From Laccaria trichodermophora (Eukaryota > Basidiomycota > Agaricomycetes > Agaricales > Hydnangiaceae), in contig JACTVC010000019.1 of assembly GCA_018417955.1 (NCBI GenBank), positions 186,001 to 250,000 of the forward strand: a DNA stretch of 64,000 bases, read 5' to 3'. This document shows positions 1 through 64,000 of the stretch, in pieces (the stretch's first letter is position 1; each line of letters starts with the position of its first letter). Under the pieces are notes generated by a model, which had not been told where the DNA came from, made no database searches, and saw only the letters and a program-made list of their open reading frames with translations. The position numbers and the translations under genes are program-made.

Positions 1-969
1 CGACACGCAGTGTCACGTCCTCATCTTTTTCGATGACAAGGGTCTCACGAAAAAGGTTGCTCAACACCTCGACGACAAGCTGCCGCCAGACTATCGTGGA
101 CGAGGAGTGGTTCAGCATTACCATAGTGGGATGTCGGAGAAGTACCTGCAACGAGCACATGATTCATTTGTTAGGGAAGACGGTATGTGTCGGATTCTTG
201 TTACAACTTCCGGTGAATCAGTGGTAAATTCTATTCCTTGTTGAGTAGAATATTACTCGATCTTCATTTGATCTTCGTAGGGAATCGATTTTCCAAACGT
301 CAAGATAGTCTGCACTGCCGGACTCCCATCAACAGGGGTCGACGCACTACAACGTGCTGGACGTGCCCTTCGTTTATCCAAGGAGTGGGCACTCTTCGTT
401 GTTTTCTTTGAAGCTTGGGCACTCAGCATCAACGAAAATGAGTACACTGGAGACGTACTTGACCCCGACTGCCCTCGGAAAGATCTCCGCATTTCCTCTC
501 GACGTGTGGAGAGAGCACCACTCTCTGGGATTCGAGTTGTGCAATCAAAAACTTGCTTACGCCAATTTTTTGCCACTTATCTCAATGATGAATCACCTGA
601 AGGTTCTTATCAGTCCATCCTTGTTGTGCGTACTGACTGCTTTTTATAGCGCCCAATTCTATAACACCGTTTTGCTGTGATCGCTGCCCCTCTGGTGGCA
701 ATAGCTTCAACTTGGAAGGCTACATGCCTGGATATCTATTTCGAGGTGCGATATCCGCTGCTCCCGAAACAAAACCTCCCAATCGATATCGTCCAACATG
801 GGAACGTCACGAACTCGATCTCCGGCTCATCGCTTGGGTTGAATATGAACATTCTCAAGACCGCTATTCAATCTTCCGTGCACCATACGACATCCTCTCA
901 CGAGCTCAGCGTGATCTGCTTGTGCGCACGCAAATTTCAGCAATCACCGCTCCCTCCAGCATCACCAAG
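1..969 (+). pseudogene. RecQ-like DEAD/DEAH helicase, C-terminal part, split by a retrotransposon
   Basis: The 5' end lies outside the window. Three exons can be joined in frame: 1-223, 281-602 and 650-969 (introns of 57 and 47 bp, GT-AG). The product carries the second RecA-like lobe of a superfamily 2 helicase: a helicase-C start (FFDDKGLTKKVAQHL), motif V-like GIDFPNVKIV and motif VI QRAGRALR. A Cys cluster (FCCDRC) in the third exon may be a small zinc site, as in RecQ C-termini. The coding frame runs to the Lys codon 967-969, where the LTR element starts. It resumes in the same frame at 12936 and ends at 13040. The gene was therefore intact before insertion and now encodes a product truncated within LTR sequence (stop at 1108-1110). 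Such helicases are multicopy in Agaricomycetes. Whether this one is a telomere-linked type cannot be told here. Confidence 0.85.
965..969. repeat. Target site duplication CCAAG (left copy)
   Basis: CCAAG directly precedes the 5' LTR. The same five bases directly follow the 3' LTR at 12931-12935. Five-bp duplications are typical of Ty3/gypsy integrases. Confidence 0.93.
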
Positions 970-1578
970 TGTAACGGGGTAGATGTCATTACCTGGGAGC
1001 TCCCTCATCTCACACTCTTATACGATATTTCCAACCCAACGCAACCCTATTCCACGCCAGCTTCAGTATACCGCTTCTCAAGTACTTCGGATATCACACA
1101 GTCACAGTAGTCACACTTGCGTACAAAGTCAGTAGTCACGTACAAACAATCTATCTTTTTACATCCATTATCTTCGCCTCCCCTTGTGGCTCAAGAGCAT
1201 CGTCCTCACGACTCTTACTCAAGTCTTGCGAAGGAATAGAGTGATAAGGTCAGTTGTCAGAGTTCTAACTGTCTTTGGAGAGCTCGTGCCTCTCTACCGT
1301 TGCGCGCTTATCCTTTTACTCCTTTCCTACCCATAAGTAGGAACGCGCTATACTTCTTCGCGGCATTCCGGGAGAAGTGAGTATCGCTACGCTCGTGGCA
1401 TTCCAGAGCACAAGTAGCTACTCGCATAGCGTAGGACCTTCCTCACCTAGATTTAGAACTACTCGCAAGGTCATCACACCATACCGCAAACCATTTTCCT
1501 CCACTAGCTCGCCAGTCGCATTCGTCGTTTGTCACGAGAACGCAATCTACCTTGCTACCTCGTAAACTGATTCCCGCA
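970..1578 (+). repeat. 5' LTR (609 bp)
   Basis: Begins TGTAACGGGGTAG and ends GATTCCCGCA. Matched along its whole length with 12322-12930 and I saw no substitution. It contains the likely start codon of Gag-Pol (1552) near its 3' end. Confidence 0.95.
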
Positions 1579-4500
1579 AAGGTGGACACTGTGGGGACAA
1601 CCGACAGCCTGGCCGGCACACGCACAGGAGAAGCAGAGACAACAAGCGTTGTCGATGCGATTAGACCATCAGAGAGATCTAAACTCAAGAAGCCTCTTAG
1701 AGGAACTCCTCCTTCGTCACTAAGTCAACCAATCACTTCGGATCGTTCGCGATCCTCCTCTCCATCAAAACCCAGAACTTCACTTCTACCTACAAGCACC
1801 GCTCCTTCCTTAGGAAGGTCATCTCGTCAAGCTCCGACTCCTAGTCGATCGAATCGACGAACAGAATTTTCTCGAGGAGGAACACCTCGAGGAGGTACAA
1901 CTCCACCGGTATTCGGTAGGGCGAATAGCTTCAGTCACCAACGATTTCTACCACGTCCGATCGACCCCGCTTCTTCTCTCGCCTCATCCACTTCAAGCTT
2001 CCAGTTGCAATTTCCTTCTTCGAAGTCAGGACACTCATCCCACTCTTTTAGAGCCTTCGAGTTCAAAACTCCAGCTCCTATTTCACCCACCACAGATATT
2101 AACGCGACAGGTGAAATCCTTCCATCAACTTCTAGCTCACAACAGCTTGACGTTGCTCAACCTAACACCGATTCCTCATCCAACATGAGCTCTACTACAG
2201 AATCATCCTCGACATCGACCTTCCGACCGATGGCAGAAGGAGGTTACGACGGTTCACCTATGGCCCGTATTATGCGCCAATATAAGGAAGACTCGAGCGA
2301 CAATGACACGTCGACCTGGCAGCGAACAGTCATTCTTTCTGCGAAGAAATCGTTACTTAGAAACGATATCGTGGAGTTAGAAAATTCCGATAAAAGTTTC
2401 TCATTACGATCTTCTCTACTTGAAGATGTTATCCAAGTAGTTAACGAGTTACAAGTCTTCCTCGAAAGGGCTTCGGCCTTAGTACCAGAACGGACCTCTC
2501 CTTTCAAGGTGGATCCTCGGGACACGTTTATCAGCATACTGAAGGAATCGTCTGATATTAGTCAGTTACGGGCTGCTTGGATGGGCTTGATTAGACGTTT
2601 AGAGTTATCTCAAGAAAATTTAACGAAGTACGAGTTACAGTACAGGAGTCCTCTGCAAGGAGAGAACGTCCCGATGCCAACTTCTCCCATATCTACCGAT
2701 GTTGGGATATATGAGGCGATCGAAGACGAAGAAGATGTCGACTTCCGCATGAGGTATATCTACGAGAATGTTCCTCATCATCAAGACCAGATAGTGTCCC
2801 CGGAACTTTTGAGAAACGGCTCTTCTTGGAGTACAATCCTCCTAGTTCCTAACAATAACAGTGCTTCAAAAGCTTCACATGTAAAACTCCCTACTATAGT
2901 CGAACATGTCCCAGAGGAGGAAATTCGGAGAGACAAAGGGAAAAGGAGAATAACGGATCAATTTGCTAGTGCCCCGTCTTCTCCACGAATTTTGAACGTG
3001 GGTTTCGGAACTCCATTCAAATCCAGCTCACAGTTTTTTGTAAGACCTGGAGGAGTACCATTACCGCCTCAGGAGACTCTAACACAACAAAACGTGCTAG
3101 TGGGACTGGGGTTACCGCACACTCCCGCTTTTGAGAGTATCTCCAACGCTGGGGAAACGCGTCAACCGCAGAAAACTAATGCCCATCTTCAGCCTCGACC
3201 GTCTAATCCCTTCGAAGGTAGACCCTTACCACCGCATATGAGCCAAGCTCGGATAGAGGATGAAGGCTATAACCAAAGGTCTTCACCAGTAGCGAAGTCG
3301 GATGGAGGGTCTTCACGGCATCAACGTCCTTCAAACGACGCGAACATTGGCCCACGCGGAAACGAAGACAGAAGACGAAGTCCTTATCCTGGGGGAGATC
3401 CAGGGGGAGACGACGACGATGACGATGATGGGGATAGCTCTTTGCACAGGGGTAACGGCCCCTCTCACTGGGATTCCCGCAACAACAATCAGACACCCAA
3501 CCATCCACGAGGAGGTGGAGGTGGCGGCAACCCTGGAGGAGGCGGAAACGGTCCTGGAGGAAGCGGAAGTCCTGGAGGGGGCGGAAACGATTCTGGCGGA
3601 GGTGGATACCAAGCAAACAATCCGAATCCAGGCAATATACCCTACGGCAATTTAGTGGCCACTATCCGAAACGAGTTAAAACAAGACCAACTTCCCGTAT
3701 GGGACGGGAACAAGGATTCGGCTATCGAGTATTTCTGGAAAATTCAACAGCTTGCGGCCTTAGAAGGCGACATTCCAGTTGCTCTTGGCTATTGGTTGTG
3801 GAAGAGTTTAAAGGAAAACTCTAGGATCTGGATGTGGTTTACTACTTTGCCATTTTCAGAGCAATCGAAAATGAGAACTCACTATTTGCACTATCTAAAG
3901 GGGATCAAAGATAACTATCTAGGTCGAACGTGGCAAATAAGCATGAACAGGAAATATGAAGGCCAATGTTTCCGTCAAGAAGGATTCGAGAGGGAATCCC
4001 CACCAGCTTACATAGTCCGACGGATAATGTATACACGAATGTTAGTTGCATCCGATGACGGGGGGCCAACGGAAGTATACTTAGTGATGCAAAAGGCGCC
4101 TATATCATGGGGGCCTATCTTGAACCTCGAAACAATTCGATCGACTTCCTTGTTATATTCAAGAGCTACCGACCACGAACTAGCGTTAGTACACGCGGCG
4201 AAGTATGAGTCGTCGAATGTGTTGACCTCAGATAACTTACTTTATAACCTACGGAAAATGGGGATATCATTAGACCGAAATCGTCCGGTTGAAAAATCGG
4301 CTAGGATAGCTTCTAGCAAGGGCTCGAGCGATGAATCCGACGAAGGAATCATTCATGAAGCTTTCTTGGGACAATTGAGCCGTGATGAATGCTTACGAGA
4401 GATAACCTCGGATCCCGAAATCCTGAAGGAAGCTTTTGCAGTTTTGAAGAAAAGGCAACGACCCCCACCGAAAGGAGGATATCCATACAGCAAGAATGAT

Positions 4501-7500
4501 CATGTAACCACAAAAATGGGTAGGCTGCCTCCTTCCCCTTGTAAGGTCTGTGGCAGCAACAACCATTGGGACAAAGAGTGTCCTGACTGGTCATTCTATG
4601 AAGCGAAACAGTTAAAAGCTGCTTACCGAATTGAGACGAACGAGGAAGACGACCTCGAAGGATATTACAGCAGCGTCTATTCCATACTAGTAGTGGAACG
4701 GTTAGCCTCGGAAAACAAGCAGGATTTTCATAAGGCTGTTCTACGAGACGAGGAAATAATCCCCTCAAGAGAACGTAAGTCCTTCGCCAACGTGCCGTGG
4801 AAGAGACAATCGGTTTTCATGGAAGAAGAAGAAGACGAATTCTGGCAAGATTACGAGTCGAGAGAGAAAGCTACAACTGGTTTGATGTACGAAGTTGGTC
4901 ATGAGGAGGACGAGCCTTTATTCAAGGAAGCGTTCTCTGTTCATAATTCTCAACAAGCACCTCACAAACAGGAACCTCCGAAAGCGTCCTCCGAGAACAA
5001 ACAACCTAGCCGGGACGATATTCCTTTACCTCCAACGAGACCCAGGGAGGTCAAAGATCCACCAGAACACGTAGCCGCTGAGCAGGCTCCCCCCCCGTCC
5101 AAGGAGCGGTTGTTCAAGATGCCTAAAGCAAGGTCTCGTCCGGAAGGGATGTCCGCTATAGGAGTCTCCGTACTTTCAACAAGAGGGTTCGTAGGAGGAT
5201 TGAATAATGGCGAGACCGACTTAAGATTAGATTCCTGCGCGGACATCACGTTAATTTCACACGAATTTTATGAAACTCTAACATCAAAACCTTCCATAAA
5301 ACAAGGCATGAGGATGCGTTTGTGGCAACTAACAGATAAAGACTCACAATTGAAGGGTTTCGTTCGCATTCCCATCTACATGACTACAGTCGAGGGCGAT
5401 GTCATAGAAACGGAAGCCGAAGCGTACGTTGTTCCAGGCATGACGGTGCCGATTCTTCTGGGAGAAGACTATCAGCAATCCTACGAATTGGGCGTTACTC
5501 GGAATGTGGAAGAGGGGACTCACATATCTTTCGGCAGACACGGACATCGCATTCAAGCAGTACCAGTGGAAAGAACTAAGGACTTTGGACGATTGCGACA
5601 GAGCGCGTACATGGTAGGACAATATGTGCGACGTCAGTTCCACCGCAGAAACAAAGGGAAGAGACATCGTCGGAAAGTAAAATTCGGGGTAGACGAAAGG
5701 ACGGTGAGAGCATCGGAGGACTATCGGCTGCGACCACATGAAAGTAAGCCCATCAAGGTTGAAGGACATCTAGGCGAAGATCGCGAATGGTTAGTCCAGA
5801 AAAACCTTTTAGCCAATGCGAACGACACCTTCTTTGCGGTGCCCAATGTACTCATTTCGGCAGCTCACCCTTGGGTCCCGGTCGCTAATCCAACGGATCA
5901 TCCGCGGTACATAAGGAAGGGGGAGATAATCGGTACCTTATGCGACCCCGCTACGTTTTTTGACACTCCCAAGACACAAGAGGAGTTGAAGAAATTCAAA
6001 GATTCCGCAGAAGTCTTTAGGACAGTCATATCCCTTCAAACGGACGGAGAAGATCCCAACCTCGATTCCGCTGTCCCAAACGCTAGCGAAGAAGAAGATG
6101 AGCAAGAGGAATATGGCCCGAAAACCGCCGCAATGCCGGATCCTTCTGTTTATCCCTCGAGCGACCTGGAGGAATTGATAGACGTGGGCAGCCTTCCTGA
6201 TCATTTAAAGGAAGCAGCTTGGGCAATGCTACGGAAGCGAATAAAGGCTTTTGGCTTCGATGGGCGACTAGGGAGCGTACCAACAAAAGTTCATATACGG
6301 ACCGTCGACGGGCAGGTGCCAATCGCAGTTCCCATGTATCACGCTTCGCCACAGAAGAGGGAGATAATTGATGAACAGCTAAACACCTGGTTCGAACAGG
6401 GAGTTATTGAGCCATCTAAAAGCCCTTGGAGCGCACCAGTGGTCATAGCCTACCGCAACGGCAAACCCAGGTTCTGCGTGGACTATCGCAAATTGAACGC
6501 CGCAACGATTCCCGACGAGTTCCCTATTCCAAGGCAATCAGATATTTTAGCATCGTTATCGGGCGCCCAAGTCTTGTCATCGCTCGACGCACTTTCGGGT
6601 TTTACCCAGCTAGAGTTAGCGGAAGACGACATTGAGAAGACAGCGTTTCGAACACACCGAGGACTTTTCCAATTCAAGCGCCTTCCCTTCGGATTACGTA
6701 ACGGACCATCGATCTTCCAAAGAGTGATGCAAGGAATACTCGCGCCATATCTCTGGATATTTTGTCTGGTGTACATTGACGACATCGTTATATATTCTAA
6801 GTCCTATGAGGAGCATCTAGTCCATTTGGATAAAGTCTTGGAAGCTATCGAGAAAGCCGGGATAACACTTTCCCCGAAGAAATGTCACCTGTTCTACGGA
6901 TCCATCCTCCTTCTAGGTCACAAAGTATCACGTTTGGGCTTATCGACACACGCCGAAAAGGTGGAAGCTATCATGAGTTTGGAGAGACCAAGAAAACTCT
7001 CGCAATTACAAGCCTTCCTAGGTATGGTAGTCTACTTCTCTGCCTTCATCCCCTATTATGCATCAGTCTGCGCTCCCCTATTTCAACTCCTACGTAAAGG
7101 TTGCAAATGGCACTGGGGTGTAGAGCAAGAACACGCATTTCAGTCGGCGAAGACGGCTCTGAAATCGAGCCCCGTGTTGGGTCATCCTGTGGAGGGAATC
7201 CCCTATCGACTTTATACCGACGCCTCGGACGAAGCCCTGGGATGTTCCTTGCAACAAGTTCAGCCTATGAGAGTAGGAGACCTTAAGGGAACTCGCACCT
7301 ATGATAAACTCAAGAAAGCCCATGAGAAGGGTCTCGCTCCACCTCGTTTAGTGTTCGGACTGAGCAGCAAGTGTAAAGACCACGAATTTGACGACACCTG
7401 GGCGGAGGACTTCGATGAGACTATTGTGCACGTGGAACGGGTCATAGCGTACTGGTCACGACTATTCAAAAATGCAGAAACTCGATATTCTACAACCGAG

Positions 7501-9576
7501 AGGGAAGCCTTGGCTGCTAAGGAAGGTTTAGTAAAATTCCAGCCCTTTATCGAAGGTGAAGAAATCCTCCTCATCACGGATCACTCCGCGTTACAGTGGG
7601 CTCGTACCTATGAGAATGCAAACCGCCGCTTAGCCGCATGGGGGGCTATCTTTTCTGCATACGCGCCAAAACTGGAGATTATCCATCGAGCTGGAAGGGT
7701 CCACTCCAATGTTGACCCACTGTCGCGATTGCCCAGAGCACCTCCCAGCCATATTTCGCCGGTAGAACCAAATGAGCCAACAATTCGAGCCAAGGAGACC
7801 CTAGGCGAGAGACAGGACGTCGTTCAGGCCGAAAAGATGGCGGCATTTACCTTCGCAGCTTGGTCCATCGAAGATTGTTTAGATGAACCTAAAGAAGCGA
7901 TGATCAACGTGAGATCGCGAAACAAAAGATCAAAAGATTTGGACACGGCAACCTCGATAACTGGCGGCGCGGACGATGAAGCTGAAGACCTTGACACGCT
8001 GGCAACGACCGCCGAATACTGGGGGGCTGTCAATCCTCCGCCAACAATCCATTTAGCTATGAACGAAGACACTAAGAAGCAATGGAAGGAGTCTTACTTG
8101 GAAGATCCTATGTTCCGACCAATTGCTAACAAGGAAGGAAGCCGCTATGACAACCTGGAATCAGGGAGGCGTTTCTTTGTGGACAGCGACGGCATGATTT
8201 TCTTCAACAACGAAGATTACCAACCACGCTTATGTGTACCAGCAAGGTTGAGGAATTTCATTCTACGAGAAGCGCATGAGAATCCAATGGAGTCAGCGCA
8301 CGCGGGTCCAGAGCGTCTGTGGCAATCGTTGAGCTCGAGGTTTTACTGGAGGAGAATGAAGTTGGATATCATCAAGTACTGCAGGACGTGCGACGTCTGT
8401 CAGAAAACGAAAGTTTCCAACTTTACCAAATTCGGGATGCTTATCCCTAACCCTATTCCGAGTCGACCGTATCAGTCAATCTCGATGGACTTCATTGTCA
8501 ACTTACCCTGGTCAGAGGGTTTCAACGCTATATACGTCGTAGTAGACCGATTGTCGAAACACGCGTCCTTTATCCCTACAACCACCGGGCTGGATTCCGA
8601 GGGATTTGCGCGTTTGTTCGTGAAGCACATCGTGAGTCGATTCGGCCTCCCAGAAAGCATCGTCACAGATAGGGATCCGAGGTGGACGACTGATTTTTGG
8701 CTGAGTATAGCAAAAGCCCTGCAGACGAGAATGAGCTTGTCGTCTTCTCACCATCCACAACATGACGGCCAAACGGAGGTAGTGAACAAGCTTCTGACCA
8801 TCATGATGCGTGCCTTTGCAGCTGGAAAGAAAGATCAGTGGGCCGCTTGGATACATCTATTGGAATTCGCGTACAACAGTGCTGTTCATTCGTCGATTGG
8901 CACTACGCCATTCCATCTCCTTTTAGGCTTTCATCCACGGACTCCTTTGGATTTCACAGGAACGAAACGTTCCGACGACATTAATGACCGCGCGTTGGGC
9001 CCAGAAGCAATCACTTTCCTGGAAAACTTCGCAATGCATAGGGAGAGCGCGAGACAAGCAATAGCGAAGGCGCAGGACCAGCAAGCGAGATCGTTCAACA
9101 AGGGAAGACGACCCATACCCGACTTGAAGAAAGGGGATCGTGTATTAGTCAACCCCCACGCCTTGGAATGGGTGGAATCTAAAGGAGAAGGAAAAAAACT
9201 CACTCAACGATGGATCGGTCCTTTCGAAGTAATGCAACGCATCAACCCAAATGTTTACCGTTTGCGCATGAGCAACCTATACCCTGGATTACCGGTTTTC
9301 AATTATCAAAACTTAAAAAAATATGAACCTTCACCCGAAGAATATGGCGAGCGGAGCTCTCTACCTGAGACACGGACGAGACGCCCGGTGCAAGAGGAGT
9401 ACGAGGTCGAAAAAATAATCGCCGAACGACGTACCAAGAAGGGACTCGAGTATCTGGTTCGATGGGAAGGGTACAGTCCCCTTTATGATACTTGGGAACC
9501 GAGAAAGGCTTTGACGAATGCACCGGAGATAGTCGCCAAATGGCAGAGGCACCGCGACGCAGAGCGGGAGCTGTGA
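1552..9576 (+). CDS. Gag-Pol polyprotein of the chromovirus
   Basis: A 2674-residue single frame without a Gag/Pol shift. The first ~650 residues are Ser/Pro-rich, followed by Asp- and Gly-rich low-complexity tracts (around 3410-3610). A CCHC zinc knuckle (CKVCGSNNHWDKEC) lies near residue 997. A retropepsin-type active site (LDSCAD) is near residue 1227, the RT signature YIDDIVIYS near 1740, and the RNase H start YTDASDE near 1889. The HHCC integrase zinc site is around 2240-2285 and the DDE residues around 2313, 2373 and 2401 (HPQHDGQTE). A chromodomain (YLVRWEGYSPLYDTWEP) spans about 2615-2668. The only in-frame ATG before residue ~200 is at 1552 inside the LTR. The next sits near 2184, so the true start is uncertain. 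All catalytic motifs look intact. Confidence 0.93.
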   Translation: MLPRKLIPAKVDTVGTTDSLAGTRTGEAETTSVVDAIRPSERSKLKKPLRGTPPSSLSQPITSDRSRSSSPSKPRTSLLPTSTAPSLGRSSRQAPTPSRSNRRTEFSRGGTPRGGTTPPVFGRANSFSHQRFLPRPIDPASSLASSTSSFQLQFPSSKSGHSSHSFRAFEFKTPAPISPTTDINATGEILPSTSSSQQLDVAQPNTDSSSNMSSTTESSSTSTFRPMAEGGYDGSPMARIMRQYKEDSSDNDTSTWQRTVILSAKKSLLRNDIVELENSDKSFSLRSSLLEDVIQVVNELQVFLERASALVPERTSPFKVDPRDTFISILKESSDISQLRAAWMGLIRRLELSQENLTKYELQYRSPLQGENVPMPTSPISTDVGIYEAIEDEEDVDFRMRYIYENVPHHQDQIVSPELLRNGSSWSTILLVPNNNSASKASHVKLPTIVEHVPEEEIRRDKGKRRITDQFASAPSSPRILNVGFGTPFKSSSQFFVRPGGVPLPPQETLTQQNVLVGLGLPHTPAFESISNAGETRQPQKTNAHLQPRPSNPFEGRPLPPHMSQARIEDEGYNQRSSPVAKSDGGSSRHQRPSNDANIGPRGNEDRRRSPYPGGDPGGDDDDDDDGDSSLHRGNGPSHWDSRNNNQTPNHPRGGGGGGNPGGGGNGPGGSGSPGGGGNDSGGGGYQANNPNPGNIPYGNLVATIRNELKQDQLPVWDGNKDSAIEYFWKIQQLAALEGDIPVALGYWLWKSLKENSRIWMWFTTLPFSEQSKMRTHYLHYLKGIKDNYLGRTWQISMNRKYEGQCFRQEGFERESPPAYIVRRIMYTRMLVASDDGGPTEVYLVMQKAPISWGPILNLETIRSTSLLYSRATDHELALVHAAKYESSNVLTSDNLLYNLRKMGISLDRNRPVEKSARIASSKGSSDESDEGIIHEAFLGQLSRDECLREITSDPEILKEAFAVLKKRQRPPPKGGYPYSKNDHVTTKMGRLPPSPCKVCGSNNHWDKECPDWSFYEAKQLKAAYRIETNEEDDLEGYYSSVYSILVVERLASENKQDFHKAVLRDEEIIPSRERKSFANVPWKRQSVFMEEEEDEFWQDYESREKATTGLMYEVGHEEDEPLFKEAFSVHNSQQAPHKQEPPKASSENKQPSRDDIPLPPTRPREVKDPPEHVAAEQAPPPSKERLFKMPKARSRPEGMSAIGVSVLSTRGFVGGLNNGETDLRLDSCADITLISHEFYETLTSKPSIKQGMRMRLWQLTDKDSQLKGFVRIPIYMTTVEGDVIETEAEAYVVPGMTVPILLGEDYQQSYELGVTRNVEEGTHISFGRHGHRIQAVPVERTKDFGRLRQSAYMVGQYVRRQFHRRNKGKRHRRKVKFGVDERTVRASEDYRLRPHESKPIKVEGHLGEDREWLVQKNLLANANDTFFAVPNVLISAAHPWVPVANPTDHPRYIRKGEIIGTLCDPATFFDTPKTQEELKKFKDSAEVFRTVISLQTDGEDPNLDSAVPNASEEEDEQEEYGPKTAAMPDPSVYPSSDLEELIDVGSLPDHLKEAAWAMLRKRIKAFGFDGRLGSVPTKVHIRTVDGQVPIAVPMYHASPQKREIIDEQLNTWFEQGVIEPSKSPWSAPVVIAYRNGKPRFCVDYRKLNAATIPDEFPIPRQSDILASLSGAQVLSSLDALSGFTQLELAEDDIEKTAFRTHRGLFQFKRLPFGLRNGPSIFQRVMQGILAPYLWIFCLVYIDDIVIYSKSYEEHLVHLDKVLEAIEKAGITLSPKKCHLFYGSILLLGHKVSRLGLSTHAEKVEAIMSLERPRKLSQLQAFLGMVVYFSAFIPYYASVCAPLFQLLRKGCKWHWGVEQEHAFQSAKTALKSSPVLGHPVEGIPYRLYTDASDEALGCSLQQVQPMRVGDLKGTRTYDKLKKAHEKGLAPPRLVFGLSSKCKDHEFDDTWAEDFDETIVHVERVIAYWSRLFKNAETRYSTTEREALAAKEGLVKFQPFIEGEEILLITDHSALQWARTYENANRRLAAWGAIFSAYAPKLEIIHRAGRVHSNVDPLSRLPRAPPSHISPVEPNEPTIRAKETLGERQDVVQAEKMAAFTFAAWSIEDCLDEPKEAMINVRSRNKRSKDLDTATSITGGADDEAEDLDTLATTAEYWGAVNPPPTIHLAMNEDTKKQWKESYLEDPMFRPIANKEGSRYDNLESGRRFFVDSDGMIFFNNEDYQPRLCVPARLRNFILREAHENPMESAHAGPERLWQSLSSRFYWRRMKLDIIKYCRTCDVCQKTKVSNFTKFGMLIPNPIPSRPYQSISMDFIVNLPWSEGFNAIYVVVDRLSKHASFIPTTTGLDSEGFARLFVKHIVSRFGLPESIVTDRDPRWTTDFWLSIAKALQTRMSLSSSHHPQHDGQTEVVNKLLTIMMRAFAAGKKDQWAAWIHLLEFAYNSAVHSSIGTTPFHLLLGFHPRTPLDFTGTKRSDDINDRALGPEAITFLENFAMHRESARQAIAKAQDQQARSFNKGRRPIPDLKKGDRVLVNPHALEWVESKGEGKKLTQRWIGPFEVMQRINPNVYRLRMSNLYPGLPVFNYQNLKKYEPSPEEYGERSSLPETRTRRPVQEEYEVEKIIAERRTKKGLEYLVRWEGYSPLYDTWEPRKALTNAPEIVAKWQRHRDAEREL

Positions 9577-9638
9577 GAACAGTTCGGAGATAACTTATCT
9601 CGTCCGATCGGATTGATCCGAGCAATGGGCGACATCTT

Positions 9639-12326
9639 ATGATTTCTTTCTCCTCATGCTTCCTCCTTTTTTCTTTTATCATTCCATCTTCCCTCAAAAA
9701 TCTACTTTCCTATTCAACTACACTACGACTGATCGTCACAGCCATCGTTATGGACTGCTTATACACGGATGGCGATGGTAAAGTGCCAACGTCAGGATGG
9801 GAGAAGATGACCGCCGGGGAATGGATCGCGTTGAACGCATCAGCGGGCACAATCCCTTCGACGGCCGTGTTCGAACAGGCCCTGGAAGACCGCGCATTCC
9901 TCCCTTCAGAATTAGCCGCTCGACCAACCCCTTGGACTTGGACCAAACAGCCAACGTGGTACTGCGATAGATACCACTGGGACGCGTGGAACGTGGTGGA
10001 CTGCTTCCCGGACGAGAACGGCGTCGTGCCTTGGTACTTCACGGAAAGCAGCTCTCCAAGGGTGAGTGAGGACGGAAAGTTTCACTTTGACCCTTCCTTG
10101 CGTTCTGAAGCAGAAGACTCCCTCTCCAAACTTTGGTTATGCATAGACTCCATAACGTCAAACCCTCCTTTCGTTTCCAGCATCCCACACCCGATTAAAT
10201 TCAACTACCTGCTGTTATCTGCAGCTTGGGAATCTGAGAAGGGTGCCAAGTCATTAATGGACGATGCGAGGGGCCGGATCTTGGAGTATCTAGGGTTCCT
10301 AAACTGGTGGTCCTCGTCAATCTCGGGATGGGACAACGTTCTTCAACGCTGGATGGTCGACTACGTCAACAGTTTTAGGCTACGCGACCTCAAGAAGAGG
10401 GGAATCTTTTTGGACTTACCTCGACAATGGCAGGTTCTCAACGTCGGACATCTCCTAGCAGAGAACGTTCCGGTGTACTATTTCTGGCACGAAGAGACGG
10501 ACGACTACCATTGCTTCATGCGACTTTCTCCCACCATCCTTCACGCGTACCACGACGCCTGCGGCAAACTGGACAAGACAGAAGTCCTCGGAGCGGAATT
10601 AGTGGGATACCAGGACGACGTCGACACCATCAGACGATATGACGAATTCTTCCAGCTACGCCGCATGCCTGATCACACCTCCTCCCCTCCACAATCTGAC
10701 ATTCCGCCCGGGGCGACCGTTTACATCTGCGATTTCGAAGGGTGGTCGGCTCGTCTCCTCACCGACACCACTCTCATTGAGGATTACACGGGACGATACC
10801 ACTTCAACATTGAATCTGACGGCGACGACGCCTACGTCACCATCTGGCGCTGGAAGCCACTACTCTTGAGCATGATCAGCGACCAACGGGCAGGGCAATG
10901 GGGGACAGGATCCAGTGAAGAAGCATGCAGAGGGGACAGAGAAATCCGCGAGCTTTTTAAGGCTAGACACGCCCCTACAGGTAAAACACGGTTTGACGAA
11001 TGGGGTCGCATCACGCTAGTTAGCCGTTTGGGCGATGTGTATGACGACGACGCGGGCAGCCTCATGGAAGCGGACGCGCCCGAAGAGGATCGACTTCTAC
11101 CTCGCCCACACTGGGTGCCAGCCTCTCATCCTCAGCTTACAGTTCCGACTCCAACTTCCCCACTTAACACTGCCTCGAATTGGGTACAATCGATGCTGGC
11201 CTCAGCAAGCTTCACCAGCTCCAGAGCTTCCTCAGCAGCACGGAACTCGCGCAGCTCAGGAGATCGTGATTCTCATCGACGATCAGCTTCTCCTGACCAC
11301 GGGCGCACAGGCGCCAGGGATCTTTTACCCGAAGGTAGAGCAGTATTCGTCGAAGAGCTGCGCACTCTGGGGAGCCAATACATGGGATCGAACAACACCT
11401 GGACCAGCAAAAAACCTTTAGCATGGAACAAGACTTACCTCGAAGTAGGCTACTTGCTGGTGCCTAGCACACAGGCCCAGGCTCGGCTGCGTTATTGGGC
11501 GGCGTGCTGTCAGGACTCATCGACGATGCCTGCAATTCTTCTTAAAGCTATCACACACGGAATCCCTTTCAACATTGGTGTGAAAGTCGAAGACTTCGGT
11601 AGATTCAAACCAGAAGATGTTTCAGACACTGATCGCCTGGTAGGGAAACCCAACTGCATCGTGGAACCGCCGTTCGCCTACATGGCCCCAGGAGCATTGA
11701 AGGCCTATTATATGAGTCGCGTGAACGATATTATTCGACGACCCCACGCAAGGGTTCTGATGGGTCTTGGTGGTCCAGAGGCATGGCTCGGTCGTAAATG
11801 GGGCGGTGCAGAGCTTGTAGCACAATTCATGGAAGGGCCTTCACCGGACGTCTATTTGCACCGACGCGGTTATATCGACTCTGACGACGAACATCCCATG
11901 TTCCTTTACACGGACGAGATGAGCCCTCAAGAGGTCGACGTCCTCTTTGGATGCATTCGCAGCGATAGCGACAGGGACCGCTCTTTGTTTCCTTCCCGGG
12001 ACATCTTGGACGAGGGCTGTTTTTTCTGGACAGGAGAATGGGATAAACGGATGGAAGACATGTTCAACAACCTTGCGAAGGAAATTTTACAAGGCACCGC
12101 GAAATTCAAGACCCCTGGTATGTGGAACGAATACTTCCGCCGGGCGAACCGCGGGCATCGGGGAGCGAAAGAACATCTTAATCAACTAGTTCCGGCGATG
12201 CTCCACAAGCTTCACACCAAACTTCTCGACGGCTTTCCAATCGATTGGCACAAACGTCGTATAACGGACATCGAGTTGCCGGAGGAATACTGGCCACGTC
12301 GGATCGGAAATAGGGGGGCTCTGTAA
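9639..12326 (+). CDS. Accessory ORF of the retrotransposon, function unknown
   Basis: Up to 895 codons between pol and the 3' LTR, on the same strand, 62 bp after the Gag-Pol stop. The first ATG gives a hydrophobic start (SFSSCFLLFSFIIP). A second in-frame ATG at 9750 (MDCLYTDGDG) has the better context and would give 858 residues without that segment. I recognise no domain. The protein is rich in Trp, Asp and Arg, has a Ser/Arg-rich linker near residues 520-560 (about 11200-11310), and shows no internal membrane span. It occupies the place of env in retroviruses but does not look like a membrane fusion protein. The frame is long and open and ends inside the 3' LTR, so it is probably maintained with the element. 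It could also be a captured host gene. Confidence 0.75.
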   Translation: MISFSSCFLLFSFIIPSSLKNLLSYSTTLRLIVTAIVMDCLYTDGDGKVPTSGWEKMTAGEWIALNASAGTIPSTAVFEQALEDRAFLPSELAARPTPWTWTKQPTWYCDRYHWDAWNVVDCFPDENGVVPWYFTESSSPRVSEDGKFHFDPSLRSEAEDSLSKLWLCIDSITSNPPFVSSIPHPIKFNYLLLSAAWESEKGAKSLMDDARGRILEYLGFLNWWSSSISGWDNVLQRWMVDYVNSFRLRDLKKRGIFLDLPRQWQVLNVGHLLAENVPVYYFWHEETDDYHCFMRLSPTILHAYHDACGKLDKTEVLGAELVGYQDDVDTIRRYDEFFQLRRMPDHTSSPPQSDIPPGATVYICDFEGWSARLLTDTTLIEDYTGRYHFNIESDGDDAYVTIWRWKPLLLSMISDQRAGQWGTGSSEEACRGDREIRELFKARHAPTGKTRFDEWGRITLVSRLGDVYDDDAGSLMEADAPEEDRLLPRPHWVPASHPQLTVPTPTSPLNTASNWVQSMLASASFTSSRASSAARNSRSSGDRDSHRRSASPDHGRTGARDLLPEGRAVFVEELRTLGSQYMGSNNTWTSKKPLAWNKTYLEVGYLLVPSTQAQARLRYWAACCQDSSTMPAILLKAITHGIPFNIGVKVEDFGRFKPEDVSDTDRLVGKPNCIVEPPFAYMAPGALKAYYMSRVNDIIRRPHARVLMGLGGPEAWLGRKWGGAELVAQFMEGPSPDVYLHRRGYIDSDDEHPMFLYTDEMSPQEVDVLFGCIRSDSDRDRSLFPSRDILDEGCFFWTGEWDKRMEDMFNNLAKEILQGTAKFKTPGMWNEYFRRANRGHRGAKEHLNQLVPAMLHKLHTKLLDGFPIDWHKRRITDIELPEEYWPRRIGNRGAL
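12306..12319 (+). other. Polypurine tract candidate of the LTR element
   Basis: GGAAATAGGGGGG runs up to 3 bp before the 3' LTR. This is the expected position of the plus-strand primer. It overlaps the end of the accessory ORF. Confidence 0.6.
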
Positions 12327-12930
12327 CGGGGTAGATGTCATTACCTGGGAGCTCCCTCATCTCACACTCTTATACGATATTTCCAACCCAACGCAACCCT
12401 ATTCCACGCCAGCTTCAGTATACCGCTTCTCAAGTACTTCGGATATCACACAGTCACAGTAGTCACACTTGCGTACAAAGTCAGTAGTCACGTACAAACA
12501 ATCTATCTTTTTACATCCATTATCTTCGCCTCCCCTTGTGGCTCAAGAGCATCGTCCTCACGACTCTTACTCAAGTCTTGCGAAGGAATAGAGTGATAAG
12601 GTCAGTTGTCAGAGTTCTAACTGTCTTTGGAGAGCTCGTGCCTCTCTACCGTTGCGCGCTTATCCTTTTACTCCTTTCCTACCCATAAGTAGGAACGCGC
12701 TATACTTCTTCGCGGCATTCCGGGAGAAGTGAGTATCGCTACGCTCGTGGCATTCCAGAGCACAAGTAGCTACTCGCATAGCGTAGGACCTTCCTCACCT
12801 AGATTTAGAACTACTCGCAAGGTCATCACACCATACCGCAAACCATTTTCCTCCACTAGCTCGCCAGTCGCATTCGTCGTTTGTCACGAGAACGCAATCT
12901 ACCTTGCTACCTCGTAAACTGATTCCCGCA
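12322..12930 (+). repeat. 3' LTR (609 bp)
   Basis: Same length, start and end as the 5' LTR. The stop codon of the accessory ORF (12324-12326) lies in its first bases. The purine-rich run just upstream is the expected plus-strand primer. Confidence 0.95.
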
Positions 12931-12935
12931 CCAAG
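12931..12935. repeat. Target site duplication CCAAG (right copy)
   Basis: Right partner of the duplication at 965-969. Removing one copy plus the element restores the helicase frame exactly. Confidence 0.93.
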
Positions 12936-13040
12936 ATTCTTGACGAAACCTCGGAATGGGAAGCAGAATGGGCAGAGAAGTTGTATAAAGTAATTTGGGA
13001 ATATCAAGCTGTCCGGCCGTCAAAACCTCGTAAGATTTAA
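12936..13040 (+). pseudogene. Last 34 codons of the interrupted helicase gene
   Basis: After the second copy of the CCAAG target duplication (12931-12935) the frame carried by the helicase exon at 650-969 continues without a shift for 34 codons and stops at TAA 13038-13040. The peptide is Trp/Glu/Lys-rich (starts ILDETSEWEAEW). It is now about 12 kb from the rest of its gene. The stop lies only 9 bp from the stop of the convergent DUF6589 gene. Confidence 0.8.
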
Positions 13041-13049
13041 ATACACTAC

Positions 13050-16000
13050 TCAGTCACCATTATCCATAGTTGTAATCTGAAAATTCGGCGTGGCAATATC
13101 ATCCGTTTCTCTCTCCACAGGGCGTCCTGCTTTGAGATCTTGAATTCTTTTGTTAAACGTGGCGAGGGAAGCGCTTTCGAACTTCTGCCGTCCCACATTC
13201 CGTAGGTCGGTGATTGGTTTCGGCATTGGCACATTTCTGTTGGTAAGTTTAGTTTGAAGTTTTGACTCACGCGCTTTGTTCGCTACACGCCATACAAGGC
13301 TTGACACATCAACATCTGAGTGCGTCGAGCCTTGATAACCTGCATTCACAGACTTGCAAACCTGCTTCTTGATTGACTGCAGGTGGTTAATGCAGGCAGA
13401 TATGTTGCCTAGTCGATCCCAGTTCGCGTATATTCCTTTGGCTGCGAATAGTTCCTAAAATATACCTCTGATAAATTTAAGCTTTGATCAAACTTGCTCC
13501 TCACACACCTTAAGATCGCCAATGAGGTGTTCAATATTTAGATCCATCGGCATGGCATGTCCATCAAGACCCGATGGATTGACAAGCATATTGTCACGAA
13601 TGATATTTCTGGTTGAAGGAACATTTTGAGTAAATGCCAGACTGATCATGAAAAGATATCACTCACGCAAACTCTGGTGTCCAGACCTCCTTGATGTTGA
13701 AGAGAAGGTGGAGAATTTCCGTTGAATAGTTATTTGAACCAGCTCCACGGAACGTGCAAGCCAGGTCGGGGAGGACATCTTCAACACGCCCAAAATCACC
13801 AGCTGATATTGCGTTGATAAGTTCTGTGACATAAAGCAAATCCCGAATCAATAAAATGGTGTTTGCGTGGACAGTATCAGGTTTGGAACTGGGATTGGGG
13901 CTGGAAGTCGGCACTGGGTTTGAGGTAACATTGGTGTCCCTCTGTTCTTTTGGAGGCTTTGCGAACATTTGCTTGCACTCTGGGGTGGCATATTTATCGA
14001 GAATTACACGCGCATTCTGGAGAATCTTATCTGGACCCGGTTTCGATTTTGCATAATCTTCTAGCGATCCATACTCGGTTCGCCATGCATTTAATAGAAG
14101 GCCATCGAGGATTTGCATCAAGGTTGAGAGAAGAGTGTGATAGTCAGGGTGTTCTCCTCCGAGGCGTGTCTTCTCGAGGATTAAAAAGAAGTGGGACAAG
14201 CTACCAAGGTTGTTCGTAGTACCACGGTGATTCTGTAGCAATGCCCATATCAAGTTCATCACAAGGTGGAAGACGCCGAATGCTATCTGGAAAATTCGGC
14301 GTTGTTCCCAAGAGGAGACGTCTTGTGCTCTCATTTCTTGCGCTCCTCGAATGCGAGCGTTTGTGAGTTGGTCATTAATTGTCGGAATTGCTTGAAGATT
14401 GATGATAGGGTCATCAGTGTCAAGCTTGAGCTGAACACAGTAGACGTCGTCGTGGACAAGAATGTTGCCTTGTACACTTGCCTCTTCGATCGTGCTCGCA
14501 CGAAGGCAATAGTACTTCGTCTTGTGGCCTTTGGTGAGTGGTCGCCGTTCAGGATGTTGTAGTAATGGATTATTCTTGAGATAGTCAAACCCTTTAACGT
14601 ATTTTACAAGTCTGTTCGCCACGTTGACGGCGGATTGAGCAATAAAGGATTCGAGAGATTTTTTAGACGGTCGAAGGTCAGACATTTTGAGTGGAGATGA
14701 GTTTTTGAGGCGTGAAAGTATGGGCTCGAGCTTCATGTCTTCTAATTTTGCATTCGTCAGTTCGTATATCAACGGAAATGTCCCGGATTGGACTTTGTTC
14801 GGGGTATTTGCTGTTTGTTCGACAAAAATGGACGTTGAGAGATTGATGTTGTCATATGCGAGAGCGTGAGGCCTGATTCGAACAGCCTTTCGAGCCTCTT
14901 CCAATGAATGCTCAGCGAGCGCGTCAATGATGTGTGTGATTGAGACGAATGACATTGACAGCGCCGACTGGTGGAGGACGTCGATCATTCTACGTGAAGC
15001 GCCTGTTGTCCACGCGAGGAGTCCCAGGCCAATCTGGACCTTACAGGAGGCAAGGGAGCGGAGGTAGTGGACTGAGGCACTGATGATATTTCTTGTCTAG
15101 AAAATCACCGTTAACTTGTCCAAAGTGAGCCATTTTGAATCAGAAACTCATACCGTCGGTCGGTTTCTAGTATCTTCAGATTCACTCCTTTGAGGCTCAC
15201 TTGCTGCATATAGAATTTTTGTCCAAGTGGGTGTTACTGCGGCAACAGGATCCATGATCGTGGCGACATCCCATTGTTCGACGTACGCAGGAGAAACAGT
15301 TTTGAGCTTCATTTTCAACAGAGGTTTGGCCGATTCCATCTCGTTGCTGACTAGTTTACAGATATGGTCAACGCCGCTATCCTGGACCCAGCTTTCCATG
15401 GCAGGGCGTGATTTCTTCTCCTCCCAAACGATATCCAAAATTTCGCGTATTCGTTCACTGTCACATAAGAAAGCGAGCCGATGAGAGTAGAATTCAGAGG
15501 ACTCTCCGCTGAGAATGGCAAGGAGGAGATCCATGACGGAAATGCGTGCTTTACGAAGGTTTTCCAGTGCCACCAGCATCGTGTCGACTTTCGAGGTGCG
15601 CTCCTTCCGAATACGCGGGATATGGACCCCCATCTCAATATCTTGTTCATTTTGGCTGTAGTCGTCGCAGCCAGATGAGTTGAAAGGGATGTCTTGAGAG
15701 AGGGGGAGGGGGGAAAGAGGTGCTGCTGAGATGCCGAGGTCGTTTGGTGTTGGAGCTTGTACTTCAACATCCATACTGTAGGATTCATTTGGCAGGAGAA
15801 GGCTCTCGAGACGGGGAGAAAACAAGCTGAGCAGGGCCTCGGCTGCTTCACATTCATGCTGTGTAGGAGCCTTCAGTGGGATTCGAGAAAGCGAAATGGG
15901 AGAACGGAGAGTGTATTCTGGGGCTGGTGTTCTAACCACATAAAAGAATAAATGTCCAAACGATATATGTCTGGGGGTATAGTTACAACGGAACAGGCTC

Positions 16001-16348
16001 ATCCCAAACAGCATATCCTCCCCTATCCACCCTATCCATGTGCGCCGTAGTTTCCATCGTGATATCCATGTCCGGCAGACTTAACGGCGTGTCGGGGGTT
16101 GGCATCCCATAAGCAACAGTCGTCGAACTCTGACTTGGCTGAGCGCTGGTGGCCGGCATATTGAGGTCCCATTTGGAAAGGTGGGTCTTTTGAACGTGGA
16201 AGCTGGACTCTTGTTGCGATTTCCGCTGAAGCTTTCGTTCTGCCACGGTACCGGGTAAGGCAAAGCTCGTGGTCGTCGGTGGTTGCAGAGGCGCATTTTC
16301 TTGTTGTCGGGGAGGAAGCTTTACTCGGAAAGATGCCTTGGGAGGCAT
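13050..16348 (-). CDS. DUF6589-domain protein
   Basis: Five exons close in frame to 1024 residues: 16348-15987, 15931-15154, 15096-13667, 13608-13509 and 13454-13050 (introns of 55, 57, 58 and 54 bp). The N-terminal ~380 residues are Pro/Ser-rich and poorly conserved in look. From about residue 400 the sequence has the character of the fungal DUF6589 family: a DQLT-x-ARIRG segment near residue 620, an FHLVMNLIWALL segment, then a LVNPSG-x(4)-H-x-MPMD-x(4)-EHLIGDLK segment in the fourth exon. The family is strongly amplified in Agaricomycetes and its function is not known. A link to mobile DNA is suspected only from copy number. The gene is convergent with the broken helicase, with stops 9 bp apart. 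Confidence 0.8.
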
Positions 16349-16529
16349 TTTATAAGTCCAGCAATGGGAGGAAGAGTGAAAGCGTAGCGATTGTCGACAT
16401 TCTCTGTTGTGGTCCTGCCAAAATCCACCTTCCTTTTTGAGGTCTTTTACTTTTTACGGAACTTCGGTGATGTCCGAAGGCCCCACTTTCGATCATAGCG
16501 CGCGACACGAGCCGGCAATACCCGGTTTT

Positions 16530-16568
16530 CCAGTCCTTATATCGAGGGTTTCCTCATATAAGGACTGG
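16530..16568. repeat. Perfect 13-bp inverted repeat (hairpin/cruciform)
   Basis: CCAGTCCTTATAT at 16530-16542 and its exact complement at 16556-16568, with a 13-nt spacer. It lies about 180 bp upstream of the DUF6589 start, outside any coding sequence I can support. Confidence 0.7.
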
Positions 16569-17090
16569 TCACGAGTCTATGCTTATGGGTCCTAGCCAAG
16601 ATTGCGAATGCGGAGGAAGGAGCTTTGTTTATTTCGACGCGTCCTTACCAAATAAAGCCCCTATCTCCCACAGCAGTCATCTCGTACTCGTTGCATTCGT
16701 GGCCAACAAACCACCCTCCTCTATTTATCTCCTCTTCGTGATCAACTTCCTACACCTACCTTCAATAGCGCTAGCAATAGATATATATATATGTAAGAAT
16801 AGGTATACAACATAAACAATTAATAACCTACAAACCCCTCGGAAAATATTGATTGCATTGACAAAATGTTCGGCGTTGGCTGTAGTAAGTAAAAAGAAAG
16901 AGGCGTATAAACATTATATAGTAGTAATAGTAGTATGTGCGTGCGGGGCCGTTAGTACCGGATGGATGGAATCGTGCATCACGAAAGCGAATTTCTGGGT
17001 GGGTAGCGAGCGAGACGAACGTGGTGCCGTTCAATTTTCGAAACTTCAAAGCAAGTCGCGATCGTGAGGCGTTCGTTATCGGTCGGGGCG

Positions 17091-18550
17091 CTACGAACTC
17101 CCATCCTCCTCCCCACTCCTCTTCTCCTCTTCCTCCTCCTCCTCCTCAACCTCCTCATCACCCAACCTCCCCTCCCCGCCCTTCCACTCCCTCTCCCACG
17201 CAGGATCAGGCGATAGCGGCACAAGCGCCGGATGTCCCGGTGGTAGGGACGCCCTCGCACGATGCAGCCGTCCCAAAAGCGCAGACCGCTCCGCGAGTAA
17301 ATCTTGCATGTAATCAATCGCTGCAATAATAAGAAGTAAGTAAGATCAAAGAAGCAAAAACGAAATGAAGGGAAAAGAAACGTACTCTTCGACAGCACAA
17401 CATTCTCACTCCTCGGCCCAGCCCGTCCATCAATCTTATCCTTCTCCCCCTTCTCCTCACCCTCACCACCTCCTCCCTTCCCTTTCTTCCCCCTCTTCCC
17501 TTTGGACGTCGCACCCTTCCCCTTCCCATTGATCTCCCCACCTCCTCCTCTTGCCTCCGCCTCCGCCTCCTCTTCCTCCCTTATGGCCTCGCGTAAAGCA
17601 GGAACAGTCTCACAAAGCGCCTCGTACCCACGCCGGATATTCGCGCGGCGCTTTTGTTCCGATTGGATATGGTTGGCTTTTTTCTGGGATGGTGAGAGGA
17701 GAGTTTGTTTGGGTAGGCCGTTGTTACTTGTGTGACCGTTGTGGGGGATACGCGCGTAGGGAGGTGAGGTTCTGGGGCGTTTGGGGTTCGTAATGGTTGT
17801 TATTGATGTGGATGCTACTGTACTTCCTCTAGATGAGAGTGAGTGTTGTATGGGCGTGCGGTTGGATAGTGTTGATGTGGATGGCGCGGACATGGGTTGG
17901 CCGGGGAGATGGTGGTTGGAAGGTGGGTATGCGAACATGTTGTGTGGGGAGATTGGAGTGCCTCCGGAAGAGGAAGAGGATGCGGTGGGGGTTAGTAGGT
18001 GGGATGGGAGGGTGGGGATGGTGAGTTGGTGAGGGATGGAGATGTGTTGCGGGTGGTGGTGGTGGTGGTGGTTGTGTGGGTCTTGCTGCTGGTTGGGCCA
18101 TAGCTGAGATGATGGTTGTTGACGCAGCTGCTGGTTCTTTGTGTGCAGAAATGGGAAGGAGTCGCGCGAAGAGGACGAGTAAGAAGCCCTGTGAGGCTGT
18201 TGTAGCTGATGTTGATGAAGTTGCTGCTGCTGGTGATGTTGGTACTGCCCATGGGTGTCGTACGCCTGATGCTGCTGGTTGTAATCGTGTTGAGAATGCG
18301 ACATGTTCCACCGATCCGAGTCTAGCGACATCAGATCCTTTGTGGCTTTCGCCAAAGCTTCGCTTCCTTGAGCCTGGGGTACATTGTCCACCAAAATGTC
18401 ATCGTCGCGATATTGGTGATGAAGCGCATAGACGCCGCCTCCGCCGCCGCCCCATTCTGGCGGCGATGTTGATGCTTGGTCGTTGTAGTCAATCGAGGAG
18501 AGAAAAGACTGGAAAGCGTGTGATTCCGACGGCGAGAGAAGAGACTCCAT
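17091..18550 (-). CDS. bHLH transcription factor with a very long loop
   Basis: Two exons, 18550-17386 and 17320-17091 (65-bp intron), give 464 residues. The first ~280 are low complexity (His/Gln/Ser/Pro-rich, runs such as QHHQQQQLHQHQ). Basic region and helix 1 follow (KANHIQSEQKRRANIRRGY) around residues 285-310. Helix 2 (LSKTIDYMQDLLAERSALL) starts around residue 385 and spans the intron. The loop between them is about 60-75 residues of Glu, Gly and Lys, while classical loops have 5-20. The C-terminus is acidic (EVEEEEEEEEKRS). The HxxxEQKRR pattern fits E-box binding bHLH factors (Max/Mlx/INO4-like), expected to act in the nucleus as a dimer. The target is unknown. Confidence 0.85.
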
Positions 18551-19422
18551 GATGAAGTGGTGGTTGAGGAAGAAGCCCTGTGATTGCCAGCAATGGCCAG
18601 CTTGTGGATTTCGGTCGTTCTAATATCGAGCGTATTCTGTTTGTAGATAGATATAATCTAACCAACTTGCAACCGCCCATGTGATTATCCTCCGACGTGA
18701 TGGCGGTGCTGCTTGTCCTAATTAGGTCATCCACCCGCGCCCTTCCGTCCACATGCGCGTGTATCCTTCACAACACCCTGTCATCGTCGCTGGTGGCGTC
18801 CAGATACCGGCTCCAACCACCACACGCGATACCACATTAGAAGTGCTTACATCCAGCCATTATTTTTGCAAATCCATCCAAAACAATCACCATAGTCGTC
18901 ACAGCTACCTACCCAACACCCCAACCCCCATTTCAAAATCTGTCAATCCCTGCCAGGCTACGCGATACGCGTGGCCAGGGAACACGATCGAGCCAAGCGT
19001 CGATCATCCCCATCCCAGATCCACCGCTAATTTAAAAACTTATTGGCAAAATACACATCGTTGTCATCGTCGTGGCGGCGATCGTTGCTGGAACGTGGCC
19101 TTTGGATTCAAATTTGCAAGTATCCATGGTTAGAAGTCTGTGCACTTGCCTACTCAACATCCATCTGTCTGTTGCTGGCCCACCTCTATCTCTTTTCCAA
19201 GGCGAAATTGACGGTTAATTGATTTAATCAACAACTCTCGACCAACTCCCCAAGGAGAAAGTGTGTCAATCACTGTGCACCCTTGTGCACCACGGCCGGT
19301 TGTCCAACGAAAGCGCAGTCACCCTCGAACTATCACATGTGAAGTACGATTCCAGCCTTACTTGCCGCGCACTCGTAGCGTAGGAAGGAAGTCCGCACAG
19401 TCAAAATTTCAAGACAATCCCG
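18551..19422. other. Gene-free stretch upstream of the bHLH gene
   Basis: I see no supportable gene here. The part next to 18550 should hold the promoter and 5' leader of the bHLH gene. Open frames here lack splice logic or any recognisable motif. Confidence 0.4.
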
Positions 19423-20665
19423 CACCGCTGTCTTGGAACGAACTATCACCACGCGGCAATCTGCGCTCAACACCCATGCCGCGATTGTTATACTATAGTC
19501 CAGGGCCCAGCCGCAAAATAATGTCTTCTCACGTCCATGCGATTGTGGAATATGGAAGCGCAAAATGAAATATTTTCACAATGTGGTTGACGACTGCGGT
19601 AGATCGCATAATTGTCGTTTGCGGCCGAAAAAAAAAAAAGTATCGACAGTGTTCTAGAAGTGCTTCTGGTCGCTTCTTCCTTCAAAGTCTTCCAAGCGTC
19701 GCAAAATATGTCCAGCCCATCCAGGTTTTCCTCCGCGCGGGCTACCGCCGGGTCCACAAATACCTCCGTCCCCGTCTAGCTTTCCGTCCTTCGCGCAAAA
19801 CCCAAACGGTACCAGTAAACCCAACGCAATCTGATCATGATACGTATCCTTCCAAAAAGTCTTGATCACCGTAAGTGCTTAGAGACTCACTATGATTTAA
19901 TAGAATTAAATCACAAGCCTCGCCTCCTCTAGATCTTCATGGTCATCGTACACATATAATACCGGTTCAAAAGGTGCCCAACTCCCGACTCCACCCACCT
20001 ACGCATACGTCCTCCCTGGAACGGTTGACAGAACTTTGGGATTGGCATCACACCCTCGATTTTTTTTCTTTCGATAGAACTTCTAGACCCCCCGACGGGC
20101 GCATGCAGTACTTTCCTGGGGCTCGGTACGCCCCAAGGAACTAGGCCCACCAATATTTAATACCTTTTATCTCTGGAGGCCGTGTTGAGCCGAGGTGATA
20201 ATATCCCTGTAAGTTTCAATTTAAGAAGCTCAAGGCCAAGCGCCGACTTGATCTGACGTGTGGTATAATTTGCTCTAGTAAATCGAATTTAGTATAGGGA
20301 CAGCCACAGGACAATTGGACGCGTTGCGTCAGGTATGGGTATGGCTTATTTCCCAGTATTGGGATCATCCATGTAGGCTGGCGGCTTTGTGCGTGTGCGT
20401 GTGCATCCTCATTCTGTGCACGGCCGACTCGGACTCTTCTATGTCATTTTTCTTTTGGCAAGTTCCAGCATGACGCGACAGAACACCTGGGCACTAGAAC
20501 TTGCTTATCTGCCGGGCATGGTGAGTAGCTTCTTTCCGAGTCGGTATTGGCGTTCGAGATGTATAGTACTGGACCAACTCGCGGTCCCTCCTTCCATTTC
20601 CAAACGGAGAAAAGAAAGGCACTGGCGTACGTCGTATATATACGGAAAGTTCCTTGAATCGCTGG
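19423..20665. repeat. Tandem duplication, copy 1 (1243 bp)
   Basis: Starts at CACCGCTGTCTTGGAAC. The same order of matching blocks returns in 20666-21791: ATGCGATTGTGGAATATGGA, CTCCGCGCGGGCTACCGCCG, AACGGTACCAGTAAACCCAA, AATCTGATCATGATG-like, CGGCCGACTCGGA and TACGGAAAGTTCCT. Many small indels separate the copies, so the duplication is old. No conserved open frame is shared by both copies. Confidence 0.75.
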
Positions 20666-21791
20666 CACCGCTGTCTTGGAACAAATTTCTCCATGGCCAA
20701 CTCTATCACCACGTCTACTATCTAATAATATGCGGCAATCAGCGCTCAACACCCTTGCTGCGAATTGTGTCCATGCGATTGTGGAATATGGAAGCGCAAA
20801 ATGAATGTTTTGCAAGGTGGTGACGACTGCGATAAATCATATAGTTGTCTTGAATCTCGGCCAAAAAAAAAATCATATTGACAACGTCCCAGAAAAATCT
20901 AGAAGTATGGCTTCCTCCTCCAAGCGTCGCAAAATACAATCCAGGTTTTCCTCCGCGCGGGCTACCGCCGGGTGAACAAATACCTCCGTCCCCGTCCTTC
21001 GTGCACTAGGCTGCACTAGGAGACAAAACTCAAACGGTACCAGTAAACCCAAGCAATCTGATCATGATGATGCACATGTTCTTCCAAAAATTCTTGATCT
21101 CGCTATGATTAAAAGAAACTAAATCACAAGCCTCGCTTCCTCTAGATGGTGGAGACTTATAATACCGGCTCAAAAGATGCTCAAATCCCGACTCCACTCA
21201 CACACTCCCTAGACCCGTCGACAGAACATTCGTATCTCACCCTCGATTTTATTCTTTGGGGATGGGTTTTCGATGGAACTTCCCTCGAAATGTGCATGCG
21301 ACTTGGTGCTCGTTACGCTCCCTTTCTAGGCCCCTTTCAAACCTTTTTCTGGCGGCCGCGTGGAGCTGAGGTGATAATATCCAAGGACCAGTTGAGTAAT
21401 GTAAGTCTTAAATTTATGAAGCTCAGGGCTAAGCGCTGACTCGATCTGACGTGTGGTTTACACCGAATTTATTTCAGGGACGGCTACGTACAATACGTAC
21501 ATTGGGGGGAAGGGAGAATGGACAATTGAATGCATTGCGTCAGGTGTGTACTTACGCGCGCATCCCCATTCTACGCACGGCCGACTCGGACCCCTCTACG
21601 TCGTTTTTTTTGCGAGTCCCAGCATGAAGGAAATTTACCTCCGGACCCGACCGGGTGAGCATTTTCTTTCCGAGTCGGTCGGGATTGGTATTGGCGTTTG
21701 AGATTCGACGAAATGCATAGCAACTCGCGATCTTTCCTTCCAAAAGTTCCGGATGGAGAAAAAATATACGGAAAGTTCCTCAAATCGCTTG
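20666..21791. repeat. Tandem duplication, copy 2 (about 1126 bp)
   Basis: Head-to-tail partner of 19423-20665, beginning with the same CACCGCTGTCTTGGAAC block and ending at the TACGGAAAGTTCCTC block. It is shorter by about 120 bp through internal deletions. Confidence 0.75.
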
Positions 21792-22666
21792 GTCCCTAGG
21801 GCCTACCTTTTTCATATTTCATGACCACATGCCACACAGATTCAGTAGATTACTTCTATTGTTCATTTTTATAGATTTTCCGTACCCAATAGAATCTAGG
21901 GTCGTTATAAATTTATCAGGGTTTGAAAATTAGAGGAGCCTCAGAGGGTGCCGCCGAGTCAATAGGTCAAGAGCTGCCCTTCACATCTTGCTCTTCCAAA
22001 AAAATTGAATCTATTTCCCGCTTTAACAAACGCAAAGCTAATTATTTTGGAGTCAGGAATACTTAAAAAAAGTTTGAAGGCCTGATTTTCTGACTTTTTT
22101 CATGTTTCTGACTCATGACAGGATTTGGGAGTTTTGGTTTTACCCCACTCCCACTTTATTACAGGGGTTTTGTTCCAAAAGATGGCCAGCTCCGTTTGAA
22201 TTCCATGCGTTGAACGAGGGAGGGTCAGAAAAACGTGATTGCATTGTTTCTGCTAGCTTCCATAGCCAAACACGTTTGAAACAGAACCGTTACCTTTACA
22301 CGCGACTGCAAAGTTTCAACGGAATCTCTTGTTCGCCGACACACCAGCGCTTCTGGGGTCTTCATCACTTTCAAACCTCATTTTCCCTCATTTGTTGTTC
22401 CTGTTTGAGCACTGTTAAACGCTGCCTCACGATTACCGCCTTCCTCCGCCTCGCGTACCATAGATTGCAGACTTGATATGAAATCAAACAACCGAGTCAA
22501 CGTGCCTCCTCGACGTGCACTTGACGTTTCTTCCGTTAGCCCCGTGTACATGTCTTCACATCGTGACTCTGTAGTTGGGGTGTTACATATCGAAGGGCCT
22601 GGTTAAATATTTGGCTAGTCTACCCCAAGGCCTCGAGACACAAGCCCTCGACACCTATTCCTGAAG
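21792..22666. other. Intergenic, no gene supported
   Basis: One open frame of about 124 codons (22102-22476) has no recognisable motif and no matching splice structure. I leave it unannotated. The last 150 bp probably include the promoter of the membrane-protein gene at 22667. Confidence 0.4.
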
Positions 22667-24073
22667 ATGGCCATGGCTCTATCTCCACTCTATTCCCCTT
22701 CCTTCACTCAACCGCTTGTTCTCGCTCCTCGCTGGACCACAGCTACCTTTTCGTATCCACCACAGACCTCGATCACAACTTCCATGTCGACGTCATCGTC
22801 GTCAAGTTTGCCAACTCCGGTAGCTCAAACTTCATCCTCAATATTTGTTTCTCTACCGACGCCGTCGCCAACATTAACTGCTAATCCTTCCCCCGGGTCC
22901 TCGTCCGAGCAGTCAGGCAAGTCTTTGTTGGTTTGCTCAGGTATCAGAGAAAATTCGGAAATCGCTGGCCTCGGTGAATCTTTTTCTTTTGGCTAGTTTC
23001 TACTGTCGCTCATGATCGGGGCAGGTGTCCGGATTTCTTTCTATGCGACAAGTTTCCTTGCCGGTGAGATAATTAATCGTTTACGGCGACATACCGCGCT
23101 TATGCGCTGACATCGCAGTCGTTGCCGCATTGCTTCCGAGAGCGGACATCGACGGTAAGCATACGTTGCCGGACCAAATAAATGCTTGACATTGGGTGTT
23201 TAGGAACCTTCTGGATACTAATGCTCGCCAATTTGGCTCTCCTTGTCTCGTCCATCGTTCAAGCATCCATACACAATCTTTCGTTGTACACTGCAATTCT
23301 CATATCCTATCTGCTCATTCTCCACCTTACTTCGGCCTCTACTGTCTTGATTCTCAGAGCATCACAGGGGCAGAAGGTTCACTGGAGATATACGCCATTT
23401 TTGGTTCTTCAGAGTATTTTAATCCTGGCACTGGCGATCTATGTTTGGTCTCATGCACATACCTTCGGGAGTCAACCAGAGTGTAATCCAGCAACGCAGT
23501 TGATCTTCTTCGGGCACGCCTTTTCGACCACCGGCTCGGGGCGCGTAGCTCCTCTCGGTGCGTATGACCAGCCCCTTTTTGTAGTCCAACTAAGTTACTT
23601 CAAAAGTGCTTTTGGCCTTCATGCTGGCGACTATTGTTGCTCAGGTTGCTCGAAGCATTCTGAATCGGAGCAATAGGGCGACAGCTGGATACAACGAACT
23701 AAGGAATAGTCCCCGACGCGCAGGGGATTATTTCGTACTGACCTTTTGGGGCACTTTCTTTTTAGCCCGTTGGCTTTACATTGTGGTCACCGTTGAGGAG
23801 ACTATTCGGAGAAATTTCCTCATTCATGACAGCCACACTTTTAACTTTGGGCAGGTAAGTCCTCCGATTTTTTATCATCGTTATAAAATTTTTAGCGAAT
23901 GCGTAAATATGTTGCAGATTTTTCCACTCCTCACTATTGGACTCCCCGTCATTGCCATCATATATGCTTGCTTGCCCAGGCAAGAAGCCACCACGGATCC
24001 TTCACGGGCTCAAGCATATTGTAGGAACTGCAACAGCATCATGGCCCTTGATAATGAGAAGGCATCTGCGTAG
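22667..24073 (+). CDS. Polytopic membrane protein, uncharacterised fungal family
   Basis: A Ser/Thr/Pro-rich N-terminal exon (from 22667) is followed by short exons that splice into a chain of hydrophobic segments. These include VRISFYATSFLA (around 23030), TFWILMLANLALLVSSIVQ (23205), LYTAILISYLLILHL (23285), PFLVLQSILILALAIYVW (23400), VLLAFMLATIVAQVA (23605), YFVLTFWGTFFLARWLYIVV (23730) and IFPLLTIGLPVIAIIYACL (23920), about seven membrane spans. Introns at about 23559-23605 and 23854-23917 join in frame. The first donor is either GCAAGT at about 22919 (a GC-AG intron) or GTATCA at about 22940. A conserved-looking loop (FGSQPECNPAT) follows the fourth span. No function can be assigned. 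Confidence 0.7.
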
Positions 24074-24525
24074 GAGGTGCCACCGTTGTCGCATCGAGTA
24101 ATTGGGGCCAATACCTGGCATTGTAACGACGTTGATAAATGTTTATCCAAGATTTATGATACCTCCAGTTGCTGGGTCTAGAAAGTACGTCAAAGCGAGC
24201 GCGACCATCAAACTTTCGTGCAGATCTAGAAGAGAAAAAAAGGGGGGTTGGTCGGAATACTTAGCGGCTGTCAATGAGTGCGCATCTCAGTGTGGCTTAT
24301 TAAAGTTGAGACGTGCACGAAAAAAGCCATGAACCCGCAGCACGGTTCCATATTAAACAGCAATAATCCAACGGCAAGTAGAAAGACGACCTAACGTTAT
24401 GAGCTCGAGCAATTTACATGTTTGAACTATAAGCTTAGTATGTAATTATTATTCAAATGCAGTGCGCCGCTGAAGTTCGACTTTAACCTTGATTCAAATG
24501 TAACTCCTTTCTTTCATCGCAAGAC
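24074..24525. other. Intergenic, no gene supported
   Basis: AT-rich spacer between the two membrane-protein loci. No motif was recognised. It probably contains the terminator of the first locus and the promoter of the second. Confidence 0.4.
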
Positions 24526-25742
24526 ATGGCAGACCACCATCCTACGGATCCAGGGAATCTGGCTAAGCATTATGAATCCCATCTCTCGCCCTACTACGAG
24601 CTTTACACTGGCTATGGAGATGGCGAACTCTCGACGCGCAAGGGCAGCCTTTTCCCTGGCACACCGCTGAACTTCTCCTACAAGTACATTGTGTCCACGT
24701 TTCTCATGCAATTTTTCCGTTTCCTCTCCCTTGGAAGCTGCTCACAATATCGCGTTGCTGTTGCTCGAGTGCTAGACCGTGTTTTCGATGTGGCGTCCTT
24801 GCCAGAAATACTGACAATGGCAAACGAAACAGGCAATGGAGCGGAAACCCCCTTTCAACAACCGCAGACTGTTCCGTCATCGGAGTCGCACTTCATATTT
24901 TCCTTAAAGGAACGGTGGGGGGCCTTTCAGAAAGAAATGAAAACTAGCGCCCTTGGGTCGCTACTCTTCTGCGGTATGGTTGCCCTGTACGTAGTGCGTT
25001 CAAATATCTTTAAACTCTTCCATTAAACAATATGGATTCTGCAGATTGACAGCTTTGAACCTATACTACCATCACGCCAGTTCATTTTCTGTGGCCCGAG
25101 TGCTCTTATCTTGGTGCTCTATTTCAGCCTTCAATGGATTCTGCTCTGGTGTCGCTTTTTGGAACAAATTTAGTCACATGGAAGAGAGCTTCCTGGCTAT
25201 TGAGTGGACACTTGTCAGGATGTCTTCTCCAATGTAATGGCACGTAAATTAATTGCTGCAACTTATTAGGCCGTCAAACCTACGTCGTTCAAGACGGGCC
25301 TGTGGTGGAAAGTTGATTCGATTGCCCTTCATTTCCTTTGGATGCTTTGGTGAGCAAGTAGCCAGGAAGTTTGGTTTTTTTTTTGCTAAAGGCACGTAGG
25401 ACGATGCTCTTTGCATTCATGGGTCTGATAGCAAACGCGTTTGACACGTCATCCCCTTCGCCACAACCAGTTAAATCCATCCGTCTCGCAATTGCTATGG
25501 GCATTTTTGGCGGATGCAATATGCTACATGCAATCTGGGTCATCGTCACGGCTGGCTATGAGAGAAAGGCCATGAGGAACGCCTGGCAGAAGCGGGCGGA
25601 GCGAATACGCAATGGAAGTGACGACTTATTTGCGTGTAACTCACCAGCCACTCAGCTCCACGGTGATCATGCTGTTTTGAAGGCAGATGTGGCAGACGTA
25701 GACCAAGCTGGCCCAGAACTGGCCGATGGAAAGTATGCCTGA
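24526..25742 (+). CDS. Second polytopic membrane protein locus, possibly decayed
   Basis: Coding-like exons with membrane spans occur in order. The first starts at 24526 (MADHHPTDPGNLAKHYESHL). A span (FCGPSALILVLYFSLQWILL) at about 25090-25150 joins the first exon through a GTAGTG...TGCAG intron. The stretch WWKVDSIALHFLWMLW (25300-25350) joins WTMLFAFMGLIANAF (25390) through a GTGAGC...GTAG intron and runs to a stop at 25740-25742. Between about 25150 and 25270 I could not find splice sites that keep one frame, and a TAG interrupts the span frame near 25170. Either an unusual exon was missed or the gene is broken. The family was not recognised. Confidence 0.5.
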
Positions 25743-26228
25743 AAGTGACAGCGCTCGAGGTACGTATGCGGTTTGCATTTTAGGTTTCGGACGCGTTCGA
25801 CACACAGACATCGACTTGATTGCAAGAAGACTTCTCCGACAGGACATCTGGTGATTGGCGAGAGATTCGGGAGGAACATGATAGTGAGGACACGAAATTT
25901 GAATGAGTTTTTTTTTTCTGCTGCCCCAGTTCGATTGTGTTGTGTACAAGTCATGGGAACGTAAATTTAAATCTGGATATCTTCAACTGACTTGTTATGC
26001 GCACCAAGCAATGCTGGCATACTTGGCACTTGTCTACACTACCTACGTAGTCACTATCCAGGTGTGACGCTGTGCTCATATGAGTATGGGAGGGGAAAAT
26101 ACATCCACCTCTTCTGGATACTATGAGCATCTCGTAGGCTAGCCAAGAAACCCAAAATCAAGCAAGACCAACATTACTAGTCCGACATCTGTGTCAACCG
26201 ACGGTGGTAGCTCGTTCTCCTGATCGTC
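25743..26228. other. Intergenic between convergent genes, nothing seen
   Basis: Holds the 3' ends of the plus-strand membrane locus and the minus-strand TPR gene. No open frame with recognisable features. Confidence 0.4.
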
Positions 26229-27191
26229 TTAAAAGGATGGGGGCTGCACTTGCGTAAAATCCACAAAGTCGGGTACCCTAACATATTGCATTCCTAGATC
26301 TTGAATTCCTTGCATTCCTTCCGTGAACGATAACATCCCTGGAGGTGACTTTTGTCCATCCAGATAGGTCTTGCGCTGCGAGGGTGATTTTACAGTTTCG
26401 ATGAGGGTCTCAATCTCACCGCGTGTAGATGAGATGGACACATCTGGATGTAAATCCGCAGCAATATTGATATCTGCAAGAAGGATGATATATGAAGTGG
26501 TGACAACATAGTATTGCAAAGATGAGACGAACCCTGAAGAGCTTCTTCAAAATTTCCGAGATGCACACGCGCTTGTGCGCGCCGAAAGTAGGCCTTTGCC
26601 TTGTTCTTTACGTTTGTGAAGAGGTCCATGTCCAATGCTTTCGATGCGAAGTCTTCTGCCATTTGGAATCTAGCCCATTATCAAGAGCTCGGCGACAATT
26701 CACACTTCATAGATAGCTTACCTGTTCTCCCTAAGAGCGCACGCCGCAACGTTGTTCATGACGTCTGGGGTTGGGAAGGTTGAGTTTGCGCTCATATAAA
26801 AGAGGAGAGCTCTGGCAACGTCGCCCTCTCGAAACGCTGCATTGCCCTTGAAGTCGCGCAACCAAGTGAGCACGGAATGAAAGGTAATCAACGACTCAAC
26901 CCACCTCTTCCTTCATCCCAATTGCAGACATAAACATCTCAAACTCCGTCAACTTCTCGTCCTCCAATATCCAGCTCCGCTTTTCCAAATAGATCAATGC
27001 GTGTCTGTCTTCACATTGCCTTGCGTAATGTGCCGCGACTTTATCAAAGAAAATCTGCCACGATCAGCTGGGACCTTGAACAAGTCTGTAGTCTTCGGCG
27101 GGTTTTCTATTTCGTTCCTCATAAAATCCATGAATCTACTGAGAGCTTCCGGACTCATATTGGATAGGTCAGCTTGAGCTTCCGGACTCAA
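26229..27191 (-). CDS. TPR (tetratricopeptide repeat) protein
   Basis: Several short exons splice in frame into a TPR array: EEGNAAFREGDVARALLFY, then NNVAACALRENRFQMAEDFA, then AKAYFRRAQARVHLGNFEEA, the classical TPR helix pairs, ending with a ~60-residue tail and a stop at 26229-26231. Internal introns at about 26660-26715 (GTAAGC...CTAG) and 26480-26535 (GTTCGT...GCAG) close well. Upstream, the stretch with repeated SPEAQADL/MSPEAL and DLFKVPADRG is one base out of frame with IFFDKVAAHYARQ (around 27051-27057). The start is not fixed: a Met at 27191 is possible, and an exon further upstream is also plausible. It is likely a co-chaperone-type scaffold, partner unknown. Confidence 0.65.
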
Positions 27192-27393
27192 ATTAGATAC
27201 GCCAGAGTGCTGGTCTAAGCGATGAAACGATTTGCACAGCTATGCCACCACATGGTAATACGTCATCAGAACTCCAACAAGGAAGTATAATTGAATGCCA
27301 CATATAATTATCACTGAGGCAAGGTCAAGCCGTTGTCAAGTGCGGGAGTCAGCATTACATTAGTCCTGCCCGAGTACAAATTCCATCCAGCCA

Positions 27394-29250
27394 TTAAAGC
27401 ATCCCTTTGACAAGCCAAACGATAATTTTCGTAGTGAAGCGCACTTTGCGTTCTTCACCTTTCCAGTGTACTGTATGAGAACGGATTCTGTCAACCTCCT
27501 GGGCGAGAGCTTTTCGGAGCGGCAGGTCTGGCGAAGTCTTCGTCTCATGGTTGGCCGAAGCTTCTGATGGGACGAGCATGAGGAAGGACAGCTCAGTGTC
27601 CAAGTGAGCAGAGCGAGAATTCAAATTGGTGGACCCAAACAGGGTGAGGACTGGTAACGAGGAAGAGCTTGGGGAGAGCCATATTCCTATGACGACTGTC
27701 AAACAGATTCTGAAGGACAAGTAGAAAAATATCGCACCTTTCGCATGGTATGTCCAGCCTTGTTTCGCCCACTCACTCAGCGAAACACCCTGCCCAGCAT
27801 CTTCCGAGATTCTTTTCCATAACCTCCCCGCTTTCTTGACGGCTTTCATAAAACGCTGCTCATAGAGGGTATACCCCTCCGGAATTCGACCCGAAATGCC
27901 ATTGGAACCGAAGAATCCGTTTGCCTGAGAAATGGAGGTTAGGGAATGAGATAACCAAGGATGAGGTGTTCCTCACCTTCGGGCTCGCTGCTACGATACG
28001 GCAATCCACACCTGGGCTGCTGAGGATCAGGTCCTGGTACGGTTTATACAAACTGAAGTAGCCACTGGTCAAGTCTAAAAGTGGTCGGTGCGCACTTTTC
28101 AACGTCCTCAAGTGACGGAAGAGCAGTTGAAATGTTGTTTCCTCCTCGTGGATGTTGATCTGCCCAGCTTGTATGAGTGGGAAGAGGGTCGCGTCAGCGC
28201 AGTTGCTTGTTGACGAGCTTTCACTAACAGACTTCGACTTGTCAAGGTAAGTTTTCTGAAATTCCCTCAGCAACGTCTCAGCCCGCTGGTGGATTTTATG
28301 GGGATGCGTTTGTGGGTCAGGCCAATGTAACGTATAATCATCCCGTGTATATGAATGTCGGTCGGCTGGTGAGTCAGAAGTGGGTATGACAGGAAGAAGT
28401 CGATAAGAGAATGTTGAGACCGTCTTTAAGAAATCAAAGCAATACTGGGAGAGCGCCGGCTGGGAGGAAAAGTGGAGATAACGGTCCTGCCGATCTGTAA
28501 AGTAAGACTTGTTTAGGTTGGCCCTGGAACCAGATTCAAAAAATTGTTTGAAAGAGGAATGATATTCCACACCCGCTAATCATTACTTCATCGTCGGCGC
28601 CATATACCTTTGCGTGCCATGTCCCCCATCCCTCATTGAATCTCGGTGGAACTAACTTTGCAAATATACCTCGGAGACTTGGACTCCTAAACATCGACAC
28701 ATGAACACGAGATGGAAATTCGCGAAGGAGAGGAAGAAGGATGTTGGCCGTCGAAGAAGGACCTGGGCGGGTTGAGCGATTGATATCCAGTTGAAAGTAA
28801 ACTTTCAAGTGGGGCTTGGTTCGAAGGGCTTTATCAATACTTGATAGCTGTCCATTAATTCAGTTAAGGGGCAACAAGCATAATTATTCTCACCGACGAG
28901 TTCCGACTCAGTCGAACCAATATAAAGGGAGGAAATAAATATCCGATGTTGAGCGCGCTGAATCATATCCTGATGCCAGAGTAAGCTTCGAAAAAGAAAT
29001 ATAGCGATTGAAACTGGAAACATACGAGCAATAGGTCATAAAATTGAGCTGGCTCCGACAAAATCCGTATTCTATGTGCTGGTACTCGGAAGGTAGGTTG
29101 ATTGAGAGCCAGGTCTGCCGCGAAATGGCGAATCAAAGGATCCAACTGGTTGGTAGAAAGACATCGTCTGGGGAGAAAAAATGGTATTGAGCGGTGTGCT
29201 AGCAGTAGACGTCGACCGGGAGACCATGGAATCCGTGCGCTGAACATCAT
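27394..29250 (-). CDS. PGS1: CDP-diacylglycerol--glycerol-3-phosphate 3-phosphatidyltransferase (PGP synthase)
   Basis: The committed step of cardiolipin synthesis: CDP-DAG plus glycerol-3-phosphate gives phosphatidylglycerophosphate in the mitochondrial inner membrane. The N-terminus is Arg/Ser-rich (MMFSARIPWSPGRRLLLAH) and looks like a targeting peptide. Family signatures are in order: RIFISSLYIGSTESEL, FQLDINRSTRPG, first HKD-type motif WGTWHAKVYG with MISGANLNKSYFTDRQDRY, second motif YHAKGIW with FGSTNLNSRSAHLDTELSF. Exons: 29250-29026, 28969-28894, 28847-28573, 28523-27977, 27924-27738 and 27686-27394. All junctions keep frame except between the second and third, where my splice sites leave the phase off by one. 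It ends on the strand facing away from the TPR gene. Confidence 0.9.
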
Positions 29251-29787
29251 CGAAGTCCGATGGAAAAAAGGCGTGCACGTGAACGTGTTCGCGTGTCTTG
29301 TTTGGCAGCAACGTCCGACTCGGACTCTCTCGGGGAGGCGACCACCGTGCGCGCGTGACCAGGAGTCAACTCAGGCGCCACCGTCCAGCTTCATGTAGCG
29401 TAGTTCGCACCGTTCTTCACCACGGAAGCAGTTATCAGTCTTATATTCCGTTTTCTATCTGCGATAACTTTTTTCCCCCTGCCGTCTTCAAGTAGAACTT
29501 ACTTAGAACATCAATTTCCTGACTCCGCCGAGGACCTCTGCAACACATTCAAAATCAGGCGCCTTCGACGCAGTTTATACTTCTGCGCCCACGTGTCCTC
29601 AATATCCTCTTCTCTCCCCCGTCACACTCGTGAAAGGTCCTATGCCAGGAACACGCCGGAATGAACCTGGAAATTCGTGACGAATTCGAAAGATTCATTT
29701 GGATAACCAGGTCTCCCCACCCCCGCATTTTAAACACCACTCTCCTTGCTTTTTCTTGCCAAGTTGCGCATCCTCCAGCTGCTCCTC
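29251..29787. promoter_or_regulatory. Divergent intergenic region between PGS1 and the acidic-protein gene
   Basis: 537 bp between two start codons pointing away from each other. It must contain both promoters. No specific site was recognised. Confidence 0.35.
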
Positions 29788-30263
29788 ATGATGGCCTCCG
29801 AAGAACCACTATCAGATAATCTTGTTGGATTCGATTACAGTGATGACTTAGTAAACGCCTTCTACTACACTTCAGGGGAAGAGCTGGAAGAACCATTGGA
29901 TTTGGATACGGAGTGAGCGCAACCCAGGGTCTCGACGTTCTTTGCTAATGACGCTGTAGCGAGGAAGAAGATGTGGACTTCTATGACCTCTATGAGAATC
30001 TACGGCTCACTCGGCCGCCGTCGCCATTATTCGATGAGGTGTCGTCAGATGAGGAAAGCTTGGCGGATGAAGACCTCGATGAGAAGAGGCGTGCACGGTA
30101 TAGCACTTCAACTGTGAAAGGATTCGTTGTCGAAAGCGTAGCTGCGTCGGAGACAAACAAAAAAGCCAGTGACTTGGAGTCAGATGGTTCCCCCCAAGGT
30201 GGGCGCACTGTTATCTTGCCGCGCACAAGGTCCGAGCCGCTGAAAGCGCCACACGCCGTTTAG
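29788..30263 (+). CDS. Small acidic protein, unrecognised
   Basis: Two exons, 29788-29912 and 29960-30263, joined by a 47-bp GTGAGC...GTAG intron, close to 142 residues. The protein is dominated by Asp/Glu/Ser (EELEEPLDLDTDEEEDVDF and SSDEESLADEDLDEKRRARY), has Tyr-Asp motifs (FYDLYENLRL) and a basic C-terminal third. It is low in complexity and probably largely disordered. No family was recognised. An acidic regulator or nuclear factor is possible but cannot be argued from sequence. Confidence 0.55.
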
Positions 30264-30452
30264 AGAAGACGGATGCTAACCCGGAACAAAACAAATTGCC
30301 AGGAGCGAGAGAACAAGCGCTTTGACATGTATTCAGTTACTCTTTCAGTCTGATCATGAAACGATTCGAATGTTGATGAGACAGATTTTCTCGGAGCTTG
30401 ACCAGATTCCCAACGAAATGGGGAGATCGGAGAAGTCCCATGCCGTACGATA

Positions 30453-30719
30453 CTATGCCCTACCAGGACCTCGGCACCCCCTCTCAGTCGGCACATTTTT
30501 GAGTTCGAACCCTTCCGCCAAACCTCTTGCCACAAAATTTCAGAGAGAGCCTCCTGGGCCTAATCCAACCTAATTCCGCTTTTCTCCGTCCAGAAAAACG
30601 ATGAATTGACAAAGTTCTGTTATTTCGGCAGTCACAATCTGTCACGTTCTTCCGCCAAAAAATGTGACGTTTTGTGACTGCCGACTGTGCGGGGGTGCCG
30701 AGGTCCTGGTAGGGCATAG
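30453..30719. mobile_element. 267-bp MITE-like element with TA target duplication
   Basis: Terminal inverted repeats: CTATGCCCTACCAGGACC... at 30453 and its complement ending at 30719. After the first ~29 bp, which match perfectly, the arms match with two differences to about 41 bp. TA dinucleotides flank both ends (30451-30452 and 30720-30721). A nested 12-bp inverted repeat (CGGCAGTCACAA at 30626-30637 with its complement at 30672-30683) folds the right half. No coding capacity. The TA duplication suits Tc1/mariner-type mobilisation. Confidence 0.75.
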
Positions 30720-30721
30720 TA

Positions 30722-31697
30722 GAGTAATCCTTCTGCGCCCGACGCGAGAGATCGGTCAACGCACATTCTGGACGTCGACAATGGCAAGTTGATTGTTTTC
30801 AAAGTCACAGACAGACAGACCAGCCCACCGTCCGTCCACACCAGGCTCATGGCGCCCACGGTGTATTTTTGGGGTGTTGATGTCTAGTGTCCAGTAAGGG
30901 CGCTGATGGTCGAAACTTGGGGTATGTGAAAGATTGAAGGCTAAACGCTTAAACCCCGATCTTTCGAACCCCAGCCGCGATAACAAATACGGAACAGTAA
31001 AAAAAAGAAGAGACTCTTTCGAGTTGAGTGCAAGACAGGTAAGAGGATCGCGTGAAGAGATCCGGAGCCGCAAGTTGGAGAAGTTTACATTTTGCGCCGT
31101 TGGACAAGTGTCACAAGCACAAGAAGTTTAGATCCATCCCTGGAAATTTTTGAGCGTTACAAGCCACAAGAGAAACAGGGCTGTCGTTATATCAATCGCG
31201 GCCAGAGATCCCGAAACACTTACAAATTATATTTATGTAGGAGGTTCAGCTAGCTCCACTCTTTGGGGTCAAATATACAATATAACGTGACGTCGAACGG
31301 CATCTGAGAGAAATGAGTCTTGGGCTAAAACGCTGAGGTCCACAAGTACTTACTTACTTCTCAACATAAGGACGTCGTTCCGAGAATGTCTAGGTTTATC
31401 GTAACCGAAGAACTTGCCCATCGGTCTGCGCTATAGTAAGGGCGAGAGATCTTCATGTCATTACGAAGCAAGTAATAATTGGCGATGACGCACACGTCCG
31501 TTACATCTACCATGCGTGCGTGTAAATAGTAAAAAAAAGCACAATGCTCTGTACAATTATTTGAAACATAATGTGTAGTTCCCTGTAAGCGTAATCCATT
31601 ATAGGGCGAAGCAGGCGCTGCATCGTACCAATATAAGAATAATATATGTCCATGGATTAGGTTGGGCTTTTTTTTTGAAGACGCCAGATGCCCTTTT
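30722..31697. other. Intergenic, no gene supported
   Basis: Frames on both strands are open for about 100 codons, but I see no splice-consistent gene or motif. A 3' untranslated region of the minus-strand membrane gene probably reaches in from the right. Confidence 0.4.
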
Positions 31698-32337
31698 TCA
31701 GTAGCCGCGATACCTATAATCTCCCACCTTCCTCCATGCCCACAACAAACCCAACACCGCAAACGCCACGGTAAACAGAAGGAAAAGGAAGAGCAGGGGC
31801 CCAGAGGCGCTGGCCGCCGCGTAGAGCCAAAGGTCTTGTTGAGTTTGTATGCCAATTGACAACGAACCGATGACGGCTGCGACTGTGCTATAAAATATCT
31901 CCTCGCATAGAAGTGAGGCGTAGCCGCGGAGTCTCCCACTGCTCGTATCTTCTGTGATGTCGTCGGGCTCCTCAACCCCTCGTGCAAGAAGCAAGAGGAG
32001 GTATACGATCGTGAGCACCGCGCCACCCGTTGACCCAATTTTTATCCAAGTGCGTATTGTAGCGCTTGCATCAATGATGCCCACAGCGCGAAAGACCACG
32101 TTTCCAAGTATTTGGAACATCGCATATTTTGCTGGGGAGAGTGCCGCTTCCGCAAAGGCGTGTGGCTGTGATTGGAAGAGGTGTCGCCATTGAGGTAGTG
32201 AAGACGCCTGCAGGCCTAAGTTGAGAGGCTATAGAGTTATAGGGGTTTAAAATTAGGATAGGGATCATGTATGACGTACATGTGTGTGTAAGACTTTCGA
32301 GGCCAAAGAATCCGTTCCAGCGACATCGTCCATGCAT
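31698..32337 (-). CDS. Small polytopic membrane protein
   Basis: Two exons, 32337-32280 and 32215-31698, with a GTACGT...CTTAG intron, give 191 residues in one frame. Hydrophobic segments: FQILGNVVFRAVGIIDA (weak), GAVLTIVYLLLLLARG, FYSTVAAVIGSLSIGI and ASGPLLFLFLLFTVAFAVLG, so three to four spans with a Trp/Arg/Tyr-rich cytosolic-type tail. The frame of the first exon is also open upstream of this ATG, so an additional 5' exon is possible. No family was recognised. Confidence 0.55.
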
Positions 32338-32429
32338 GCGGGCAACGAGCGATAGGTGTTCATGGAGGGCGACGAGAGTGTAGGATATAAGAGAAATTTA
32401 ATAGGCAGGGCTTTCAAGCCATGGAGTTT

Positions 32430-32818
32430 TTATATGAGTGCAGTTTCAGGCACGATGAGTTCCAGGACCTCTTCGTCTGGTAGGTTCAAAGATGACGAAG
32501 TGACAAAGATCGGAATCTCACCAGATAAATCGGCGTGTTCATCCCCAGCGAAACTTCATCCGGAAGGAAGCGCGGTCCCCTGTAGGGTAGACGGAGATCG
32601 ACATGGCCCACGCCATGTCAGCGCTTTAGTGGCGACGGGCTGGAGCATGGAGAGATGAGAAAGGAATAGTCAACTTGTGTCAAATGATACGGCCCAGCTG
32701 ATGGGCGCTTTGGCGGTCATGACAGGCCTAAGGAGATGAACCTGTTTCCCATCAAATTCCTGGAAATGGCGCTTGATGCGATCCCGTAGGTTATATGTAG
32801 ACCTCGTGCACAATTGGA
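32430..32818 (-). CDS. Possible exons of an unrecognised gene
   Basis: Two coding-like stretches follow each other on the minus strand. One (about 32818-32667) starts after a TTCAG acceptor and reads RDRIKRHFQEFDGKQVHLL and MTAKAPISWAVSFDT. The other (about 32565-32430) reads FAGDEHADLSGEIPIFVTSS and LPDEEVLELIVPETALI and then stops. The link between them needs an intron and one frame adjustment that I could not place. Composition is typical of protein, but I recognise no family and cannot give a start. Confidence 0.3.
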
Positions 32819-34341
32819 CCTGAAGCGATCTAAAGATTAAGTAGCACCAACAATTTTGACATGCCCCAACCCCCCAATCGAATTTTCATCGTCTTTCGCT
32901 CAGAAAAACCTCTCATGATCCCCGATTTTGAACAGGGCCAAAATAGGGCCGTCACCCGCACCGGTTTCCGTCCTTTACCGTTATCACATCGATTACAGAA
33001 GCCAGCCATCAACGACGCAGGCTTTCACCTTGAAACTACAAAAGGGCGGTGTATCACTTTGGACGACAAGCTGAAAGGCGGACTTGTGGGGAATATGACA
33101 AAAGGTCTTTGAGTGTATCGTCCACGGGGGCTTTGCGTGGGATGAGGACGGGTCACGCCGAGGTGAGAGTCCATTAAAATCGCCACTGAATCCTGAACGG
33201 ATGTCTTCCGCGTTTCAGAGTGTGGTCTCTTGTTTTCTATTTCGCATTCTAAGGCTCACAAAACTGTCGAGCGAAGATTTGTGGGTCGAGACTCGACTCC
33301 TTTTTCCAAGCGGGACTTGTTCCTTGTTCCTAGTGACGCGTCCAATAAAAAGTCACCTTGGACCAATTGCAACCCTCCTAAGTAGCAGTTCGCAAAAATT
33401 GCTCTACCCATCTCTTATATCACGTCTATCTTTTCCTTTTTCCTCGGCTTACACAGAGCTGGTCGCGATATTGTCCTCTCCAACAATTGGCAATCGATTT
33501 GGAATTAATCGTCGCGGTTGTCGAGCTCGCTTTTGCTTGAAGCTGCATTCAATTGAAACGATCCCTGATCGTTTTTTTTTGGTGTGCAAAGACGCGGAAG
33601 GCCGAGTTTTTCGGGCAATGCCTTCGGTCGCATTATGGGGACCAGCTTCTCCTGTTTCCCCTTCTGGCCTCCCCCACTCTCGGCTGTCAATAAATATGTA
33701 ATCAACTTCAATTTTCACATCTAGAATTTCTCCTAAATCGTGTCGTCCTTCAATGCCTTGAATTTTTTTGAGTGGGCCACCACTTGTGTGTTCAGCTGCA
33801 AGCTCTGAACATCCACAGTGCAAGCCATCATGGGAAGGGAATGCTGATCTGTGCCTTCCGAAATAACGGCAACAACACCAGGTGTTGAGCCGCGTGATTC
33901 AGATTTTCACAATGACCTAGCCAGACTCGGGGAAATCGCAAAGTTTGCTCATCCCCTCTACAGTTAGAACTGAAGTCGAGCAAGTGACCAATATTGCGTC
34001 AACAAGTCTACGGAAAGGACCGGATATCTAGGTTCAGGGACAACAAGGGAGAAGAAAAAAGAATTCGTGGATCACTTTTGAGGCCTCTTGAAGCGGCTTC
34101 GTTAGAAGCACACTGCGAGCCTTTCCCCGATTTAATTTTCTCCTTCCTTCTGGGTTCATTTGATCGTAGACCGCGATGGCCGTAATTTGGCAACTTGTGA
34201 TGGGATTGGTTCTGATTTTGGCTTCAGTGAGACGCGATTTCCGAGAATATACACTTTCATCCGAAGAACTGACGAGGCTAGACTGGTCGAACATGGGCTG
34301 TAAATTCAGGGAATAATGATTTGATGAAGAAGCCAAGCCAG
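32819..34341. other. Long stretch without a supportable gene
   Basis: Several open frames of 60-166 codons exist (for example 33201-33701 plus and 33449-33823 minus). None has a recognisable motif or a consistent intron structure, and they overlap each other on opposite strands. The right end is the 3' flank of COQ4. Confidence 0.4.
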
Positions 34342-35336
34342 TTAAGGAGTCTGTGCTGTCCGATGCCTTTCCGCTGCAGCCTTGGCCTCGCTCAGGGGTT
34401 TGCTCCATCTTGCCTCTGGCGGATCCCAAATGCCAAATTCAGTCTTCATGTCAGCGACGTTCTGACCCCAACGTTCCTCCCAGTAGACTGTTATCAAACT
34501 CCTGGAACTACCTCCACACTTCAAAGCCCAGGGAACAAATTCAGCGAAGAGCCGTTGTCGCTTTTGAGGCGTGAGGCGAACGGGCCCAACCAGGGCGGAC
34601 AATAAAGTCATAGGTAATCCGAGATTTGCAAACTCGAAATACTTGAGCGCGAGTTCAGATTCGACGTTGACTGGAAGGTTGCATATACAATGATAGAAAT
34701 CATGGCATTCACGATAGCGCTGCATGACGTAAGCTAGCTCTGGGTCGTCGATGTAATGAACCTTGGGGTGAAGGAAAATGAAGTTCGCGATTCAAGGGAA
34801 GATTAAATACACACCGGCTCTCGCGTATCTGGAGTCACTCCACACCGTTCTAGCCACGTGACGTAAGCCCGCCCAAATGTCCCCTCAGGAAAATGTGCTA
34901 ATTTGTTCAGGTCAATGGTGGAAGAATTTACTCTCGGCCGCTGCTTTAGCACCCTGCGACCCTCTATACTGTCCAGCATTTGGTCTCTCAAACGTGGTAA
35001 GGTAGGCCCCGCTGTCGTCTCTCCCAGAGCAGCTACCATGTCTATGCAATCATGAGTGTGAGTCCTATAATGAAAGAAACACAACATACCACCTCGACGA
35101 GGGTCCGCCAGGGACATAAAAGCTGACCCCACAGCCAGAACTGCGTTTTCAAACCAATGTAATGGGATATGACCTTCATACGCCGGTGTCGTCCTGATTA
35201 AACGTGTAGGGTGTGTACGACCCGGTAGGCGCTGCCACGTTTCTTGAGACCGCGATAGTGTATTAGGCAATCGCGCAAATGGCAAAGAAAAGGAACAAAG
35301 TGAAATTGGAAGCCTTGCACGGGCAGAAGACAACAT
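34342..35336 (-). CDS. COQ4: Ubiquinone biosynthesis protein COQ4, mitochondrial
   Basis: Three exons, 35336-35090, 35041-34815 and 34761-34342 (introns of 48 and 53 bp), close to 297 residues. The N-terminus is Arg/Ser-rich (MLSSARARLPISLCSFSLPF), as expected for a mitochondrial presequence. Family features: HIPLHWFENAVLAVGSAFMS, FPEGTFGRAYVTWL, the zinc-binding HDxxH-x11-E motif (HDFYHCICNLPVNVESE) and the C-terminal WEERWG region. COQ4 belongs to the matrix-side coenzyme Q biosynthesis complex and has recently been linked to ring modification. The length is normal for the family. Confidence 0.93.
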
Positions 35337-36552
35337 TGGAGGACAACACGAGAAAGAAAGTCGTCACACCTGCGTCACACTCTTCTATCTCAAGCGCTAA
35401 CGTTTGCGGCGCCCAATGCCCATCGCACAATTCACAGTCATCAATATAACTGCGCCGGCGAACTTCTATTATACAGCGCGACGACTTGTTTTGACTGGTT
35501 CCTTCCTGTTAAGGAGAGAAAATAGGACCCCCCGAACGTGCAATAAACGCGTTTCATTTCTTCTCGGCACATCGCATCGCAGGGTCCGAATTTTTGTTGC
35601 ATAGCAGGCGCTGCGGTGCTGGATAAGGCATTCGATCTATCTGTTTTCTCGACAGTTCACCGCCCTGCAGATCTATGTCTTGGGCGTGATGAGTTGCAAT
35701 CTCTAGGGCTTCAATCTGGACGTGGCCGAAACGTGTTCAATAGCTATTAATCAGCCTGGATCTCCTCTCCCTCTTGCCATGAACAACCATGAACTATCCG
35801 AACCCTTACACGAACCCTTATTTTTTGATAAGGGTTCGCTTCTGCGACTGATCTTCGGGGACTGGACCCTTCGAATCATAGGCCGGATTCAGGACGCGAA
35901 GAGAGTACCTGCTATCGATTAAGGGCACAGTCAAAAAGATCTAAACTTGGACCAAGTCGTATTATTGGGGCTGTCCTCTATGCTTTCGAGATTTCCTACT
36001 TCGTGGTTTGTCCGCTATCTGCTGTTACCTCGCTCCGTTGTATCATCCAACCATATGGACCGGTTTTCCCCGACCTGCTCGTGTTCGAAGAGTGGCCGGA
36101 CGTAACCATATTGTTCTGGATGTTACCAAGGTGCATTTTAATAGCTCGACTCTGTGCGTAAAGGCACATTGCATTTTGTTGGACTTCTTTGCGATAGGAA
36201 CTTGTCGAGGGAGTCCCAATTCTTGACGCGCTCCTGTTGATCGAATTAACTGCATTCATAGCAGTATCGCCAAACTATCGCGGTGGCCGGACCCTTTGGT
36301 GGACCCTGCATTCACGAGGCTACAATGCCTTGAGTGGCCATAGCAATTGGCAGCTATCTGAATTGCAACCGAACGTGGACAATGTTTGTTTGGCTGATTG
36401 AGAGTGGCCTATGCCCTCATATGGCTCACATGAGGTGGTTGGTGGCTCAGAGGCCACAAGCTACTTAAAGGCGGATTGTTTTGCTAGTGCTTAATCCTCT
36501 TCTTCCGACACGATCACCATAGTTCGCCTCTCCTCCCCTTCAACATTTCTTT
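35337..36552. other. Intergenic, divergent promoters likely, no gene supported
   Basis: 1.2 kb between the COQ4 start and the start of the C2H2 gene. Short open frames lack motifs. No repeat was recognised beyond a short self-complementary stretch around 35800-35840 (GAACCCTTA and TAAGGGTTC). Confidence 0.4.
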
Positions 36553-37487
36553 ATGGATCGTCCCTCTATCAAATGCCCCAATAAGGACGTCTATCGCCAC
36601 ACTCTTTTTGATGATTCTCAACTCGACACTGTCGTGAGGTCTTCCAGGACAGCCGATAAAACGAAGCGCTATTGCGTGTATTTCCCTGTGGATTTTATGC
36701 TCGAAGATATCCGCGCAAAGGAGGAAAAGTACTTCGAAGATGACCTTAGCACTTGGGAATATTCCGCTCCACCCTCTCGCAGTGCGAGCAACAGCTCTTG
36801 TAACACCTCATGCAGCACACCTGCGCAGGAAATTGCTATGCGTTTTCGTGCTGGTATGCCTATCGACTTCAACTTTAACGGCGCTCGACCTATCCCTCCG
36901 TCGTCCTCGGACTCATGTTCATCGGAGGGATTCTGCGATGAGCTTGATGAATCTGACTACGTTCAAATCGCCCCTGAGGGGTCCTGTAAACCATTCCCTC
37001 CTATTTCACGGATCCCGGCCCTGAATGACGCGGTGGGTGTCGACATACTACTGCACCGTCTTGTGCTTATGTAGTTTTTTCTTAGTACGAAGAAGCGGTC
37101 AGTATCATGAGGGTCCACGATAAGAGCGATCGACTTGCATGCCGCCGAGCAGGCTGCCGCGACACCGTCAAAAACGTAAAAGATCTAACGTATCATATTA
37201 CTGTCCACAATTTCCTTGAAGGGTAAGCCCGATGATGAAATTCGTTGAACCTTTTCCTAAACATCATTAATTCCCGCTTAGGAGTTACGCATGCCCCAAG
37301 TGCGACTTAAGTTATGAAGATCGGCGCCAATTTGATATGCATCCCTGCTGTCGCCGTCGCCTCTTCTCTAATCCTTCCTATGCTCTCAGAGGTGAGAGTT
37401 TTCTATTTGTGATCCCCTTCGTCCACTGACAAACATCACCACTCAGAGAGTTTCCGCAAGCTCCTCACCAGAATCATTTTTCAATAA
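36553..37487 (+). CDS. Small C2H2-type zinc-finger protein
   Basis: Four exons, 36553-37032, 37086-37222, 37282-37391 and 37447-37487, close to 255 residues. The N-terminal ~160 residues are Ser/Asp/Pro-rich with Cys-Ser repeats (SSCNTSCSTPAQ). The C-terminal part has a C-x4-C-x12-H-x3-H finger (CRRAGCRDTVKNVKDLTYHI then TVH). A second, incomplete finger (ACPKCDLSYEDRRQFDMHPC) ends in Cys rather than His. Such small proteins with atypical fingers are common in Agaricomycetes and are presumed nuclear. DNA binding is inferred only from the finger pattern. Confidence 0.7.
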
Positions 37488-39307
37488 TGTATTTTTTACC
37501 CGCCCTAATTTTCAACGATTGTAAATGACCACGACATACCCACTCACTGTACTTCTATGCATCCCCCGACCCCAATACCCTACTAGTCACTATACGCTCC
37601 TTTTTCATTATTATACGTTTCTGTCATCCCTGGAGGACTTTCATTACTTTACTCGCATCACATTCAAAAATCGGCGAACTGTCGTGAATATCAATATACA
37701 TTTGGACCAAGATACGTAACTTGAAATTTCGACGACGCCAAAATTAAAATCTTACAGTAAGAAAGTCGATCGTCAGGATCATCCTGAAACTGAGCGTGGC
37801 CGAAAAAGTCTAGGGAATGCCTACGGTATTAGCGCTTTGCTGAACCCGATTTAATCTGACCAAACCCCCGGATCCCAGTACCCGCCTATGACGAAGGGAT
37901 CGCGTTGAGATAAAAAGCTTGAGAACATATGAAAACGTTAAGTAGGCAATATGCGGCGCGGTTCACGTTTCACTCTCAAACTGAGCACGGCGTCGCATAG
38001 AAAGAGCCAAGCCACCAAAAATATCCAACATTTGTTATTCAGGAGGTTTGGCAAAAGCGATCAAGATCGTGGATTGAACAAGAACACGTCCGTATACGAT
38101 AACAAGCCAACTGATCGCGTTTACGATTCATTAGCGTTGCAGAACCACGATTAGGATTACTTATCGTTACTGTGCCCCTCGTTTTTTTGGGGGGTTTGCG
38201 CGTTGAGGAAATTTTGAAGCCGAGGCAATCGAGCGGCGCCGCAGAACAAGTCGTAAAAGGGGAAGGAAGAGAGGGAATGGAAAGGGGAAGGCCGAGAGCG
38301 TTTGTGTCGCATTTGCCAAGTTGCTCGATAGAGATCGGCGTATGTATTTTAAATTTGGACCGCTTCCTGCCCCGACCCCAACCCGACCCACTGGCAGGAG
38401 TCAACTCTTCCTCTCATTTGCCTCCGTAGAGGTCAGCAAGAAGCCTGCGCGGCGGTCTCGTTAAGGATGCGCCAGAAGGAATTCCGCAATGTTTCATTTC
38501 CTGGAAAACTGTGTTATTTCAAACACGGAAGGACGTGACAATTGTTGGCTACGTAGACCTTGTCGCCATCCTTGTCCTTATGCTCGTGGAGCTAGCAAGC
38601 GAGAGTACCGTAAAATTATTTCTGTTCCATTTTTGTGGACGAGAGGGGAACACCGAGAAGAGGAGAATGGAAGTCGACGGCGGATCATAGTGGATCATTG
38701 CCAGCGACTTGACCCATGGGCCATAAGAGGCAGATCTAAGAGCTTTGCCGGAACCATTTCTGCCATTTCACAACAACATTGTTAACTCCGTGCTATAGCA
38801 AAGCGTCAGGATCTCCTGGGATTCATCGTGTGCAGCGCTTATCAGAAGAGGTACAGCCAGAAATGACAAACACCCACATGACAACAGGACCGAGAACTCC
38901 CTTTTCCTCCTCTCTCGCAGGTTTAGTGAGGAATTGTGGAAGCAGGATCGATGGCCAACCATTCGTTGATGCTCCCTGAGAGGATGGGCGAGACCAGCTC
39001 TCAGGGAACATCAAAGAGGATGTCGAAACGATTAACAAGTTTTGGGTGGTCGCCGTCGTTGGCAACGATTCCTATGATTACGAAAAGTTCTCCGGTCCTC
39101 ATCGGAAGCGCACTGTACCATTTCCACCTTGTTTCAGGTGCGACGTGCCCAGGAGCGTGGCACCTCGAGAAGTCGGTGAGCTCTCAGAGGTGCGGATGAG
39201 GAGATGAAATTGGCAGTCGGGCCGAAAGCCAAATAAATTTACAAGACATAACCTCTACTGAAAAACTACTTCTTGTTATACAATAAAATGGTCGAAGGGA
39301 ATTTATA
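37488..39307. other. 1.8 kb without a supportable gene
   Basis: A stretch around 38985-39199 (plus) has protein-like composition (NIKEDVETINKFWVVAVVG) and ends at a stop, but no upstream exon or start could be joined. Otherwise nothing was recognised. Confidence 0.35.
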
Positions 39308-40382
39308 TCACTCTGAATCGTCAGAGCCCGTGGCAGAATCGGGGTATTTATTCATTGACTCTTCCCTGCATGCTCTCCCGCAGAAGTAATCAGTCTCGCT
39401 TTGCGGCATGACGAGGCACATAATGCATGGTGAAACGAGGCCCGAAGTAACTGCCTCCCTGCGAATGAGAACAAAATTAACGAAATCATCTCCAACTTCA
39501 GCACAAGAAAACTCACTCGCGATGCCGCATCGAACAGTATTCACTTGCTTTCACTCCTTTTTCGTCAACATGGACAGGCTTCCCGCAGCCAGGGATAAGG
39601 CACCCAATATTATCGGCAACTGGTTGCGTGCTAATATGAAGTTGAGCGGTGGGAAGCGTGTTCGATGAAGCTGCCAAGGTCACACCGTTAGTTACACCCT
39701 GCGGAATAGCCTGAGTGGCCGGCTGGTTGGTAAGATTAAGGAATGGGTTATTGGAATGTGAATTTGGTACAGGTTGTACCGCAGCTACCAGCCCTGGCTG
39801 GGACGCGGGTAGCTGGGTAGCGATCCCGGGAGCACTTGACGCGAGTAGAGCCTGTACTTGAGGAATTTGCTGGACAACCAATTCTGGTCAGAAGCAGGTG
39901 AGTCTAAGTTTTTCAGAATCGCAGAAAATACGAAACTGGCGATTTGAACAGGGTCGAAAGCAGGAGGCGCTCCTTGCTTCGGGGCGTTAAACCCGCTGCC
40001 TTTGGGGTACGTGGGTGCTTTCCCTGCTGCTGCCTGTCCCTGCGCCGGTCCTGTCTTGCCGCCGGGGTTCGCCAGGGAAGCGCAATTCTTGCCACAATAT
40101 TCAAAATTCGGGAATTTTGGCTTCTTGTGGCAATGCTGAATGGTGTTGGTCGGCTTCAGCGAAAAACAAAGAAGCTGAATAATTACGTTACAGAGTGTCG
40201 CTGCTTGACTTGCACAAGTTTTCGAACAGTACAAGTGATTCGAGAATTTGGGTTTCTGGTGACAGTACTGGCATGGAAGTCAGGAGCGACGCTATACGAT
40301 GTATCAAGAGGAAACATACGTCACAAAGCTGAGTGGATTGAGCGGGTAGTGTAGGTTGAACGATTGGTGCGCGGGTGGCCAT
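39308..40382 (-). CDS. Cys-rich zinc-binding-type array protein lacking the PARP domain
   Basis: Five exons, 40382-40320, 40267-40187, 40135-39937, 39883-39517 and 39458-39308, close to 286 residues. Four Cys modules occur in order. The first two share the form C-x2-C-x4-P-K-F...Y-C-x3-C-A (CDYCHQKPKFSNHLYCSKTC and CNHCHKKPKFPNFEYCGKNC). The third is a C-x4-C...YCSMRH module (from IPGCGKPVHV). The last is C-x2-C...FC-x3-C (CIMCLVMPQ...FCGRAC). A Pro/Gln/Ala-rich linker sits in the middle. The neighbours at 43616 and 45050 have the same module order followed by a PARP-like domain, while this gene stops after the modules. It could be a regulatory or adaptor version, or a truncated paralog that stayed open. 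One intron uses the weak donor GTTTCG. Confidence 0.8.
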
Positions 40383-40586
40383 CTTGGACTGGTCTGAGAA
40401 GAGTATCGATCTGCGTCAATTCGGGGGTGATCTTTAATACCTCGTTCAAGCACCTAATCCTCGAGGATAAGCATCAAACATGCATAAGATTTAGCAACCT
40501 ATCGCAAAATGGAAATACACGTGTTAAGCGCACTACGAACAGACATGAAACGGAAGTATCACAACGAGGCTGCCATCGATAGCAAC

Positions 40587-41765
40587 CTAGGGAGCCTCGC
40601 GGAGTTTGGCCCGTAGCCGCTCTAAAGCCTTCCCAAGTTCGTTACGTCCCCTCCGATCAGCTCCTACGCCCCAGAATGCATCTTTGTCGGAGTCCTACAG
40701 GTAAACGAATTAGTGGCCGGATGAGTTTGACATGTTCGTATGAAATCACCTCAACTAGTTCCGCATCGCCAGTCGAGAGGAGTTCAGCTTTCAGATCTGG
40801 ATGTTGCGTAAATTTGCACCACAATGCTTCGTCCATCTATTAATGTTTTAGAACGGAGTAGCATGAAAAAGACAGTCAGTATACCTTCTCAATATTGACT
40901 TGTTTCCAGTCCGTCCGAACTTCGGGCTGGAATCGACGAGCTTCAGAAAATGCAACACTTGGCCTTTCTGAACAAGTGCGGATGTGTTCGGCGAGATTTG
41001 GGCGATGCTTCTGGAACTGCGGTATGGTCAGTATATAGAGGGCGAATCGAGGACAAATGTAATTTTTACTTTGAAAGATTGAAATAGGTGTTCGCTAGTC
41101 GGGTACCTTTTGCCTTTGTAAACGACGGAGTGAGCAGAGAAATTTGTGAAGCCATAATGTGGGTCGGATTTGTTGTAGAACAAGATGCGGGGCCTTGTTG
41201 TGCTGACTTGAGGGGATAGCCGTTGTGGAGGAGGAGATCCAGGTGGTGTATTTGAGTTCGAAGCGTAAAGAGTAGCGCAGTTCTTGGCGCCAGGCCGTCG
41301 AGAGCGGTGGGTGCTGATTCTAGGCGAGTTTTCTCGCGAATCCTGAGTTCCAGGAGGTGAGATGTCCTCAGTAATCAGGACCTGTGTTTCTACGTAGGAT
41401 GGGGTGCGACTAATGGGTACCTGAGCATTCAACCCCGCTTCCTCGTTTTCTGGGACTTCGGTCAGAGAAAAGATCGTGTTCAAACTATTCGGGTCCCATT
41501 CAGAGGGTGGAGCGTCAGACGTCACGTAGACGGTACGCTTCCGTTCCTCAATGCGATATTGCACGGGAGCCTGCTTTGTCGTAGGGGATGTTCCCATCGA
41601 GAGCGCAGGTAGTGGTTTGTTCTTCGAAGAAGGCGAGGTGACGATGGTGATTGTTTTACGAGAGTGCATCAAGGGTGAAGCTAGACGATCTTTTGGGTGA
41701 TAAAAGGGATCTGAAAGCAAAAAGCGTCTTGAATCGGATTTCAACATTTCGTTTCGTGCAACCAT
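40587..41765 (-). CDS. NADAR-domain (YbiA/DUF1768) protein
   Basis: Four exons, all in phase 0 (41765-41070, 41016-40885, 40836-40750 and 40694-40587), give 340 residues. The first ~190 are Ser/Pro-rich and probably disordered. The C-terminal ~150 match the NADAR fold: ILFYNKSDPHYGFTNFSAHS, VVYKGKRYPTSEHLFQSFKF, EALWCKFTQHPDLKAELLST and FWGVGADRRGRNELGKALERL. Known of the family: NADAR proteins bind NAD/ADP-ribose derivatives, and characterised members remove ADP-ribose from guanine bases. The gene sits between the Cys-rich array gene (204 bp downstream, same strand) and a PARP-like gene (divergent), so it may counteract or process their products. That functional link is inference. Confidence 0.85.
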
Positions 41766-42467
41766 GGGTGAAGATATAACTTGGCTCCGGAGTCAGACAT
41801 CATGAGTCCAGAATCAAATATCAAACTCCGAATCAGACTTGTGGCTTCAGACAGGCATTCCATGACAATGCTTCGTGTGGATAACGCGAGTCCGGAATCA
41901 GTGTCAAAACCGCCAATGTCACGGGGTGAACCTCATGTGGTGTCACACACTTGTCACATTCCTCCTCACCATCAACATGCGCTTCCTCTCAATCTGTATA
42001 GAATGGACGATTGCAGAAAGTCCTGGATCTATGAGCTTTTAGACTCACGCAGTATGCAAGGATGCTTTAAGTACGCGGAGTGTGGCGTTTCCTAGCTTGG
42101 TCGCCGCCAGCATGCGCGTCTCGGTGTCGTACTATGGATGAGAGGGGTGAGCATCATCATCATATCTATTAGCTTCGAAGTTTACGTGAGTTAAACCGTG
42201 AAGGTGAAACCGAAAAGATATTAAAGTTCTCTCTTGACGACAAGGGCGCGATTATGAACGGAACATGAGGCGTCAAGAAACGTGCCCTCAACACGCCTTT
42301 CTGGCATGCAATTGCCCGATATGCAGCATTATGGTAATCCGAGCTTTCACAGCATTGTCCTCCCCGCTGATGCGGTGCTGTTTACTTGCAGGGACACAAT
42401 TCTAACTCCAGTATAATATTCTGTGGACGCAGAACTTGGCCTTCGCATTTCCAACGCAATTTTCGAG
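41766..42467. promoter_or_regulatory. Divergent region between the NADAR gene and a PARP-like gene
   Basis: 702 bp between two outward-facing starts. Near the NADAR end there are short imperfect direct repeats of the type TCCGGAATCAG / TCCAGAATCA / TCCGAATCAG (41788-41905). A ~100-codon open frame here is made of these repeats and is not supported as a gene. Confidence 0.4.
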
Positions 42468-43502
42468 ATGGCTTCAATCATCGACGAGTTTAGTTTCAAC
42501 CACCCTCAGAACCAGGGGTATAGTAAATCGAAGCGGCTGGTCCTTCTCCCTCAAAGCGATCCCAGTTATGTCATGTGTGAGTCGCTCACCTCATCATTTT
42601 AACATGTCAACACAACTCATTGTGCGACAGTGGAGAAGAAATTTTTGAAGGGCTGGAAGCATCCCAATAAGCAGAAACCTGCTGTCCACGCAATTTTCAA
42701 GGTTCTTTCGTCAGAAACGAGTCTTGAACCCTTTCATCAATACAGGTTTGTAACCTCGTAATATCAAACAAAAGTTGTTTCTGATCCAGCTACCAGAGCT
42801 CGTGTCGCAGCCCACCCTTCTCTTAATACTCAGAAGAAGAACCCCGCAAATGAACAATTATTGTTTCATGGTACAAACCGATGTTGTTTGTTAGTCGAGG
42901 ATGGGAATAGAGTCCGTCTTTGTGGTCTACCGCAGTGTCATCTATGTTGTGTGATACGCAACTCATTTGACGTTACTAAGTGTGGTAAGTGTCATCTACC
43001 ATCTGAATGGGTGACAAGCTCTGACCATTCCCCAGGTACAAAACACAAATTTCGGCGGTTTGGGAATGGAATATACACAACCGCGTGTTCGTCAAGTGGG
43101 TCCCATTCCTATTCTTACTCAGTGTCTTCACTGAACCATTTTCAGAAGCCGATGATTATACGAACAATGCAGACAATAATTGCAACCTTCGGGTGCTCTT
43201 AGTGAATCGCGTCATTGTTGGGAAACCTCACAAACGGCGTCAGAATGCTACCAATCTGACCGAACCACCATGCGGGCATCATTCTGTAAGTAAATTCTCC
43301 TCGCAGACGGATCCATGCTTACTTACTCGTGCAGGTCATCGGCGAGCCCGGTATTGATCTCAACTACGAAGAGACCGTCGTTTACTCAAACGACGCGATA
43401 CGTCCAGCATATCTCGTTGTGTATGGGGATGAACCACCTCGGACTCAATCTACAATGCAAACTCTCATAAAGACATTATTCAAGACACCTTTGGCACAAT
43501 GA
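42468..43502 (+). CDS. PARP-like ADP-ribosyltransferase, catalytic domain only
   Basis: Six exons, 42468-42576, 42631-42745, 42797-42984, 43036-43095, 43146-43285 and 43335-43502, close to 259 residues. ART signature H-Y-E: LLFHGTNRCCLLVED (His), SSKADDYTNNAD (Tyr) and LNYEETVVYSNDAIRPAYLV (Glu), with FGNGIYT before the Tyr. A Cys pair region (RLCGLPQCHLCCVIRNSF) inserted after the His is shared with the two other PARP-like genes here. H-Y-E is the triad of NAD-using PARPs that can elongate chains, so activity is plausible. Unlike its neighbours it has no Cys-rich array. A stop lies in frame 52 bp upstream of the ATG, so the array is not simply missed in the same exon. Confidence 0.85.
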
Positions 43503-43615
43503 GCACATTTATTCCATTATTTATCGCTTTCTAGGAGTAACTTATAAAGATTTATTTCCATATCGTTTTCACTGCAATCAATGGTCATCCCCTTGATCCC
43601 CCTTCACGTTTCTCT

Positions 43616-44812
43616 TCATCTGGTATACATGATCACGAAGACGGGGAGAATGGCGTCTGCGCTTGGAACGAACAAGGATTCTTCGTCAGCGATCTTGCAA
43701 AAACGCCTTAGGATGCTAACAAGTATGCTTTGACAGAGAAACGAACCTCATCCAACATTGGCTCGACGGTTACATCGCATGCGATTACGACGCGATAGGG
43801 AGATGAGGTGCAAGATGTTGCGAAGCGATCGGCGAGTGCTGGATTCCGATAAGAATATATTCCGTCTCCAAATCTAATGTGAGGTTAATCTCTGCCGTAT
43901 TGCCATTGACAACTTCCTCACCTCCCCTTGTTGAAGGCCACACCGAACGCGAACGACTTGAAGGAAGACTTAATTGGACAACAGATACCGCACGATTTGA
44001 AGCTACACAGCGTGGAATCTTTGAAACCCAAATCGCATATGCATTGCGAGCTATGAAAACTCCGCACTTCTTCGAATTTGGGATTGTTCGAACTGATGAC
44101 ATTGGACGTTAACCATGACCAAATGACGGATAGATAAGCTCACCGATACTGGTCGTGTCGGATACGGACGTCGCGGGGGAGGATAATTTCGTATGCCTTC
44201 GCAAAAGACGGAGATCCCTCAGATGATTCCCACTCGCTCGAAAATTGGGCTCGCACTACAGCATTGGTTAGCCCTTTCCTTCAACATGGCAAAAGCTACG
44301 TACAACTTTTGAACGTTGATCCATCAGCATTGAGCTCTCGCAGCCGAGGCCCCACGCTCTCTCGACGATCGCAAGGAATGCATAACGGACCAACAATTCG
44401 AGGCTGGATGGCGCATTTCTGACAACCTTCTACCTGCCCCAAACGTACGCCTTCTCTGCACCCCATGTTCAGCGTGTGTCGATTTTAATAATTAGGATAC
44501 ATACTTCGCGTGTGACTCTGAACAGAAGTTAGAAAAGGCAGGTTTGCCCGTCGCACGACATCCATGAAGCACACATCCTGTTGGACTCGGACCTTGTCCA
44601 TTTCTCGCGCAGCTCCTGCTGCAATATGGATGCTTGAAACCCTTGTCGACGAATTTCGGCTTCTTCCCGCATATCTTGGAATGGACTTGAGTGTTTCTCG
44701 GTACAGGAATTATCTGCTGGCTGCTTACCTCGCAGAGATCGAGCTGGACGGGTGGACTGGACGTTCGATGGCTGGAGCCCCAGTGAACGACATTCTTGAC
44801 TATGGAGGCCAT
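43616..44812 (-). CDS. Cys-rich array plus PARP-like domain protein
   Basis: Seven exons, 44812-44729, 44674-44505, 44455-44304, 44255-44144, 44092-43922, 43873-43747 and 43693-43616, close to 297 residues. The N-terminal modules are CEICGKKPKF...YCSRSCA, then C-x4-C...FCSESHAK, then CQKCAIQPRIVGPLCIPC. A PARP-like domain follows: AQFSSEWESSEGSPSFAKAY, RSFHSSQCICDLG (the His is followed by Ser-Ser instead of Gly-Thr), SCGICCPIKSSFKSF, RFGDGIYSYRNPALADRFA (no Tyr of the usual Ser-x-Tyr form, an Arg/Phe in that place) and EESLFVPSADAILPVFVIMY. The altered HG[TS] motif suggests changed or lost NAD chemistry compared with the genes at 42468 and 45050. It is convergent with 42468 (113 bp apart) and divergent from 45050. 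Confidence 0.8.
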
Positions 44813-45049
44813 GAAGGTGCGGATTCAAGTTATGGAATCGATGCATATCGGCTTGAAATCAGGTTTCGTGTACGATCTGGCAACAACCTCGTGAAGGACA
44901 CGCTGCAGCCTCGTTTTCACGGCCAACATCTGATGCGGCTACCAGCATGGTATCGATTCGGTGGCACGTCCGTTTAAAAACCATTCTAATTCATTCTCCC
45001 CTTTACATCGATCAGCAACCAGCTCCCGAAGAGCCCCACATAGGCGAAG
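44813..45049. promoter_or_regulatory. Shared bidirectional promoter region of two PARP-like genes
   Basis: Only 237 bp separate the starts of the two Cys-rich PARP-like genes, which point away from each other. Both promoters must lie here or overlap the 5' exons, so co-expression is likely. No specific element was recognised. Confidence 0.45.
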
Positions 45050-46870
45050 ATGACATCTCATATTCCTTTTGCTTTATCGCTGCTCGGCGCTGTTGCGTCA
45101 GGCCTACAAGGCTCGGGGGTCGCGTCTTCTCTTAATCCCCCACCCCCAAGCACTGCATCTGCGCCTCCCTCTGCTCCCAAACAAAACACCTCAAGCTTGC
45201 CTGCCCCATCTGTACCAGTCAATGTCCCTGGATCGACTTCCAATGCCTCAGCTAACGGATTAGGAGCGAGCCCTCCTACCAACAATGTCGTAGCACTATG
45301 CGTTGTTCGTACGATTTGATCATCTCTCCAATCCTTCCGTCCTGATGATTGTTGCAGCATTGCCAACTTCGACCTAAGTATTTTGATGGGACCAAGACGC
45401 ATCCTTACTGCAGCAAAAGCTGCGCCAATAAGATCAAGGCATCCAATCCAAAGACTGGTTCCGGCGCAACCAACGGAAACTGCGACGTACGTCTCGTTCG
45501 TCCCATTCGTCTAGTTCAGTGAATGACTATTCGCGACCCTCTAGTTCTGCCATAATCGACCCAAGTATAACGATGGCACGCGTACTCATGATTTCTGCAG
45601 CAAGGCCTGCGCTAGGAGTGCGGGTGGACCCCAGCGGAGATCGACAATGCCAGGCGCAGGAGCCAATAACAAGGGTATTCCCCTTGTTCATCCTCCACTT
45701 TCAATAGCTGAGAATTATCTAGCTGTATGCCAAGCACCAGGATGTCAGAATCCTCCACATGGCGGTCCAGGTAGCGACTATTGTTCGATGGCTCACAAAA
45801 CGTCAGTACAATATCATCGTGTTACTAGCTATCATTCACTCGCTCGCGATAGCCTCGGAGAAACGTTGTGCCTCATGTGCCTCCAGGCTCCCAAGATGGC
45901 GAATTCCCATTTTTGTTCTCAAACATGTATCGATGATGTTGAGGCGAAAGGACCGATGATCCTGGAGGTTCCACTGGGTCATGCCACTTTCAAGAGCGGT
46001 CTGTCGTCTATATATATCATCAGCTAGGATCTATCCTCAAGGATCTGCTCTATTTGCTCTAGTTGCCGAACAGTTCAAATCATCTTGGAGACATTTCGGC
46101 AGCGCGTGCCCGCCTGTTCGCCGTATCTATAAGATCGTCTCTCCTCCAACATCATTGAGCAACTACAACGCTTATCGGTGAGCTAGGATTTGCGCCATTC
46201 CGGTCAGACCTTCAAATTCACGCCATACTCAGAGCGGCAGTAGAAAGTCGTGGCCAATTCCTATCTGCAGGTCGCACCGAGGGAAACGAAAACCGTCGCT
46301 GGCATGGGACTCGAAGAGTGTGCAACCTTGGGGACAAGGGTCACACTCAGTTCTGTTCTTCGGCGCAGTGTTCCCTCTGCTGTATCATCCGAAACTCGTT
46401 CGACCTTTCACTATTCGGGAAGAAGACCGGTTGGGGAAGGTGACCCTCCCATCTCCTACGTCTTTGTATGTGTGTAACTGACGCTGTGTTGTACAACAGA
46501 TTTGGCAAGGGCATCTATACTTCCTCGACATCTTCCAAGTCAGTCTCTTTTGCTCTTCTGCGCTTCCACATTAACGTAAAGTACAGGTCAAATGATTATT
46601 CCCACAACGACTGCCAGTCTTCCCTGAAGGCGATCCTATTGAACAAAGTCGTGGTCGGGAAGGGATGTAAGCTGTTACAGGACAATACAACGCTGACTGC
46701 TCCTCCATCGGGCTTTGACTCAGTACGTACCACCCTGCTTCCCAAAAACCATGCTCTCAACGATGCCAAAGGTGCTGGCTGAGAAAGGAGGAAGCCTGAA
46801 CTACGATGAACTGGTTGTCTATGCCAACGACGCCATCAGACCGTCTTTCCTTGTAATGTACGAACCTTGA
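45050..46870 (+). CDS. Cys-rich array plus PARP-like ADP-ribosyltransferase
   Basis: Nine exons (45050-45304, 45358-45486, 45545-45801, 45853-45998, 46063-46177, 46233-46439, 46500-46538, 46587-46722, 46772-46870) close exactly to 332 residues. A Pro/Ser/Ala-rich leader precedes four Cys modules: CVHCQLRPKYF...YCSKSCA, CDFCHNRPKYN...FCSKACA, CQAPGCQ...YCSMAHK and CLMCLQAPK...FCSQTC. The PARP-like domain follows with its entry helix (AEQFKSSWRHFG, VRRIYKIV) and H-Y-E residues: RRWHGTRRVCNLGD, RFGKGIYTSSTSSK with NDYSHND, and LNYDELVVYANDAIRPSFLV. All three catalytic residues are kept, so an active NAD-dependent ADP-ribosyltransferase is likely. Some donors are weak (GTTCGT, GTCAGT), which may mean alternative or inefficient splicing. 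Confidence 0.88.
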
Positions 46871-47005
46871 ATCATCAGGCACTAAGTTATGCAGTAGCGC
46901 AGGCGCTGAAAAGGATATGAAGCGAACCATAACGGGGTCATTTATAATAATATAAGCAGTAAACTATAGTTCGCATTATTGTGTACTGTACAATCTGAGG
47001 TCCAG

Positions 47006-48195
47006 TCAATCTGCGTCATTCCCTTCGAGCTGCGCTTCCTTCTTGGCCAGCACGGGAAAGCTGCTTTGCAACAGCGCGTTGCGGGCGGACTGCCAGACCA
47101 ACCACATCAACGTCACCATTCCGCCTGTTAGAATGAGGCTGAAAGGAAAGGGTGTCAATTATGAAACTTCAACGACCACCAAAAACGGTGTTTGTTACCT
47201 CTCTAATACAGCTATAGCTAGAGGAAGAAGATTTCAATAATGAGGCAACTCGATGCTTGCAGAGAAGGAGTACATACCAAATAAAGCGCGAACCTGCCCA
47301 CAATAGACTATACCCCTGCAGCTACCCTTGACCAGCAAAGAGGGGACCGCAGAGTTGAGTATCCCAGAACCAACGATCCAGAAGAGCCAAGAAAGGAAGA
47401 TCCAGATGGCTTGGGCACCTATGGACGACACGGGGTGCTTCGACCATGTCGGATGGAGGAAAAGGAGCGTGTATGTCCCCGCTGTCAAGACGGTCCAGCA
47501 GGCCGAGAAACTATTTATGATGTTTGCCTGTCGTTGAGCAACGTGTAACAAGTATGAGAGAAGGACATACAGGAGCATCCTGGCTCCCGTGCGTGTTTGT
47601 ATATTCGGATAGTTGTGGTTGAATCGGTATTGAAGTACCAACCAACTGGCAATCGCAACCTACCCACAACAATAACGCATCAATCCGCCTTCACGTAGTA
47701 GAACGAAATCCACCATACCTCGATCAGACTGCTCAAAACCAAGAATATGTACACAGCTACAATCAAAATCAAAATCAATGGGTGAACAAAAAATCATCGC
47801 CTCCAAACTTGAATGAACGCACGAGGGGCATATCGTTGCAGCCGAACACCAGACGTCTTATTCAAAGCCTTCGGGTGATTTCGTGCGTACTTGTACGCCC
47901 ACGAAAGAGCGACGAGATACGAGAGGGCAATCATTAGAGTAAGACATGCCGTTAGACTTGTCGTCGTGCTTGTGAGATACAATGTCCGAGTTGAAATTAG
48001 GGCTTCTGGAATAGGGAAAGACGATGGACTTCGGAACCCAGGGGAAAATGAAGTGGAACCCGTTGCCAGCAAAGGTGTTACAGACGTTGAACTTGAAGGC
48101 GTTGGCGCTGGAGCCATATAGGGAGGGGACCAGCCAGGGAAGGGGGGTATGATGATGAATGGGGAGGAAAAGAATGACACAGCCAGCCGATCCAC
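47006..48195 (-). CDS. Polytopic membrane protein, unrecognised
   Basis: The likely start is at 48195 (MDRLAVSFFSSPFIIIPPFP). A Pro/Ser/Thr-rich stretch leads into a first span (LTLMIALSYLVALSWAYKYA). After a GTGCGT...TGTAG intron comes VYIFLVLSSLIEVAIASWLV, then RMLLYVLLSYLLH, SACWTVLTAGTYTLLFL, AIWIFLSWLFWIVGSGIL and, after a last intron, LILTGGMVTLMWLVWQSARN, with the stop at 47006-47008. The result is six or so spans with a short Glu/Asp-rich tail. The layout recalls MARVEL-type or other small fungal plasma-membrane proteins, but no diagnostic motif was seen. Splice sites of the middle introns were not all tested. Confidence 0.6.
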
Positions 48196-48302
48196 GCTTT
48201 CAAATAAAGCACGAGTTTTAAATGAGGTCGACTACTTGGGTCCGCTGCCGCGTGGTATGTTCGGAAATGAAAACATCGGTCCCTTGGGGGTGGCGTCCTA
48301 GT

Positions 48303-48612
48303 GTCGTCACATTGATTGACAGACGAACAACAACCTGAAAGATATACGTTGTCAAAGTAGAGCTGGAAATCAAGGGGTCAACTGGAACGAGGATCATCCC
48401 TCCACCCAACCTCCCTCTTTAGTAAGAGAAAAAAGTGAGCTCGAGCGGTAGGAGAATAAGAGGCATACGTGTTCTACATACTTCGTAGCTGCGTCTTGAA
48501 TCGTTGTTGAAAAAGTATCACGATAGGTGCTGCAGTCTCGGAATGTCAGCTACTGTCAATATCTCTCATGGAAATTGTGAACTCTTTGCCTCGTACACAA
48601 GAAGAACGAAGA
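48303..48612. repeat. Degenerate direct repeat, copy 1
   Basis: Starts GTCGTCACATTGATTGACAG and ends ACACAAGAAGAACGAAGAA. The internal blocks AAAAAAGTGAGCTCGAG, TAAGAGGC and AAGTATCA-GATGAGTGCTGCAG-like recur in the same order in copy 2. Confidence 0.7.
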
Positions 48613-48629
48613 ATAGCTGGGGTCTTAAT

Positions 48630-48902
48630 GTCGTCACATTGACTGACAGACGACTGGAAGTTTGGGAAGAGCGCTGGCTGGAAGTGATGCGTCAACTGGT
48701 ACCTATTCAACCTCCCTCTAGAAATGAAAAAAGTGAGCTCGAGTGGTTGGATTCGAAGGTGTATAAGAGGCGTACTGTGTTCTGCTTCAAAAGTAAATGG
48801 TTGTCGAGTAAGTATCATGATGAGTGCTGCAGAATATCAGCTACCATCAATATCCCACAAAAATCAAAAATTCTTCGCCTCGCACACAAGAAGAACGAAG
48901 AA
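48630..48902. repeat. Degenerate direct repeat, copy 2
   Basis: Starts GTCGTCACATTGACTGACAG and ends ACACAAGAAGAACGAAGAA. Head-to-tail with copy 1, separated by about 17 bp. The identity of short blocks with frequent indels points to an old duplication. Confidence 0.7.
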
Positions 48903-49090
48903 GCCAGGATTGCGCACTTAAAATCACCGGCTCACTATAACCAATCAGAACTCATATATGTCTTTTGAATGTATGCACAAAAACATAGTTGGTGAGGGGC
49001 GTGCAATAACAAATGGGGCCATAATCCTAGCAAGCATACACATACACGTCCTCATGACGAGTCCCCGCAAGTTCACGAGTGGTTCTTCTT

Positions 49091-50474
<1,384 letters not shown>

Positions 50475-51528
50475 TGTTGAGTCTTGAGGTCGAGGTCTTG
50501 ATGCTCTGCGCGACGATATCCACACAATTTCGAGGCCGAACAATTTAGGCTTTTGCCGAACCAACTGTATAGTTTGGCGTTGCACAACATGCCATAACAA
50601 TGGTTGTACTGAGTCACTTTCATAATCAGGGGGCGAGCCAGTCAAAAAAAAAAAACCTTGGGTCTATCTCGAAGCCACATTGCAAAATTCCACTGTTTAC
50701 ATTCCCTGCGAGAATTTTGCACGCGGAGGAATGAATGGCTCATGCATTTAGAGTAATGGTCCTCGCGCCTATCCTAACACTGGCGGAGGGCGCGTCGAGG
50801 AGGTAGGAGGGGCAGGTGAATGGCAATCGTCGTTGCTGGAATGGGACTTTGAGCAGAGAGCGCCGCCAGGCCATTTGGCGACGTATTGGGAATAGCTTTG
50901 AACGGTTGGAGAGAAGTTCTGCGACTGACGGTAGGAGGGGTTCAGACGGCATAAATCATTCGAGGTTTATGTAGGACGAGTGAGGTCCACAAGGAGACTG
51001 TTATAGGATACAATTCTCAACATATGTCAAGGATTAGCCAAACGAATGGCAATTCATAGAGTTACTAGGGCATATCAGATGAATTGAACATGTACCGGCT
51101 TTGCTGAGGTTCAGAGTCATCTTCTCTTGTTTGGCTGCTTGCCCCTTTATTGGTCCTTCGACTGCTCGATCGGCCCTTTCAACCTCTCATTTGGTATTTT
51201 GAGTGCGTGTTGAACCACTTACTTATTTTTTTGCGTGTTTTTGAGCCATTTTGTCATCAAAATTCGTGAGGTCCCTTTTTTTTCGGCCTTCGGCCAGACC
51301 AGCCTCCAAGCTTTAGTTCGCGATCCATATTCCGCCACCCCCTTACGCAATCTCGACCATGACCTGGAAATGTAGTGGTATACTATCCATGCATGAAGCA
51401 TTGTGATGAACTAACCTGACAGACAACAACTCAAAAACAATTGACATATTGAACCAACTATGCGACTTGACCAATACACCTGTATTCTTTAAGGAGGATA
51501 TGTTGCCCTCACAATGTTGTGCGTTTCG
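50475..51528. other. Upstream region of uL4 and 3' flank of the NACHT gene
   Basis: No supportable gene in about 1.05 kb. An A-run (50645-50655) lies upstream of uL4, as often seen in promoters of highly expressed fungal genes. Confidence 0.4.
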
Positions 51529-53992
51529 CTAATTGAACAGTCTGACTGGGTTAAGATGATCAAGTAACAAGGGAGGACACACCAGGAGGTAATGGGCGAC
51601 AGACTTCTGCATATCATGGATTGAGAGATGACCATGAAAGTGTCCAAAATCTACACCGTTATGAACTTCCATCACACGTTGAAATGAGTCTGGCGAAATT
51701 TTTTGAAAAAATATTCCTAGTTCGTCTGAGGAAGGTGAGGATTGTGAGAGGTGGAAGGACCAGTGTCGCCACCATTTCAAACTGCGCAGCTGTTGACGGA
51801 GAGATTCCCAATGCCGTGCAGCAGCATCCGGTAGGCCATCATCCAACACAGGCTCCGAGATACACTTATCGATGTGCCTCAACAAGAGCAATGTAATTTT
51901 GGTGTGTACATCACACCCAATGAAACATTTTTTAGAGCGGATTGAGTCAGAAAAAAATTCTTCAAAAAGATGGGGATGGCTTCCCATGCCAGCTTCAAAA
52001 AGACTGACAAGACAGTCACGTAGCGGAATAATGGAGTTAGGATCACCATCTTCAACCGACATCTCGAACACTGTAGCCATCGCCTGGGTCATGGGATATA
52101 CGGCGGTATATGCAGTTATTTCAGGGAGCATCGCAATCCACATGATAAGATGTTCAGGTGAAGGACTTTGATCCACTGTGGAAGCAATTTCACGGTCAAG
52201 GAGGGTGCGATAGCGGAGATGGAGTTCTAAGCAAGTGTTTTGGATGTCCTAGTCAAGAAGGTGAATTCAGAATGCCACGACAGCATAGCACAGGAAGTCA
52301 GCTTCACATTTTTCTTCAACCATGACAATATGAGCGCCAGTACATTTGGTTTGTCCAGCCGATGTCGCATGTTGCGCTTCAATTTATCCGAATAATCCAG
52401 GACCGCTTCATCACTCGCACACTCAGTTAAAAGATTTAAAAGTTCTTGGGTGGGTGCAGCATCTTGAAAATGGTCATACCAAAACGACAAGGCGTATCGG
52501 ATCGCTTCAGCTGCACAGTTCTTTTGAGAATTAGTGTCATGAGACTAAACAGCACCCACGTCGGCCATCGCCATCAACGACAGTTTTACGAAACAAGACC
52601 CGAAAGCACATTTGTGTGATGTTGGCATGCACATTCTTTGAGTCTAGGAAGTAGTCCCCTGATCGTGAGCGGTCCACAAAAAAGTCAATCAGTGATGCAT
52701 GAGCTATCTTGATAGAAAATTTTAGGCCATCAACGTCAATAATTGAATGGACGTCATACAGCAAAGACTCAAAATCTCCACGTTCGAGGCCTAGTAGGTG
52801 CTGAATTAGAGGAATGTAATTGTGTTCCTTTCCCGTCACGATGAACAATAGCAGACCAATAATGCGCAAGGTACCCTTCGGATCACGTGTCGAGTTCAAA
52901 ATCTCTTGATATAGCGAGTCAAGATCTGCAAAGGCTAGATGATTGGAAGGGGAGCCGATACCGAGAACGGTTTTGAGCCTGCTGGGGGGGTAATGTCGAG
53001 GGTCATCAATGAACTTTATTACTGTTGACGGATAAATGAAATGCCCTGAAGCCTTCTTGACAAGAGTCTCGATGTCGTGGTAAGATGGCCATGTTCTGGA
53101 GAGGCCCCGATCCTTGCGAATGCGTTCAAACTCTTTCCGAAGAAAGATCGACACATCGTGACGGGATTCAAAATCTTGAGTAAGTGGGATATGTCGAGAT
53201 AATTTCAACAAGTTGTCGTTGAAGATGTTTCGGATATGGGGCTCTGGACGGCTGGCGATAAGGAAACAAATGGGGAGCCTCTGCCCGCTGACCGCTTCGC
53301 GGATGGCATAAAGGATGCTACATTGGTTGCCGTCGCCATCACACTCATCCAACCCATCAATAATAATAAACCTGTGAGGACTATACTCCTTTGAAATTCG
53401 TCGGAGCGGCTCAACCACAAGGTTTTGCAACTGTACTTTGACGGAACGCGAGAATACTAATGGATCATTTTCGACAATTTCCTCGATAATTGGCTTGGTT
53501 TCGGGAAGGTTTACCGTGAGCTGGTAAGAGATGGTAGCCGCCAAGTGTTTTTCAGAATTTCGATCGGACGTTCTCCGAGAAAAGAAGAAGCTGGAAGCCA
53601 GTCTTTTAGGGTTCTCCTCTTCGCATCTTTCTGCAATAGATTGAGCAATTGCAGACTTCCCAGCTCCTGCAGGGCCATAAAGCCAGAGAAAGGGTGGCGA
53701 CGCATCCGATGTAATCAATGTCATTAAATGGTTTAAGATACTCTTACGAGTATCGGGGTGGCATTTTGGAGGAGGAAAGCGCTGCTGCGAATCGTGAAAC
53801 GCACTTGCAACAACTTTGGAAGCCAGCAGCTCGAATCCTATAGTGAGTTTCGGTGAAGATGAAGACGATCGCTGTAGGTGCTAGTGACGCACCTCTGAGT
53901 GGTTCGCGGCCTTCAAGTGAAATGCTAGCATTTCCATTTACGTTGTAGTAGTTACCACCATGAATTTCCAAGTCACTTGTATTGTTGAACAT
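51529..53992 (-). CDS. NACHT-domain NTPase (NLR-like)
   Basis: Exon 1 (from 53992) encodes MFNNTSDLEIHGGNYYNVNG, the short N-terminal motif seen on many Agaricomycete NACHT proteins. After a GTGCGT...TATAG intron the frame continues into GFELLASKVVASAFHDSQQR. The NACHT core follows, with Walker A GPAGAGKSAIAQS (about 53690) and Walker B RFIIIDGLDECDGDG (about 53370). Also visible are an RxSSR-type ICFLIASRPEPHIR segment and a winged-helix-like region with HNYIPLIQHLLGLERGDFES and HASLIDFF. At least two more exons follow (around 52520-52300 and 52235-51529) with no recognisable repeats. Fungal NACHT proteins act in self/non-self or symbiont sensing. The effector and ligand parts are not identifiable here. 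Junctions after 52540 are approximate. Confidence 0.85.
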
Positions 53993-54288
53993 AGCAAGGG
54001 AGATTGTGGGTTGGACAATGAACGTTTGAACGCTAACAGGAAGGCAGTGTGGCCTTTAGTGTGGCAGGTGCCTACTCAAAACCGTTCTAAAGACGACACC
54101 CATCACGAACGGGCGGTTCGATGAGGATGGACTTTTCCAGCTGCTTTATACCTGTTACCTGCGTGCCCCACTCCCGCTTTGCTACTCTCCCGTGCCAAAC
54201 GTCGGTGCGTAGTCCTCTTGTCAACGTTTTCGATTTGTACGACTGAATTGGCTATAAGACTTGCAGTAACACCCAAACCCCATAGAAA
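53993..54288. promoter_or_regulatory. Divergent spacer between the NACHT gene and HEM3
   Basis: About 296 bp between outward-facing starts. It must carry promoters for both. No element was recognised. Confidence 0.3.
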
Positions 54289-55488
54289 ATGCCCAGGGCA
54301 ATTGTCACTGATGCAACGCCTGTCGAGGGTGAACAGAAGGCTATTGTTATTGGATGTAGACCTTCAGCTTCCACCCTTGCGGCCCCAAGATACAAGCAGA
54401 GCTCGTGCGCAGCCGTTCTGAAGTCCTCTTTCCTGCCTCCTGTTTTGAACTTTCCTCCAAAAAAATTTCCCCAGCCGGAGATAGGGACAAGGCCCTTGCC
54501 TTCCGCTCACTGAGCCAGATTACGGAGAGGGGTGGCGCTTCTTTGTGGACGACTGAACTGGAGGATGCACTCTCCGACGGCGACATAGACATACTCGTGC
54601 ATAGTCTCAGGATGTCCCGACCAAATTGAAGGAGGGATGCGAGATCATACCTGTGCTGGAGCGAGAAGATTGTCGCGACTGTTTAGTGGTGAAGGATGGT
54701 CTCCCCTATCGGACCTTGGAAGAGCTGCCTGCTGGCTCGGTTGTAGGCACAGGAAGTGTTCGAAGAGCCGCACAAATGAAGCGAAGATACCCTCTGCTTG
54801 TCTTCAAGGATGTGGTAAGCACTTTTTTAACTGCATAATCCAGCATTATTTCTTACTTTCCCTGCTTTAGCGCGGAAATATGTTTGTGCACCGACTACTT
54901 GACATTTGACTTGCTGACCGAACCGTTCATGTTCGCAGCGACACACGCCTTCAAAAGTTAGACTCTCCCGACCTGCCCTACACCGCTCTTATTCTCGCTT
55001 CGGCTGGGCTGCTTCGTCTCTCCCTCCATGACCGCATCACCTCATACCTATCGCCACCCATATCGTATCCAGCCGTCGGGCAAGGTTTTCTCGGCGCTGA
55101 GTTCCGCTCCGCCGACGCGAAAGTGAAGGCCATGGTTTCGAGATTAGAAGTTTGGCAGGATGGCTGGGCCGTGAGAGCCGAGAGAGCGCTATTGGGGATT
55201 TTGGAGGGTGGTTGTGCCGTTCCTGTTGGAATATGGAGCTCCTGGAGCGGCGACAACATCGCGTCCGAGTCGCTGGTTCCAAGTACTGGTTCCCAGCTCT
55301 TGCTGAAGTCGGTGATGACATCTCCGGATGGTTCGGAGGAGATTACTGTTGAGACAACTGGAGTTGTTGCGTCTGTTGAAGAGGTATTGGAGTTGGGGAA
55401 ACAATCAGCCGTATCTCTGTTAGAAAAAGGCGGGCGTGGAATCATAGTGGACCTTAGGGCTGAGATAGACAGAGCTGCCAGTGAGTAA
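54289..55488 (+). CDS. HEM3: Porphobilinogen deaminase (hydroxymethylbilane synthase), with apparent frame breaks
   Basis: The heme pathway enzyme joining four porphobilinogen units. Recognisable parts: AIVIGCRPS at the start, [34 protein letters not shown] with [79 protein letters not shown] and the cofactor-binding Cys in [10 protein letters not shown]. Two introns (from about 54816 and from about 54880) close well. However, the frame shifts twice: around 54384-54390 and at 54606-54610, directly in the usually invariant HSLKD motif. Each is explained by one missing base next to an A. All the rest is well preserved, so either these are assembly errors or the gene was broken very recently. 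HEM3 is normally essential and single copy. Confidence 0.88.
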
Positions 55489-56543
55489 TAAATAACTACA
55501 TAACCCACAACTCATTACAATTTCCTTGCACAATAAGTGAAAACAACTACACCTCCCGGGAGTAACGCGTTCGCCGTTTTCCATAAACCTCACGCTCTGA
55601 ACTGCCAAGGAGAACTGTTTCTTGATCTTGGCCACTGGGCTTCGGGCACATTCCCGACACACCATGCTTTGCGCATAACAATGTTCCGGCAATCGTACAC
55701 CACAGCTACTGGCCTTCTATGTCTCGTCGCCTGAAGTCACAGGTTTGGTGACGATGCGTATCTCAACCGATTCCTATGAAGACATTAGGAAATCCCGGTA
55801 CCTTGTCAACAGTTGAACCCACGTCTACCTCGACCAAATGGCAGAAGGCATTCTACGTTGAGATGCTTGTAATGTTTGTGTTCAAATTCATGAATCTCAA
55901 GAAACTGATTTGACCTATCTGTCAACAGCCATGGTCCTGAACGCCACTTTTTGTCCAGCTATGGCCAAAGGGAATGGGGTCGTTTAGTCGTCGCCGAACC
56001 CCGGACTTCAAGTGCCCGAGCCACCTCGGAGGGCACCCGATCCCCTTTTAGTAAAACAGGATGATGGTCAAGACAGCAAGGAGGATGGGGACGGCGACGA
56101 TGACGACAACGAGGAGGGGAAGGCCTTGCTGGTGAGCGCATTTTACACCCTCTCATTACTCAGTGAAGTATTTACCTTCTTCCCTTGCAGAAGTTCGTGC
56201 TGGGCGTGGGAAAGGGATCCACACCGTCCACGGAAGCATGTGAAAAAAGAAGATATACCCGTCGAGTGACGAAAAGAATTCCGCTATCGTGGTTTTATTC
56301 GATGCTCTTTCGTCTCCTTCGGTAACGTCATTCACAACTGAGCATATACCTCAGTTCAACTGACACCTTCCGATTACAAAGTTGCTTCCTAAGCCAGCGC
56401 CAGTAGCTTACCAACCTCCCCATCAAGATGGTGCAATTCCATGAATGATGGGGAAACATAAGTAGCCTCAAAACATCGTAAACTCCTGACCTTCCTACAC
56501 TATTGTTTCTCAAGCTCACGCATCTACGCTCTAGCAACAAGCT
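55489..56543. other. Intergenic, ambiguous low-complexity stretch
   Basis: No confident gene. Around 56040-56135 a GAC/GAT/GAG-rich tract reads as an acidic peptide on the plus strand and as a hydrophobic segment (LLVVVIVAVPILLAVLTIIL) on the minus strand, each next to possible splice sites. The strand cannot be decided. Confidence 0.35.
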
Positions 56544-57778
56544 ATGGTTACACAACAGAAAGCTCTTTTAGTCCCTGCAAAGTTTGCCGACTTAGTCGTT
56601 GGATCCAAGTCCATTCCCAAGCCAGGTCCCGGAGAGCTTCTGGTTACAATCCGCTCAACCTCGCTTAACCCAGCTGATTGGAAGATCCACAAATACGGGC
56701 TCTTTACTGAGGAGTTCCCCGCTGTCCTGGGGTTAGACCTTGCAGGGGACGTTGAGGAGGTTGGGGAAGGCGTTACCACTTTTTTAAGGGGAGATCGAGT
56801 GGGCGTCGCTTTCTATTTACTCCAGCAGCTGCATCTTAGGAACGCCGACTGTAGCTTCGCTCAAGGTCAATACAAGCCCGATTGGGCAACTTTCCAGCAG
56901 TACGCGAAGACTGACGCAGCTACCACAAGCAAGGTTTGCTCTTCAACTCATCTTAATTCTATGGTACATTGACGCTTATCCGCTAGATTCCTCCCAATTT
57001 CTCATACGACGATGTCGTAACTCTCCCTGTCGCACTCTCAGCGGCGTACGCAGGCCTCTACGGCAATAAACCAGCTGGTGCCGCTTTCGATGCACCTGTC
57101 TCTGCGTCGGCCGTCGGCAAGTACGTCAACACACCTCTGGTCGTTTTGGGAGGCTCAAGCAGCGTCGGGCGATACGGTTTGTTAATCCTCATTGTCCAGT
57201 CGTACATTCGTTTCTCTTACACAATATCTAGTCATTCAACTTGCCAAATACTCTGGTTTCGATCCTATCATTACCACCTCCTCCCTCAAACACGCCGACG
57301 ATCTTAAGTCCCTTGGTGCGGCACACATTATTGACCGCGGCGCGTCCGTCGTCACAGAAGTCAGAAAACTTACTGACAAGCCCATTTTAATCGTGTACGA
57401 TGCCATCTCGAGTGTGGATACTCAACAAGCAGGTATTGACATTTTGGCGCCTGGGGGGAAGCTTGTCACGGTACAGCCTCCTGGTGTCAAAGCAGAGGGC
57501 AAGGAGATCATCCCCGTTTACGGATCGGTGTCGGCGCATCCCGAGCTTTTGACATCTCTCTATGGAAAGGACGTGTTTGGATTTTTGGAGCGAGGTGTTC
57601 TCAAGGTTTGTCTACAACCTCAATGATTTTGGGATGACGATTGACTCACATTTTTTTTGTATCTCAGCCCAGCCACTTCGAAATTATTGGCGGCCTTGGT
57701 GCAATTCCTGAGGGTCTAAGCCGGTTGCAGAACAACGAAGTGTCGAATATGAAGCTCGTTGCTCATCTACAAGATTGA
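56544..57778 (+). CDS. MDR-family (zinc-less ADH / quinone reductase-like) oxidoreductase
   Basis: Starts at MVTQQKALLVPAKFADLVVG. A GroES-like N-terminal domain is seen in PGPGELLVTIRSTSLNPADW and FPAVLGLDLAGDVEEVGEGV. The second domain has IPPNFSYDDVVTLPVALSAA, the nucleotide-binding turn PLVVLGGSSSVGRY joined by splicing to VIQLAKYSGF, then ILAPGGKLVTVQPPG, and ends LVAHLQD (stop 57776-57778). No catalytic or structural zinc Cys sets are seen, which fits enoyl/quinone reductase-like members that use NADPH. Introns: about 56935-56988, one within the Rossmann turn (about 57172-57232), and one before PSHFEIIGGLG (about 57606-57667). The frame through 56803-56868 is open, but the family pattern suggests an in-frame intron there. 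Confidence 0.85.
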
Positions 57779-58008
57779 AAGAATTCTCTGGTAATTGATT
57801 TTGTGTTGTTTGTATTTCAAGTTTCGATTATGATTCGGGAACGTTAAAGATGTTGACTATGTCAATTTGGCATGTCTATCATGTTAAACCTACTGGAGGG
57901 GTCGATCGGGGGAAGAGATAATAAGTGTTCCTTGAGCGCTGAGCGCTGAAGTCTCTTCGTTCTCAATGTTAAAAGACATAATGTGTGCAAGGAATAAATA
58001 GAGTCGCG

Positions 58009-58970
58009 ATGGCGGAGTCGTCGCCAACTCTGTCGACACGGCCTCATGATCGCGTCTTTGTCACGTGGAATCCAGACAAAGGAGGTGTAAGTGGAACTTT
58101 CTGCTTTCATCTGCAACACTCCCTTTGAAGTTTCATTGTCAGTTCGTTCGTCCCTCTCTACTCCAGTCTACGTGTAAACTAATCTGCATTTCAGTTTTTA
58201 CTAGAATGGGACATCCGAATATCGAACAGCGCAAATTCAACTTTTGCCCAAGTCTCGCTGGCCTCGACCTGGAGAACCTAATCACCCAATGTCTTGAGTG
58301 CACTCGCTTCTTCGGCGCTTGCTGTATTCATCAATCCTACGGTGGCGATTTGGCTGTACCCAACAAAGACGTTTGCCACCACTTCCAAATTGTCTTTATT
58401 GATGGCGCGTGTTCCAACAATGGTCGGGACGATGCTAAAGCGGGGCTTGGTATGACCATCGGCGACGATGAATCATTTTGCTGGAGTATCGCTGTGAACG
58501 ATGCGGTAGACTTCAATGGACCCAGGACTAATCAACGTGCCGAGTTGTTGGCAGCGATAGAAGGTTTGAAGCAATTGAAGAATGTGAATCGACTTAACGC
58601 GATCCACGAGGCAATGGGAATGGGGGATAGACACCACAAGCCAGCCAGACGCAGCACAGACGAATTCGGTCCTACCTACGTCGTCGTGGCCGATTCTGAA
58701 TACGTTGTGAAAGGGATCACGGAATGGCTTCCCACGTGGCGTGTATGTCTTTCATATCTTACTCCCCAGATCGCTCATGAATGGTTTTTTTTACAGGTCA
58801 GAGACTGGCGTACGGCAGCTGGAAAACGACCTACGAACTTGGACTTGTTTTTGAAGCTGGATGAGGTTACCACGAGCTTGGAGGAGGATGGCATCACAGT
58901 TGGCTTTTGGCACATTCCAAGGGCATATAACCACAAGGCTGATCGTCTGGCGAAGCTTGCGACTGTTTAA
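58009..58970 (+). CDS. RNase H type 1-like protein
   Basis: Three exons, 58009-58084, 58195-58742 and 58797-58970, close to 265 residues. The N-terminus has a Cys-rich stretch (TQCLECTRFFGACCIHQ). The RNase H core is complete: FIDGACSNNGRDDAKAGLG (first Asp), TNQRAELLAAIEGLKQL (Glu), VVVADSEYVVKGITEW (second Asp) and FWHIPRAYNHKADRLAKLAT (last Asp). This D-E-D-D set supports cleavage of RNA in RNA/DNA hybrids. No HBD domain of nuclear RNase H1 was seen, and the protein is not part of a visible retroelement, so it is a host gene of the fungal stand-alone type. Confidence 0.85.
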
Positions 58971-59071
58971 TAGCTTCTCGTCGATAGCTTATTGTAGTGT
59001 CCACCTGAAGCTGGATTAATGATCCGTTCTATTACAAATCTCCGTACTTTCGATGTCCTCGTCAACGACCA

Positions 59072-59310
59072 ACGACAAACTAACCACCCTGCGCGCTGTG
59101 GTCACAAACGCCGCCCTCTTCTGCACGGGCGTCGCGCCTCTCGCCGTTGTTCTATCGAGATGCTGAGGGCACGGGAGCCAAGTGCGTTCTTGATTATTGT
59201 TGCTGTCCGCTGCACGAGCTGACGATGGTATTTGACTGGACTCTTTCAGATGTTACTGACGAGCTTGAGATGCTCGTGAAGACGTGTCGTGAGCGTGGAA
59301 TAGTAGGTAT
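59072..59310 (+). pseudogene. Gene fragment of unknown family, frame break and element insertion
   Basis: An ATG at 59072 opens MSSSTTNDKLTTLRAVVTNA and ALFCTGVAPLAV. Near 59148 the protein-like frame moves by one base to FYRDAEGTGAKCVLD and continues through DELEMLVKTCRERGIV to a perfect splice donor (GTATGT from 59307). Directly in that donor the 869-bp element is inserted. A possible acceptor lies beyond it at about 60304. The break plus the insertion suggest a dead gene. I do not recognise the family. Confidence 0.45.
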
Positions 59311-59314
59311 GTAC

Positions 59315-60183
59315 TATGGCGGTTGTTCTGCACATTTAATCAGCGCACGCAACTTTCCGAGCACACACGCAACTTTCGCCCAGAGCGCAACTTTTGGATG
59401 CTAAATTTGACCGCACGGCACAACTTCCAACTATGTAAAAGCATCAACTCTTCCATGTAATTCCTTTTGAACCACCCTCTAGCTACCCCAGCCCTACCTT
59501 CTACCACTTCATATAATTTTTATCTAAATGACCCACCTCTCCATGCACCATCCTCCATGTAAAGTGCCCCCTATATTCTCATTGCTATACTATGATACTA
59601 CCTTTCTATCAAATAACATAAATGACACACTAAATTACAATATAAATAACAAAATACTTGAGAGTAACAGTGGCTCGAGGGGTACGGTGAGAACCAGTAC
59701 CGGATTTGGTAGTTGGCAAATACCAATAATTTTCAGACAATTCCGATCCTGATGATGGAATTTCTTAGAAGGATATTGAGACTCCGCCTGATCGCTTCTC
59801 ATGTTGCAACGTCAAACCTTCTACGCTGTCACACGTTGACGGACATATGCCACTCGCTGTCAAGCACAATGAGCTCGTACCTTAGTTTCAATGCAAATTA
59901 TTTGATACAATAGATTCTGCAATTATACTCTACATACTATTTTGAAGTTGAAACAGAGAAAAGAAGACTTAGGCAATAAATAGATGTACACTATGTGAGC
60001 TCACCGTGTTCAACGATGATGAGAGACTTCGGGACAATGTTGAGGATTGCTTGGGTGACGTTGCATGAGAAATGCTAGACCAAACAACCGAATTTAGCAT
60101 CCAAAAGTTGCGCTCTGGGCGAAAGTTGTGTGCGCGCTTGGAAAGTTGTGTGCGCTGATTAAATGTGCAGAACAACTGCCATA
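59315..60183. mobile_element. 869-bp non-autonomous element with 93-bp terminal inverted repeats
   Basis: The left arm 59315-59407 and right arm 60091-60183 are reverse complements with about 6 differences in 93 bp. The outer ends read TATGGC...GCCATA. ATGTAC direct repeats flank both ends (59309-59314 and 60184-60189). The arms contain three GCAACTTT-type subrepeats. The interior is AT-rich with no coding capacity. The family is unknown: 6-bp duplications are unusual for the common TIR groups, so the exact border may be off by a base or two. Confidence 0.8.
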
Positions 60184-60189
60184 ATGTAC

Positions 60190-60571
60190 ACTGACAGACG
60201 CGAACGTTACGCGAAAGTTGTGACATGTCACATTATCTTCTGACGCGGATGCGTCTGGTCACATCATCGTGACTCTCTTCTTTGATCCTTCTCCTCTGCT
60301 GTGCAGCTGCTGATCAAAACAGACAAAGTCATAACGGCCAAAGCAAGCCCCGAAATTTTATGGGCTGGAGCGCATAGGTGCTGCAAGACATACAAATATG
60401 TATAGTACTTGAGGAAAATAGTAAGAAATTTCATAGAAAGAATGGGGAAGTGGTTGAAGGCCTCTTGCATCTGCAAAGGCATTTTTTCCCAGTAGCAAGG
60501 CCCTTTCTCACGAGACTCGGAGAGGGCTGGCCAAACTCTGCAGACTCCTGTAAAGTGCCAGCAAAAAATAC
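60190..60571. other. Spacer between two transposons, nothing else seen
   Basis: Possibly holds the remaining 3' exon of the interrupted gene at 59072 (after an acceptor at about 60304). No other feature was recognised. Confidence 0.3.
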
Positions 60572-60927
60572 TGTGGGTCACGATTTTCCAAAAAGATAAG
60601 GCTAGATTATTAATTTATGGGGGTAAATAAACACCTTTTTTGTTCTCAAGTTAATGAGGAGGTTCTTCTGCATAAGACACCATAACGTTTGGAAAACTAT
60701 CCCTCGAGAAGAGGGATAGAAAACACTCAGAGACTTAGGAATACTCACAGAAGTTAACCAGGTGTATGATTCTGAGAGTATCTAAGAGAGGGGAATACAG
60801 AATAAGGGGAGGAATAAGGAGGAGATGGTGGTTCGTTAGCAAGAGAGGTTGTGTGTGAGGAGATAGAAGTAATGTAATGTAAAGCCGTTGCCAAACAGTC
60901 ATCATCAGTAGTAATCACGGGATTACA
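60572..60927 (-). repeat. 3' LTR of the second element (about 356 bp)
   Basis: On the minus strand it begins TGTAATCCCGTGATT directly after the purine tract and ends with ...GACCCACA at 60572. The 5' LTR is outside the window, so the inner border rests on the TG...CA rule and cannot be confirmed. Confidence 0.65.
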
Positions 60928-60941
60928 CTCTTCCCCACTTT
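60928..60941 (-). other. Polypurine tract of the second element
   Basis: AAAGTGGGGAAGAG on the minus strand, immediately upstream of the LTR start, the expected plus-strand primer site. Confidence 0.7.
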
Positions 60942-61079
60942 AAAAAAAAAAAAAAGGAAAAAGAAAGGGAAAAGAGCTTGTGTCGTTAGTAGAAAAGTAA
61001 GTAAATCCGAGCGCGGGTGCATCAAAACCCTGTGGGAAAAAGCTACCGCTGGCAACGTCGAAAGGGAAAACTACCTAAA

Positions 61080-64000
61080 TCAAGGTGATGTACCCCGCGA
61101 CGCTAGCCAGCGATCGAGCGCTTCGCAATCTTGAAGTCCGGAACCGGGAATCCACTGGTCGTGTTCTGTGCCATAGCCTGACCAACAGACCAAGTACTGA
61201 TAACCTCGTCCACGTCGGCGCGCATCCAGAATTTTGTCAATAAGGTATTCTTCGTTGCCGTCAGGATTGATTATAGGCGGTGGTTCTTCCATATGACGAG
61301 AGGGGAAAAGGGAGGTGTCTGATTCAATATAAGGGAGGATTTGTGAGGTGTGGAAGACGGGGAAGATGTTGGGTGAGTTGGGGAGGTCGAGAGTGACTGT
61401 GGAATGTTCCTCGTCGATGCTAGTTATCGTATATGGTCCGTCGTACTGGGGCATGAATTTTGTGACGCGTTTTTCGCCCTTAGCCTTGTAGTCATTACGA
61501 CAGTGCAACGTGGACAACTGCACCCAGGAACCTATTTTAAAAGGGAATTTCAGTGTGCGGTGTTTGTTCGACTGAATAGATTGTGAAATTTTAGCCTGTA
61601 ACAAATTATCCTGCGCTTCAAAGACGTCTGCTTCCAGTTGACGCATTACATGCCAGGCGTCGACGTCAGAGACAGTTGCGCTAGATTTTGCGGGGGCGAG
61701 GGGGGGAATGATGCGAGGACTGCGTCCCATATGTAACTGGAAAGGCGTGAAACCGGTGGACTTGTTGATGGTATTCATAATGTCAAACCGGATTCGGGGA
61801 AGCGCGCGGACCCAGCCTAGTTGGTTGCGTTCGACATGGAAACGGAGTGCTTGGTTCACGGTTTTGTTAGTGCGTTCGCTAGCCCCATCTGTCTCCGGAT
61901 GATATGCTGTTGACATTTTGAGTTTAACACCCGTGAGGCGGTGAAGTGCTTTCCAGAACCTCGACATGAACAGTTTGTCTCTGTCGGATACAATGTCAGT
62001 TGGTAAACCATTCTCGCAGTACCACTCATTGAAAAATATCGTAGCAAGTTGTTCTGCGGTGATGTCGGTACGTGTGGGGATGATTCGCACATCGCTGCCA
62101 AGGCAGTCAGTGAAGGTAATGATACAGTTTTTTGTCTCGTCTTCTGGTAAAGGACCAATGAAATCGATGGCAACTGAGTCCCCACGTTGGTCTGGGATTG
62201 GTAAGGGATGTAGTGGGCCCAAAGGTTTCGTTGTTGTGCTTTTGTTTCGTTGGCAATCAGGACACGATTTAATGTATCCTTGTTCGAGGTTGTGGCGCAT
62301 GTTTGGCCAATAGTAGGAGTCCTGAAGAGAGCCGTACGTTTTGTTGAAACTGAAATGACCAAGGGTGTCATGTGCAAGCGTGAACAGTGTTTCGCGGAGA
62401 TTGGTAACACGCGGAATTATGAGGCGATCCCCGATGTACCAGAGGTTGTCGCGCAGTTGAAGGTTTGGAAGACTTAGTGCAGCGGAGGGTAGTGTTTTGC
62501 ACCAGGGGTCGCTTTTGTAACCTTCAATAACTTCCTGCAAAAACTCTTTGTCAGCTGAGATTTTAAGCGTAGCATTTACCACAGACGGGGACGTTGAAAA
62601 GGCTGTTAGAGCGTTAGCCGCAGTTAAAGGTCCTGGCGTGTCGCATTCGAAAACACTCGCAATTATCCCATCAGTGTCGTCGTCTGGGCAAAAGTTGTAA
62701 GGATGTTTAGCGGACGATTCGGCTTCAGAGGAAGAGGTGGTGTATGGTAGACATGATAATGCATCAGCGATGGTGTTGTCTTTGCCTTTGATGTAAATAA
62801 TCTTGGCGTCGAATTGGGACATGAATTCCATCCAGCGGGCTTGACAGTGTGAGAGATCTTTTTGTGTAACAAAGTTCTCCAACATCTTATGATCAGTGTA
62901 GATGAAAAACGGACAGCCCAATAAATCAACTCGCCATTTTTTCAATGCACGTATGATGGCCAGGAGTTCTTTTTCGTGTACGGGGTAGTTTAGTTCTGCT
63001 CCCTTGAAAGTCATCGAGTCGAAAGCAACCGGGCGTGCATTTTCCCATGTAGTCCCAAAGGAAAGAATGGCGCCCGAACGTTTGTCACTAGCATCTGTTG
63101 TTATGAAGATTTTGTGATCCGGTAATTTTGACAAGTCAATGGTTGTTAGGCATTCACAGCTTGTTACAATTGTTTTGATGCCGTCAAAGGCAGATTGATG
63201 ACGATCTGTCCAGGGAGGAAAATTCTTTTCGGCGTCCTTCATGGTGAGTTCCGTTAGAACGCCAGTATGTTCTGCAAGAGATGGCAGGAAGGCAGCCAGA
63301 TAGCAGACTAGACCTAAGAAAGCGCGAACTTCAGTGGCGGATTTTGGGCGTGGCCATTCTACAATGCGATTGGCCTTTTTTGTGTCTGCCTCGATGCCAC
63401 GAGCGCTGATGTGGTGGCCAAGAAAATCGATCTCCAAGCAAAACAGGTGTGTTTTGTCAGGGTTCACGTACAAGCATGCATCCCGTAGTGCACGGAGTAT
63501 TGTGGAGACATTTCGTTCGTGTTCCTCAATGTTATTGGACCAGATCACAATGTCATCTAAATAAATATGACAGATTTTTCTGATAAAAGGTCGGAGCGCC
63601 AACATAACGCATCGTTGATGAATAGCTGGTGCATTTTTCAAACCCATAGGCATAACTAACCACTCGTAGAGGCCAAGTGGAGTTGTGACCGCTGTTAAGG
63701 GAATATGATCTGGGTGCATGCGAGTCTGGAAAAAACTATTGGTCATGTCGATAGTTGCCCAGATTTTTCCTTTTGCGCAATCACTCAATATATCGTCGAT
63801 TCGGGGAAGTGGGTGACTGTCAGTAACTGTATTTTCATTGAGTTGTCAGTAACTGTATTTTCATTGAGTTGTCGGTAGTCATTTACCCACCTTGGTAATA
63901 CATTGGGGTTTGCTTTGGGAACTATGAACGCGGGTGATGCGCATGGAGATGAGGAGGGACGGATGAGGCCTGCATCTAAATGTTGTTGTATCAGAATTTG
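61080..64000 (-). pseudogene. Pol polyprotein of the second element, frame-broken in RT
   Basis: Open from 63788 to the stop at 61080 (902 codons), with the matching RT start continuing to 64000 in another frame. Motifs in order: RT IYLDDIVIWS (about 63560), RNase H FITTDASDKRSGA (about 63095), integrase zinc region HDTLGHFSFNKTYG...CPDCQ (about 62370-62250), DDE residues in VAIDFIGPL, IVSDRDKLFMSRFW and YHPETDGASERT (about 62170-61890), and a chromodomain YLVCWSGYGTEHDQWIPG near the end (about 61220-61110). The frame break lies at 63821-63872. Downstream of it the sequence looks uncorrupted, so the damage is probably young. Confidence 0.88.
63821..63872. repeat. 26-bp tandem duplication inside reverse transcriptase
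   Basis: The unit CAGTAACTGTATTTTCATTG plus AGTTGT occurs twice without a gap (63821-63846 and 63847-63872). 26 is not a multiple of three, so the duplication shifts the pol frame. Confidence 0.9.

Follow-up and report, generated by a model that had tools for sequence, protein, structure and literature searches.

A PARP-NADAR gene cluster of mushroom-forming fungi that may encode an undescribed reversible ADP-ribosylation system

Do the five genes at positions 39308..46870 of the analyzed Laccaria trichodermophora DNA (the window, a stretch of 64,000 nucleotides) work together to attach and remove ADP-ribose, or is their proximity an accident of this genome? A preliminary description had recognized three PARP-like genes, one gene for a Cys-rich array, and one NADAR gene at this locus, and reconstruction of all five genes (A to E) directly from the DNA bore this out.

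Gene models and layout of the cluster

As described before, all five models close in frame, and the rebuilt models have 4 to 10 exons instead of the 4 to 9 given earlier. All introns are of the GT..AG type and measure 41 to 64 nt. The first Cys module of A, D, and E is in each case interrupted by a phase-0 intron that falls inside CxxC, between its two Cys. Some splice sites were chosen with the Cys pattern in mind, and the close homolog P0001 later agreed at those joins.

Gene A (39308..40382, minus strand; exons 40320-40382, 40187-40267, 39937-40135, 39517-39883, and 39308-39458) encodes 286 aa and consists of a Cys-module array only, with four modules like those of E and no transferase domain. 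The NADAR gene B was first modelled as 41765..40587 with 340 aa. Judging by its orthologs, however, translation likely starts at Met33 (position 41669), which gives a protein of 308 aa encoded by four exons at 40587..41669 on the minus strand (41070-41669, 40885-41016, 40750-40836, and 40587-40694). A divergent intergenic region of 798 bp (41670..42467), a possible shared control region, separates B from gene C. The latter (42468..43502, plus strand; exons 42468-42576, 42631-42745, 42797-42984, 43036-43095, 43146-43285, and 43335-43502) codes for a PARP-type transferase of 259 aa without a Cys array. Gene D (43616..44812, minus strand; exons 44729-44812, 44505-44674, 44304-44455, 44144-44255, 43922-44092, 43735-43873, and 43616-43693) encodes 301 aa with three Cys modules and a degenerate PARP-type domain. 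It is divergent from gene E across 237 bp (44813..45049), a possible shared promoter. Gene E (45050..46870, plus strand), with ten exons (45050-45304, 45358-45486, 45545-45674, 45723-45801, 45853-45998, 46063-46177, 46233-46439, 46500-46538, 46587-46722, and 46772-46870), encodes 444 aa, in which four Cys modules are joined to a PARP-type transferase domain.

Close homologs in other genomes indicate that the models of A, B, C, and E are real, and they rule out that these four are chance reading frames or fragments. A and B resemble Laccaria amethystina proteins (93% identity over 100% and 96% identity over 91% of the length, respectively), E matches an environmental protein (96% over 100%), and C is 69-71% identical to the C-like half of each of two predicted proteins, P0002 and P0004, which come from other genera. 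The conservation of C was seen only in these two merged gene models. None of the 360 proteins fetched had D, as opposed to A, B, or E, as its closest counterpart.

Transferases, Cys-module arrays, and the NADAR protein

C and E belong to the PARP (ARTD) superfamily. They score 46 and 48 bits, respectively, for PF00644 (Pfam cut-off 26.7), and in alignments the H-Y-E residues are intact in both, as they are in the two relatives of C. The PARP domain is the only one above cut-off in either protein, with no Pfam match to PARP_reg, UBC, or DarT. D matches no Pfam family above cut-off; in the alignment its catalytic His is kept, the Tyr is replaced by Phe, the loop before the Glu region is lost, and the Glu aligns only with a one-residue shift. 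The locus thus contains three ART-type domains, two with intact H-Y-E, as had been proposed. Within the best 120 homologs of E the His is kept in 117 and the Tyr and Glu in 118 each. The models without them lack the His (P0076, P0093, P0098) or have replaced the Tyr (P0055, P0115) or the Glu (P0083, P0119), and some of these probably are mis-predictions. The Coprinopsis cinerea ortholog of E has the ART fold, and the nearest folds of the E family are tankyrase, PARP10, and PARP14, all of which modify proteins. To judge from their sequences, E and C look able to attach ADP-ribose, whereas in A and D the enzymatic portion has apparently been lost.

The Cys modules have the form CxxC...C-x(2,3)-C/H. 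The simple pattern occurs three times in A, twice in D, and three times in E; each protein has one further module (C-x(4)-C...CSxxH), which the alignment brings out. This alignment confirmed that D and E share an array with A, which has no catalytic part; the array of D, however, is not the full match initially assumed but has three modules, versus four. A matches no Pfam family above cut-off, and no consistent Pfam match was found across the first 31 members of its family scanned. Nonetheless, 142 homologs of A were identified by profile score, and the module Cys are invariant or nearly so in the 31 aligned homologs (of 120 listed), which extend to Boletales and Hymenochaetales. In E, the placement of a zinc-finger-like array ahead of the ART domain is reminiscent of animal PARP13/ZAP, which is also the best PDB sequence match (35 bits) of the C. 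cinerea E protein. ZAP is catalytically dead, whereas E keeps H-Y-E; furthermore, the array modules are CxxC...CxxxC and not CCCH, and the fungal gene has a NADAR gene as a neighbor, together with an array gene that stands alone.

B is a member of the NADAR superfamily by sequence (131 bits for PF08719, cut-off 35.1) and by fold. It consists of a conserved N-terminal segment, a linker, and the C-terminal NADAR domain. The N-terminal segment is present in 33 of 36 aligned NADARs, the other three being domain-only paralogs. The alignments A1, A2, and A3 comprised 40, 36, and 31 of 120 listed proteins each; the residue counts for E and B took all 120, of which 116 to 120 retain the catalytic residues in either family. 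At the position of E125 in the Phytophthora nicotianae NADAR, the B ortholog P0122 has a Glu (E273), as do 116 of the 120 listed homologs. This residue places B in the YbiA subfamily and not in the DarT1-associated BC4488 subfamily, which has Asp. The nearest solved relative by sequence is Escherichia coli YbiA (92 bits, versus 41 bits for the P. nicotianae NADAR), and in the fold comparison these two are tied as nearest. B looks able to remove ADP-ribose.

Linkage across Agaricomycetes and the remaining genome

Synteny of NADAR and PARP genes in other Agaricomycetes, which the preliminary description had set as a test, was found. E and B lie on one contig in 46 of 53 named species, a conserved transferase-hydrolase neighborhood as a writer-eraser pair should have; the corresponding numbers are 45 of 56 for B and A and 51 of 57 for E and A. 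These counts cover named species with both genes among the best 120 listed homologs of each family, a shared contig was inferred from equal contig size within one species, and 104 (E), 88 (B), and 100 (A) of the 120 entries had a species name and contig data and were used. With random placement as the comparator, fewer than two species with shared contigs would be expected. Wherever a species allowed two of E, A, and B to be located, they were linked in most cases, so these genes are not an accident of this genome. The earlier interpretation of the locus as a possible writer/adaptor/eraser set acting on nucleic acids is supported in part, by this linkage and by the conserved catalytic residues of B and E; no conservation was seen for D, and for C only in its two merged models.

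Linkage of two or three families occurs in several orders of Agaricomycetes and extends as far as Polyporales, Hymenochaetales, Jaapiales, and Atheliales. Some assemblies have the locus tags of E, B, and A close together, for example that of C. cinerea (CC1G_11638, 11641, and 11642), in which the two tags CC1G_11639 and 11640 lie between E and B. The three genes are not tightly adjacent everywhere, since in Amanita inopinata 18 tags separate B from E and 15 separate it from A, and in Psilocybe cyanescens the distance from E is 20 tags to B and 16 to A. Although the C. cinerea tags of E and B are only three apart, these genes were not on one contig in 7 of the 53 species; unlinked entries may arise where one species is represented by more than one strain or assembly.

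Six-frame searches of the 59 Mb L. trichodermophora genome, which ignore introns and in which only the best candidates were scored, found no relatives of A, C, D, or E outside the cluster. On the basis of these intron-blind searches of the best candidates, an expanded PARP family in this genome was rejected. DarT gave no match either, in a search whose control matched in 1 of 14 cases, and PARP_reg and PARG were without match here and equally so in the control genomes. The genome encodes a second NADAR (contig C34, L001), on a contig where the searches revealed no relatives of the PARPs. Since an ARH-type eraser (C45) and macrodomains (C11 and C29) are also present elsewhere in the genome, the eraser that partners the writers is not necessarily B.

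Related systems, rival explanations, and a proposed mechanism

Among the matches listed, no open-licence paper in PubMed Central contained a fungal system of this layout, as the preliminary description had anticipated. The nearest parallel is bacterial: portions of PMC11543638 describe pairs of an ART and a NADAR in which the DarT1 transferase is combined with a NADAR antitoxin (DarTG1). The fungal cluster resembles DarTG1 in having a transferase gene beside a NADAR gene, in the conserved catalytic Glu and Lys of the NADAR, and in reversible modification as the proposed logic. In contrast to DarTG1, the writers are of the PARP type with H-Y-E and zinc-like arrays (E and C match PARP, not DarT), the NADAR has Glu instead of Asp at the subfamily position, additional array-only and degenerate genes are present, and the genes are eukaryotic and contain introns. 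The P. nicotianae NADAR (8bau), a eukaryotic guanine-ADP-ribose hydrolase, differs from the B family, in which its contacts Y84, D86, and R93 are absent; the same portions call it not DarT-associated and name no neighboring PARP. For fungal PARPs, parts of PMC2964712 report Clades 1 and 6 only, Clade 6 being without the Glu and 6A carrying UBCc, and the words Laccaria and Coprinopsis are absent from its main text; according to this paper, Saccharomyces cerevisiae has no PARPs. E and C share the PARP catalytic domain with Clades 1 and 6A, but they differ from Clade 6A in keeping the Glu and lacking a UBC match, and from Clade 1 in having neither PARP_reg nor associated domains above cut-off.

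The reading we favor, and consider probable on balance, is a conserved writer-eraser gene cluster of mushroom-forming fungi that carries out reversible ADP-ribosylation in the style of DarT1-NADAR but is PARP-based. A serious contender, somewhat short of an even chance, is that the writers modify proteins with mono- or poly-ADP-ribose and that B disposes of a by-product, either soluble or a nucleotide; a protein-signaling module would then be combined with a salvage enzyme. This would fit the protein-modifying enzymes nearest to the E family by fold and the H-Y-E of E and C, which is that of polymer-forming PARPs and allows either product; moreover, phage NADARs have been proposed, in parts of PMC9503650, to act on soluble ADP-ribose derivatives. 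It is less easily reconciled with the removal of ADP-ribose from guanine in DNA by NADARs, as described in PMC11543638, and with Cys arrays that could bind nucleic acid. Rather unlikely, in our view, is that B is a metabolic damage-control enzyme, a riboflavin-intermediate N-glycosidase of the YbiA type, that lies by chance beside PARP genes with some other function. This metabolic reading stands because the B ortholog P0122 scores 101.3 bits for TIGR02464, above the curated cut-off of 73.7, and it agrees with the proximity to YbiA in sequence and (tied) in fold and with the cleavage of riboflavin intermediates that parts of PMC11543638 report for bacterial and plant NADARs, while describing the natural targets of NADARs not linked to DarT as unknown. 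However, the second NADAR, with no PARP relatives found on its contig, scores higher for TIGR02464 (126 bits), B has no Pfam match to RibA or RibD domains, and B differs from YbiA in its conserved N-terminal segment and its location in a transferase cluster. A purely metabolic enzyme would also leave the linkage to E and A in most species unexplained.

Neutral or regulatory synteny, through slow decay of gene order or shared divergent promoters and without a joint biochemical pathway, appears improbable. Degraded macrosynteny is general within Agaricomycetes (according to parts of PMC3219968), and the two divergent gene pairs of the cluster share 237 and 798 bp. Against this explanation, the linkage extends across orders, close tags recur, and only 2 of 6 domain-only NADAR paralogs are linked, although these numbers are small. 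Still less credible is that A and D are functionless, decaying fragments of E-like genes: A is without the transferase part, D without some catalytic residues and without an ortholog among the fetched proteins, but A (5 exons) and D (7 exons) both keep an intact frame throughout, and the size of the A family and its conserved Cys speak against such decay.

In the favored writer-eraser cluster, E and, in this genome, also C would act as PARP-type transferases, attaching ADP-ribose from NAD+ to a macromolecule. The array of Cys modules in E, common to A and D, may bind metal and guide the enzyme toward its target or toward partner molecules, and A and D could tune this steering as non-catalytic partners or competitors. 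The NADAR B would act as an N-glycosidase that removes the attached ADP-ribose, or else some product of E and C. By analogy, the acceptor most likely would be a nucleobase, because guanine in DNA, but not thymine, was freed of ADP-ribose by the NADARs whose assays are described in PMC11543638. A more specific version, which we regard as tentative and rather doubtful, is a eukaryotic counterpart of DarT1-NADAR in which the zinc-array PARPs E and C modify a base of DNA or RNA, be it guanine or a different one, and B restores it, with A and D as non-catalytic regulators, for control of or defense against viruses, transposons, or foreign nuclei.

As much of the neighborhood is common to many mushroom-forming fungi, the cluster may represent an undescribed reversible ADP-ribosylation system, and it nominates a writer for a NADAR that is not linked to DarT. 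If B undoes what E or C attaches, the linked PARP-NADAR set would amount to regulated reversible ADP-ribosylation in a large group of eukaryotes. The free-standing array family A would then gain its first functional context, and the purpose of eukaryotic NADARs would become testable by single knock-outs in a group with this cluster that includes the genetic model C. cinerea.

Gene models and kinship in the cluster

Five intron-bearing genes lie between 39308 and 46870, in the order and orientation A(-), B(-), C(+), D(-), E(+). In the models rebuilt from the sequence, every frame closes and all introns are GT-AG and 41 to 64 nt long. E (444 aa) combines four CxxC-type Cys modules with a transferase domain, C (259 aa) consists of a PARP-type domain and has no array, D (301 aa) pairs a degenerate transferase domain with three modules, and A (286 aa) has four modules without the transferase part. 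B, the NADAR protein, is taken as 308 aa with the start Met at 41669, because the start lies at or near this Met in most aligned orthologues. Above curated Pfam cut-offs, PF00644 was found in E and C and NADAR in B; the Pfam scan of A and D found no family over cut-off. Two gene pairs are divergent, B/C 798 bp apart and D/E 237 bp apart. For A, C, D and E, a search of the genome (59 Mb, 77 contigs) found no further copy.

In the transferase part, C, D and E have intron positions and phases in common (phase 1 before the QF region, 2 after Y-R, and 0 before the Glu-holding segment), and in each of A, D and E a phase-0 intron between both Cys of CxxC splits the first module. Given these shared gene structures, A, C, D and E would most simply be gene duplicates rather than retrocopies. 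Transferase-part identity is 41% for E vs C and 32% for E vs D. The H-Y-E triad is intact in E and C; D retains the His, carries Phe at the Tyr position and no longer has the loop that precedes the Glu region. Among the best 120 of 352 E matches, aligned together, the triad is conserved at His in 117/120, Tyr in 118/120 and Glu in 118/120. Four Cys that the transferase domain carries between its His and Tyr motifs are retained in 116, 117, 117 and 117 of 120, several departures from conserved residues being alignment gaps. C and D carry the same four intradomain Cys.

Relatives in other mushrooms vary in architecture. The E-like proteins P0055 and P0090 of Thelephora terrestris have two transferase domains in tandem, possibly through merged gene models. 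A-type array proteins with acidic linkers occur in Boletales (P0353, P0355, P0359, P0360); no Boletales E protein was among the best 120 of 352 E matches listed.

Elsewhere in the window, a NACHT/NPHP3_N ORF (STAND NTPase, NLR-like; 52540-53880, (-)) lies about 5.7 kb from E. Fungal NACHT/NLR-like proteins are candidate immune receptors. A DUF6589 protein (253 bits) is found at 13666-15096 (-). Near the window ends are Ty3/gypsy-like retrotransposon frames at 1435-9573 (+), open across 2713 aa, and 61083-63845 (-), both with reverse transcriptase, integrase and chromodomain.

The NADAR family

A conserved N-terminal segment, residues 8-69 of B (window about 41463-41648, (-)), is present in 33 of 36 aligned NADARs; the remaining three are domain-only paralogues. 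In cluster NADARs it is predicted to form three strands and a helix, with pLDDT about 77-83 at residues 41-70 and lower values before, and a fold comparison of the segment gave no significant match. Tandem NADAR-domain proteins without the segment exist in some mushrooms (P0143, P0162, P0174, P0236). Besides B, the source genome has two NADAR loci, on contigs C34 and C3. The third NADAR, L002 (G000:C3:832044-835220), has a long low-complexity N-terminus and SATHLHE in place of the usual TSEHLFQ motif, and may possibly be inactive.

Linkage of E, B and A across species

Protein searches with E, B and A gave 352, 756 and 142 matches, respectively, the best 120 being listed for each; the named organisms are, by genus, what we take to be Agaricomycetes. 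The closest named relatives in the B and A searches (best 120 matches listed each) come from Laccaria amethystina, which makes a Laccaria the most likely source of the window. Rows giving a named species and a contig (E 104/120, B 88/120, A 100/120) were usable, and two families were scored as linked if they lay on equally long contigs within one species. Among usable rows of the best 120 listed, E and B were linked in 46/53 species, B and A in 45/56, E and A in 51/57, and all three in 29/38; random placement would give 1.6 to 1.9 species per pair. The shortest contigs among linked species were 15.9 kb for E/A and 21.7 kb for E/B. Presumed orders of the species were checked for five of them.

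Gene-name numbers were at most eight apart in 9/44, 9/54 and 10/49 of the pairs numbered in both names, some of which may be unrelated to gene order, as many other, JGI-style numbers are. In both Amanita inopinata and Psilocybe cyanescens, two of the three pairs have tags that differ by 15 to 20. Coprinopsis cinerea has E as CC1G_11638, B as CC1G_11641 and A as CC1G_11642; two tags thus separate E from B, the gene number between them in the window. This species is among the 7/53 scored as E-B unlinked, its listed contig sizes for E and B differing with tags three apart. Merged gene models join C-like and E in P0002 (Gymnopilus dilepis) and P0004 (Psilocybe cyanescens), and B and A in P0133 (Agrocybe chaxingu).

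Proposed function and relation to known systems

E and C would act as writers, their targeting guided by the array, and B as the eraser, with A and D as putative non-catalytic members. We consider such a writer-eraser relation within the cluster rather probable; that the acceptor is a nucleic-acid base, with a regulatory or defence role, seems doubtful. Genes, residues, folds and E/B/A linkage are observed, and we infer all that is said of substrates. On other readings B would be a metabolic enzyme, or the set would serve protein signalling with B as a salvage enzyme. The linkage itself might be plain synteny: one study reports that degraded macrosynteny is kept within the class Agaricomycetes (PMC3219968), which counts against over-reading the linkage of E, B and A. 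As an internal control, linkage to E was counted for NADAR rows by how much of B they cover: it was 47/53 where coverage exceeded half and 2/6 where it was half or less.

If the writer-eraser reading is right, the cluster would work like DarT1-NADAR, the bacterial transferase/antitoxin pair (PMC11543638). It falls outside that system, because its writer is not DarT and B lacks the Asp of the DarT1-associated NADAR subfamily. Among the open-licence PubMed Central papers listed in the literature searches, none describes such a cluster. Provided that the writer-eraser reading holds, the cluster would be a eukaryotic variant among transferase-NADAR systems.
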